From assembly GCA_963971425.1 (NCBI GenBank), contig OZ020521.1:3846501-3910500 (forward strand): a stretch of 64,000 bases of DNA, written 5' to 3'. The notes below the pieces were generated by a model. The model did not search any database, was not told the DNA's origin, and saw only the letters and a list, made by a program, of their open reading frames with translations. The DNA is from Bryoerythrophyllum caledonicum. Taxonomy: Eukaryota; Streptophyta; Bryopsida; Pottiales; Pottiaceae. How positions within the stretch are numbered: the stretch's first letter is position 1; each line of letters opens with the position of its first letter. Below are positions 1 to 64,000 of the stretch, in pieces. The position numbers and the translations under genes are program-made.

Positions 1-604
1 GTACTATGTAGAATATCTTTTAATCAATTGGCAATTTTTGCATAATGTATAATTTTTGATGATTACGTTTTTTTGTGTAATATAATCCTTATAATATTTC
101 TTTGAATTATTGTGCAACAATATTAAATAGAAATTTATCAAGTAGTAACAAAGTGCCACTAAAAATTTGTTGGAAATGCCATCAAATAGCTTTTAATTTT
201 GACAACTTTTATTGTACATAATATTGTTACACAAACTCAATATTTGTTTATTAAAAAACATTTCTTTTACAATTTTGACACTTTTGTTTGCAAATGCCGC
301 CATTGTACCTAAGTGCACTTATAAATGGTGAGGGCAAAATTGCTTAATTGCGTGTTTTAATTGTTTGACATTTACACTCTATCTCAATAATTGACTGGAT
401 AATTAACTCTTTCATACGGTAAATTTCAAAAAAATTCTAAGTGACAATTCAAGTGTTTGCAATTCTGCTCTTGGAACATGTTTTAGAGCGACTCCATTGT
501 ATCGCCGTCCATACTCTTAAAAGTTTTCATTTGACTATTTAGAGCCGTATAGTTACCCGCAATATATAACTCCGCAAACTTGTAACTCTTCCCATCTGCA
601 AGCA
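1..604. other. AT-rich spacer, nothing recognised
   Basis: AT-rich sequence with homopolymer runs and no open reading frame of convincing composition. Nothing identifiable before the SINE target-site duplication at 605. Confidence 0.6.
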
Positions 605-989
605 AATGGCTATCCAAAAAAAACAAAAAACAAAACTCTGGTTTTCGAAGAAGACCAATGTGAATATAATGTTTGTTCATTCTCTTCACTAAGCATATGG
701 CACCGGACATAGGGTAGTGTAATAGAACTACTCCCCCTTGTCGAGGATAAATACTTGTCTACACTAAGTGCTTCCCTATACAAATTGCCTTAGAGACAAT
801 TGACATGTTATCTCCCCCAAGGGCTTTGAGGATCGCCATACAACGAGGCCTTGGGACCCTCCACCATAATTGGGTGGACTATGGTGGTAGGCACCATGTT
901 GGCAACAAGACTTGAACTCATAACCACTTCACCAGTGTGCCATGATCCAAACCACTACATCAAGGCAGTGGTGCCTTAATGGCTATCCA
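605..989 (-). mobile_element. tRNA-derived SINE, full-length, with perfect 12-bp target-site duplication
   Basis: The element occupies 617-977 on the minus strand and is flanked by the perfect direct repeat AATGGCTATCCA at 605-616 and 978-989. Read on the minus strand it starts with a tRNA-like head: an A-box-like TGATGTAGTGG and, about 50 bases on, a B-box-like GAGTTCAAGTC, the spacing of an internal RNA polymerase III promoter. A unique body follows, then a 3' tail (about 765 down to 640) that resembles the 3' tail of the LINE copies in this window, ending in a T-rich run (TTTTGTTTTTTG type). A second, internally deleted copy lies at 37444-37726. The element carries no protein. The perfect duplication suggests it is not very old. 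Confidence 0.85.
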
Positions 990-3425
990 TTTATTATACA
1001 ACGTTTGTTGAAGTCAAAAGGTGTGCTTTCAGCCTCGAGCAAAGAGCTGATCAATATTGGCTCCTAAAGATGTGAACGCCAAAGCATTGTTATACATTCA
1101 GATTGATTTTCTAAAGCTCCTTTCTTCTCATGTGTCTTCTAGCAGCTAGCGCCACAACGGTTGAGGAGCGGCCGTCTGTGGCAAAAGCTCAACTTCTCCA
1201 TGATCACATCAAATAGTGAAAAGTGGATTGGCTTGTGAACTTCTTGAGGTAAAGCGCACTTTCAACCAATGCAATGTGCAATATGCTCTACAACAAACCA
1301 TCATTTGCTATGGTTCATGTTGAGCTACCCCATCAACTCCACAACGTGCCAACGGTAGATCCGAGACTCAACAATCAATGTCATAAAAAAAGTGAATGTC
1401 ATTTAGACGTTTTGCTCACCTCCTTTGACATATTGCATTCATTACCTCACTCTCAACGTCGGTGCGTTTAACATATCAATCTTGCTGAAGCGGATTTCTA
1501 CGACCTTGAGGCGTTTTTTTATTCAATTGCAAACATAATAGCATTCAATAAGCATTTTTGTAGAGAAACTACATTCTTGTACGTTCTAAAGGAAACTCAT
1601 ATGGATGGAAATGAACCTATATGCTTTCATTGTTTTGCATGATAGAAGGGCAAATAATATTTGCAATCAAATATTCCTATATTTTCACTCCAATAGAAAA
1701 AAAAATTCCAAACATCTAAATCCAACAAATGAATGCACACTCTTGATATCTACATAGAATATAGCAATCACATGCAAATGTACTATTACAAAAAATATTC
1801 AAATGTACTATTACGCTTCCAGAACATGTTCACATTTAAGTTGCTTGCGTTACATTCTTGGATCATCCCAATTTAGCAGGTTCAAACGATGCCTATTCGT
1901 CTAGCACGTTGTTCTTACGCCAACTAACTTCTTTGAGTTTGGAATTGCATGTCTTTGTCATAATGCACCCCCTTGTCAACCATGTCCTTAAAACAATAAA
2001 CTAGTTATGTGAAATGCAATATGTATGTGCGTGAATCTGAAAAAAATTGCAAGGATTTCCCCAAATTTTTCCACACCTAGCTCCTAAATCTTTGAAATCC
2101 GTGTAATATTGCTCACGCAACAAAGACTCAAATATCTATTGAGGCAAGGAGTGGAGGAAAAAACAACTTCCAATGCGGGATTTGCCTTTATAGAGGATGT
2201 CAAGGCGTCTAAAAAGAATATATGAGTTAGCTTAAGTAAGTTTCTATCATGAGTAGAGCAAACAAATTTCTAAATTGACATGAACTGGAGGCCGGTCAAA
2301 AACAAGATGAAAGGAGAAAAATGTGAGATTTTATCATGATACCATGAGATGAGACCGTGAAACTTTTATGTCGCAAGTCGTAGGTTGGTCAAAGGATATC
2401 GGAGGATTTTCTGAAGGTAACTTGTGGGCAAGTGGGCACTGTAGGATTTCTTCAAGCTAATCACAAGGGTACCTGGCCGTGTATTCAAGGTCTCTATTGT
2501 GTATTCCCAAGCACCACTCGTTGGCCAACATGGGAGGGGGGTATTAACCGGGTATACACCTCTCCACGCTTATCATGTATAGTGATGCAAAAAATCTTCC
2601 ATGTCATACATTTCACTTTAGTATGGTTGTTAGTTTTGAAGTAGGATTGAGGATAATCCTAAGTTTGCATCTTCCATTCTTAGTTGTTTATCCCATCATC
2701 TAACAATTTTGTAATATCTTTCTAAAGTTAAGTGTGCCAAATTTTCATCTTTTGCTCCAAAAAATATCCGAATGATAAATCTATTGTACAAAATAATTAC
2801 TTATATAAGGTTTGTAAAAGGCTAAGTTTGAAAATGAATGCTTTTGTAACTAGTAGATTTATCTCCAAAATGACATTTTTCTTTTCAAGAAACTTTTGCC
2901 ATTTTGGATGAATTCCTATGGTGTTCTTCTATACCATAGTTTTTCAAATCGTTTAATGAAAATATGGTATGGTAGTAGCTTCATAGGAATATTATTCTTA
3001 TCATGTTGGACCTTTAGAATAAAAGTTGTGCAAATCTAAGTGCAATTTGTTGAACGTCATGGAGCTCAAAAACAATTCCACAACCTTCTATAGACATTGA
3101 CATTTTTGATACACGTACACTCTAAGCTCTTTAATATGACAAGTTTGAAAAACAAGGAAAGTGTTGTCATAGCGAGTTGTCATATTATTGTTAATATGAC
3201 ATTTTGAATCTATATGTTGCATTATCGAGGTTTCATTATAATGCACAATTATAGATGCCTAAAGGTTGCCAAAAACTATTTATAAGAAAAAAGGCAAGAG
3301 AAATGTATCGTGAATAGCTTGTAGAAACTTTATAAAATTACAAATATCACATTAAAAACCTCAAGCAACAAGCCTAGAAATTAAGTTCAAAGAAGGTGTT
3401 TATAGTTTTCTCATGTTGTCTACTA
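990..3425. other. AT-rich spacer, no gene seen
   Basis: Only short open frames (for example 1274-1471 and 2432-2644) without recognisable motifs or coding bias. No repeat family from elsewhere in the window was recognised here. Confidence 0.5.
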
Positions 3426-3429
3426 CGAT

Positions 3430-3815
3430 TGCCTAGAATCATCTTCTTCAAACCTCCCCAAAACCTTTTCAAATTCCATAACAGCATGAACATTAAAAAA
3501 ATGCAATATTTTCCATGATAAAATGGGAGAGCATTTCAGCATGATGTTGAGCATAAGATAACCGCACAATATTTAACTGTTGATTGTCTACATCATCCAA
3601 ATCCGCATTGAGGTTAAACTTATGGCGTGTACTCAACCATTTTCTTAGGCAAGATTCAGGAGCTCATTTGTACTATAGTCAGCTTCTATACACTTTTCAC
3701 CACCCATTTTTATATAATCTTGTACTGGTAATTCTTCAACCGCAAGCTTTAGTTGTGTAATCAAAGCTAAAAGCTCATCAATTTCCTTCACCATTTTTTT
3801 CCCCCTATCTTCTAT
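3430..3815 (-). pseudogene. decayed coding fragment of unknown function
   Basis: On the minus strand from an ATG near 3803 a coherent peptide of about 49 residues begins MVKEIDELLALITQLKLAVE. Coding-like sequence continues in two other frames toward 3430, with acidic and hydrophobic stretches such as DADLDD-like and HAEMLSHFIMENIAFF. Two frame changes separate the three pieces, so this is a relic, or less likely exons whose introns cannot be seen. I do not recognise the family. It lies about 300 bases outside the left LTR of the copia fossil and may be part of another old transposon. Confidence 0.35.
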
Positions 3816-4112
3816 AGTTGAATTTGTATTTCAATCCGACAAAAGAATCCTTGACGCCCTCCAATAATTACAAATAACCTGTGCATCCATCCCCTCTCAC
3901 ACGAGGTAGCACCATCTAATTGTTTGCTAGAAAAAAGAACCCTAATTTGTGATGCACAGCTTGTTTGTTAATTTGTGATTCATAACTTGTTCACAACTTG
4001 TTCATAACATAATAACATGTTCCCAATGCATTTATTCCCACTATATATGACAAAGTGGAGGTCTCAAAGTGTGGCAATACCAAGTATCATAGTTGTATTG
4101 AAGATGAAGTTT

Positions 4113-4562
4113 TAATGGAGTTTAAAGTTGCTCGTAGTAATTACACTCGTATAAATAGTTACATATTGAGACAAATTTAGAGGAAAAAACAAAATGGGGA
4201 GAAAATGGAGAGAGGTGAATTAATATGTGGGATGGTCAAAGAGGGAGGAATAGGACATGTGGCATGGTCAAAGAGGTAGGACCAACCCATAAGTCGTGCA
4301 TGGGATTAACAAAGGCACATGGGTGGTTGCATGAAGTCAATGTGCCATATCTCTCATGTATTAGTTGGCAAGGGACATGTGGATGGACACATGATGTTGG
4401 ACCGCCATGTGTCCAATGTATTGGCAAAAGCTTGCCACAAAGTTGTAGTATAAGTAAAGGCCTTTAAAAGAAGGCAACATCTCACTCCAAGCATTGTTTG
4501 TAATACCTTGTGTGTTTCATTTGCTAGTGCAACCATCTCTCTACATGCATTGAACTTCAATA
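4113..4562 (+). repeat. left LTR of the copia fossil
   Basis: Aligns end to end with 9123-9572. Shared landmarks are GGAGTTTA near the start, GAGAGAGGTGAATT in the middle and TGAACTTCAATA at the end. The terminal TG has decayed in this copy. Confidence 0.9.
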
Positions 4563-7500
4563 GGTTATAGACCCACTCATGTGAGTTGCAAGTATAGAAT
4601 TTTTGATGAAATGTTATTCGAAGGAGGTCTTGAGAGTTTTTGAGTGTGTGAGGTACATAGGAGCTGATTTGGAGCTTTCGAGGTGCAGAAGGGTTGATTT
4701 GAAGCTTTGGATGTGCACAAGGGCTCAATTGGAGCATTGAAGGTGATTGAGAGGACAAAAAGAGTTTGCTTGAGCGATTTTTGTACACATTGAAGACATT
4801 GGACGGTGTAAGTGTTGAATAAAAGTGGATGTGCTCTTTTGCTTGTAGTAGGTGTTGATTTGATTGAATGAGGTGCAATGGTGTACATTTGAGTCTAGAA
4901 GGAGTGGACTTGACTATTTGAGTTGTAGCTTTGCACATTTGAGCTTTGAAGGGACTCTTGATTGGTTGTAGTGAGTTCTTGCACAAGAGGGCCTTGAAGG
5001 AATTGATTTGAATGAGTGATTCGCTGATGTGAGTGTTTCAGGTGCATTTATGCACCTTGGAACCTAGAAATGGCTCATTTGAGTAATTGAAATGCATTGG
5101 TGCTCATTAAACCTTAGAGGGGCTAATCTTGGCCATTTGAGTGTAAACATGGCCCCATTTGAGTGTAAACATGGCCACATTTGAGAATGAAAGTGCTAGT
5201 ATCATTGACTAGTTCAAGGGGGACAACTTCAATCTTTGGATGTTCAAGATGAAGATAATGTTGGAGTCTATGGATCTTTGGAAGATCGTGGAGGGCTCCG
5301 AAGAAGCTCCACTTGCAGACAATGATCCAAAGGTGATTAAGGATTAGAATCGGCGTGTCAAAAAGGCGATGTTTGTCATTGGACTGAACTTGGTGGACAA
5401 CCAACTTGTCGACATCAAGAGTTGGAAAGGATTAACGGAAGTATGGAAGACAGTGTGCAACATTCACGAAACCAAGAGCTTGTCTAATATCCTTTTCATT
5501 CGTCACAAGTTCTTTACAATCAATATGCAAGAGGGTGATGACTTGTTGACCCGCATCAATCAAGTGAAGGCACTTGCGGATCAACTCAATTGCTTGGAGG
5601 TACCCATCAAAGGTGAAGATGTGGTGGTGACCTTGCTTGAGAGCTTGCCGCCGTCATTTAAACACTTGATTACCGCATTGGAGACATTGCGTGTAAAGGA
5701 CCTCACCATGAATTTGTGATTGCATGGATGATGCAGAAAGTGTCCAAACGCAAGGAGAAGGAGGCACATGGCAATGATGCAGCCTTGGTATCAAGGCAAA
5801 ACAAGAGGGCAACTCATCCTCACGTGATAAGCCTAAAGTATGTTACAATTGTGACAAACCGGACAACTTTGCACGCAGTTGCTTCAAGCCAAAGAAATGA
5901 AAGCGGGACAATGCAAACCAAGCAAAGGATAAGGAGAATGCCAATCATACCAAGGAAGACGATGATTATATATTTGTAACTCAAGATGGACTTCATTCCA
6001 AGTCCATTGATAAGTGGATATTAGATTTGGGGCTACAAAATACATGACATCTTATAGGACAACATTTGATATGTATGAGGTAATTCCACCACGCAACGTG
6101 CATTTTGGTGATGGTAGTGTTGTAGATGACAATCAAGGACGTCCTCCATGTGCCCAAGTTGCAAGCAAACTTGTTGTTTTTAAGCAAGCTTACATCAAAC
6201 CATATGAAGGTGCAACTCAATGTGGATGAGTGTACAATGACGGCATGCAATGGAGATGTACTTGAGGTAGCAGCTCGTGAAGACAATTTGTACCAAGTGG
6301 CCTTTACTAAGATGTATGAGGCGGATGCGGCTAATTTGATACAATCATGAAGCAAGAAAGGAGTCATGGAGATTTGGCATCGTTGTCTTGGTCATCCAAA
6401 CGTAAGAAGTGTGAATTTGCTTCAAAGCATGGTAAGTAGCATGACCGTTAGTAAAGATGAGAAATCTATGTTATTTCGTGAAGGGTGTGTGCAAGGCAAG
6501 CAACATAGGACACCATTTTTGAAGGATGGAGGGACATGTGCAACAAAGCTTTTGGAGATTATACATTCGGATGTGTGCGACCCCACAAGGACCACGTCCA
6601 TAGATAGTACAAGGTACTTTGTGACCTTCATGATGACTTTTTAAGGAAGGTGTGGTTGCACACATTGAAGGCAAAGGTGAAGTGCTTTAACAAGTTCAAG
6701 GAACTCAAGGCGCTTGCGGAGAAGTAATCGGAGCACAAGATTAAGGTGTTTTGGTTGGACAATGGTAGAGAGTTCATCTCTAAGGCATTTTGAGGCTACC
6801 TAAAGCAATACGACGTTAATAAGAAATCATTAACACCATACGCGCCCGAGTAAAATAGAGTGGCGGAGCGAGCCAACGGCACCATTGTGGGGATGGCAAG
6901 GAGCATGATTCATGCTCAACAGTTCAAACTTGTTTTTTTGGCGGAAGTGGTGACCGATGCGGTGTACATCCACAATCGGTGCCCCACAAAGGCTATTGTC
7001 ACATCAAATGAAGCTTGGAGCGGCCGCAAGTCATGGATTGCACATGCGGGTGTTTAGATGCATTGCATATGCGATAGTGCCAAATGCAAAGAGGGATAAG
7101 GCGATGCAAAAGGGACAAAGTGTTTGTTTCTTGGCTATTGCGAGGGCATTAAGATATATTGCTTCATGTGTGCTGAGACGAAGATTATTTGGAGTCATGA
7201 TGTGGTATTTGTTGAAGATAACACTAGTGTTGGTCATGGTTTGGAGATGAGTCGAAGTGGGAGTAGTAGGACGCCTTTGTTGATTTTGGTGGACGAATCT
7301 TCCAAACCGACTTCCTCGGATGATAGTGAAGGTGGTGATTCCAAGAAAGACAAGACAGTGGATAACAAAGAAGGTGTAAGTGTGACGCCTTCATCAACAC
7401 CATCGCCAAGTGGTCATCATGACGCGGGAAGCACAAAAGAGCGTCGATATCCATGAAGGGAACAATGACTACTTGGAGAGTGGTGGATAAACCACATCTT

Positions 7501-9122
7501 ACCGCAACATGAGGTCGAGCAGGCCAATGTTGCATATCTCGAGGATCCATTGAACTTGTGTGAGACCTTACAACTAGAGGAAGCAAGCAAGTAGGAGGCA
7601 ACCATAGAAGAGGAGTATGACTCTCTCATAGCCAACGGAACGTGGGAGTTGGCTTCACTTCCAAAGGATTGCAAGAGCGTTGGGTGCAAGTGAGTATTTC
7701 GTACAAAGAATAATGCTTTGGGCCAAGTTGTGCGCCACAAGGTAAGATTGGTCGCAAAGGATTAGTCTCAAGTTGCGGGAGGTGACTCTCTTGAGACCTT
7801 TGCTCCCGTTCCAAAGTTCATCACCATTCGATGCATCCTTGCACTTGGAAGAGCGTTAGACTTGGAGATCCATCAAATGGATGTAAAGACAACATTCTTA
7901 AATGACAAGTTGGAGGAGAACATCTTCATGGACCAATTGCAAGGCTTTGAACATAAGGACTTTGAGTATCTTGTGTGCAAGCTCAAGAAGCCGATGTATG
8001 GACTTAAGCAATCAACAAGAGCATGGTGTCAATGCATTGGCTCCTTCTTCACAAATGAGGGCTATATGAGAGGCCAAACAGACTACTCTTCGTACTATAC
8101 ATGAAGCAAATGGGTGAGTACTTATTGATAGTGCTCATCTACATGGATGACTTATTCATCTTGGCTAACCTTTTGGCCAAGTTGGCATGGCTCAAGTAGA
8201 AGTACAACGCAAAATTTGAAATGAACAATCTCGAGGAGTTGAATTATTGTCTTGGTGTGGAATTCGTGAGGCACTGCAAAGCATGCGCCATCACCATGAG
8301 CCAAAGAAAGTACATTGAGGAGGTATCCAAGCGTTTCAACATGGAGGAGTGCAAGCTTATTGATACCCCTCTTGATGTGAATGTTAAGCTGTTGAAGCTC
8401 TTGGATGAGGAGTTTGAATCCATTCAAGGTAAGTTGGAAGGTGTGTCATACAAGGGTGGAGTTGGGTCCTTGATATATGTCATAGAAATGACACGGCTTG
8501 ACCTTGTATTTGCGGTGAGTATGGTGAGCCAATTCACGTCTAGGGCTCGTCAGTGTAGAGTGTTGTGAAGCGCATCATTTGGTACTTACAAGGTATTAAA
8601 GACCACCAAGTGTGCCTTGGTGGTAATGACATTGCTTTGACGAGTTATTGCAATGTGGATTGGGCTGAAGATGTGAATGAGCGTCGTTTCATAATGGGAT
8701 TTGTATTATTTGTAGAAGTTGGTGCCATCTCGTGGAATTCCAAGAAGCAACCAACTATTGTTTTGTCCACGACAGAGGCGGAGTACATCACAAGTAGCTA
8801 ATATACGAAGGAGGCCATTTGGCTTCGCAAGCTTTTGGCGGAAGTGGGGTTTGTTCAAGAAGTAGCAATGACCATCATGTGCGACAACCAAGGGTGCATG
8901 AAACTTGCAAAGAATCGTACACACCACTCACGCCCAGAGCACATTGATGTGCAACATCACTTCATTTGCGAGAAGTTAGAAAACGGCGAGATAAGCTTGA
9001 AGTATTGTCCAACAAAAGACATGGTGGCAGATGTGTTGACAAAGACACTTGCAAAAGAGCAACATCAAAGGTTAGCAAAGGACTATGGAATTGCAAGAAA
9101 GTTACTACTCGCAAGGTGGGAG

Positions 9123-9572
9123 TGTTGGAGTTTAGAGTTGCTCGTGGTTGTTACGGTGGTGTAAATAGTTATATATTTAGATAGATTTAGAAGGGAAAAT
9201 ATAAAGGGGAGAAAACGGAGAGAGGTGAATTGACATGTGGCATGGTCAAAGAGGAAGAAATTGGACATGTGGCATAGTCAAAGGGATACAACCAACCCAT
9301 GAGTCGTGCATGGGATTAACAAAGACACATGGGTAGTTGCATGAAGCCGATGCGTCATATGTCCCATGCATTAGTTGGCAACAGACACGTGGATGGACAC
9401 ATGACGTTGGACCGCCATGTGTCTACTGTGTTGGCAAAAGCTTGCCACAAAGTTGTAGTATCAGTAAAGGCCTTTGAAAGATGACAACATTTCACTCCAA
9501 ATATTGTTTTTAATACCCTGTGTGTTTCATTTACTGGTGCAACCATCTCTCTACTTCTATTGAACTTCAATA
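9123..9572 (+). repeat. right LTR of the copia fossil
   Basis: Same length as the left LTR (about 450 bp). Begins TGTTGGAG directly after the purine-rich tract. Target duplication is not clear: AGTTT on the left and ATTTT on the right are only similar. Confidence 0.9.
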
Positions 9573-10120
9573 ATTTTAAACTACAAAAAGTTTGGTCGTG
9601 CAAAAGTGTGTCATGTAATTGTGATTGTCGTATAATAGAGTTTTTAAATTAAAGATGTAGAATACAAATAGTATTAATTTCCTAGATTTTGTCAAAATAA
9701 GTGTTTTCTTTTTATAGTGTAAAATTTCCATTTAATACAAGTAAAATATTTTCACACATTTTAGAGCAAGGTACCAAACAAAACTTCTTCTTTCCATTGA
9801 AAATGATAGATTTCAGCATTTTTTAGATTTCCTTTTTAATGCTGGTACATGTTGTAAGACCTTTTCTTCTCATTGTTTGGAATCTCATTCCATAACAGAT
9901 TCATTTCACAAGGAATTTGAGTGTATGTTGATAATTTTTTAACCACTTTTCCTTGTACAAACTTTTTGAATATATTTTACTTGTCCTTGACAACCTTTAA
10001 CCCAGAAAGGACCAAGACTAATATATTTCACCAACCCAAAAACCGCCTCTCTAAGATGAGTTGTTGCAAGACTAATCAAAACATCTTCTTACTATTTTCA
10101 AACATAAGATCTTCAAGCTA
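9573..10120. other. AT-rich spacer with a fragment of dispersed repeat R1
   Basis: No gene seen. About 9730-9900 resembles 60545-60640: both carry ACATTTT-type sequence, then a GCAAGGTACCAAA block and AACTTCTTCTTT. This is a partial copy of repeat R1, described at 60235 and 63474. Confidence 0.45.
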
Positions 10121-10412
10121 GCCCTTTAACGCCTAAGTAGACCATGAGGCACTAGACAATTCTATGAAGGTAATAGATTATGCAAACATCATTTTCAAAT
10201 TGGGTACATTTCATCACGACCCTACTTCACAGAAATCACTATAATTCATTAATGCCTGCATTGATTGCGGATCAGAGAGATGCATTGGAAAGCTCTCTTG
10301 TAGCTCCAAGTGTGTTCGGAATACCACGACGACAATGAGCAATCGTGGTGAAAGTGACGACACCAAAAGCACAAAAATCAACCGTGCTCGGGCCTTGTAG
10401 GCGTTAAAGGGT
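10121..10412. mobile_element. small non-autonomous TIR element (MITE-like)
   Basis: About 290 bp bounded by inverted ends CCCTTTAACGCCTA (left, about 10121) and TAGGCGTTAAAGGG (right, ending about 10412). The same terminal motif, TTAACGCCTA or its complement, occurs at the ends of repeat R1 (28277 and 63474), so this may be an internal-deletion relative. No coding capacity. Target duplication is uncertain (CTAG occurs near both flanks). Confidence 0.6.
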
Positions 10413-10864
10413 TACTAGCTATAAAAAAAATCACTAAAAAAATTGATCACACGAATTGTAAGATATAAGTATTTAAGAATGCAATATGGTTTTTTCTCTT
10501 CCATGCGCGGACAAGGTGAGTGTACTTTGACTTGAGATAATGACAATTTTTCCACTATACATAGCATAAATTTTGATGGATCTATGTTCTACCTTGTGTT
10601 AGGTCATTGCACACCAAAAATCACAAGTAATGAAGGTGCTTGGATAAGAAAAATAGACCTGCATTGACTAGGGGTATAAGGAAGCATTTTAAAATTTACT
10701 TGAGGAAAACACCTTCATTTTAAAATAAGAAATAATCATTGGATTTAAAATTCAAATGGTCAAATGGATCATTATGCTTCCTTTTATTAAAAAATGAAGA
10801 AAATATTTTAAGACCACTAACCCTTAATTTCAATCCAATGCCAAAGCCACTGATTGTTAAATAT
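10413..10864. other. AT-rich spacer, nothing recognised
   Basis: No gene or repeat recognised between the MITE-like element and the duplicated upstream block of TyrRS. Confidence 0.5.
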
Positions 10865-11220
10865 TTTAAGGCCACTGAATTAGCCCGTATTGCCACCATT
10901 GATTGTATTTTTTCATAGTGCAATAAGAATACGCTTGTGTCAAAATAAACAACCGTGTATCTTAAAAAGAATACCGTTCCAATAAAGACCCCTCTTATTT
11001 GTTCTCACCCAATTATTTTTTCACACTTAAGTGACATGTGTTGAAGAGATTATATGTTTAAATAATAATTTCTCCCATTGTGGCACTGATAATAGTAATT
11101 TAGTGTGGAGTGGAATTGGTGAGACTCGGGATCGAAAAAGGTAAAGTTAAAGTAGCCGATTCGAGTAAAGATAAAGTAAGCGAAGCCTCGAACTCTCGTG
11201 CTTCGGCTTCGCTTCTTGGC
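10865..11220 (+). promoter_or_regulatory. upstream block of TyrRS, duplicated in inverted orientation upstream of PRP19
   Basis: Diverged but collinear with the reverse complement of about 22017-22615. Shared landmarks, in order: GAATTAGC, TTTTTTCATA, CTTGTGTCAAAAT, TTGAAGAGATTAT, ATTTAGTGTG, GTGAGACTCGG, AAAGGTAAAGTTAAAGTA and CTCTCGTGCTTCGGCTTCGC. The PRP19 copy carries about 200 extra bases (22190-22400) absent here. The block contains a tandem AGTAAAG(A/T)TAAAGTAAGCGA-type motif. It lies directly 5' of the TyrRS transcription unit, so it probably acts as, or overlaps, the promoter. Confidence 0.8.
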
Positions 11221-11230
11221 AGGAAACACC

Positions 11231-11253
11231 GGGTTAGGGTTTAGGGTTTAGGG
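11231..11253 (+). promoter_or_regulatory. telo-box cluster (TTTAGGG repeats) of TyrRS
   Basis: Three tandem TTTAGGG-like units lie about 80 bases before the TyrRS start codon. Telo-boxes are a known feature of plant translation and ribosomal gene promoters. PRP19 has one at 22045-22055 and the bZIP gene has a related motif near 58505-58516. Confidence 0.7.
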
Positions 11254-11332
11254 TCGGCAGCGAGGAGAAGCCGTGGGAGTAGCGGGGCGGGATTCGCAGC
11301 AGGAGTGTCGGCTTCACGACAGTCCCGTCGCA

Positions 11333-13303
11333 ATGGAAGCGAAAGTCGAGGAGGCGAAGGCACCAGTCGAGGAGGTGAAGGCACCAGTCGAGGAGGTGAA
11401 GGCACCAGTCGAGGAGGTGGAGGCACCGGTCGAGGAGGCGAAGGAGATGACGGAGGAGGAGAGGTTGTTCGAGGAGAAGGTGCAGCTGGTGCTGAGCGTG
11501 GGGGAGAATCACAAGTGCATACCGGAGGAGAACGACTTTGCGGAGCTGCGGAACCTGCTGAAGAAGAAGAAGGATCCGGTGTGCTACGATGGCTTCGAGC
11601 CGTCGGGGCGCATGCACATCGCGCAGGGCGTGATGAAGGTGCTGAACGTGAACAAGCTGACGCGCGCGGGGTGCGTGTTCAAGTTCTGGATCGCGGACTG
11701 GTTCGCGCAGCTGAACCAGAAGATGGGCGGCGACCTAAAGAAGATCCAGACCGTGGGGCGCTACATGATCGAGGTGTGGAAGGCAGCGGGCATGGACCTG
11801 GAGCGCGTGGAGTTCCTTTGGTCGTCCGAGGAGATTAACTCGCGCGCCGCCGAGTACTGGCCGCTGGTCATGGACATCGCGCGCCGCAACACGCTCAAGA
11901 GGATCATCCGCTGCAGCACCATCATGGGCCGCGCCGAGGGCGACGACATGTCCGCGGGCCAGATCTTCTATCCCTGCATGCAGTGCGCCGACATCTTCTT
12001 CCTTAAGGCCGATATCTGCCAATTGGGCAACGACCAAGTGCGCGTCAATGTTCTCGCGCGCGAGTTCTGCGACCAAACCAAGCGCAAGCTCAAGCCCATC
12101 ATCCTCTCGCATCGTATCCTGCAATTTTGACTTTGAAATGCCCTCATTCTTTTGCATTTCAGTGGTCCCTCTGTTTCCTAAAAAATTAGGTTTGATATGC
12201 TACCTGCTCGCGGATGTTTTAGCTATTTGTATGAGAAGTCCTAGCTCGGAATTGACGTAATTATTGTACATGTTAGTAGCGTCCGCGGTTCTCTGTTATG
12301 GTTTTAAAAGAATCACGAAGTGGCTTTGCCTTGACATGTCCTAGATATGCTTCCTGGTCTGTTGGCTGGTCAAGAGAAGATGTCGAAGAGTGACCCTAAT
12401 TCGGCTATCTTTATGGAAGATGAAGAGGTAAACCTTTCTGATCGTGTTCGTTTAGAAGTACAGGTTCTGATATTTGTCAGCTGATAGTATTTGTTAAATT
12501 TTGACATACTCCTCACTGGATTTGGGCAACCTTAAGGGTTTAGGGTTCACAGTGCTTGAGGATCTTCATGATATGTCAGGTGGATGTAGAACCGTTGTTA
12601 AGGTGGTTGGTGACCTCTTTGAACTGCAGGCCGAAGTGAGGAAGAAAATCAAGCAGGCATACTGCCCGCCTCAGGAAGTGGCAGGAAATCCTTGCATTGA
12701 GTACGTTCAGTACATTGTGTTGCCGTGGTTCAATGAATTTGAAGTATCACGCGATGAGAAGAATGGCGGTATCAAAGTTTACAAAGACATCGAAGAGTTG
12801 AAAAAGGATTACAAAGAAGGGCTTTTGCACCCTGCTGATTTGAAGCCTGCACTCTCAGCGGGTCTCAATAAGATTTTGGAGGTATTCTCTCTAGACCTAA
12901 TCTTAACTTATTGTTTATATCCTTTCATCAGTTGTTTCAATTCGGTAAAGTCTGCAGTCTCTGTGTCCTTCATATCCTCAAAGTTTTAGACTATTAGTAG
13001 TTAGTAACCTTTTTTTTCAATTCTTATTGTACCAAAAGTTTCCTGGCTGTAATCTCAAGTGACTCATTCCTAATGTTTTGAACTGGACAGCCCGTGCGTA
13101 ACCACTTCAAGAACGACCCCAAAGCTAAAGAACTTTTGAAAACCGTGAAGGTATGCGATTTACAGTCCCAAACTGTTCGTGCTTGCTCGTCTTGTTGCTC
13201 TTATACAGATGTATGGGCGTTCATTAGCATGGTTAAAGCTTCTTGCACCTTAATTGAAGCGTCGTTCTGGTGTTTTGTTCAGGGCTACAAGGTAACAAGG
13301 TGA
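11333..13303 (+). CDS. TyrRS: cytosolic tyrosyl-tRNA synthetase, five exons
   Basis: Class I aminoacyl-tRNA synthetase that charges tRNA-Tyr with tyrosine. Exons read from splice sites and frame are 11333-12113, 12345-12427, 12630-12881, 13091-13150 and 13283-13303; together they give exactly 399 codons (398 aa), close to the usual eukaryotic cytosolic length. The HIGH-type motif appears as HIAQG inside SGRMHIAQG (exon 1) and the KMSKS motif as EKMSKSDP (exon 2). No organelle-targeting peptide is evident. The first in-frame ATG is 11333, with G at -3 and +4; the frame is open further upstream but has no ATG. The N-terminus holds five 7-residue units of the type VEEVKAP encoded by a 21-bp tandem repeat. 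Exon 1 is much richer in G+C than the later exons. All introns are GT-AG. It converges on PRP19. Confidence 0.97.
11345..11449 (+). repeat. 21-bp coding minisatellite, five units, in TyrRS exon 1
   Basis: Five consecutive 21-bp units starting GTCGAGGAGG encode VEEAKAP, VEEVKAP, VEEVKAP, VEEVEAP and VEEAKEM. The second and third units are identical. Confidence 0.95.
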
Positions 13304-14146
13304 CCAGCAATGGCTTTTTAGAAGGAGCTATTCGTTGCATGGTTTGCACATCTATTTTAGCAAAAGTCTCGTTTCTGGGGGAACAGTTATTTTCAACCTG
13401 TTCATAGAGTGTTAGTAGTGAGTAACCGATTATGACATTTTTCACTTGGACCTTACCTCGTGGTAGGTGTTTGAAGTGGTTTGAGCAGTTCAAGACTGAA
13501 CCTGCAATTGCTATTCAGAGAATTCTACGAATTGTATGCACTTGCTAAGGTAATCTATCTTAGTTTGGTTTTCATGACGAATTATGGATCACCACCTTCG
13601 TCGCGACGTTGCCATGGAATCAATTGTTCAGGATGCTCTGCTGTTCATCTAATTCAACTCCGGTATCTCGTTTCATACATCTATAGCCAGGAACTTGAAC
13701 TAATCCTTTGGAACTTACAGCGTGTTGTCGACATGCATCATGTTGTTCCTGCGGTGGTTGAATAAACGGTTGCTCAGTTATTCTTGGAATACACACGTGA
13801 ACAAGAACAGTACAGCCTCAGTGGCATGGGGGTCAAACGCTAAAATCATGAAGAAACCGATGTAGTATCGATGGATTATGGATACGAAGCAATGTCATGA
13901 ACTTTCAAAATACTACCAGTACCGGTAGTAGACATGTTCTCTTGGTCAATATTTCCTGAGGACATTGACGAAAAGACATCAACACACACAGCGCCTGGAG
14001 TCCTATCTACACTCTCGATGTCAACACCTGATTTAGACAAAATCACCGAGATGATTATGAAAACCTACTCACACGAAGACGTCACTCTACAAAAGTTTCC
14101 CCCTACAGAATCTGAAAACACCGCGTAGCCAGTTTCGCACCCCAGT
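13304..14146. other. 3' flank of TyrRS and intergenic sequence
   Basis: Likely contains the TyrRS 3' UTR. Short open frames (13481-13765, 13934-14128) show no recognisable domain. No repeat recognised. Confidence 0.5.
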
Positions 14147-14650
14147 TCACTCACTGCACAACACAAGCCGCCCTCGTGCACCGAGTCCCACTTCTTCTGC
14201 CATTGACTCATCACGCACAGGGGCAACACGCGCGCGCTTCCATGTGCGAGTCCAGCGTGTGAAGGCGTGAATGACATCTTTCGCAATGCCTTTCTTGACC
14301 TGCAGGAAAAGATAATCCAACAGGAACTATATTTCAGTACTGTAATATTATCCCAATCAGCCTCAAATACTGGACCATGAGAGTGGAGATCCAACTTACA
14401 TCCCCTCGCTTGGGGTGCGGCTTCCACCCCGCAACCCTCCTGTTGTCATTCACGCGTCTCACAGTGGCTGCATGCTGGTCCACTTTCTCGTAGCTCTCAC
14501 TCCCCTGCAAAAGTTTCCACAACAGACATGAAAATGAGTCGAAGAACATCCTGGCACACACACACAACATAAGCCGATCCTCGCTGTGGCTACCACAACC
14601 ATCAAGCAAACATAATCTAACACCCTGGCACCTACCTTAGATGTCGCCAT
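14147..14650 (-). CDS. small three-exon gene, product not recognised
   Basis: A consistent minus-strand model: exon 1 14636-14650 (MATSK), exon 2 14400-14504 (35 codons, starts GSESYEKVDQHAATV) and exon 3 14147-14299 (starts VKKGIAKDVIHAFTRW, ends at TGA 14147-14149). All junctions are GT-AG and phase 0, giving 90 aa. The product is basic, rich in Lys, Arg and His, without signal peptide or membrane segment; I do not recognise the family. A TATAAAA box lies on the minus strand near 14773-14780, about 125 bases upstream of the ATG. It sits inside the 61-bp spacer of a 22-bp inverted repeat (14721-14742 and 14804-14825). The gene lies between the convergent TyrRS and PRP19 genes and shares PRP19's strand. 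Expression is not shown; the model rests on splice signals alone. Confidence 0.5.
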
Positions 14651-14720
14651 TCCCCCTTCTTCTCTGCTGCAGCTGCAGCGTCTCTCAAGCAAAGGACTCG
14701 ACCTGAACAAACTTGGTGAA

Positions 14721-14825
14721 CTCTTGCAATGATAATGTGAAGGTTGGAACGAGAAGGCGTTAGTCCAAGCCATTTTATAGACCCAAAGCCTTCCGGTTCG
14801 ATGCTTCACAATATCATTGCAAGAG
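14721..14825. repeat. 22-bp inverted repeat around the TATA box of the small gene
   Basis: CTCTTGCAATGATAATGTGA... at 14721-14742 and its complement at 14804-14825 match with one mismatch and are separated by 61 bp. The minus-strand TATAAAA lies in the spacer. Confidence 0.85.
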
Positions 14826-15310
14826 CTTGTGGAGGGGGGAGTAAAGGGAGGGGAGGGGGGCGGGGGGAGGGAGGGGGACTGATATCATTGACGCGGATGC
14901 TGCACGGAGCATATGTGCCAACGCTTTGGTATACATAGTATGAGATATTGTGGCAACATATGAGAGGATATGGAAGGGGAAATGAAGTGCATTTGCAAGC
15001 GCGTGCCTCACAAGTTGGCATTGCCTAAATGTGGGGAGGGGGGGGATGTTAACTGGAGGGGAGGGGGAGGGGGAGGGGAAATTCCGGAAGGCATGTGTTC
15101 ATCGATAGCCGTCTTTCTGTCCACATTCTCCGCTTACTCTTGGCGAGCTCTTCGTCAAGGAGTCCTGCAAATTTCGACCCGCGCCCATCAAGCTGTTTCG
15201 CTTGGCCAATGGCACCGTCAAAGTTTCTAGACATTCCATAAACCTTCACCTCCTACTCCCCGCCGCCCCACCCCCCCCCCCCCCCCCCCCCCAAACTCCC
15301 CCTAGTACTA
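14826..15310. other. G-rich and C-rich tracts, no confident gene
   Basis: G-runs at about 14833-14878 and 15031-15079, and an almost pure C-run at about 15266-15292. At least four G-runs lie close together, as in G-quadruplex-prone DNA. A minus-strand open frame (15049-15249) with an internal ATG at 15234 (MSRNFDGAIGQAKQLD) looks coding-like in part but could not be joined to the small gene in frame, so it is not called. Confidence 0.5.
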
Positions 15311-15965
15311 AAATGTATTTGCAGCCATGTGAACTTCAATACTCGTTCTCACCATTACTACATCTGTTTTGATTCAACCAGAGGTCAGAACGACAATTCA
15401 TATTCTACTCGACGTATTGTGGCATACTCGGCCTTGACCCAAGGATGGAGCTGAATACGTGAGCTACATGAAGCGTTCTAGCAGATTTTAATGGCAAACA
15501 ACGTTTAAGCTATATTTGAGAATGGATCATTTAATATAGAGGAGAAAGGATCATACTTACACATCCATAGTACAAAGCACAAGTGTTTCTGCCCAGAAAA
15601 CAGCAACCTGAAGTGATCTTGTTAGGTTCAGGAACTGTAACTCCCAACGACAAACCAGGAAGAAATCCGAAATTCTTGACGCAACTTGCATCTCAACAAA
15701 TTGCCCTGGGTTCTTTACCTCTTCAAAACTACGACAAACTAATGAAAGAGAGTGCAGCTTTATGCGAATGACTTCCGCTAGCAAGATTCTTTGAAACCGG
15801 CTCCACATCGTTGCAGTCACTGGATTCTGACCCCCTTCTGTAATCCTTGCGGAGCCCAACATTTACTGCAGACTAATCCATTCAAAAACTACGGAAGGGT
15901 CCAAACACGTAGAGCCGCGTCGGACTACCTCAGTTCGATTACCTCTACAAATCAGTTCCCAGGAA
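15311..15965 (-). other. 3' flank of PRP19, probable 3' UTR
   Basis: Directly downstream of the PRP19 stop (15966-15968). Open frames on both strands here (15557-15862, 15583-15771) lack recognisable domains. Confidence 0.5.
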
Positions 15966-18900
15966 CTATGATTCAGAACTAGCCGTAGGAGCACCAAAAA
16001 TCCGCAAGTTGCGATCGCTGCCACCAACCGCCAAATACGAGGAGTCTGGTCCAAAGCGAACTGATGTCACTTTACCTATCATCCAGAAAAAGAAACAAAA
16101 ATCAGATCAAGGATTCATGAAAGGGGAAAATCGGACAAAGACGAACCACCTCGTGGTGCTGTCACGAGTCTAAACCAAAAACAACGCCTCACAATTGAGT
16201 GGAGAGAAGGTATTCACATACCAAAAGTATTTAAGGTACTCAGTGTCCCCTTCGGCTCAGTTTATTACAATACGAAGCGCTTTCCGAACCGTTCTAGAAC
16301 ACTTACGAAATAGCAAGCAGCCCAACACCTAAAAATGATGCGACACAAAAGTTCAAAATGTGCTTCAAAGCAATACGGATCACTACCTGTCCCAGAAAGA
16401 TCGGGGAAGACTTTAATAGTATTCCACTCTTGCTTCACGCTCGCTACTTGGTACAACCTGCATGGAACACCATACAAATTAGAATTGTGATCGGCTTTCG
16501 AAAGAGACTTGAACCTATATTCATATAGACATTTCAATGGACGAGATGACTAAGAGATGCTGCTTGGCTAATAGACAAGCAGTACTCTAGAAGTAATCTA
16601 TAAAATCAACGGCAGATGAAATACATGGGAAAGATGTTCATGTTCAGTTTCAAATTACCTTATGTCGGAACCGCCGACAGCTAGGTAACTGCCACTGTAA
16701 TCGAATTCCACTGCAAGCACACAATACTTGTACCTCAGCATGTGATTTGCTGCAATAATGCACTCTTTCATGTATGATGGATGGACAAGAGATACATGCT
16801 CTAAATTAATCTCTGCATACAGATATCACTTGCACAAGCATACAGGGATAACCATCATATCTCACAAAATAAATCTATAGAAGTAATAGTGACCAATTCA
16901 ACGGGCAGGACATATAAGAAAGCAAAAATATAGCTGACCGGTATTAGTTGGTGTATTATTGTCATAAGGGGCAAAAGAACGGAAGTTCTTCAGTTTCCGC
17001 AAATCCCACAGCTTAACTCCATCTTGTGCAGCAGTCTGTAAACAGGTGCATGTCAGCGCATGCCTCAACATAATAACAAAAAGGAGTTCACAAAAGCCGA
17101 CAAATATGAGCTACAACATGCTTGTCTATACAGTTCCACTACCTCAGTCTCTCAGTATAATTGCTAAATGCTTGCAACTACATGCAATAACATCTGCAGT
17201 TGCTCAATGTGAAACTAATCTAAGAATGTCACTAAATATTAAGAAAAACGACAAACTGTCCCCCAACCTTGGACCTGAGGTGAAAACCCGCCCCATATTC
17301 TGGAGGTCATGGCATGGCTCATCTTAACTGTACTACACTAACTAGGTGTCTACAAGGCTGACTAATGACAGAAGAAAATATGCAAAATTTGGATTCAACG
17401 AACCTAATAGAGACATTCATGATTTCCACCTTGGACGCAGGTGTGAGGGACAGTTGGTCTCAGGAAACAAAGAATAAAACTAAAACTCAAACACAAAATG
17501 GAAGAAATATTACTTACAGCCAAGAAGTAACCATTTTCAGAGAAAGATATATCCGTCACAGGTCCTGTGTGCCCTTCAAACTTGGCAACATTTGTCTGTA
17601 TTCCAAATAAAACGCACATCTCGTGCCATAGGTGATCAGAAATACAACTCTCCCGAGTGCACAAAGAACACACATCACTGTTACAGAAGAAAATCTTACT
17701 GAGTAGTCCAAAGGCATAGGGGAGAAACACAAACCTGAGATTTCACATCCCAGATCCGAACCAGGGATTCTGCGGTTCCAGTCCCGAGGATTAAACCATC
17801 GGGATGAAAAGATGCTGACGTAAATCCATCTTGCACAGTCGGCTCATTAACCTGCTCCAGGTTTTAGTATTCAGGGTATGTAATACGCACAAAACTATGT
17901 TTGACACTCTTTCGACATAATAGACCACCAAGCACATCGCAAGAAGATATTAAACCAGATCAGCAAATACTTGGCAGAGTTGAACGCTTCAGGAACTAAA
18001 AACCAGGATCACAAACCTAGTGCTGATAAGAATCAATATTATAACCGTAGATGTTGGACAAAAAAGGGAAAACAGTATTTAAGGATAAACTAATTGTCTG
18101 GAGTCATCCAATATGTAATAAGCATAGAACGTACCTGTGCAAGACATAGACCAGTAGAGAGATCATAAAAGTTCCAGGTCTTATCAGCAGAGGCTGTGAC
18201 AAAGTAATTCTGGGTGGCATGTACAGTCACTGCCCGTACCTGGCAACAAGTACATAGATGAACCTTAAATTTTCAGCTGTCAACATAACATCTTAACTTC
18301 TGAAACTTCATTAATCAATAATAGTACTGCCTGGCTAGTCTGATATACTACGCAAGGAAAACAATCATCTAACAATCAGTAACTGAAAAGGAAAATACCT
18401 CTGCTGAGTGGTCTTTCAATGTGTGTTTGCAAGCATAGCTGCCATCTTCCTGTTCTTGCCAAATTTTCACTGTCTGAAAGGTTCCAATAGACAAAGACAA
18501 GAGGGAAAACGTAAGACAAATAATGTTGCCAACCTCAATCCCCACATGGAACTGGAGCAATTAAAGGAGAATAAATCTTAGCGTCTAGAAGAAGTAGAGA
18601 TGATGTGCCAACGAACCTTGTCAATAGATCCAGTTAGGGCATATTCATCTTTCGCAACGAACTTCACACTAGTAACCTGCATAGCAACCAAGGTAAAAAG
18701 TTATTCATTCACCTAAGATGGTCCAGCCTACCAAATGGCAGAAATAATCCAAGTGCAAAGGAACACCATTTACTTAAATGTGAAAAGCATGAATGTATGA
18801 CACTCGACATTTATACAACACATTTGACTTCTAATGCTTCACAGCACTCTTCTTAGTAATGTGGACTCAGGGATAAATGGTCGACTTTTGCAATCAGACA

Positions 18901-21865
18901 AACTGTGATATTCAGCATCACTGCCACATAGTCTAGTCAGCGTCACTATATTGTTGGTTGTTATAATGGTCTAGACTTTAGGCTCAGGCAAGATATTGTC
19001 GTCACGTGTATTCGGACAAACTGTGATATTCAGCATCACTGCCACATAGTCTAGTCAGCGTCACAATATTGTTAGTTGTTATAATGGTCTAGACTTTAGG
19101 CTCAGGAAAAACATTGTCGTCACGTGTAATCGGACAAACTGTGATATTCAGCATCATTGCCACATAGATTAGTCAGCTTTCATATGTTGTTAGTTGCTAG
19201 AAATGTCCTAAACTTGGGGCTCAGGAAATAGATTGCCATCATTTGTAATCGGACAAACTGTGATATTCAGCATCACGGCCACACATAGCTTCGGCAACCC
19301 TACACGATTGTCAGCAGCAAGTCTTGTCCTGGTGTGCGGGCTCAGGAATAGATCATCGTCATTTGAATCAGACAAACTGTGATATTCAGCATCATTGCCG
19401 CACACAGACTAGGCAACCACATGTAACGCTATGTTTTTAAAAAATAAAAAAGGATCTTGAGGCTTACACGTTTGCTATGACCAGAAAGTTGAGAGACGAG
19501 TTCTCCAGAGCTTCGGTTAAACACCACTGCTGTACCATCGACGCCTCCTGATAACACAAGATCCTGCCGTCAAACAATTTCGCTAGTCAGGTTCGCCCTC
19601 AAACCAACAATATTTCAAAAATGTAATTTCACATCTAATACCATCCGATCGTAGGAAACGTGGACTCAAACTGAGACCAGCAATTCAATATCTGAAATGA
19701 AGCAAGACAGTGATTGCGGATAAGAAAAGGAAAGTTACCCTGGTCTGATGAATGTCGATGGACAGAATTCCTGGCTTCGAACTTGAGTGCAAGGGATGAC
19801 TAGCCAGCTGAGTGTAACTCTCTAAAGCATCAGGAGTGGCCAAAGCTGATGAAATCTGCACAAGTGATCCACTTGCTGCTTACAACTTCCACAAGCTTTT
19901 GAGTAAAAATTACGCATCGTGATACTTCGGCATCAAAATTATGTGCAACTCTACAAATAAAGAATAGAAGAACAGACTTAAGCGTCCAACAAGCTACACC
20001 CGCGTCTTCTTAAAAAAGACTTGCAATACTGACGTCTTAACTTAAATACAATCCACGGGGGAGCCAAAACGACAACCTAAAATTGAACAGTGTTGGCAAC
20101 AAACCTGGCGCTTTTTACGTTGACCAGAGAGACGTGCATTGCAGTCAGTTAACTCCTTGATAATATCAGATGTAATGCCCTGCCTTGGCTTCTTTCCAGG
20201 GCCCTCGGACTCTGCGTCTGCTTCAGAAGCTGTAGGAGCAATTCACTTCTTTGAGAACGAGATCCAACCCTCAACTATTTCACGAATTTACAACCACGGT
20301 CTACAATGAGGTCTAACTTGATATACCAATGTAGAGTGAATCGAAAGATGTAGCCTCTCGTTGGAAGTATTTAACAGCTTGATCCAATGAAGTATTGAAA
20401 GACGGCAGAAACCTTTAACAGTTTACTCATTGGCGCTTAGTAACTGTAAAAGAAGGTCACTAGAAGATCAAGTCCTTGACTGTGGTTCTAGATGTTCCGA
20501 ACCTCTTTTTCCGTTGCTGGAGACTGTGGGAGGACCAGCCGCAGAGATTGTTTCAGCAGCAGCAGGTGCTTGCCTCTCCGCGTTCAAAAGCATCTCCCTA
20601 GCCTCGTCCCTCTCTTTCTTCAAACGAGCAATCACTCGGCACGCAGCGTCATGCTACATAATTGCGTGAAAGATAAAACTGTGTTGTCACTCGTTTGAAC
20701 AGGAGAACAAAAAAACATATTCGAAATTACTCCTACACACAATCGCAGCTAGGATACATCGGCTGCACATCACACGTAAATAAGGAGCAATTGCAATTAG
20801 CCTATGTTACATTAGCTCACAGTCTGCTAGGCGAACACTCTGCGGGAGGGTGTTAGAACCTGATAGAGGGCATGACTCAGTTCTTGGCGTGCCGTGTTCA
20901 GCTGCTGCTCCAGAGCGTAGTTGGACAAGACGACCGCGTCCCACTCCTAGCTCACACGCACTCGATCAAGTGTTTAATGATTATACTTCCATAAAATGAA
21001 GAAGCAGGCAGAGACGATTCGAACATAATATAACTACCTACATCTTAAATTGATAATTGGCCTGAATATGCCAGCACTCATGACCGGATCAAACCGTTCA
21101 TAACAATTGCATGTTATCAATAGGTCAAATAAAATCTCAGATCAGCTAATTGCAAAAAGCCTAATTGCAGAATCACCTGATCATGTTAGATATTATGTGA
21201 TGTCTTCACCGTTCTTAACGCAAAGACAGCAAATTTCATTAAACCTAAATAGGCTTACATTCTGAAAGAGTCCAAGCATGCCCGGAATGCTAGCTGCTTG
21301 CAATGGTCTTGGCTTCACAGCCTGCATCAATCCGACAGCCTTCCTTTCTCAGCAACGAACGGTTAAGAAAATCACGCAATATCGAAACAACGCAATGCAG
21401 AACTAACGCAGCACATAGCTCCATCATCCCGAATCAGCACCTTGTTTGTCTTGACCGGAACGAGGTCCTCCGGGGACAAGGCATCACCAGTCACAGGATC
21501 CATTCCATTATCCTGCATTACCAGCACCTTCACGTCAGCTACGCTCTAACATGTAATCCACTCAAAATAACGAACAAAGAAAAAGTCATTATACCTCGAG
21601 ATGCTTGAGGATCAACCTCTTCTCGAACAACAATCCAGATTTTCTTGACACCACCGGGTCTTCAGGCGTCACGCCCGATACTGAAACCGAAAACGCATAC
21701 ATATTAGCTCCATTTCCATCTAACTTCCACGAAGTCAATCCATCCGCGCCCGTACAAACAACCTTAAAATGCTCAATCTCCGCCGGACGAGAAACCTTTC
21801 CACAACAACTGGATTCCTCAAACTCCAACCAACCCTAGGTCACAAAACTTACTGGCGCAAAACAT
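15966..21865 (-). CDS. PRP19: pre-mRNA-processing factor 19 (U-box/WD40 E3 ubiquitin ligase), 18 exons
   Basis: Core of the nineteen complex (plant MAC3), acting in spliceosome activation and ubiquitin ligation in the nucleus. Eighteen exons join in frame to 523 codons (522 aa), the usual plant length. Exons in order: 21865-21853, 21680-21595, 21512-21441, 21321-21259, 20946-20860, 20653-20503, 20229-20105, 19855-19739, 19563-19468, 18676-18617, 18473-18399, 18239-18135, 17851-17735, 17595-17518, 17035-16939, 16710-16659, 16457-16387 and 16069-15966. The protein begins [20 protein letters not shown] (U-box, about residues 1-70). A coiled-coil tetramerisation stretch follows ([20 protein letters not shown]), then a linker and C-terminal WD40 blades with [15 protein letters not shown] and VKLWDL motifs. 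Exon 6 uses the weaker donor GTTCGG. The intron between exons 9 and 10 holds a 118-bp minisatellite. No frameshift or missing exon was found. Confidence 0.97.
18857..19425. repeat. 118-bp minisatellite, nearly five copies, in a PRP19 intron
   Basis: The phrase GACAAACTGTGATATTCAGC starts at about 18897, 19015, 19133, 19252 and 19371, periods 118, 118, 119 and 119. Units diverge more toward the high-coordinate end. It lies wholly between exons 9 and 10 of PRP19. Confidence 0.93.
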
Positions 21866-22016
21866 GGTGACGGCCTTCACGGCAGGCGAGAGGAGCGGCG
21901 GCGGCGGCGGCAGCGAGGAGAGGCCGTGGGAGCAGCGGGGCGGGACTCGCACCACGAGTGTCGGGACGCCACTACAGGACGAGCGTCGCCATCGCTACGA
22001 GAAACACGAGCTCCGC
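21866..22016 (-). promoter_or_regulatory. 5' leader region of PRP19 with a segment shared with TyrRS on the same strand
   Basis: Probable PRP19 5' UTR. Positions about 21908-21966 match 11253-11309 in the TyrRS leader at high identity (CGGCAGCGAGGAGA, AGCGGGGCGGGA, GAGTGTCGG). The match is on the same + strand, so it is sense in TyrRS and antisense in PRP19. Confidence 0.75.
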
Positions 22017-22615
22017 TGCAAAGAGGCGAAGCCGAAGCACGAGAGTTTAGGGTTTCTCTTCTAACGGGCTCCTCTCTTGCTCGCTTCGCTTACTTTAACT
22101 TTACTCGATTCGCTTACTTTAACTTTACCTTTTCCGATGATTCCGAGTCTCACGAATTCCACTTCACACTAAATTAATATATCACCGCCTCGACATACAG
22201 GCACCTATTTTACTCTCTAGAATACAAAAAATGTATTTAAGTTTAGCAAGACTTACAGCTTTGGATTGAAGATTCTTCAAACTAACATCTATCATTTGGA
22301 GGTAATCTCAATATCTGAATCTTATTGTGTTCAAATACAACACCATATATGTAGAATATTGTGGCCACCTCTGGCACCTTCTGACGTTTAAGGGTTAAAC
22401 AAATAATCTCTTCAACACAATATTTGGGAGAAAATAAAAAGAGGGGCATCTTACTATTGAAATGGTATTATTTTTATACACACGGTTTTTTTAAAATTTT
22501 GACACAAGGCTGACCTTATTACATTATGAAAAAAATTCAACCTACGATAACAACCCGAGCTAATTCTTTGGAGTGCCAAGGTTAAAGCCACTGAGCCAAG
22601 TCACTAATGGTTACT
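22017..22615 (-). promoter_or_regulatory. upstream block of PRP19, inverted copy of the TyrRS upstream block
   Basis: Reverse-complement counterpart of 10865-11220, so in the same orientation relative to its gene. Contains a telo-box (22045-22055) and two AAAGTTAAAGTAAGCGA-type motifs. The segment 22190-22400 is an insertion relative to the TyrRS copy and matches one arm of the fold-back element at 61140-61594. Confidence 0.8.
22190..22402. mobile_element. single-arm copy of the fold-back element, inserted in the PRP19 upstream block
   Basis: Closely resembles 61390-61594: shared GCAAGACTTACA, TTTGGATTGAAGATTCTTC, CATTTGGAGGT and GACGTTTAA. The homologous TyrRS flank lacks it, which supports an insertion. 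No coding capacity. Confidence 0.65.
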
Positions 22616-23370
22616 ATAATTACACAATTATATTACTTATTACTATCTTTTCATAGAGATTTTATTGCCAAAAAGGAGGATGAAATCCGTAATCTTTACT
22701 ACTTTCCCATCCTTATGACAAATGCTTTCAATTTGGTTCTTTCCTAAATTGTTTCGGGTAACTTTCCTTGCCCCTCTGCACTTTGTGCCCAATCCTCCCG
22801 GGTAACATTTTCTTCCTTTTGTGCACTTTCTTGCCAATTTCCTGAGGTAACGTGTTCTTGGTTCTCTCTTTCTATTGAATTTTTAAAAGAGAAATTTTTC
22901 TTCTTGAGAGATAAAAATGGTTTCCTGCATCCACCATTACATATGTATCTTGGCTGATGAAGTTTACCATTGTTGAATCCAATGAATTTGATCTTTTCAT
23001 AATTGCTATACTATGGACAACTTTGTGTTTTTTATCTACTTGAATTAGCTCTTTATAGAGGACACATCTGGTTACAGAGGACTGTGTTATTTATCTGGTT
23101 GGTTTGGTTTTTTAGTTGTTGTAGTACTTGAATTTTGCCGGATTCTCAGGTCGGCAATGAGGACAAATATGCATGGGTAATCCATTGTATGTGTTGATCA
23201 TGATACCCCATGAAATCATAATCACGGGGACAATATGGAACAATAGTGAAAACATTTTGCAATGTCTTGTTTTCTTGTTTTTTTAATTTTTTATGAGTGG
23301 CTATAGAACTCAATTACACTTATTTATCTTACAAGTCAACATGTAATGCTGATGAAGAACTCCAGTCTTT
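22616..23370. other. intergenic, nothing recognised
   Basis: AT-rich, with short open frames only (22643-22837 on the minus strand). No domain or repeat recognised. Confidence 0.5.
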
Positions 23371-23532
23371 GGTGGAGAATAATAATAGTGTTTGCTTATT
23401 CCACAACTATGTCAGTGTCTACTGGACAAAGGATTGATTATGTAGATTTTCTTCTCCCTCTTGAAGGCATACACTATATAGTAAGCTAATTAAAAGAAGA
23501 AAAGTAGGAGGAAGAAGAAGAACTCCGATCAC
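23371..23532 (-). repeat. LINE/SINE 3'-tail unit plus the start of a second one, 5'-truncated
   Basis: About 23376-23480 resembles 26446-26552, 27283-27380 and 61765-61870: shared GTGTTTG, GGACAAAGGATT, CTCTTGA and TACACTA landmarks. A second unit starts at AAGAACTCC (about 23518) and continues beyond the pogo-like transposon at 26439. Confidence 0.7.
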
Positions 23533-23534
23533 TA

Positions 23535-26436
23535 CACTAAACGTCGCATTTAGTGTAGTCACACAAATAGTGTAATTACCCTACTACACTATTTGCGAAC
23601 TTGTTCACAACTAGTGTTAGCGGCCAACGACATTAATGATGCCTCCACCAACCGCTACTAGCTGTCAAGTATTTAATCTCTATGTTGACTTTTCTGTTTT
23701 CCACCTCTCCCTACCCCAATCATTCGCCTACCGGCCGTCATGCCTGAATTCTCTTCAATCAAACCCTATCTATAATTCCATCTCTTGCTCTCACCTTGTT
23801 TGCTCACGGGCTGGAATTCGGTATAGGGGTTGCTAGGGTTACTAGAATTCTGGGGTTTGAGGTGTCGAGGGCTTCAAGTTGGGATTCACAAAAAATCAGT
23901 CTTCAACTTCCTACGCCGGAGGGGGCTTATACCCCGACCTGCGCGGGAGCTGGCTGCAGGTGGCAAATCTTATGGGATAATTCTACTACGAGCTACGATT
24001 TCGTGCGGAGGACCAGGCGATTCTGTGCGAGCTACCCTGTGCAATTCCGTGCGGGCTGTGTGAACTCTTGAAGTCCTCTAGTCCGATTCCGACGGGTTGC
24101 CTGCGATTATTTCCGGGCTAATCCCCACGGGCTTTTTGGGGCGGGTTATACTCCACAGCTCCGAGTCGGCTTAGGGACAGTAGACCCAAACCATATGGGT
24201 TGACACACCGCCACGACATTTACCTCGCGTGACCACGGCCCCACCAGCAACACCAACGACCCGCGTGACCTCAACCCCCGCTCACAATGGATCAAAGTGA
24301 CGACGCAAGCGCCCAACCGCCCCCAGGTATGAATTTCATCCATTTCCAAAAGTTGAGTAGAAATCTCAAATGTAACTCTCGTTTTCCGTCTGCGCAGGGA
24401 CGGAATCATCAACTCCCATCCCACATCGTCGAGCGGTTCAGCAGGTTGCCACCATCCAAACACGACGGACCGTCGTGGCGTGGATGGTGGAGGACCACGC
24501 GCTCCATGGCACTCATGGACTCACCACCCGCGCCATCACAACCTTTCCAAAGCATTTCCGCGGCCAACATCGAACCAACCTCGTCCGCGCTAGCCGTTGG
24601 TGGAACCTACGCGACAGCATCCTTCCTGCAGAAAACAGCTCGCACCCCCAAGTCGCCCAAATCACGCGCAGCACCATGGGCATCCAAAAGCGGATTCTCA
24701 CCAAAATTGCCGGAGGACGAGGGCCCCGTCGTTCGCTTTGGGTGCAATGGCTATATCCAAAGTTGCTACAATCCTTTGAAGTGTACCGCACCTCTGGGGT
24801 AAAATTCTCTTCCGCCATCTTTATAGAACTAGCCCTTTCTATTCTTTTATCGATAGATTCACCTTACAACTCCCAATCAACCGACCCTAAGGACAATGTT
24901 CTTTTAACAAAGAAAATAACAAATGTATGGATTTCCCATTTTATGGGTGCCTATAGTATAGTATTATTATCACAAAGAGGCCATCTAACTTGTAGTCCGG
25001 AAAAAGAGGCACGCATTGAAATGAACACGGCTTTCCATTCAGGCATTTTACACCGTGGGTTTCTTTCGGGTGAATTTGATGAAAATTTGATGGAAAATTT
25101 GGACGAAACCCACTTTTCCATCAATGTTGACAATGGTAAAACCCTTGGCTTTCGTGGAGATACTTCCGTGAACTACGCGGATGTTGTTGCCGGCGGAGAG
25201 GCAATGACCATGGTGGTTAGGATTTCCGGGGGCCGTAGAGCAATCATAGAGGCACCAATGTTGATATTCTCTAACCCAAACAGTAATTACCCAATTAGAG
25301 GTTTGGAAGACTCTATTCCGGGTGTTAGTTACCGTACGGGGCCCAAAGGGTGGATGGACCAACATTTGTTTCCACAATATTTTGAGGAAGCTAGGGCTTA
25401 CCAACCGGACATCCACAACCGTATAAAATACGTGTGGGTGGACAATTGTACGGCCCACAATGTAACCCCTCATTTGGCGGGCGTTTTAGCGGTCAAGAGA
25501 ACCGTTTTAAGATACTTACCTCCTTGTGCGGCTCACCTTTGCCAACCGGCCGACACGTTTATTATTTCAAAAATCAAAGACGCATGGACGAAGCGTTGGG
25601 AGGTGGAAAAAACCGACCTTATCCAAGCAAGTGCATGGCAAAATACTCCACGTGATGACGGTCAATGGTCCGGGAAGCTTCAAAATCCGAGTAAGCAATT
25701 TTTTCTTCAATTAGCAGCAAATGTTGTGGATGATGTAAACCGCATGGTTGATTCTCAACATATTTCATATGCCCGAAAAGCCATGATTAGGTGCGGTTTA
25801 TCATTAGGTTTAGATGGCACTTGGACTATTGAGCAACTATTTCCCCATCTTCGTGAAATTATTGCAAAATATCATCCTTACTTTGAAGGACAACAAATTC
25901 CAAATTTGCCTATGGCAAATTAATGTATGAGTCCATTTTTACATGAATTTGCAATTCTACTTTCATTTTCCATACATATTTTTTTACCCCTATTTTATTC
26001 AATATATTGCATGTCTTATGATTTTAGTCTTTTTTATACAAATGTTCCTTCATTTTTGCCACATTGTTGAATTTACATCACCAAACTCTGGAAATGCCCA
26101 TAACTTACTCATATTTTCTTCAAATTAAACATATGATATGTTTTTTGAAATCTACAGAAAATGTAGATGTCAAAAAACATCTGATAACTGTAATTCCGAT
26201 CCTTTTTGAGTGACTTATGCTCCTTTGAATAGTGCTGATTTTATTCACTACGGCAAGATTTATCATACACTAGTTGTGCACAAGTAAAAAAAAACCCACC
26301 CGTTTTTACTGCAATTCACATACAGTGTAATGTTTCACATTTAGTGTAATCTTGTGTCGTTACACTAATTGTAATTCTTCCTTTTAGTGTAAGAGTTCGT
26401 ATTTAGTGTAGACGACACTAAATGCGATGTTTAGTG
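23535..26436 (+). mobile_element. pogo-like (Tc1/mariner superfamily) DNA transposon, apparently complete
   Basis: 2902 bp with terminal inverted repeats of about 26 bp starting CACTAAAC(G/A)TCGC, two mismatches between ends, flanked by TA at 23533-23534 and 26437-26438. Several subterminal TACACTAAA-type motifs lie near both ends, mostly at the right. It encodes one intact, singly spliced transposase. It lies inside a LINE/SINE 3'-tail unit. Removing the element and one TA leaves 29 bases between AACTCC and GTGTTTG, the same number as in the related tail at 61750-61785, which supports TA as the duplicated target. The outer CAC/GTG bases make the target palindromic (CACTAGTG). Confidence 0.88.
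24287..25923 (+). CDS. pogo-like DDE transposase, intact, one intron
   Basis: Cuts and pastes the surrounding element. Exon 1 is 24287-24326 (MDQSDDASAQPPPG) and exon 2 is 24398-25923; the 71-bp intron has GTATGA and GCGCAG ends. The joined frame is 522 codons (521 aa) without interruption. The N-terminal part has a CENP-B-like helix-turn-helix region (FPKHFRGQHRTNL, ASRWWNLRD). The DDE_1-type catalytic core shows LDETHFSINVD (first Asp), WVDNCTAHN (second Asp) and LPPCAAHLCQPAD (third Asp), with about 36 residues between the second and third. ARKAMIRCG near the C-terminus is also typical of this pogo-related lineage as I recall it. All three catalytic positions are present, so an active enzyme is possible. 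The neighbouring genes are unrelated. Confidence 0.9.
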
Positions 26437-26438
26437 TA

Positions 26439-26560
26439 GTGGGGGTTGGCATAAATGAAGTGTTTGTTCATTTGACCACTAAGTTGATGCTCACTAGACA
26501 AAGAATTTGTAGTATGGAACTACTTCCCCCTCTTGAGGCTAGACACTAATAAACAAATAG
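26439..26560 (-). repeat. LINE/SINE 3'-tail unit, continuation beyond the transposon
   Basis: Continues the tail unit broken by the transposon at 23533. Contains GTGTTTGTTC, TAGACAAAG, GAACTACTTCC and CTCTTGAGG landmarks shared with 27283-27385. Confidence 0.7.
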
Positions 26561-27239
26561 AATGAAATAATAAAATTACGGAAAACAAAAAAATGTATTC
26601 TTACTTCAACATGGTATATATATCATTTATGACCTTCCAATTTTGACCCGTGAGTGAAGTTTTTGTATTATCTTTCTAATATTTTTTAAAAAGAAGAGTG
26701 TCAAAGAGAAAACATACATTAAAATTATCAATGTAAAAGTATAAAATGTTCCAAAAATGTAGATAAATTTGATCACACACACACTCGCAAAATCAATTCT
26801 ATCAATCTCCTCCCTAATAAAAGATTTGTGATGGTTCGTCTGTTCAGCAAGGCTTTTAGAAGATTTGATACTTTCACTTTGATACTTTTACTTAACATAC
26901 CTAGGCAACTTGGGTATATATTGGGTATCTAAAGCAAATAACAGGTATCTAAAGTAGATGTCAGATACACATATATACTTAAATGAGGATTGCTCTTGGC
27001 TCGTTGGAGACAATGGGGAGGTCGACAAGTAGTAGATTTATAAATATAGAGAATAGAAAACTACTAAAATAAAATACTGTATGTATAGTATCTAAACAAA
27101 AATATTAAAGTAAAGATATTAAAATAAAAGTCCAAAATCTTCTAAAAACATAGATAAGCTTGACCACATGCACCAGCAAAGACCATATCAATAATGAAAC
27201 AGGTGTCAATCATGTTATGTAAACATCTCGCTGAAAGGC
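26561..27239. other. AT-rich spacer, nothing recognised
   Basis: No open frame or repeat of note between the tail fragment and the LINE copy. Confidence 0.5.
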
Positions 27240-27850
27240 TTTGAAGAAGAAAAAGAATTGTGGTTTCTTGCGAGAAGTCGGCGTGAATAGAGTGTCTATT
27301 CGTTCCACCACTAAATTGAATGTCCACCGGACAAAGGATTAGTAGCATGGAACTACTTCTCACTTCCAAGGGTACACTAAAAAAGAGAAGGAGCTCATAG
27401 AGCAATGGGGGTTTTATGGTTAAAGAAAAGAGGGGGGATAGATGGGGGTTTAATGTGTTGGAGGTGATGGATTTGTCTATTGGAGTCTTTTTGATATATA
27501 AAATTTATTAAGGGGAATCTTGTTGGTTGGATAGAGGTTGTTTGTTTTCCAATCTTTTTCGTGGAGGAGGATGGACATGGCATGTTGGATAGCTGTGGTG
27601 TTGATGTTTTTGAAGGTGTTTCTAATGGGGTGATTTGGATTTTAAATGTGTTTTCAATTACTTTCATTGAGGTATATGTGTTGAGGCTTGGGCTCTAGCC
27701 GTGATTACTACTAGAGGGTATGCATTCCAACCTCGTGCGTTAATTTCGTCAAGAAGTGGTTGGTATGTATTTATCTTTGTGTGATTGTGTTAGGTAAGAA
27801 TCTATCATTATAATATGTGAATTTGATGTATTGTAGGTCATGATATTACA
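27240..27850 (-). mobile_element. 5'-truncated LINE copy (ORF2 C-terminus and 3' UTR)
   Basis: On the minus strand, 27760-27480 reads the C-terminal end of a LINE ORF2 (YQPLLDEINARGWNAYPLVV, then ITARAQASTH and NMPCPSS), in pieces because of frame changes. The 3' UTR and tail follow down to about 27240. It is collinear with 61735-62310 of the longer LINE copy. Truncation at the 5' side is usual for LINE insertions. Confidence 0.75.
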
Positions 27851-27899
27851 TGATATTGTTTGAGATTCTCAAAAGTAATGTAACCTTTCATTGTGTAAA

Positions 27900-28290
27900 A
27901 ATTTCACTCCAAGAAGAGTCATGTTTGTTGGGCACGGTGCAAAAGCACTTGTGAAAACTTCTTTGTTTCTACATGAAAAGTGCACAGTTTGACTTTTGTA
28001 CTTTTAAAATGCAAAAAATTGACGACAAGTGAGGTGAAATTTGATTGATTTTCTTACCGCAAGTGAGAATAATCCCTTTTCCATAATCCCAAACACTATA
28101 ATCTTTCAATCCACTAGGCCAAATGTAATGAAATATTATGAGCATGTGATTTTAGTAGTGGATATTAGGATCTTACGATTAGAAATATAAATAACGTTTG
28201 TTGTAGTATTTTGCACTAAAATGGACAATTATAAAGTGTGTTTGGAGAGAAATTGCCAAGGTCCTGTAGGCGTTAAAAAGAATCGTACTC
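27900..28290 (+). repeat. partial copy of dispersed repeat R1
   Basis: Matches 60570-61145 in order: GGCA(A/C)GGT, AACTTCTT, CACTATAATCTTTCAATCC, GGATCTTACG-like and GCACTAAAAT. Ends near TGTAGGCGTTAAA, which is the TIR motif of the small element at 10121. Confidence 0.6.
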
Positions 28291-28944
28291 TCAAGATGTT
28301 TGGAGATAAAAAAGTTATCAAATATAGACACTATGATACTTGAAGAGAAATGATGAAAAATATTTTTGGTAGGGAGAAAGGAATCGATATTTTTTTTTTA
28401 TACAAACTATATTGAAGGAGGTTAGATTTAGGGTAATATAAATAATTAATTTGGAGACAAATTAGATTGTTTATTCAATTTGAAGATACATTACTATGAA
28501 AATTACGTATTCATTGTATATTCATATTGAATATATAGTATACTAAAAATTTTGTTCAGTGTAGTATACGGTAAATACAAAGCCATACAGGCTACAACAA
28601 TTGCAAAAGAGGCATTCAAATTTCAATGAAATGAGATATTGGTACACTAAATGCCAACTACTACACTTTTTGTCAATTCTGGTAAAGATTAGAAAACATT
28701 TTTCTTCACATTTGGACATTCAATGTATCAAGTTTGAACAAGTGCTTGGTGCTTGTTGTGCATCACGTTAGATCATGTATTTAATTTAATTTTTTTCTTA
28801 CAATATATGAACAAATGGACTCATTTGAAACTTTTGTAGAAAATCGGAAGAATAAAGGAGACTAGGATGGGTTATAAAAATGAAATGTTAGTGACAAATC
28901 AAAGCATGTAGGCATAGTCATCAAGATATGGGTTTCTTCCGTGG
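28291..28944. other. AT-rich spacer, nothing recognised
   Basis: No gene or repeat recognised. Confidence 0.5.
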
Positions 28945-29110
28945 AGTGATTTGCTTCCGTAATTGGTTTTCATCCGATATTGGTTTTAATCCACGGGCTA
29001 GTGTTTATCCGTGATTAGTTTTCATCTGCAAGTGGTTTTCATCTAAAACTGGTTTTGATCGGCAATTGCATCATCCCATGTGAGATTTTCATCCATTGCG
29101 TACAATTCCA
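28945..29110. repeat. degenerate minisatellite, about 19-bp unit, roughly eight copies
   Basis: Repeats of an ATTGGTTTTCATCCGYA-like phrase: GGTTTTCATCCG, GGTTTTAATCCA, GTGTTTATCCG, AGTTTTCATCTG, GGTTTTCATCTA, GGTTTTGATCGG and further decayed units. Confidence 0.7.
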
Positions 29111-31520
29111 TCTATAGCGGATGAAACTGCATTTTGGGCAAAAGTCACTCAACAGTGAGTTAATATCTCGGAAAATAATCTCTCTTTATTTTTTAATACC
29201 GACTCCGGATTTGGTCTCTCTAGGGGAGATTCTATCTATAGTGAGAAGGAGAAATTCTTCTGTAGAATGTTTTAGAATAGACCCTTTTTTGTGTGTTTAA
29301 TGATTTTAAAAAAAAAATTGCTAGATCATTTTAATTTTTTTCTTAAAATAACAATTTTAATCAAGGAAGTGTATACAATGATTATGACAAACATGCATAC
29401 ATTAGAATTGTGAACATTAAAAATTTTAAAGTAAACTTTTTTTCAAAATTTACACTGTAAATAGGGCTTCAAGTTAAGTTGTTTTAGAAATAAACTAGTA
29501 AAGTGACCTATGGCGGCTAGGAGATTTGAAAAGGTGTTTAGTTATACAAATGGTTAAGATTTGGGTAGTTTTTATAGTTATATGGCGGCTGTGACTTTTG
29601 AGATCCAGATTTGAAGCGGTGTCAATTAGACCTCCCAACCAGGGATAAGTAATGGCTGTGTTGAAAGAAGAGCACCACATAACATTGCATTTTTCATATT
29701 TTGAGTATGTGAGTCCTTGATGGTAATTTTGAGTGATAGTATTTAGAGTATGCTGAATTATTGCAAATTTGATTGATGTTCAAATCCACTCTGATGAATT
29801 GTACTTTGAAAGAATAGTAATAAAAATAATATCCATTATCAAAGTGCTGAATTAAAGGAATGATATAAAGTGAGAGAAGTACAGTCAATTAGACTAAACA
29901 AAAGTGAGGTACTGAGGCATAGTTGGTAGAAGTATAGTGAATGTGATTCAAGTCAAGTAGACTGAACATGTGATGGAAAACCATGGTGGCACATGAATGT
30001 GGAGTGAATAGAAGGGAAACTGTCAAGTGGACATTGTTAACTGGAGCACAAAACATGTCAAAGTAAAGTGTCACATATGGGATTGAGAGTTATTTTTGGG
30101 AATTAAATTGTAGTTGAGTCAGTTGTATAATGAAGTAAACTGAGCAATGCATTTTTCCTGTTAGCAAATTATTTACTGTGCACGGTAGAATAATTTGAAT
30201 TATAAATTAAATTAGAATGATGGCATTTTTAGATGCATCCTTGGAAGGCATGGCGGGGAGCATGGCCTTGAAGAGTGTTAAAATGATCCTAGAGAGAGGA
30301 GTCTAAGTTAAGTGATATCATTGTGTAATTGTGAAATAGAAACCAATTGGATTCTATAGATTAGTAGGCCTAATTAATTTATTGGAAATCTATTTGAAGG
30401 ACTGGATATAAAATTAAGAAATTGGACTAATGTATGAATGATGAGAGATTCTTTGAGGATTGATCTCCCTCATTTAAATGTCAATTCTTGTCGTTGTAAC
30501 AATTTAGTTTTATTTCCTCTTGTAAGGCCATAAACGGTGTTTACAATTAAGAGAGAATGATATGAGAAAGAAATATATATGTAAATCCATGGTATTATTA
30601 TTAATATGAAATAGGAACTTGAAAAACAAATGAGGAAGAAGTAGCGGAAGAGAGGAACGGATATTGCTTGAGATAAGTAGATATCTTTATGTGAATGCTT
30701 TGAATAGATTTTAATTCATATATATATTATAAGTTATATGAAATGAAAAACATAATGATACTGGATCTTGTCTATTGGACCAACGCACTGTCTATTTGAC
30801 AAGGCTATGACCGCCTAAGGGTGACGTCCCTTGTTACAGTCGAATTGAATCACACCATAACCTTTACAAGAATGGGACATGATAAGAGTGAGATTTAGAT
30901 AACTTATAGTATAGCTTTGGGTTTATTTGGAAGAATACTTTGTGTATTAAGGAATTATTTTCTTTGTGATCTACAAGTGACCATTAATTACACCAAAAAC
31001 GCTAAACGAAAAGACCTTTTCCCGAACCAACCTTTTTATGTAGCTTGGAGTTAATTAAAGGATTACAAAATTTAACACTACAGGAATGCAGAGGCATCCA
31101 TATTCAACATATGAGTTGCAAAAAAGCTTAGAAAATGACTTGGTTGTATTTGTTGTTATTGTAAAATGCTTGATGTCCAAAAGAATAGATCTTTTCATAG
31201 AAGAACCAGAGATTTTGATTCTTTTATCGTTTTTTATTTATTCTTTAAGCACATGAATAAACCTTTGTTTTGACCGTTTGGATATGCTATGTGTAAGAAA
31301 ATGAATTTGTAAAAATGGAAATGTGTTTTGGTCAATTTTTGAACAACCACACCTTTCACATTTTTATTGGAAATGCTTCACTTCTTTAGTACTTCTAATT
31401 TGAAAGTATAATCAAATAGAATAAAAAACACATCTAATTTGAAGTATTTCTAATTTGGAAGTATAATTGAGTAGAACAAAAAGTACATCTTTATAAAAGA
31501 ATATTACAAAAAATCAATTA
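29111..31520. other. long AT-rich spacer, no gene seen
   Basis: Only short open frames; no domain, repeat family or promoter pattern recognised. Confidence 0.5.
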
Positions 31521-31528
31521 ATATTATT

Positions 31529-31556
31529 AAAAAAAAATATATATATATATATATAC
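31529..31556. repeat. poly-A followed by a (TA)n microsatellite
   Basis: A short A-run followed by about nine TA dinucleotides, then ACATAT. Confidence 0.85.
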
Positions 31557-31899
31557 ATATTTTTTTCACCATCCAAATTTGAAAGGCATGAAATACACCT
31601 TGAACTAATACTATAGTTCTAGTCATTTCCTATACCTCTAAACTCCTCTTTGCAATCTATTTACGCTATAGGAAATACAAGCTATTAGTAATAGGTGGTC
31701 CAAATGCTCATGTGGCCATTGTGGCGTGGGCCAATTGTATGTGTTGCTGAAGCGTGTGGTGGTACATGATAGTCCTCAAGCGTTGTCTCTCCCTTCATTA
31801 CACACTCTACCCATGTACCACCATAATGTATTTACAAATTTTAAATTTGTGAATATTACAGAACATCGAGCCTCCTGCTGCAATCTCTCTTACTCCCAT

Positions 31900-33170
31900 A
31901 ACATGATCATGTCGTTGATTCGTTGAGCTATTTGCGCCGTTGCATACTCCTCCGAATACTTTCAATACTTGAGTATAATTTTGGCATTAGCATTGAACTT
32001 GTGTAAGTATGCAATTCTAGGATCCACCCACCACCGTCTCCGCAAAGTCTTAGCCATTGTCTCTGCATTGGTGTACGTATATAGTGACTGCATTGGTTCA
32101 CTTGACTTTATTGTCAAGCCCCAATCACATACTCCAATGTACACTCGAGATTCATCTTGTGGAAATTGGAAGAAGACATTGTCTGAAGATTAGTTGTTGT
32201 GAAGGTTGCCGCTCTTGTCTACTTCATTCATTATATGCAGCAATATCCATGCAAGCTCTGTACGTTTCTTGCAAAATCGGACTAATTGATCGCTTGAATA
32301 ATCTCATCATCTGGGAAATTTTCATATGATAAATGTATGTACACCTTTTTACCATACTCGTCATCTCGTTTGAGTATTTCTCGTATCGTCCCCCATTCCA
32401 CCAGTACGCATATCTTTTATATTTTGAGGTATAGCTGGCTGCAAATCATATGACGTCCGGGTGTGAAATTCTCACAGCCATTGGTTCATTTTGGTATTCC
32501 ATTTTTGCTAAGTCCGGCCTTGTTTGCAATCGGTTGTACAATTTTGCAACAAACTTTTCAATGCCAAGGGCTTCTTCAATCCGAATTCTTCAAATCGTGG
32601 CATACCCACTTCTTCTAAATACATTGTCAACTGCAATCACTCTGGTCAATGCCAAAATTGCGATCAAATTCGCCATTTGAACATGTTCCTCATGTATTCT
32701 CTCCTTAGAGTTCCACTAGCACACAGATCGTTGTCTATTTCTATTTCTGGAAAATAACTTCATTTGACCAACAAACAAATCCGTCTTCAAAACCACTCAT
32801 CAAAAGCTTCATCACCTCCTCGATATTTTCTCCCGTATTTCGCGAGTAGATTCTTTGAATTCTATAGTGCATCATGCACTCTACTTTTCAAAAACTTCAA
32901 ATACTTTCTTATACCTATCCACTTCGGAGTATAGAGAGCATCCATCATGAGCTGTGACACCTCAATCTTAAATTTTTCAGGACCTTCATCGCGATATCTC
33001 ACGTACTTGCTCTCTAAAGCCCTTATGGAATTTTGCTCATAGAATTGTATAATCAATTCCATGAGAAAATCCTTGCAGCTCTGCAATGGAATGTCCCGAA
33101 TGAGATGCAACTTTGACGTCAAACTCCACCACCTTTTATTTCTTTTTGTTCCTCGGCATCTTGGTTAAGT
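31900..33170 (-). pseudogene. decayed protein-coding relic of unknown family
   Basis: Minus-strand pieces of coherent protein in order: about 33122-32862 (starts MTSKLHLIRDIPLQSCKDF, contains KYVRYRDEGPEKFKIEVSQL), then weaker coding-like sequence in shifting frames across 32860-32160 (NEPMAVRISHPDV, YAYWWNGGRYEKY), then 32144-31962 (VCDWGLTIKSSEP, TLRRRWWVDPRIAYLHKFN), with AQRINDMIML just beyond. Several stops and frame changes separate them. The composition (Trp, Tyr and charged clusters) is protein-like. I do not recognise the family. It could be a transposon accessory gene or a host gene; the GT47 relic starts 700 bases away on the other strand. Confidence 0.4.
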
Positions 33171-33871
33171 GATGAGTTTGAGCTTCAAACTCTCTCAAAC
33201 TTTTAGAAAAACTTTATGAAAATTGATAAAATCTTTCCTCAAATTTGTATCACCTTTTTTCTCTAAAAAATGAGGAGCTACTGGATGGATTGCACCAGCC
33301 ACAGTCACTCGGCATCCATTCAAAAATTGAGAGGAGAGAAGTAAAGTGAGGAAATAATGTAGTTGGACGGCAATTTATAGAAGGACGGCCTTGCGACTCT
33401 CCTTGCCATTGGACGTCCGGAAACCCTGAACCGCTCCATTGGACGGTCACGACTGGTATCTATCATCGGACGACCGCCAGGCCGTCCGCTCGAGTCAGAA
33501 CCTTCTCCTCAAACTAGATCGTCTTGTGGATTGGACAACTGCGAGACAATATTGGCGATCGGGCGGCTTCAATCGCTTCACTGACGTGGCCGGCCGTACA
33601 TGTCGTCCGCTTAGGCTGTCCGCTCTTCTTCTCTGATCAGGATAAATTCACCGTATTTATTCTAATATGATAATATTTACTGTGTGGCCTTGATAAAGTA
33701 TTATTTTCTGCCGGATGTCCGGTCGGACGCTTCGACCCCGAAGGACGTCCAGATTGGTAACTTAGGTTGTAATGCCTCAATTCTTTGAGTCGCAGCTGGA
33801 TGATCAAGCTTTGAAGCACTTATACAACCTCCGGAACCAAGTGTCATTGCATCGGTGACGACGGAGTTCCA
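33171..33871. other. spacer rich in GGACG/CGTCC motifs
   Basis: Between about 33360 and 33750 many short GGACGTCC, GGACGACC and CGTCCG motifs are scattered without a fixed period. No gene seen. The phrase AATGCCTCAATTCT occurs twice, at about 33769 and 33870. Confidence 0.5.
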
Positions 33872-35161
33872 ATGCCTCAATTCTCAAACTCCAAGCCCAA
33901 TGGGCAGGCTGCGCCACCGGTTGTAGCACTTTCATTTTTAGTCAATCGAAATAGTGCTTGCGATGGACGACGTATCTATATTTACCGACAGCTTGCGGAA
34001 TTCAACGAGGATCTCACCGAGGACTGCAATAACTGGGTTTTCCGCACTGGTCCATGTACAACAACGTCTTCAACGGCGGATTCGGCAAGCAGATGAACCT
34101 CTCCGCGGATCTAGTAATTGCCTCCATGCTCCTGCAGCTTCTGCTTGGTACAGAACCGATTGGTTCAGCCTCAAGGTCCTCTTCCACCACCGCCTCACAA
34201 ACTATCCATGCTTCACCTCGGATCCCAACCAAACATCTCTCTTCCGCATACCGTTCTATCATGCACTTGACCTGCCGCGCCACATCTTCAACAAAAACCT
34301 CACTATTCGCGACGAACTCGCTACGCGCTTTCTCGCAAGGCTGCAGAAGCAGCCACCGTGGGAAACTCACGCGCAGCCACCGCACCTACTCGTCCTGGAA
34401 CGCATCATCTGGGACTTTCGCCGCTTGCTGCCGTCGACGTGGGGGAGCGAGCTGCTAGCAGGCCGGGAGCTCCAAAACCTCACCACGCTCTTGATCAAGG
34501 GCAGCGACAACATAGTCGCCATCCCGTAACCGACGAACTTCCACCCGGCCTCCGACTCGGAGCTGCCGTCGTGGCATGCGATAGTCCGCGGCGCAAACCG
34601 GACCCAGTTGCTCTACTTCGCGGGATCTAGTCGCGGACCCACCGCGACGAAGATGGTGTGTGGCGTGCTGTTCGACTAGTGCGCGAAGTTGAACAAGTGC
34701 AAGCTCATTCGTTGCACGCAGATAGTCTGTGGTGAGAACTCGTAGACGATCTACAAGCTCGCGCTTGAGTCCGTGTTTTGCCTGGGACTGCCGGGTGAGA
34801 GCCCCACTTGCAAGGGCATCTTCAACGTGCTGGTGTCCGGGTGCATTCCGGTTCTGTTTCATTGGAACCAGGTTGTGGAGTAGTACCTGTGGCATCTGAA
34901 GGGCGACGGGAGTGAGTATTCCGTTCGCATGGACGATCGCGTAGTGACGTTTGATCATCACGACGTGGTCGCGCATCTGGAGCGCATTCCGAAGGCGGAG
35001 GTTCAGCGCTTGCAGGAGAACCTTGTGCGTCTGTTGCCGTCACTCTTGTACCGTAACCCGACGCTTGCGGGTGAGTACACGTCGAAGGACCCGTTCGGCG
35101 TCGCTGTTGATGTTGTACTTCTTGAGAAGTTCAATTCCGCTTCTGAAATCTCGATATTGTG
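33872..35161 (+). pseudogene. GT47 exostosin-family glycosyltransferase pseudogene (MUR3-like), single-exon
   Basis: Relic of a Golgi glycosyltransferase of the plant GT47/exostosin family, whose MUR3-type members add galactose to xyloglucan side chains. Recognisable blocks: CDGRRIYIY and EFNEDLTEDC (about 33957-34030), FNGGFGKQM (about 34070), WYRTDWFSLKVLFHHR (about 34140), LVLERIIWDFRR (about 34390), KGSDNIVAIP then PTNFHPASD, LLYFAG, CLGLPGESPTCKGIFN, VSGCIPVLFHW, YLWHLKGDGSEYSV and a C-terminus to TGA at 35159-35161. At least two frame changes break the first half. In the second half four stops lie in the conserved frame: TAA 34527-34529, TAG 34677-34679, TAG 34743-34745 and TAG 34881-34883. 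No intron is seen. The start ATG at 33872 is nominal; a membrane anchor is not evident. Confidence 0.85.
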
Positions 35162-37436
35162 ACCGACTTCTTTGCTTTTAGAAGTGTAGAGAGTGATTGC
35201 GGCGAGTACAGGGACTTGTACATGGGGCCAATCGCCATTAAAGTCTGAAGGTTTTCAGGGTCCACTCAAATTAACGCAAAATTAGGCAAATTTGTGTTTG
35301 TACAAAGATGACTTTCTCTTGCAATTCATTCATTAGTAGGAGGCTTCTGCAGACTGGACCTGGAACAAAAGTTCTAGATGGTCTAAATTTAACTGCTTCT
35401 TATTAATCAAGGTAGCTGAGGCTATGTATACACCAACATACCATGCATGAAAATTGCATCATTGCGAAGGTGTTCGATCTCACATGGGTTTGAGTCTGTC
35501 CATGAGAACTTCACTGCTGCTTCTGATTTGATATCATGTATGACTCAAACTTTCACGGGCATCATTTTACAAGTTTATATACTCTACATGCGGAGATCTC
35601 ATGCATGGAGCCCCTTGACATGGATCCTGAAGCTAATCACTTGCGACATCGATCAGGTGAATAATCATGGTGACAAAATATCATCCAAAGATAATTTGTG
35701 AAGATGTCGTGAAGCTGTTGGATCGAACGTGATGCTGGAGCTAATTAATCAGGGCCCGGTTGATCAGGTGATCTGTGTTTGTGCATGTTCATGAACTTTT
35801 CATGTAGTTTTATCTGATCTCATGGGATTCATGTAGATTATGGGGTTTTTGAAGGCAGAAGAGGCTATGCATCATGCATGAGAGATGCGGAGGTGAGTAT
35901 GACGTGAAGGTAATGGAACTTAGTCACGTTTTCTGGTTGATTACATGAGGAATTGCTAATCTGAATGGGTTGTCTATTTTTAAGTGCATATTCTGGCGAT
36001 ACACGCATTGTTATTAGAGATTCTTGCCTTGCACGGCATTGTAATATGATGCCCTGCATTGTAATAGGACGCCTATCATGTACGAGTGGCATTGTTGTAA
36101 AGGTCAGGAGGAAGTACTTATTACAGAATCTCTAGCTCATGGGCTCCAAAGAAAGGACAGGAATTATTTTGATTGGAGAGAGGGTCTCTTGGCATGATGA
36201 AAATCAAGGACTCTGCTCCAAGATAGAGATGGTATTTCACACAAATGGGTTGTTATCAAAGGGATATAAGGTTCAACCCCCCAAAACCCAACAAGTTAAA
36301 GTAATGTGCATATATGGAGAGAACAAATAATATTGAAATCATTTGTGAGTGATAGTCGTCGGTCGATAAAATTACAATTTCAATCCAAGTGGTTTCATAT
36401 TTTTCCACTAAATTGTGAACTAATTATGGATTTTCAAAGTGTGCTATCATATTTAGCTAGTGGCTGCCAATAGATACCCCCATAAGAGTCAATCAAAAGG
36501 GGTCATGCCTTACAACAAAACCTCCATTTGGAGCTGAATGGGTGATAGTGGGATGCAAAGTTGTCACATAGACGGACAGGGGTCCAAAGACAGGGTACGG
36601 ACGGACAGAACCAACAACACCCTTATTGGACATATGCCTAGAATATTCCTCAAATATCTATAGAATAATCCTTGAATCTGTTCAAATATTCATGAATATT
36701 CTAGAATATTTCTTTCCGGACAAACAACAACCTCTATTGGATGGATGGACACTACCGGACGGACGGATGGGCGGACGGACGGACACCAGAACAACCATGG
36801 TGGGATGTAAGTTGGTTAGATATAACCCAATTATAGAAGCGTCAGCTTTGGTTTTGGTTGGTTACTAGAGTGGTTACTTTATTGTTATTTTATTGTTAAG
36901 TTGATGTTGAAATAATAGCTCTTCCAATTCCTAATAATATTGAGAATAAATGAGAGCTTTTAACTTGAGAGAAGGAAGTAGCTGAGGCTATAAATTGAAT
37001 AAGTTTTTTTTTTGTTTTTTGTTTTTTTTTGAAGGGGTCAAGTTTTTTAAGTTTCAAGTCTGGAGTTGTGGTCAATTCTCAAAATTGACCATGAACATGA
37101 TCAAATAATTAAGTCAAAACCGTAGTTTTGTACTTAATAGCAACAGATTCACACGTTATGATCTTTTTTCACTTGTAACCATAAGATCCACATTGGAGAC
37201 TATTAGAATCATGTGACATATTTCTTAGAGTTTTTGACTGCACGTATTAGAAGTTTATTTGAATTTTGAAGCAAGATAAATTGAAGTAAGATAAATTTTT
37301 TTATTTGAATTTTGAAGCAAGATAAATTGAAGATGCACCTTCAATTTACACGGTTGGCACATTATATTTTCTTGTTGAAATAAAATAAATTCTTATTGCC
37401 AAGTTGCTATTCTTTACTACGATGATCCATGTAATA
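35162..37436. other. spacer, no gene seen; GGAC-rich microsatellite near 36570-36785
   Basis: AT-rich with short frames only. GGACGGAC-type runs occur at about 36569-36612 and 36740-36785. Confidence 0.5.
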
Positions 37437-37733
37437 TAAGGTAGGCTCCACGGCCTTGGTGTAGTGAGTTCAAGTCCCCATGCCGGCGTGGTGCCTACCA
37501 CCATAGTCCACCCAATTATGGTGGGGGGTCTTAAGACTTTGTTGAATGGGTATCCAAAAAGCCCTTGGGAGGCTAACATGTCAGTTGTCTCATAGGCACT
37601 TAGTATAGAGAAGCACATAGTGTAGAAAAATGTCTTGTGGTCATGGGCTCAGTGAAGAGAATGAACAAATACTATATTTATGCCGGTCCCTGACGGAGAT
37701 CGGAGTTCCTGTTCTTCTTGTAGTGTAAGGTAT
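37437..37733 (+). mobile_element. second SINE copy, internally deleted
   Basis: Same family as 617-977, here on the plus strand (about 37444-37726). The head GGCCTTGGTGTAGTG runs straight into GAGTTCAAGTCC, so about 35 bases between the A and B boxes are missing, probably by deletion between two GTAGTGG/GAAGTGG repeats. Shared body: TACCACCATAGTCCACCCAA, AACATGTCA(A/G)TTGTCTC and GAGAATGAACAAA. TAAGGTA at 37437-37443 and 37727-37733 is a likely target duplication. Confidence 0.75.
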
Positions 37734-37922
37734 TTGTCTACAATAATTTAGATGGCATTAATGCATTTAGCCTATTCAAAACAATCTTGCAAGAGAAGGG
37801 CTTCCAAAATCAAACCAAATTCTTTTTTTTTCTTCTAAATTTAATTTATCATAAAGTCCAAAGCCAAACAATGAACATAACCTATTTCTTCTTACAAGTA
37901 GAAGGTACATGATTATTTGATT

Positions 37923-38023
37923 GAAAATATCAAATTTTGTATTAATACATATTGAAGATTAAAAAAATAATTACAGTGTGCCCAAAAACTTTGATTCCTC
38001 TTGAACTGTAATTGTTGCACTGC
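37923..38023 (+). repeat. repeat B, copy 1, left part
   Basis: Matches 44425-44530: GAAAATATCAAATTTTGT, CCCAAAAACTTTGA and CTGTAATTGTTGCA(C/G)TG. The right part of this copy continues at 42376 after a 4.35-kb insertion. Confidence 0.75.
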
Positions 38024-41000
38024 TGTCGTAGTCCAGTGGTTCGTATTTTCCAAAGTTAACCAAAATTAACCATAAGCAAGCCCACCTAACCAGATCGTTT
38101 CCAAGGATTTTTATCGTGTGCCAAACTTTCTAAATCTAAGAACAATACATATTCAATACCTCAACACACTCGGAAAAATGGCTTCCTCAATACCTTGGTG
38201 ATTGGTAATAAGTAACCACAAATGTTTAATTTAAACTCTTTTGAGCATCAAAGTAGTTTTCCGATTAGTTTTTACAGTGCCCGGAAAGCCATTGCCCTCC
38301 GTTCTTACAGTCTAGAGGCCACAATCTCCACAACCTAACTCTACATCATAGAAGAGTTAAAAGGTTATAGCTAGTTCACCGGCCCTTACAACTTACCGGA
38401 AACAGTCCCGGAAACAACGCAGAAAAGAATCCTGGTAAACAAGTCACGCAAAGCCGGATTCCAACTACAATCACACCTAATGAATCAAACAAGGAAGATA
38501 CAAGAATCACAATAGTCTAGTGCTAAATAATTCACATAAGCAAGACAACTGTCTACGGAGATCAAGGGATCTCATCGACTATAAGGGTAGAAATCCGGGA
38601 ATACTCCAAATTCAAGCTTAGATGGTCTCTCCCAGTGTACCAAGAGGGTAGATGTCACCCCTCATTCCCACCAATCCAAACACTTTCTATTTAAATGATG
38701 CTATCATAATTAAGAGTGGGCTTCCCGGATCCAATATGATAAGCAACTCTACCTGGTCCAACCAGTCTAGGGTCACACAAGCTCAACAAAGACTCTAGAT
38801 ACAAGCAATGAAGGCAAGACACAAGCAAAGCAACAAAGAGAAGAGTACTTAAAACAAGAGCCCAAGGCTCCTTAAGTACACAAAGATCACTAGCTACCCT
38901 CCGAAAACTAGGTCCACAGAAGGTGGAAAATGGCATTTAGATCCTAGATTTGACGGTTCCCTAGTCACCGGCAAATTACCGGTTAGATCAATAAACCGGA
39001 AGACTCCCGGTTTGAGATTGATAAAAGCATTCTTTAACAATAGTAGGTAGCCGGAGAATTCACTCAAGTGGTAGTGACCGGGTGCACAATGGAGCCCCAC
39101 CAATATCACTACTTCCATCCTAGCATTAATCTACCACACCTAGCAACATCCTATCAATGCATAAGAAAAATCCACAATAACATATAACATAGACTCATCT
39201 AAAAGATCCATCCGGAAAGGTGGAATTATCTTCCGGAAAATCCATGGAAGGATTGACTGGAAGATTGGGAGTATTCACGGGTATATTGTCAAGAGGTTGC
39301 ACCGGAAGGTTGGAAATCTCAACCGAGAGATTACCGGTAGATTGGGAGTATCTACCAGTATGTTGGGAGTATCCACCAATATATGAGAAGTCTCCACTAG
39401 ATCAATAAACATAGCTACCAGAGACTCAACCAATGAATCCATTTGTGATAAAGAAAGATCAATTGATTCCTTCCCGATAGGGTTGACCAGGAGACCTTGT
39501 TGCTTCTTATAGACTTTCACACCCCACTCCTTGGAAGATGGAGAATCCGCTCTACTCATTGGACATTGAGTAGATAAATCATCATCTTTTGGAAAAAGGG
39601 AACTCGTATAGACAAACCTTCTCTTCTTCCGAATTGGGCTCCAGTCTTGCATCGGTGTTGTGGCACTCATCTGTCCAGAGAGAAACTTGATTAGTGCCAC
39701 CATCGTCTCGTGTGCCTTGACCTTCGTGTCAAGGTCCTCCTCCTGAAATATCCGGAGATCCCTCTTCACTTTGGTTAAATGTTCCTGGACCTCCCGGGCT
39801 GCAATCAATATGTCTCTAGTGTCTTCTACTCCAAATACCTTCCGAAGAGCCCTCTGAAAACTTCTTGCCTCTAGAAGCTCCATCCCCATCTATTGGACAT
39901 CCTTAGTCTCATCTCGGGAAAACTTGGCTATTTTCTCCACCAATGTCAGATTCTTGGATGGCCGGGGTGGTGGTGGGTTTTCCCGGTGAGATTGGGATGA
40001 CCTGCCATCGTTCGAAAGTGACCGGGATGATGACACCTCCTGCTCATTTGTCGGTAGTGCCAAACTTCCTTCAATAAGTTGGGGAAAGGCCCGTGGAGAA
40101 TGGTCCTGGGAAACCATCCCTTGCTTCCAAATCCTCTTTTCTTCCGGCTCCAGATAGCCACAGTGCTCATACAGTTGCATGAGGTTTAAAGTTAAGAAGT
40201 TTTGGAACACCCACCTTGTTGGATTGCCGAGAGCTGCGGCACAAACGTTTCTTCCAACAAAAATCTCCAGTTCGCGAAAGAAACCTGGAAGAATGCCTGT
40301 ATACATGTTGTCACTAGGCGTGCTGTGATTCTCTCACATCGGTTGGAATGGAAGATTGGGTTTAAAAACTCAACTATCCTCCTCAACCGGTTATTCATAA
40401 ACTGTTCAGTGCGGTAGCACTCCGATACGTTGTAGGAGCTTGATAGGTGCTTAGCCAGCAACTCCCGGTTGACCCCGGGCTTCTATTCTTTCTCTTTTGC
40501 AATAGAGTATACATTACGCCATAATTCTCTGGTCCATATCGGAGGATTAGCCCGGTAGACTCCCCGGGGTGTCCCAAAAGATAATAACTCTGCAGTTGCA
40601 TATCCCTTTTGGAAGACCCAAGGTTTCTTGTATAATCCCATACAATCCATCCAGGTGAGGTCTTCCTCCAACTGTCCTCCTTTATCAGTCCCTTCCCACT
40701 TGTTTGGATCAATCTTGGAAAGCGTCAGTGTTACCGGTGGAGTCATGTCGTCCGACATGGACTAACTCCGGGATGTGCCTGTACTTTCACCAATCACCCT
40801 ACTAGACTTATCACAATTTTTGGTTTGGCCTGTAAAACACAAGTATATCGGGCAACCGCTATACTTTTCTCCAGAACACTTTTCTAGATTAATGTGGGTG
40901 TAGGCATCTCACATATCTAGAAACACAACTAGACAAAACAAAATAACAAATGACCACTCAAGCGAAAGAGATGATTCTTATGCTAGGAGAACAAGAGTTT

Positions 41001-42375
41001 TTATAGATGGTTTTTTGGGAGACCGGAGAGACTGGAAAATGATGGAAAATTTAGGAAAGACCAAGAAAATGGGAAGAATATGGAGAATACAAAGACTACT
41101 TGCCAGAAGGCCGGGACAATGGAAAGAAAGAAAATAAATAAACGGAAAAAGGATAGACCCACAATAAACAAGAATTCAAGACTCTAGGACGCACAAGGTC
41201 TAAATAGAGTCTATTGGGAGACTTTCTCTAGACTAGAAAGAAAACAACCGGAATTCATCCCGGAGAAAGGAAAATGAAAGAAACAAGCGAAAGAAGAGAA
41301 CTCACAAACAAGGATATTCTACAAACTAGAAAAATCCATCAATTGGCAAGAAGCACCTTGTTTACAATTCTTGCCACCTCCTTGTTGCACCCGCAACCAC
41401 CTCGCAATCGTAGTTTAGTCTCTGAATCTTCTCGCCGCGGTCGTGAACTTCCTTGCACCGCTTCCACGCCTAGTAATCGCCACCTCCGTTATGTCTAAAA
41501 CTCCTCTGCCGTGATCTTTTACAAATCCTAATTTGCAATTTCAAACCCTAGGCTTTTTCTACGTGGCTGCAACTCTCCTATAAAACTTTCCTCTTCATGA
41601 TGGTCGTCTTCGTCCTTTTAATCACCGCCATCTTTTCTTTCCATTGCTCCTCCGTCACCGACGTCTCCTTCTCCTCTTCTCCTTCTTCTCCTTGACCTCC
41701 TGCTTGTCGCCTCGCAGCTTGTTGGCCTCCCAATGTCGGCGTTCCGTGGCGTCTTCGCCCGCTGCTCCCGGCGATGCCCTCGTCTCTCGCTGACTTGGTC
41801 TCCGTTGTCCTGCTGGCCTCGCGGGCTCTGTCGTCTCGCCAGTCCGGTATCCGGGTAGTCCCAATACTAGGGCTGGTACCTGCCGGTATCCGGTTAATAT
41901 CCAGGTTCTGCCCGGGTATCAGCCAATTTATTTAATTTTTAATTTTTAAATCTATTTTTGTTTTTTCTCCTTTTTATCTATTTTTCATATAATATTAAAT
42001 TCCTATTCTTTTGTGAAAGAATTTAAGTTTTCAACAAACAAATAAACTAGAAAGAAAAACTAACAAATAGTTTATCTACTTAATGAAAACTTGACTAGCT
42101 AATTTAGCCCAAGGTGGTAATTTGGACCTTTGTCTCGGAGATTTTCCCGGACACTCTCTTTTAGTTTTTCCGGGCATAAAAATTGGTTAGTTCAAGACCT
42201 GGTTTTATCACCATTATAACACTAATTAACTAGTTAAGCATTTTCCTACTTTCACTATTTACTATGCAATCTAATTCTATGCAATACTAACTACTTTGTC
42301 GGACATCTAAACTAAAGTCACAATTTAACTATTTTTTTGTTAGGGGCAACCTAGTGGGAGTTTCTAACTTCCACA
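38024..42375 (-). mobile_element. 4.35-kb insertion with retroelement-like ends and a gag-like ORF, broken
   Basis: Inserted into repeat B. The empty site is preserved in the second copy of B at about 44530. Ends are TG...CA and the flanks ACTGC (38019-38023) and ACTGT (42376-42380) look like a 5-bp target duplication with one change; both are typical of LTR elements. No pair of LTRs was found by eye, so the class is uncertain. The minus strand carries protein-like frames between 40758 and 39275 that resemble gag-like ORFs of plant retroelements in style only. The coding region is interrupted in several places. Moderately old: flanking and empty-site copies are clearly alignable. Confidence 0.6.
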
Positions 42376-42476
42376 ACTGTAGAAAGCTTTTCTTTTGTTA
42401 AAAAATCTCAAAGTTCAATTGCATGTTAGTTATTTGTATGAAATTAGTTCCCCAAGTGACACATAAGCATGTATTC
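42376..42476 (+). repeat. repeat B, copy 1, right part
   Basis: Matches 44535-44635: AAGCTTTTCTTTTG, AATCTCAAAGTTCAATTGCA and AAGTGACACATA. Confidence 0.75.
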
Positions 42477-42999
42477 CTTTGGACCGATGATCTCGAAAAA
42501 ATACGACGCTGACCCAGATTGGAATTAAGCCTGCAATAATCCGAGACGCTAAATCTAGACTCCAAAAGTCCCTTAAGCCAGGGAATCTGCATACTAACAA
42601 GATACGACTCCCCTCCAGGCAATGTGTGCTCCAAGGGAGTATGTGTAAATCATGATGGATGAACTGCATAAAAAGGGTCATTGAGGATATTACAAATGTA
42701 GTAATGATTGATCAGAAGGGTGTTTTATTCATTAGTATCTGGCCCAATAAATTAGCTAACATGCGTGAACAAGTGAGCATGCCTCTTTAGCAACATGTTG
42801 CACTTCATTGTTTAGAAATTCACTTAGCAAAAGATATTGCAATACGTATTGGTCATTTCTTGGATGCCCTTACGTAGGTCGAGGTTCAACTAGCTTAGGT
42901 AAGCCATGTGTTTGTTCATGGGTTCATTTCTTGGTGGACCAAAATGCCAATGAAAAGTTGAACTTGAAAAATTTGAGGAACTCAAGAAGACCCGGCCTA
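42477..42999. other. spacer, nothing recognised
   Basis: Short frames only. Left border of the multi-gene element at about 43 kb could not be fixed. Confidence 0.4.
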
Positions 43000-43170
43000 G
43001 ATTTATGATGATGTTGGGCTTTCTTATCTTTTCCTCAAAAACCATATCATTCAGCCATTAGGAGCCCCCTAATTTCTAGGACGAGGTAGTATCTTGATGG
43101 ACCTACTTGTATGTTCCTTGGAACAACTTTGAAGCTGACATTGGCAACACGGTAAAGGATTGATGTGGTG

Positions 43171-43187
43171 GTCGGCGGGCCGCCGAC
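43171..43187 (+). repeat. 17-bp palindrome, copy 1
   Basis: GTCGGCGGGCCGCCGAC, a perfect inverted repeat with a one-base centre. About 85 bases before it lies GTAGTATCTTGATGGACCTA, also found in changed form before copy 2. Confidence 0.9.
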
Positions 43188-43295
43188 TACTCGAACCGCC
43201 CAAGGCCAAGCTCCGTGAGAGGCCAATGTTTGGTTGTCATCTTCTTGGATGATAATACGGTCATTTATTGATTTGACAAAAACGAAGTGGATACA

Positions 43296-43526
43296 TCATC
43301 GTTTTGTATCCACAAAAACGAAGTGGATACATACAACGTTTTGGGCCTCCCCCTCCTCGACTAGTGGAAGTACAACGTTTGGATCATCATCCTCCTGATC
43401 CACGTGGTTGGTAGGACGAACTTTCGTGAGGTCTATGTATTGTTGCAGAACATTAACAAAAGCAATCAATGGCGAGTCGTTGATAGGGTGGCAACTCGGG
43501 CTCTCCGGTGGACTGTCCTTATACAA
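43296..43526 (-). pseudogene. coding relic, unknown, acidic
   Basis: Minus-strand frame starting MYKDSPPESPSCHPINDSPL, with QEDDDPNVVLPLVEEGEA. No family recognised. Part of the minus-strand gene set of the multi-gene element. Confidence 0.35.
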
Positions 43527-43697
43527 TAATGATCGAGTCTTCAGCCATCAGAACCAACTCTTCAATCTCTTCGTCACAATTGTGCACCTAAAGGCAAAAG
43601 TCGATGTCATGCATAGAATATGTGATGAGCCAAGTGCAACGGACATTGTAATGTAGTATCTTGACAGACCTACCTATATGGAGATATTAGATATACA

Positions 43698-43714
43698 GTC
43701 GGCGGCCAGCCGAC
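43698..43714 (+). repeat. 17-bp palindrome, copy 2
   Basis: GTCGGCGGCCAGCCGAC followed by AAAG. Confidence 0.9.
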
Positions 43715-43872
43715 AAAGAAGTGGAACATGAAAATAAATTTGGATTGCACATTGCAAACTCAGAAGTATAAACATAGCAATGGAGCATTGTGTTTGCAAA
43801 GTCCAGTACTTTTATAAGGAAGATATTGTGCTAAAGAGCAAGAGAAATATACTAGATGCACTATTTCGTGAA

Positions 43873-44231
43873 CTAACCTCCGGAAGTATTGCTTGTGTCG
43901 TGCGTCATAGAAAGAGTAGTAGGGGAAAGACCTTTGTTGGAATGATCCACAGAGTCAGGAGACATTGACAACCCTCTTGGTGTAGAATCCAAGCTACTAC
44001 TCCTCTTTGCTTTTCTACCCATTTTTGGAAGAGGTGGCGACCGCTTCCGAGATGACACCTCCTTGTTGTTCCTGGAATTGCTCCTTGTCGACGGCACCCC
44101 GGAGGAAACGACACCTTCTTCCAATGGCGCCTTGGGGTTCTTGGCATTGCTCCTTTGCTTCTTTTGTGGTCGCTCACTGGCAGCGGAACTCTAGAGAGTT
44201 TGACCTCCAATGATTTTGGAATTCGCAACAA
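43873..44231 (-). pseudogene. coding relic, Ser/Lys/Arg-rich
   Basis: Minus-strand frame through 44124-43873 rich in Ser, Arg and Lys (SRKRSPPLPKMGRKAKRSSS). Low-complexity basic tails of this sort are common in nuclear proteins of transposons. No fold recognised. Confidence 0.3.
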
Positions 44232-44424
44232 GAGTATTTCGGTGGGGGGAAATAATCTTCATACTCAATTATTTTTTCTAGCACGCACTACTCGTACCGC
44301 TGCTTGCTGCACAACATCACCAAATTTTGGAGTAGTCGACGGGCATGATTCAAAAGAAGACGCTGGATTTTATTTTTTAAATATCAAATTTTGTGTTAAA
44401 AATATCAAAAATCTCAAATAAATA

Positions 44425-44640
44425 TTTAAATGAAAATATCAAATTTTGTGTTAAATATATATGGAAGATAAAAAAAAAAGAATTACATTGTCCCAAAAAC
44501 TTTGACTCCTCTTGAAGTGTAATTGTTGCAGTGGAAAAAGCTTTTCTTTTGTTAAAAAATCTCAAAGTTCAATTGCATGTTAGTTAATTGTATGAGATTA
44601 GTTCTCTAAGTGACACATAGGCATGTATTTTCTAAATTTT
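44425..44640 (+). repeat. repeat B, copy 2 (uninterrupted)
   Basis: Left half matches 37923-38023 and right half matches 42376-42476, in the same order and orientation. It preserves the empty site of the 4.35-kb insertion. Confidence 0.8.
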
Positions 44641-44904
44641 TTGTAGATGTCAAAAAACATCTCATACGCTTTATTCGGACAATATTTGACCAAGTTATGG
44701 CCATCGCTAGTTGTTGACATGAAAGAATATGAGGCATGCGCGCCTCCCCCCCCAAGGCGTCCGCGCCCCCTTCCAAGGCGCAGGCGCCCCTTGCACACAT
44801 GGCGTTATAAGTCGTCCATATCATCTGACCATTCTAACTTTTGGTAAATTGTATAAAAAAATGACCGCAGTAATTTTTACTAGCGACTGGCTATGTCCGA
44901 AAAA

Positions 44905-45970
44905 TGTCTAGGACCGACCAGTCCGTACGTCCGATCCGCCAAATTCAGGCCATGTCTGTCCTTTTCAACAACTCTGAATGGGATAATGTCGTGATCTACG
45001 AAATAACGGCCCCATCCGAATCCTTGGGCTCCGCATTACCGAGAGCTTTGCACGCAAGATATGAATGTTGGCCACCAATAATGTACCTCTGGCACATTGG
45101 TGAATTCCACCATTTGTAGTGTACTCCGTCAAGCACAACCTCGACGTCTATGGTTGCGTGAATCCTTGGAAGCACAAATTCTATCATATGCAGCCTTTAC
45201 CACTCTCTTTTGTTCTTGGAGGTCTCCACAGAGGTACACAGTACAGAGGCGGTTTTGTCCGCCATGGTTCGAAACTCTTATAGAATAGGATGAGTTACTA
45301 TTTGCTTTTTGGGATGATGGGCTCGTACTTCATTGAGTCTGGAGCAACGTGGATTTTTTATGAAGGAATTTTTGTTGGGAGCTATTTGTGTCCAAATGGA
45401 TAGCAAGTGCTAAGACCATCTTCAAACGCCTTGTACATTATGTCCAGCTCCTCACCACTTGTCTTCACCGTCAGGTGGTTTGCAAATGACAATGCATGAC
45501 CACCTTCAGCTGCTTCTTTGATGCCCTCTTCTTGGGCACCTTGAAAGACAATTCTTCGATTTCGGGAGTTCCGGCAACTTCAGTCACAGCATCGCTAGCC
45601 GTTTTTTTGGAGTTCTTGGGTTTCTTCCCCAAATTTTCTTTGAAGCCGTTATCCCGACCTTGGAGTTCTCCGCGTCCTTGAGGTCCTTAGCTTTTCCGAA
45701 ACAAGTCAGCAAATCCTCCGTGTTTTTGGGAGTTGCATCAAGGAACTGCATATCCCTCTCCTACGCAGTTATGCATAGGTCTTGTCCACAAGTCAGCCAT
45801 GGAATTTGTACCGTGATGAGATTGGGGTTTTTCACCCCCATTTTGACCTTCACTTGAATTAAGAGTCTAAATTTAGACTTTTCTTGGGATCTTTCTTTCA
45901 TGTCCAATACTGACATCAAGTTGCCATCCATAAAGGATCTGTTGTTGTGGTTTCCATTTATATCCAACTC
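44905..45970 (-). pseudogene. coding relic with a ParB-like GGQH motif
   Basis: The minus-strand frame 45187-44996 contains RYIIGGQHSYLACKALG at about 45088-45040, resembling the G-G-x-H-R-x-x-A-x-x-x-L/G motif of ParB/Srx-like domains. Upstream on the same strand, 45967-45761 reads VKVKMGVKNPNLITVQIPW and further coding-like sequence in other frames lies between. The assignment to ParB-like proteins is tentative. The frames are interrupted. It probably belongs to the minus-strand operon-like side of the multi-gene element. Confidence 0.35.
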
Positions 45971-46174
45971 GGCTCTGCTCTCTTGGGTGATAGTCGACTA
46001 AGGTGGTACTAATAAACTGTTACAAATCTTTTTTTGCCATGTCACAACTGCTCTTTCGATCACATGCCCAATTTACTATTGATTTCAGATGTTGGTCTAC
46101 AAAATGTGAGTCCTGACTTCCATGCCATCACACATATCATAAATTTTCACCGATTCGGTCTACAGTTCAATGAG

Positions 46175-46239
46175 AAGAAGTATATTTGTAATTACTATAT
46201 ACTTGTCACAATTTTATAAATGTAACAAATATACTTCTT
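46175..46239. repeat. 15-bp perfect inverted repeat (hairpin)
   Basis: AAGAAGTATATTTGT at 46175-46189 and its exact complement at 46225-46239, with a 35-bp loop. Confidence 0.9.
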
Positions 46240-47186
46240 GTGGAAGATCAAAAGTTCACAATTCTACAAAACTTTCAGATTACATGCACAACATGTTCTT
46301 TTCGGTCATTCCAAATGAAAAATTATGATCTAAGACTTCAATTTGCTTGTAATAGCAAAAAATGGGTTGATTGTCAAAAATGCTTCAAATGGAGGTTAAA
46401 TGTTGATTTTTGCTCCAAATTCTTGTCGAACCTTCTTTAGCATACAAAAATCTATCGTAAAATATAAAGTGTTTTGAAAAATACTTTTTTTTTCCATCAT
46501 TTTCTTCAGAACCTAGTTTTCGGTGCCTTGAAAAAACATATATACTGCGTCGTATTTTTGGTATATTTTCAGTCTCTGTAGTATGCAATATTCTCATCTC
46601 GGGAAAGGGTTTGGCCACTTATAGAGCAACTTGTGTTATGACAACACAAAGTCCCAATAATCAGCACTTAGTTCAAGAGATTTTCTATTCATCTAACATT
46701 TTGTTGGCCATGATTTCTTCACACCTAAAAAATGGACGGTTGGCATTCAACAACAATTTAACAAAGGGCTTCAAAACAAACATACTATGTAGTATATTAT
46801 TTTTGCCCACTTTGTACCCCCCTTAGTGTACTTACACCCTCTTTTCTCCAGGAGATGCCCTAGGTAGTCAATTGTGAGTGTACCTTACATATTACTCTCG
46901 GCTCATATTCAGTTAGCAATCTCATATCCGCTTCCTGATCCACAATACTCCCTATCAACTACTTGGGCCTATTTGGAATTCCACTCTCACGCAAGAACAA
47001 AGCAGAACTTTGATCAGATCCCCTGCCATACACTTCATCGGCGGGCAACCAACAACCACTCTCAATGTGTATTCCACATAACAAGATACTAAGATACTTT
47101 TATAACATCTTCATATGAAATAGTACTCTTCGATGGAACCTCACTACATCCTCTGCAGATCACATGTGCAAAAATGATGTAGGCAA

Positions 47187-47440
47187 CTAGTACGCCGTCG
47201 GCTGTGCGCCCATGAAACAACACATGAGTACATGACATGACATGACTTGATTTCAAGAGAATAAGGCTTCAACATGACTAAACTCAGCATCTGTCGGCGG
47301 CCAGTCGACCAAACACCATGTACCATAAAGACTTCAACAAGATTGAATTGAACATCCATTGGCTAGGAGCCAACAAAACAACATATACCAATAGGGCTTC
47401 AATAAGACCAAACTCAGAATCCATTGTCCAGTCGCCAACG
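47187..47440 (+). repeat. 66-bp tandem repeat carrying the palindrome
   Basis: Three to four degenerate units: from about 47287, 47353 and 47420, with an earlier longer unit from about 47187. Each has the palindrome-like core (GTCGGCGGCCAGTCGAC at 47293, TTGGCTAGGAGCCAA at 47359, TTGTCCAGTCGCCAAC at 47424), then ACCAT(A)-like sequence and GRCTTCAACAAGA. Confidence 0.7.
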
Positions 47441-48775
47441 GTGATAGGGTACATACCTCTTTGACGTTGCCATTTTGTCGGCGGGTGGGATATCCTCCTC
47501 GGTGGATAGCTTGTACTACAACGCCTCTGCTCTCCTCTAACGTTCGTCGGCTGGTGATGATCAACGCTTCAGCCGATGGCTCCAAATTCCAACAACCAAA
47601 TCTTAATCGCGTTTAACCAAACGAGAACGCAAAATGAGGAAGGACCCAATGACAAATGATCTGAAATAGGAAGACGACAAGGATTTATACTTGGATCCGG
47701 CGGACCATTGCAGTTGTTTGATCTTCATTCAAAGATAAACGAATGGCCACGACTTAATTAAGGGTTCTCAAGTTTGATCTAGGTGTCAATTTCCATGTAA
47801 CATGCCAACTCAAATGGTCGTATTGGATAATACCAAAAATGATTTCATATTCATTTGAGATGACATTTTGGTTTTAAACGACTTCGTAGTAAACATGGAA
47901 CCTAGGATCAAGGAGCCATGATACTAGGATATGAAGTGACATCTTAAACTTCAATATCGCATAGGTCATCATTGGGCCTAGAATCTAGGGTCCTAGACCT
48001 ACGATGTCACTTTGACTGATTTGGTTTCAGGGAAATTTCATCTTGACACTTTGATTAACTTGAAATCTCCTGAAAAGGGAGCGATCTTGACAACCCATGA
48101 GCGGGAGTCAATGATCAATTTTAGCGACAATTTCAAATTTATAGTTTGCGCACACTCATTGGACGAGGATGACGATATGACTTCAAATCCTGGAACTCCT
48201 CCGTCATTTTTGGACTCTCATGTCTCATATTCAATATTTCTGCCCTCTCCCGCTTGCAATTGGAACTAATTCTGTAGAAGTTCTTTTTGCACGGCATCAT
48301 TATTTTTGGTCTTGCACGAGTTTGTTATTTCTAGGCCCGGACGAGTCCATAATTCCACTGATCTTCCACAAGTCCATTACTTTTCCTGATTAAGCGTCAG
48401 TCATTATTTCCTACAAATTCTTGCACAATTTTCTTTCATTGAACATTTCGTTGTTGACCATCATATGATCAGTTAATAACTCTTTCATGGTTCTGGCGGA
48501 TAAAGACTAAGATTTTGTTTAGAATCCAAGTACGACTAACTATGTTCCTACCACTTGTGTTCTTTGTTCCATAGTCTGTCGGCGGATAATAAAATCCACT
48601 CACCAAATGCCTGAAGCATCCTTCTCGTGGTAGACATTTTCTGAAGCTTTCAATCGTCCATGGCAGCCGACAACTTTGTGCAAGGGACCTATCGCCTACC
48701 AACCCAATAGCTAATTAAGGTAGTAAAGGGGTTGTTGGATCGGTTCACCACCTGTAGGCTTTCAGAGCCGTCCTC

Positions 48776-48792
48776 GTCGGCAGAAAGCCGAC
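48776..48792 (+). repeat. 17-bp palindrome copy upstream of the dUTPase-like ORF
   Basis: GTCGGCAGAAAGCCGAC followed by AAAA, about 55 bases before the coding-like sequence that begins SMDREPILLF. Confidence 0.88.
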
Positions 48793-48839
48793 AAAATCAC
48801 TGTAGCTGCCATTCCATTATCCATCGTCTCAAGTGGTTT

Positions 48840-49694
48840 CAGTATGGACCGTGAACCCATTCTATTGTTCATAAAGAACAGGAAGTCTAGAGGATGGAAG
48901 CTCCACAGAGGTGTTCATGTTGCTCTCACTGATTCCGGCCTTTACTTTGTGCAGGTCGAACGGTCGTTGAGAGAGTCATTCTCAAGGATCTATGGATTGT
49001 TCGTGTGAAGGTGATTAAAATGTCCGATGCACTCAAAATGCCTATTCCATTTCCAGCGGATGTCGTATCCATGTTGTGCGACTGCAAAGGACGATCGATC
49101 AACAGGGAGGGGGCTGATCTTAGGCCTTACACTCACATCAAACTAGCAGAGGAGCCTACGAAAAACCCTTCCCCACTAGTTTGGGACATAGAGCTTGTTC
49201 AAGAGTTCATGGACCTTCGCGACAGCATGGAAGTGGCCCTCCTTGATGTCAGCGGTGATCAGAGATGTTGTGCAGGAGTTGGAGTCATCCACAAATGCTC
49301 CCCAAAGGGTATGTGGTACGGGTTTCTCATTCCTCACAGCTTATTTTTGTTTGTCAAAGTTCAGTCTGTCAATCCTAGATACATTGGTCATCTTGCACAT
49401 TGCGGAATTCCCACCATTGTCGCTCCCGGCGATTGTGTGGGCTACTTGGTCCTATGGAGAGGCTACCGGGTTTGTCCCTTTCAACTTGATGTTGGCTCTC
49501 ATAATGCACTGGAGGATGACTGTACTTTGAGTCACAATGAAATGGAAGCTTCCGACGACGACCACCAAGATAGGGTATATGACGATAATCATAATCATGG
49601 GGTCTTTAGTTATTTGAGGCATCCAAAGCAGAGACTGAAATGGGCATTGGAAGTCATGAGGACCTCTCATTGGCGGGTCGCCAACAACAAGTAA
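48840..49694 (+). CDS. ORF with a dUTPase-like domain (degenerate)
   Basis: The main open frame runs 49005-49694 and is open further upstream; an acceptor-like TGTGCAG precedes GTCGAACGG at 48956, so an upstream exon is possible, and coding-like sequence from 48844 (MDREPILLFIKNRKSRGWKL) is in another frame. Residues about 75-152 of the 49005 frame resemble a trimeric dUTPase core: SPKGMWYGFLIPHSLF in place of the G-x-Y-G...P-R-S-S-L block, VQSVNPRYIGHL in place of G-V-I-D-x-x-Y-R-G, and PGDCVGYLVL in place of G-D-R-I-A-Q-L. Key catalytic residues are changed, so enzymatic activity is doubtful. The C-terminus is acidic (EASDDDHQD). One of the palindromes forms the last codons (49670-49684). 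Confidence 0.45.
49670..49684 (+). repeat. 15-bp palindrome copy at the end of the dUTPase-like ORF
   Basis: TTGGCGGGTCGCCAA followed by CAACAAG. A compensating variant: both arms carry TTGG/CCAA rather than GTCGG/CCGAC. Confidence 0.85.
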
Positions 49695-49829
49695 TCATTC
49701 TTCTGATGATCCATCTGCTACCCACTTTGGTTTACGTGATCCAAATTTGTTTCCAAATCAACCACAATAGAGGAATGAGTACAGCCATCTCCTAGATGAC
49801 AACTTTGATACAGTTGGACGTGCAATGGT

Positions 49830-52560
49830 CAAAGTGTGCTTGCGCATGAGGCATGCAATTTAGCGATTGTGAGGGACACTAATATCGAGGTCCTCTTTGT
49901 CTCAAAGTATAAGGATCTTCATATAACAACAATGCGCTGGAGGATATCTCACACGCGCCTTGAAGGTGGTCCACTTCTTTTTGAGTGCCTTACATTCTCC
50001 TCAGCGCACAGTCAAGCTGCATGTAAGGATGACGAGCTTGAGGTAGTGCCTAAGGATCCTTAAAGAGGTGTTTGTCAAAAGCTTTTGTCGAAAGACGATA
50101 TGTCGCTCTCAAAGTTCCGGAGCCTTCAGTACCCAGATGAGTGCCGGCTTGTTTGCTCAAAAAGGTGTTGTAAAAAACAATCATGCCAATTGTTTTGTTC
50201 GGAAGACAATCGTAGAATCCGAAAAAAGTACTACACGTCAAGCTTCAAACATCGATGTGAGACGGCCTATGTTGTTTTGGACCAGCTTCACCCAATTTCT
50301 GGATTCCGCAAGTCCTACATCACCCTCTAGATGTCAATGTCTGTGAAGTCTCTTGGTACCACACTCACGGCGCGTCCAAGTCTGCATATTACAACTACAA
50401 ATATGATTCCAAGATCAGTTGCTTGAATGACAGCCACGGTAACACAAGTATAATGCGCCCCAAGCCACACACAATTCAAGCTCATGGGACCATATCCAAC
50501 ATTATCGACGACAATGCGGACCAGATGCCAAATAGGTTATGTGTAACAGAAAATAAGAAGGTCGCAATGTTGAAGGTGCTTTCTGAGGCAATAAACTGGA
50601 ATCACTTACCTAACATGGGCAACTTTGTAAGAATTGTCTTTAATTCTTGTTATCTATGCGTGTCGCATGGTTTATCTTCTCCATCCCTTTCATCGAGCTC
50701 CGTCGGCGGCCCGCCAACAAAGCTCATTCATTGCCTCATGAGCATATCTTCGATACCATCATTCTTCTGCATAAGTGAATGATTCTAAAAAATGTTGCAT
50801 CCAGCTAAAGGTTGAATGCAATGCCAAGCCGATTTGCAATCCGTTGTGGGTAACATGAATATGAGGTTGTTTAGAAATGTAGAAATTTAGTTTGAAGGTA
50901 GCAACTTCTCCAAGTACACTAAATGCAACTTCCTCATTATTTGTTATCGCAAAATATTCTAGCGGGTCAAACAAATGGCAAAGACTCATAAATGACATAA
51001 ACAAGCACCTTAACTACGAAAGGGCGTGCAAAAATGTTTACTCCGGTAGGTTTTCTCAGTCCATTTAGTATCCATCTGAGTTCCTTTGCATAGTTCATGA
51101 CAAGATGGATACCTCAAAGACTCCCCCTCCTGGAATGCAATGGATTACCAAGGTCACCGCAAGGCTTGGTCAGATTCTAATTTCATGTACTAGCATGCTT
51201 ATTCATGGATATGGCGACGGTGCCTACGCTCATTACTTGAAGTCGTTATAGCCGGGGGACTCCAATTTCACCATCTCCTCACTCTGCCATGTTCTAAGAG
51301 TATTAGAGAGGCGCCCCGTGCAAGAGTCCAAAGAGCTTTTCACATGTCCACCCCAAAATCATTTATTTGGTGCTTTACTTCATGGGAAGTCCAGATGTAG
51401 TTCCTAAATTCCCAAATCTAAAGGGGATCCGTTCCCACATGCTCTTCCCTATAGACCGCAAGTCCTGCTCCTCCACAAGTTATTTCTCCAACTTGATAAC
51501 TCCACCAAAGATAACAAGAATCCGCTCCTCATGGCGTTTTGCTTGCTCTAACACCTAGGAGAATTTTCAAGGAAGTTATGTGGGATTCTTGATTGTTGGT
51601 CACACTTTTGACACACATTTTAGTTACCTTTCAAAACTCATCCATCAGAAGAATACTTATTGTTTGATTGACCTCATGAAAGCCTTCATGGACTTGTAGA
51701 AGATTGTCGCGTTCATTCTTCAACTTGTCCAAGAGGTTGCGGATTTTAAGAGTTACATTGTTGGCTACCATCACGACGGCAGTAATAAGATTATGGGACT
51801 TAGAGAGATGTATCCATTTAAGTTTTACGTAGAGGAAGAAGGAGATGACGATGGATGGTTGATCATCAAATATAAAAAGTGTGCAACTGATTCATCATGG
51901 CTTCCTCAAAGTATGCCATTCAAGGTCACCTATCCTATATGCATCTCTCTTTAACTTTCTTCGCCTTTGCCGTCGACCTTTTCCATCCGTGGCCGACCAA
52001 TGGACCTAAACATTTATGTCATCGGTGTGCTTAAAGTTTATGTTCTCATTCAATTTATGCGTTTGACTCTCCTTGGGCTCTTTCACGTAAGCCTCTCAAG
52101 AAATGGACCGCGGATGAACACGGTAATCCAAGCCTTCATGTTAGAGATCCAAAGTCAGCCCTCTTTAAGCCCCTAAGGAAAGACGTTCATGTTAACCAGA
52201 ACAAAATAAACCTTAAAAAAGAGGTTGCTTCGGCCACTGAAGTCAGCAAGAAGCAATCCTTCATCAAGAACAAGATTGTCAAATATATTGAGTTTTTGAA
52301 GACTGGCATGTCCCACGACAAGAGATATATAGAGGATATGACCCCGTACATTTTATATTGGGAGTGTATCCATTAACTTATCTCTGGTCCCCTTCCACAA
52401 AACCAAGAGTCTCTCCAAGAAGGAATCTGGCCTACTTCAAACTAGATTCGTGATCATGCTTGCAGCTTTGCGTTGCCCAACAACGTCATTGGCATTCCGG
52501 ACATTATCCTTGAGGACGACCCGAGGCATATCCTTTCTGTAGCCTTGAATTGAGGCGTTG
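49830..52560 (+). pseudogene. DDE transposase relic (D-N-x-x-K-D-N-K-N type)
   Basis: Coherent pieces on the plus strand in order: a Cys-rich block near 50100-50210 (ECRLVCSKRCCKKQSCQLFC), a helix-turn-helix-like block near 50330-50560 (CEVSWYHTHGASKSAYYNYK, then ADQMPNRLCV), VHDKMDTSKTPPPGMQW near 51093 (candidate first Asp), MLIHGYGDGAYAHY near 51200, LQLDNSTKDNKN near 51485 (second Asp), IVGHTFDTHFSYLSKLIHQ near 51591 (third acidic block) and GYHHDGSNKIMGLREMYPF near 51765. The layout fits a DDE transposase family common in streptophyte genomes, as I remember it; I cannot name the superfamily. A GTAAGAATT donor-like site at about 50628 suggests an intron holding the palindrome at 50702. 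Several frame changes and stops interrupt it. Confidence 0.6.
50702..50718 (+). repeat. 17-bp palindrome copy within the transposase region
   Basis: GTCGGCGGCCCGCCAAC followed by AAAG. It lies in sequence that looks non-coding between two transposase blocks. Confidence 0.88.
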
Positions 52561-53231
52561 GAAGTTGTCCTTCAATCCATTCCAAGACGTTTTATTTGGT
52601 GATTTTGTCCTCTGTAATTTTTATGTAAAGGGAACCTTCTCTTCCAGAGGTACAAAACTGCAAAATTGTTATGTACTCGCATTGCTGTCCGTCCCACACT
52701 AAAAATGGCCCTCCCAATTTTCATCATATTCCGCCAGAGGCAGTGAGCGCTGCAATTGCAACTCTGGAGGCTAGTGGCATCTTAGTCTATTGTCGAGATG
52801 AGGACTGATTCTTTTTGCAGTCAACTACCCGCCGACGGATTGTTGCCCAACCCTATACATACAACTCAACTGCTGCCAGATTGCATTGTGGGTACTTCTT
52901 GGTTATTTGATGGCAAGGTCCTACTCTAATAGATAGAGGAGAGCGTTCTAGTCAGCTACCCATTGACTGCAGCTATACGTTAGACTCAATATCTGTTATT
53001 CCAAACTTTTGACATTAGCGATCTCTTAAGGATTGTGTTTTGACCGTTTATCATATTGGCAAACATCAATGTTTGTCAATGTGTTGCCAGCCGATGGCTT
53101 CATTGTTTTGTAACCAGCTTATTTCTAATCATATCTACCCTCTTTTAGCTTACAGACCACCATCTCTTGTCTAATGTATATCTCTACTATTCGCATGATT
53201 TGACTCCTTTATTCTATAGAATTTTACGGTC

Positions 53232-53558
53232 ATGATTGCAAACTTTGTGCATGACGTCATCCTCGAGCATGGTTTGTTTCACCTTATTCTTGAGTACAGT
53301 TTGTTTTACCTTAGTCTCAAGCACTATGTCTCCGTTGTCCGCTGGCTCTTGCATTTGAATTCCTCCTACCTCATCGTCGTGGTACAATACACAAATATCA
53401 ATACTGAAGATGAAGAGTCAAGGTTGTCGCCGCATCTCCATAGTCGGCGGCCCCCCAAGAAGAAAAGGAAGGTTTACAGTCAGAATTTTAACAATCCTTT
53501 GCAAATTCTCAATATCCTTAATAACTTCATCCATACTTGCATTTTTTTGGCAATCTAG
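53232..53558 (+). CDS. short ORF with a classical nuclear localisation signal
   Basis: 108 codons open. Near residue 75, after an acidic stretch (TEDEE), stands PPKKKRKV, a canonical monopartite nuclear localisation signal. A palindrome variant (53443-53459) overlaps the codons before it. The rest is hydrophobic and unrecognised; the N-terminal half may be non-coding. Probably the tail of a nuclear protein of the multi-gene element. Confidence 0.3.
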   Translation: MIANFVHDVILEHGLFHLILEYSLFYLSLKHYVSVVRWLLHLNSSYLIVVVQYTNINTEDEESRLSPHLHSRRPPKKKRKVYSQNFNNPLQILNILNNFIHTCIFLAI

Positions 53559-53639
53559 TAGGTGTATTTGGTCATCGCAAGTATGTATTTTGGTCCACAA
53601 TTGATTGTTTTGTCCAAATTATGCTAAACATTTGTTACT

Positions 53640-54640
53640 CTATAACACCCCTATTATTTGTTGAGATGCCGAAGCCAAAAAAATCTTCTAATGGTTTTCA
53701 ATAGGTGCTTTCAATAGGAATATGGCATCCCACGCAATTGACTTTTTGGTCTACATTCATCCCTCAGATGAATTATAGCTCAATATAGCATCGGTGGATG
53801 GGTCTTGTAAGAACTTAGTAGTGGTTAAAACTTAGCAAAAGGATTGGTTATGGTGTCGAAAGTGTGCCTTTGAGTTAAGGGATAGATACTTCCATCTAGA
53901 TGTTGCCCTTTTTTGTGCCTGGCAAATGACCATTCAAGCTGGAATGGGCACTTGGAAAGAGCTCACCAAATACAACAAAGGCAAATGTAGGTCTGCAAAA
54001 TAGCAACAAAAGGCAGGATCTTCTGCCGCCAAGAGTGCACCCTTTGCTGGAACATACTTCCATACAAGGACTTTCTTCCCCATGACCTTGCTAACAAATA
54101 CAGATCGTGTTGTACAAGTATTTCTCAACCAAGCTTGCTAATGGAAGATTTTGACACTCATATCCTTATTCTTGTAAGTGAACCTTCCTTCCAACCTCAC
54201 CCAATAGTTCTCATTCCCTTTGGACCCAAAGAGGTAGATTTTGAAGAACGTATGGTTGCTGCCAGATTTCATGCTGAGAATATCTTCACTGCCATCATTT
54301 GCAACTTGTAGTCTGAAGTTGACTCGATCCTGTAGGAGGAGGTGATCCTTATTCCCGATTCATTGCAACTTGCTTCTGATCTTCACGATCAAGCCAATTT
54401 TTGGGTTGGTAATTCTTAAGGGTGGAGATTGTCTTTGGTTGATCAAGACCTCAATCAAGCTTTGGTTCCTTTGTACTGCTCCTCTAAAGACACTCTTCCC
54501 TCTCAAGACATTTATCATCTTCAACAAGTTGGTCGTCAAGTTCATATTGACACGCACGAGGTTCTTCCCCTCATGCCGTGCCCCGCTTCCGACCATTCTA
54601 AGGAGTATTATTTTGCTTGTGAACTTGATTGACACTTTTT
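53640..54640 (+). pseudogene. coding relic, unknown
   Basis: Plus-strand pieces: about 53820-54130 (WLWCRKCAFELRDRYFHLDV, AWQMTIQAGMGTWKELTKYN) and 54141-54632 (LILVSEPSFQPHPIVLIPFG, then VDQDLNQALVPLYCSSKDTL). A W-x-C-x-x-C pair hints at a zinc-binding element. Stops interrupt the frame. It follows the transposase relic on the same strand and is probably another gene of the element. Confidence 0.35.
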
Positions 54641-56216
54641 CTTCTTGAAGCTTCACTCTTGAAATCTTGCTTGGGGTTTTCTTGTTGGAGTTTTTCTTGG
54701 GGTTTTCTTGTTTTAGTTCCTTGCTCTTTGTTTGGTTGTTGATTTTTCTTCCCCTGCTAGTTGTCACTACTTTGGCCTTTCCCTGCGGCTCTTGTTGTGT
54801 CTGGGCTCTTTGCAGGTTTGCTTGTGGACCTCGGGCTTCTTTGTTTCTCCGATTTCTTTTCATTTATTCCAAATCAGGTCTTTTCAGCAAAGGGATTGGT
54901 AACTTCAACCTGATCAGCATCTCCATCCACATCAACATAGGTCATAGGTTACGGGAAGTTGTAACTTATGAGGGATGAGTGTATAGCAAATCTCATTCCT
55001 TGTGGAAATTGAAGATAGAGTGGTGAAATTGGTTTTCCATATGACATGCATTTTCAAACAGAAGATAATATTACCCCATAAAGTTCCCTTGTATGAAGTT
55101 ACATTCTCAATCCCCATAGAATTGCCCCCTGCAGAATGCCCCCCCACCCCAATGTCAAAAGGAATCAATAGCTACTCATCAACATCCATTAGAGAATGCA
55201 CTTGAATAAAGCAAATGAGATGAAAGAGGGCAGACAACACATGAACCCATGGTTGAGACAAGGGTTGGTTTGACAGACATATCTAATGGTCTTCACACCA
55301 ATCCCAAGCACAAGAGGCAAGACGCATTGAAGAATCATGTCAGGTGTACCACATGAGCACCTGACAACACTCCACACTTTTGTACAGTAGACCATATCCA
55401 CAAAAGGTGAGCACAGACTAACAAGCCGAATCCTGCACGCAACGAGACGTTTGCTCCCAAACATCCAGGACAAAAAACATGCTCTTTCAACAGTACGAAA
55501 AAAAATCTGCACAAATATTATAGGTAAAATTTCTGCCTCCTGATAAACAATGAAGTGGGCAATGCAGCTGTCCACTGGTATAGTTCCTAGCACTGGTACT
55601 ATTGAGGGAGGTACTAGACAAATCTGTGTACAGAAACTATCGAGGCTAATAAATAGGACCTAAATCTGGCCACACTGCTAGTATAGAAGACTGAGCTCTA
55701 AACTTGACTGATCGTGAAACTCTATATGGCCTGGAAAAAATGTGTAGAGAACTAAAAGCCTCCATGTCAGGACTTTCACTAAATGATCCAGCCACAACAC
55801 ACCATCTTGACACCTGAGAAGAAGGAAGAGGCAGCAGCAGCGTCCTCCTGCTCTTCATCGTCCGCTCGTAGATCCAACCTGTCTACTCTTCAACCCTTAC
55901 ATGGAAGGCTATGACAGCCAGCAAAGAATAACTGATCTAGGTCCAGATCCAAATCATGAAAACATCAACAAGACGAAGCCACAGACCCAAAAATTTGGAC
56001 GTTCCAAGTGGCAGCTGTTGTCCTCTACAACACCGATTGTAGCAAGCTAGGGCATAATGTCAGGGTCCTACTTCATCATTTGGTGCGACCAAATGATGCA
56101 CCAATAGGCGACCAGGAACCAGGAATGAAAAGCAAAAACTGCAATCCTCTCTGCTAGAACTTTAGACAAGCACTAGAACCAGTCACGCGCTCCTATCACA
56201 CAGAACAGAACAGAAC
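54641..56216. other. intergenic and 3' UTR of the bZIP gene
   Basis: No gene seen at 54641-55600. About 55600-56216 is probably the bZIP 3' UTR. The lysine-rich minus frame at 54360-54863 is judged a shadow. Confidence 0.45.
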
Positions 56217-58469
<2,253 letters not shown>

Positions 58470-59186
58470 GCTCCTAAACCTCCCTTAACCTCACTCAAAT
58501 CACCACGAAACCCTAAAACCACAACCAAGCTTCTCACAAACACCAAAAACTCCACAGCCGCTACAAAAGAGCGGAAAGCAACTCGCCCTCCGCTAACCTC
58601 CGCCTCCAAACCTCATCGACACCTCATCATCTCGTTGCTAAAAACAACCACCACACCAAACCCCCTCCTCCGGACTTCACAGTGCCAAACATCACAAGAA
58701 CCACCTACTTACAACACAGCATCAATTGCGGCGTCCATGTCCTCTCCTCCACAGCGCCAAGCTCAGTAGGCGAGTGTGACTTGCAATAAGTAGTTGAGCG
58801 GCGACCCTCGCCTGCCTGCCAAGAGCGAGAATGTCAAAAGGCGAAACTGCGAAGCTTCCCGGTGAAAGCAAACCAGGTAGATGAGTGAAGCCCAGCTTTC
58901 TTCCTCCCCTCACCTCTCTCCCTCCAGATGAGGTCACGGCCCGTCGCCCACGACTGTGAACAGCGAACCGCTGCAGAAAACAGAGCTCCAAAAACAGCGG
59001 CTACATCGTCTCCACATACCTTCTTTGTCCATTCTCAACGACGACTGCGCTGGTATCACCCAAGTATAAAACCTCAGTATCAAGCAGCTATCATCCAGGT
59101 ATCTCACGGATATGGAGACGGTATGGAGGTGTATCAGTTAAGATGAGGACGTCGTGAATGGACGCGGACGGAAACAACCACGCCAC
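58470..59186 (-). promoter_or_regulatory. 5' leader and promoter region of the bZIP gene
   Basis: Contains a telo-box-like TTTTAGGGTTTCG on the minus strand near 58505-58517. C-rich near the start codon. No TATA box was assigned. Confidence 0.45.
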
Positions 59187-59640
59187 GAACAGCAGTAACG
59201 CGCCAGTATCAAGCAGGTACCACACAAGTATCATCAGGTTTCGATTCGCGACGTAAACGCAAAACCGTCACTACACCCTAAAACCAATACTTTCCAAATT
59301 ATTTCCCAAAGCGCGTGTTGGCTTCAAGCGCGGTAACGGTTTTGGGTGTAATCTGGCATGAAAGCGCGTGGCGCCGGATTTAGAGAGGGTATCATCCGGT
59401 ACCACACAGGCATCAGAGGACCAACGTCATCGTAAATGACTAGTCGGGTGTCAGACAAGTAATGATTCGCGGCAAACAGAAGTAACACACAGGTCTTATA
59501 CAAGGTATCGATCCCGGGTAACACGCAAAACCGTCACCGCACCTTAGAACCGGCACTTCAGAATTTATAGTGGATACGCGTGTTGGTTTCAGGGTTTGGT
59601 GCGGCAACGTATGAAAGCGCGTGGGCTTCAGGCAGGTACA
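59187..59640. repeat. diverged tandem duplication, period about 255-266 bp
   Basis: CGCAAAACCGTCAC at 59258 and 59524; GCGTGTTGG(C/T)TTCA near 59313 and 59578; ATGAAAGCGCGTGG at 59358 and 59611. Both halves also carry AGTATCA/GGTATC phrases. Confidence 0.75.
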
Positions 59641-60234
59641 AAGCTAGTATTGGACGCGTATCGGACCTGTACGCGAGGGTATCGGGGAGGTATTAGGTGG
59701 GTGCGGGGAAGATGGGCGGAGCGTGTTGGGGAAGGGCGCAGGAAGGCTCCCTTGGGCCAATAGCATGGGTTTCCGTGCATGTGTGAATGCCACGGCCATG
59801 GGGTTGGGGGCCACATTCAATACAGGCATGATGCCATGGCTCATTGGGGATGGGGGATAGTAATGGATGCCATCCGCAGCCATGATGGAGGCCCTTCCTA
59901 TGGGCCTGGCAGGCGTGTTTGAGATTCCATTACAGTAAATGGGGGGCAGGAAAATTAGAATGATCTTAAAGATTTGGGGAGCCTTTTGACTGTCAAAGTT
60001 TAGGGTCCAGGGTTTATGGTTCCAGGTTTAGGGTTTAGTGGTGAATTACAGGGTTTTGGGTTTGAATCAGACTCTGGGAAGGGGCAGGGGAATGGGGCTG
60101 TGGGGATGGACAAGGAAACAGTGAGTGAGATAACTGCATTCCTTTCCGTCCATCCCCTCCGCAGTGGGGAACGAGGGGGTCATTCCACCTTGACCCTTGC
60201 GCAAGGGCTTGACCTTTGTGCAATGTCCAAATTT
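59641..60234. other. spacer with telomere-like TTTAGGG repeats at 59998-60045
   Basis: GTTTAGGGTCCAGGG and GGTTTAGGGTTTAG occur close together, a short degenerate telomere-like stretch. A minus-strand frame at 59644-59883 (Pro-rich) is not called as a gene. Confidence 0.4.
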
Positions 60235-61145
60235 GGCTTTTTGAAAAATCGGTCAAGTTCCTATGGTGTCAATTTCCAACATTCCACTTTGAAATTTTTA
60301 CTATAGAAAGACATTACCAAGAGCTCAGTGGGAAAATAATTTTTTCCTAAATTGGACATTTTATGAAAAAGTTATAGGGTTTTGAATTTGAAATGGGGAG
60401 GGCGGGCACCTCGGGCACCTCCAAAAACTTTTGCTATTGAAAGTGAGATTTTCAGTACTCGCAAGTAATATTATTTCCCTTCATGTTGTCAAAAAAAAGT
60501 TCTTGTCTTTAGTGAAAAATAGCATACCAACCCAAGTCAAACATTTTCACACATTGTCACTCATTGTTGGGCAAGGTACCAAAAAAACTTCTTCTTTTCC
60601 ACATAAAACCTAGAGATCTTCATATTTTTCACTTTTTATTTTTCCCACAACAATATGTAATGTAAACCTTCTTATTGACCATTCGGATTATCAATCGAAA
60701 ACATATTAAGTTCAAAAAAAATTAAAGTGTGAATTAACAAATTTCGAGCCTCCACTCCTTGCACACTTGTTTTGAATATGCTACACCCTGTCTCTACCTC
60801 TAAAAATTGGTGTGTAAGGAGCTAACATCATGCTTAACAAGATGGTAATAGATTTAGACCTTGTGTAGTGAAATTTTTTGACATCAACTGAAATCAAAGT
60901 CTGCTGATCCACTAAACGCAGGGAAGAAAATGAACCATTTGCTTGACTTCAAACACTCTAATCTTTCAATCCGTGCGGTCAAAGTTTATGAAATTTTGTA
61001 CATGTATTACTTAATAAGCCTTTATTGAGATCCTACGGTCAGAACTAAAAATCAAAGTTTTTGTTACCTTCTTTATTCATTGCACTAAAATCCATTAATT
61101 TTGAAGTGTTTTTGGTGTAAAACTGTCTTGGTACCTTAGGGGTTA
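60235..61145 (+). repeat. dispersed repeat R1, long copy
   Basis: The left third matches 63520-63790 (GTTCCTATGGTGTCAATTTC, GAAAAAGTTATAGGG, AAATGGGGA) and the right part matches 27900-28290. Ends CTTAGGGGTTAAACG, close to the TIR motif of the 10121 element. Probably a non-autonomous DNA transposon family; no coding capacity. Confidence 0.6.
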
Positions 61146-61594
61146 AACGTTAGAATGTGCCATTGGCGGTCGCAGTAGTTTACATGTATGGTGTCATCTG
61201 TGAACATGATAAGGTTCACATACTGAAATGACCCCTGAATGAAAGATGATAGTTAAAGAATCTTCAATCCAAAGGTGTAAGTCTTGCTACATTTCAATAC
61301 GTTTTGTGTTTCCTATGGAGTAAAATATATGCTTGTATATACAGTTCTCGACTAACATTTAAGGGTTAAACATTAGTTGAGAACCGTACACACAAGCCCG
61401 TATTTTACTCTATAAAATATTTTTACAATGTAATAAAGTTTAGCAAGACTTACACCTTTGGATTGAAGATTCTTCCATTAATGTCTCTCATTTGGAGGTC
61501 ATCTCAATATTTGAACCTCTTCATGTTCAAATACGACACCATACATATAGAATATTGTAGCTGCTAACGGCACCTTTTGACGTTTAACCCTTAA
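61140..61594. mobile_element. fold-back element: two arms of about 225 bp in inverted orientation
   Basis: The left arm (61140-61363) is the imperfect reverse complement of the right arm (61361-61594): both carry TCTTCAATCCAAAGGTGTAA or its complement, GTATGGTGTC/GACACCATAC, and GAGTAAAATA/TATTTTACTC. A TTAAACRTT-type motif stands at both ends and at the centre. No coding capacity. Confidence 0.85.
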
Positions 61595-61734
61595 AAGATG
61601 AGTTACCCGTTTAGGGTTGTTCATGGCAAGTTACCCCCTACATCTAGTGCTATAGTCCACCGCCAAGGAAAATTTGAGAAAAAATAAGAGGCGGAGCACG
61701 ACGAGCATCTACCAGGAATTGTGCCTTTAGTAGT

Positions 61735-63430
61735 AATAACAAGAACTCCAACCTTAGGAGGAGGTCGGTGTGAATAGAGTGTTTGTTTGTCCCTGTCACT
61801 GTTTCTTTGTCCACATGACAAGGAAAAGTGGAAGGGAACTATTGCCTCCTTTTGACGGTAGACGCAATGGAACAAGTAACCACTAACCAGTAACCCACAA
61901 TCAACAGAAGGGAGAAATTTCATGTAAATTGGATCTTCTCCAAGAGGGGTTCTTTGGTAGTAATGGAATTATGTATTTATGGTGGGTTATGTATTTATGG
62001 GATGTGTTGATTGTTCTTTATTTGTCTTTTGTATAAGAGGATGGACATGGCATGTTGTATGACAATGATGTTGATATTTTTAAAGGAGTTCTAGATGGAA
62101 GAGATAGAGGTTTAAAATTTGTCTACAACTTCTGCCATTGGTGAAATGTGTGTTGAGGCTCTAGCTGTAGTTGTTACAATGATGATAGGTAAGTAAACTT
62201 TCCACCCTTGGTTCGGTTATTAATGGTTGGTATATGTTAGATTTGTTTGTTATAGTCTGAGCCAAAAATCAATTGTTACAATATGTGAATATGAATTGAA
62301 TGGTTATGTTGAGGTCAATTGTATGTGGGGGGTGGCTTTGTATTTTGAATCTAGCGTTACAGCGGCATCTTTGTGTGTTGCATGTGCAAGGGATTAGTCA
62401 ATTTGGAATTGTATTTTCTTGTCGATAGTTGTTGAATGTCTCAACATTCATGAGGGTATAGCATCTAGATTTGTTAGAAGGAATTAGTAGTTTTTTATTT
62501 CCCATATTGCTTTATTGTGTCATTTGATGATTAATGCATTTATGTGTGGTTGTTGACACATTTGAAGGACGTGGAGCCAAGTGTGAGGATTGTTTTAGTC
62601 GCATACTGGGCATGTGGTATCAAGGAATCTTCAAATCTAAAGAATAATTGTTTGCGGAAGTTGCCCATGTATTGGCCGGTACGGAAGTTAATCAAGCAAG
62701 GTATTTGAGCGTTCATGATGTTAGGGCAACTCCAAAAGTCTGTGGATAGCTTTGTGTCAATGTCATTATTATTGATCCATTTTCCTATGTTCGGGAATTG
62801 TGTTGCTATGATATCTAGGTCGTTAATCCGGTCATGTTTATTTAAATGATTCTCAAGAAATCTTATGGGGCCTTTGTCCGGTGTGCCCCCATGTTTTGCC
62901 ATTTGTCTCTATGAAAATAGTATGTGTGGAATGGGCATGTTTGTGTGATGTTGAGGTTTTATTTGTGCGGTTTGTTGCTTCCTTCTTTGGCTAATTTGTC
63001 AGCTTGTTTGTTTCCTCGGATATTAGGGTAGGCTTTGCCTTTAAATAGTGTGGTGTGTTGGGTCCTTTGAAGTACCAAGGTTACTATTAAAGATAGGATA
63101 ATGCAATCTAGGTAGTTGTTGTGGGTCGTGAGGTGTTTTATGTGTGTGTTTATAAAATATAAGATGTTGAGGCAATTGGTGAGTATATAAGTTGGTTCAT
63201 TTGGGAATTGTTTTTAATAACCATTGAGGTTTCGTAGATAGCCATCATTTATGCTTGTATGATATTTTGTAGTCCTGGTAATCACTTTTATACATTTAGT
63301 TTAGGAGCAACCAAAATCAATTCAAGCATTGGCGAGCTACAGTGATTTCCACGAAGTGGAGTTGTAATAAAATGTACCCTTTGTGTAGATAATTTTCCGT
63401 ATTATCTATTAAATTTGTGGATTCTCCCAA
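61735..63430 (-). mobile_element. 3' half of a LINE with C-terminal RNase H, 5'-truncated
   Basis: Minus strand, in order: an RNase H region about 63290-62985 (THIKHLTTHNNYLDC, then AYPNIRGNKQADKLAK with the Asp of the C-terminal RNase H motif), a Cys-containing post-RNase H region (ORF 62902-62540, containing FRTGQYMGNFRKQLFFRF, then TLGSTSFKC), HNKAIWEI near 62460, a CTCNTQRC-like segment and the same C-terminus found at 27480-27760. The 3' UTR and tail run to about 61735. Several frame changes and stops interrupt it. The endonuclease and reverse transcriptase parts are absent. Confidence 0.75.
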
Positions 63431-63473
63431 TTTGTTAAGCTCATCGGCCTAAAAGGGTTGTGGGTTAACTCAT

Positions 63474-64000
63474 TCAACGCCTAAAGGTCCAAAAGTCCCC
63501 TCGGAGGACTTTAAGGGTTTGGGCACGTTCCTATGGTGTCAATTTCTAATAGTCCTCTTTGAAATATCTGCTAGAAATGGACAGTACTGAAAAGCTTCGT
63601 ATGAGTACAATTTTTTTCCAAATCCGACAATTAATGAAAAAGTTATAGGGTGTTGAATTTCAAATGGGGAAGCCAGCACGTCGGGCAACTCAAAAACTAT
63701 AGCTAGAACACTCTATCAAATGTGAGATTTTCAACAACAACAAGTAACATTATTTCCTTTCATAATAGAGTTTTCCTGAAAGTAAAGGATCTTTCACCAC
63801 AAATCTTAGGGTCTTATGTTAGTAACTTGGACCACATGCACATGGTGATTTGGCTTGGGAAAGGTGTGGAGGAACCACCAATCAACCTTTTGGGAACTTG
63901 GGGAACTTGGGGTACTACGGGGGAGCTTTAGCTTGCATGGGGTAGGACCCAAGAGCATTGATTGTTGTACATCTCATTGGTGCATAAAAAGGGAGTATGA
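63474..64000 (+). repeat. dispersed repeat R1, copy cut by the window edge
   Basis: Starts CAACGCCTAAAGG and runs parallel to 60235 onward. Two GGAACTTGGG units near 63890. It continues past the end of the window. Confidence 0.6.

What the first reader, a model, noticed from the sequence alone, without database searches (positions are those of the whole stretch)
43171..53459. A short palindrome repeated about a dozen times, nearly always in the same orientation, across one 10-kb block
Seen directly: variants of GTCGGCGGNNNGCCRACAAA at 43171, 43698, 47293, 47359, 47424, 48776, 49670, 50702 and 53443, plus half-sites near 47476, 47546, 48577 and 48664. The asymmetric CAAA on one side shows a common orientation; one half-site near 52829 may be reversed. 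Variants such as TTGGCG...CGCCAA keep the arms complementary, as expected if the hairpin or dyad itself matters. The family was not seen in the other 50 kb. Possible roles: RNA 3'-end hairpin, binding site of the element's own transposase or ParB-like protein, or a small inserted repeat. The function is inference.
Basis: partly seen in the sequence, partly recalled or inferred. Interest (0 to 1): 0.78.

Follow-up and report, generated by a model that had tools for sequence, protein, structure and literature searches.

The report
Repeated DNA dyad in decayed plant transposon
A short two-armed DNA word is repeated about a dozen times around the remains of what looks like a plant jumping gene, and most likely marks where a DNA-binding protein, perhaps the element's own, once gripped it; the idea is known from other plant transposons, though this motif was not found described.

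Summary
A dyad TYGGC-N5-GCCRA occurs exactly 6 times in 64 kb, 6 of 6 inside 43.0-53.6 kb; spacers of 3, 4, 6, 7 and 8 give none. With one mismatch there are 15, of which 11 lie in the block, against a mean of 4.05 in shuffles. A common orientation is only partly supported: flanks favour + in 8 of 11 copies, and 4 of those 8 are units of one array.

The block holds a broken gene with two collinear pieces matching Pfam DUF7869 above its cut-off; I take it to be a decayed transposon (inference). Copies share about 20 nt in otherwise unlike flanks, except for one roughly 65-nt tandem array.

The "compensatory" arm changes do not demonstrate a selected hairpin: 13 of 20 arm changes are CpG transitions, pair 1/17 is broken by A-C four times, and pair 3/15 shows no significant association. 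A hairpin in minus-strand RNA is disfavoured, not excluded.

Best reading: sites for a dimeric DNA-binding protein, as with TnpA in CACTA or VANC in VANDAL21. No binding protein, terminal repeat or second copy was identified, and no eukaryotic genome could be searched.

The parts
43171..43187 (.). dyad copy, exact (GTCGGCGGGCCGCCGAC); flanks score better in the reverse direction
43698..43714 (+). dyad copy, exact, followed by AAA; 8-nt flanks nevertheless score slightly better in the reverse direction
47293..47309 (+). dyad copy, one mismatch, array unit
47358..47374 (+). dyad copy, exact in TYGGC-N5-GCCRA form (TTGGC..GCCAA), array unit
47423..47439 (+). dyad copy, one mismatch, last array unit, weak
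47197..47457 (+). diverged tandem array of about 65-nt units (first unit about 96 nt), each carrying one dyad
   Evidence: alignment A1; not reported as an array by Tandem Repeats Finder
47477..47484 (+). half-site GTCGGCGG
47546..47551 (+). half-site GTCGGC
48578..48585 (+). half-site GTCGGCGG
48666..48671 (+). half-site GCCGAC followed by AAC
48776..48792 (+). dyad copy, exact, upstream of the 48933-49691 open frame and inside another stop-free frame 48727-49005
48933..49691 (+). open frame of 253 aa upstream of the DUF7869 pieces; no Pfam family above cut-off; possibly the N-terminal part of the same broken gene (inference)
49669..49685 (+). dyad copy, exact (TTGGC..GCCAA form), at the end of the 253-aa open frame
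50702..50718 (+). dyad copy, exact, inside the stop-free frame 50261-50779
50886..51569 (+). broken DUF7869 piece (profile 57-82 of 192 at window 51468-51545), stops inside the frame
   Evidence: 34.5 bits, cut-off 26
51577..51945 (+). continuation of DUF7869 in another frame (profile 95-191 of 192)
   Evidence: 26.5 bits, cut-off 26
52817..52836 (-). degenerate reversed copy (GTCGGCGGGTAGTTGAC read on the minus strand)
53443..53459 (+). dyad copy, one mismatch in the TYGGC-N5-GCCRA form, inside the stop-free frame 53220-53555

Best explanation
The repeated word is a dispersed double-stranded DNA binding site, TYGGC-N5-GCCRA with TCC-like bases to the left and AAA-like bases to the right in several copies, within the remains of a large DNA transposon that carried a DUF7869 gene in a probable land-plant genome. 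Shown: the fixed-spacer dyad, its restriction to the block, the broken DUF7869 gene, the tandem array upstream of it. Inferred: a homodimeric protein with half-sites one helical turn apart bound it; that protein was encoded by the element (transposase or a helper); binding of many sites recruited the protein for excision, transcription control or anti-silencing, as in CACTA or VANDAL elements. The copies have since decayed, largely through CpG transitions.
For: 6 of 6 exact dyads in the block and 0 with spacers 3, 4, 6, 7, 8; 15 versus 4.05 one-mismatch matches. Flanks unlike apart from a few bases, so sites do not look like pieces of a longer duplicated unit except in the array. DUF7869 in two collinear pieces between the dyads. 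CpG changes hit only the outer CpG base of each arm (9 at C3 or G15, 0 at G4 or C14; p 0.004, or 7 to 0 and p 0.016 without one array unit), as if GGC and GCC were needed, although the search consensus allowed A at position 15 and so favours this. Passages of PMC5735166: VANC21 sites are short motifs at high density in the same orientation, often in tandem repeats, in non-coding parts of VANDAL21. Passages of PMC2613891: CACTA subterminal repeats form stem-loops and are bound by TNPA-like proteins.
Against: No DNA-binding protein is identified and no binding was measured. Whether DUF7869 is a transposase is my recall; no paper in the library names it. No terminal inverted repeat was found in six flank comparisons, so the element's ends are unknown and all dyads may not belong to one element. 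Sites are spread over 10 kb rather than confined to the ends as in CACTA; 4 of 11 lie inside stop-free frames of 90 aa or more. Only one locus was seen.
Confidence: 0.5

Rival explanations
1. The dyads are remnants of a short repeat spread by duplication (minisatellite units, gene conversion or a small inserted palindrome) without a binding function.
For: At least three to four neighbouring copies are diverged tandem units; two others at 43171 and 43698 have a similar 28-nt stretch upstream (43086-43113 and 43653-43680, 86%).
Against: Outside the array the copies share little more than the dyad itself; self-comparison of the block found no longer similarity around the dyads at E 0.01.
Confidence: 0.2
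2. The dyad is an RNA hairpin, for example at transcript 3' ends, acting in the transcript of the element.
For: 3 of 9 copies folded as + RNA have z below -3 (43171, 43698, 48776); on the minus strand many mismatches become G-U pairs: 6 of 66 pairs broken instead of 12 of 66. Three copies carry T3 with A15, which keeps that pair.
Against: 2 of 9 copies (47037, 53443) do not form the stem as + RNA. Pair 1/17 is A-C in four copies; pair 3/15 shows no significant association (p 0.20, 10 copies; 47197 left out). 13 of 20 arm changes are CpG transitions. Rfam gave 0 matches at gathering threshold in the window. Copies lie inside stop-free frames and upstream of the gene, not only after genes.
Confidence: 0.12
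3. The dyads are sites for a host regulator captured by the element (GCCGAC is the core of plant DRE sites bound by DREB/CBF proteins, GCCGCC that of the GCC box; both recalled).
For: GTCGGCGGC read on the other strand contains both recalled cores; the array lies between a possible minus-strand gene and the plus-strand DUF7869 gene.
Against: RCCGAC is not special to the block (7 of 20 in the block, 3.3 expected by length). DRE proteins are recalled to need single sites, not a dyad with a fixed 5-nt spacer; TTGGC..GCCAA forms lose GCCGAC.
Confidence: 0.12
4. The word is a protein-coding motif: in the frame that starts with GTC, copies read V/I-G-G-x-P-T-K/T.
For: 9 of 11 copies read V or I, then G, at the first two codons with no stop in the seven codons; variation at positions 3 and 15 falls on third codon positions in this frame.
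Against: In that frame 7 of 11 copies lie in stop-free stretches of 54 aa or less and only 50702 in one above 90 aa; third positions 6 and 12 are nearly fixed; a coding motif need not be a palindrome.
Confidence: 0.04

Closest known systems
VANC-binding motifs of Arabidopsis VANDAL21 and VANDAL6 transposons (Hosaka et al. 2017, PMC5735166; passages seen)
   Same: Short motif dense in one family of element, arrayed in the same orientation, partly in tandem repeats, upstream of genes and in introns; CpG-bearing target context is subject to methylation.
   Different: VANC21 motif is YAGTATTAY, not a dyad; VANDAL are Mutator-like, here the gene is DUF7869; no VANC-like protein was found; some copies here lie in stop-free frames; only one locus seen.
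CACTA (En/Spm, Tgm) subterminal repeats bound by TNPA-like proteins (PMC2613891; passages seen)
   Same: Repeated motif able to form stem-loops, GC-rich portion, direct and inverted copies, asymmetric distribution; one soybean submotif is TTGGCAG.
   Different: CACTA repeats lie within hundreds of bases of the ends (159 and 732 bp in the soybean element); here 10 kb apart; no CACTA ends or CACTA transposase family found by the Pfam six-frame scan at E 0.1.
Animal NFI site TTGGC-N5-GCCAA (consensus recalled; papers seen only in a listing)
   Same: Same half-site and same 5-nt spacer as the TTGGC..GCCAA copies: a model for a dimer on one face of DNA.
   Different: NFI is recalled as animal-specific; no NFI-like protein in the block; most copies here are TCGGC..GCCGA. 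Analogy of geometry only.

Membership tests
CACTA (En/Spm) transposon with TnpA subterminal repeats | CACTA terminal inverted repeats | tested here: not met
   Six flank-to-flank inverted comparisons, none beyond the 95% level of shuffles; CACTA and TAGTG words occur but mark no paired ends
CACTA (En/Spm) transposon with TnpA subterminal repeats | CACTA transposase domain | tested here: not met
   Six-frame Pfam scan of 42.0-55.5 kb at E 0.1 gave only DUF7869 and a sub-cut-off DUF7821
CACTA (En/Spm) transposon with TnpA subterminal repeats | repeated motif near both ends | tested here: inconclusive
   Repeated dyad present, ends unknown
VANDAL element with VANC anti-silencing motif | dense motif in common orientation, partly in tandem repeats, restricted to the element | tested here: inconclusive
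   Restriction in this window and array met; orientation partly met; genome-wide restriction not testable
VANDAL element with VANC anti-silencing motif | Mutator-like transposase and VANC gene | tested here: not met
   No Mutator-type Pfam match in the six-frame scan at E 0.1
DUF7869-bearing element | DUF7869 domain | tested here: met
   34.5 and 26.5 bits, cut-off 26, collinear profile 57-82 and 95-191, in two frames with stops in the first
Rfam-type structured RNA | match to a described RNA family | tested here: not met
   0 matches at gathering threshold in the window
NFI binding site | bound by an NFI protein | not testable with these tools
   Geometry matches recalled consensus; no binding data

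The most novel reading that the evidence does not exclude
A family of large plant DNA transposons with a DUF7869 transposase carries its own dispersed, one-turn dyad read by an element-encoded dimer that counters host methylation or assembles the transposition complex: an anti-silencing or assembly system evolved independently of VANDAL and CACTA.
Probability: 0.15. Interest if true: 0.65.

Novelty: new variant of a known kind. Interest (0 to 1): 0.38.

Why it matters
If the dyads are binding sites of an element-encoded protein, they give a handle on a transposon group whose key domain is still called unknown, and a third plant case, after TnpA sites and VANC motifs, of an element marking itself with many copies of one word. 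It also warns that paired arm changes in a CpG-rich palindrome can mimic compensatory evolution.

Tried and rejected
Helitron-type 3' hairpin: considered from the sequence only; no CTRR ending stood at a constant distance after the dyads by eye; not tested by tool. CACTA or other terminal inverted repeats: a first comparison used a scoring so lenient that alignments ran the full length and is void; repeated with stricter scoring, six comparisons, none beyond the 95% level. The pair 42677-42710 / 53492-53525 flanks nearly all dyads but 59 of 100 shuffles do as well. Giant-virus insertion with mimivirus-like hairpins: an early idea (literature listing only), dropped when the gene proved to be DUF7869 and no relative turned up in viral contigs. 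Structure of the 253-aa frame: single-sequence model, mean pLDDT 32.7, no use. Solved structures: 2 matches with E above 1. Pattern in viral contigs: two contigs with one match each, 65% and 67% G+C in the stretches held, with one and two dyads by TYGGC-N5-GCCRA, taken as chance. Literature: four N-written forms of the dyad had 0 occurrences in the 15 papers listed of 67 that hold any of six strings; one further search for dispersed palindromic sites gave 5 papers, none opened. Results against my reading: flanks of 43171 and 43698 point the other way; 4 of 11 dyads lie in stop-free frames of 90 aa or more; the minus-strand hairpin is broken in only 6 of 66 pairs.
Full report
What was checked. 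The window is 64 kb, 41% G+C, with a copia-type gag and reverse transcriptase, a bZIP gene and a class I tRNA synthetase gene; I infer a land-plant genome, but no genome is held for it and no eukaryotic collection was searchable, so everything below rests on one locus.

The dyad is real. Written as TYGGC-N5-GCCRA it has 6 exact matches in the window, 6 of 6 in 43000-53600, and none with spacer 3, 4, 6, 7 or 8. With one mismatch there are 15 in the window and 11 in the block; 100 shuffles of the window average 4.05 and reach at most 13, and 30 shuffles of the block average 1.2 and reach at most 4. The pattern was formulated from the copies, so the numbers flatter it somewhat. The word GTCGGCGG occurs 7 times on the + strand, all in the block.

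Orientation is weaker than claimed. Because the core is a palindrome, direction must come from outside it. Leave-one-out scoring of 8-nt flanks favours + in 8 of 11 copies, of which 4 are units of one tandem array; 47037 is nearly a tie, 43171 and 43698 go the other way, and 52829 is best read as reversed.

What surrounds it. A + strand gene between the dyads matches Pfam DUF7869: 34.5 bits for 50886-51569 (profile 57-82 best) and 26.5 bits for 51577-51945 (profile 95-191), cut-off 26, collinear but in different frames and with stops in the first piece; in the long six-frame translation the first piece alone scored 24 bits, below the cut-off. The gene is therefore broken. That DUF7869 is a transposase-like domain is recall and inference; no paper in the library names it. 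An open frame of 253 aa lies upstream at 48933-49691 without a Pfam family above cut-off, and its single-sequence model is useless. No other Pfam family passed its cut-off in the six-frame scan of 42.0-55.5 kb at E 0.1. No terminal repeats were found.

How the copies are related. Units at 47197, 47293, 47358 and 47423 align beyond the dyad and form a diverged tandem array, too diverged for Tandem Repeats Finder at score 30. Two copies at 43171 and 43698 have a similar 28-nt stretch upstream. Apart from these, self-comparison of the block shows no similarity around dyads at E 0.01. So most copies share only about 20 nt, which is how binding sites look.

Does the hairpin matter? Against the majority sequence the arms of the 11 copies carry 20 changes, 13 of them transitions at CpG positions. 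Single changes at pair 3/15 occur in four further copies, the association is not significant (p 0.20, 10 copies, 47197 left out), and pair 1/17 becomes A-C in four copies without compensation. As + RNA 12 of 66 pairs are broken, as minus RNA 6 of 66; of 9 copies folded as + RNA, 3 have z below -3 and 2 do not form the stem, and 3 folded as minus RNA gave z -3.4, -1.6 and -0.8. Two copies (47197, 47423) were not folded. A minus-strand hairpin is thus disfavoured, not excluded. The CpG changes fall 9 to 0 on the outer base of each arm's CpG, leaving GGC and GCC intact (p 0.004; 7 to 0, p 0.016 without 47423); this suggests constraint on the half-site, but the consensus used to find copies allowed A at position 15, so it is not clean. 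CpG depletion in the block equals that of the rest (0.70 each).

Most likely mechanism. Half-sites of five bases separated by five put their centres 10 bp apart, one turn of DNA, the geometry of a dimer reading one face; the recalled animal NFI site has the same layout. With restriction to a block holding a transposon-like gene, the economical reading is a set of sites for an element-encoded protein. Published parallels, seen in passages: VANC21 motifs are dense, in the same orientation, in tandem repeats and upstream or intronic parts of VANDAL21 (PMC5735166); CACTA subterminal motifs form stem-loops and are bound by TNPA-like proteins (PMC2613891). Neither family's defining features are met here, so this works like them but is not filed as either.

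Limits. Four of eleven dyads lie inside stop-free frames of at least 90 aa (48776, 49669, 50702, 53443), which is against a purely non-coding distribution unless introns are involved; this could not be settled. A coding reading of the word (V/I-G-G-x-P-T-K/T) was examined and is unlikely, since 7 of 11 copies lie in stop-free stretches of 54 aa or less in that frame and only one in a long one.

Noticed in passing
24376-25920 +: Open frame of 515 aa matching Pfam DDE_1 (35.8 bits, cut-off 22): a pogo/Tc1-like transposase-type gene, apparently intact over this stretch.
   Followed up: no
42378-42475, 44418-44704, 37909-38022, 26094-26219: The stretch 44418-44704 is a mosaic of repeats seen elsewhere in the window: 93% to 42378-42475, 85% to 37909-38022, about 80% to 26094-26167 reversed; probably small inserted elements at the left part of the block.
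   Followed up: partly
18847-19283: Tandem repeat of four units with a period of about 118 nt.
   Followed up: no
61136-61594: Inverted repeat with 168-nt arms, 78% complementary, 123 nt apart.
   Followed up: no
53232-53558 +: The open frame over the 53443 dyad reads PPKKKRKV just after it, identical in letters to the recalled SV40-type nuclear localisation signal; may be chance.
   Followed up: no
43876-45900 -: Lysine- and serine-rich and other coding-like stretches on the minus strand, without a Pfam match at E 0.1; possibly a second, divergently transcribed gene of the element.
   Followed up: partly
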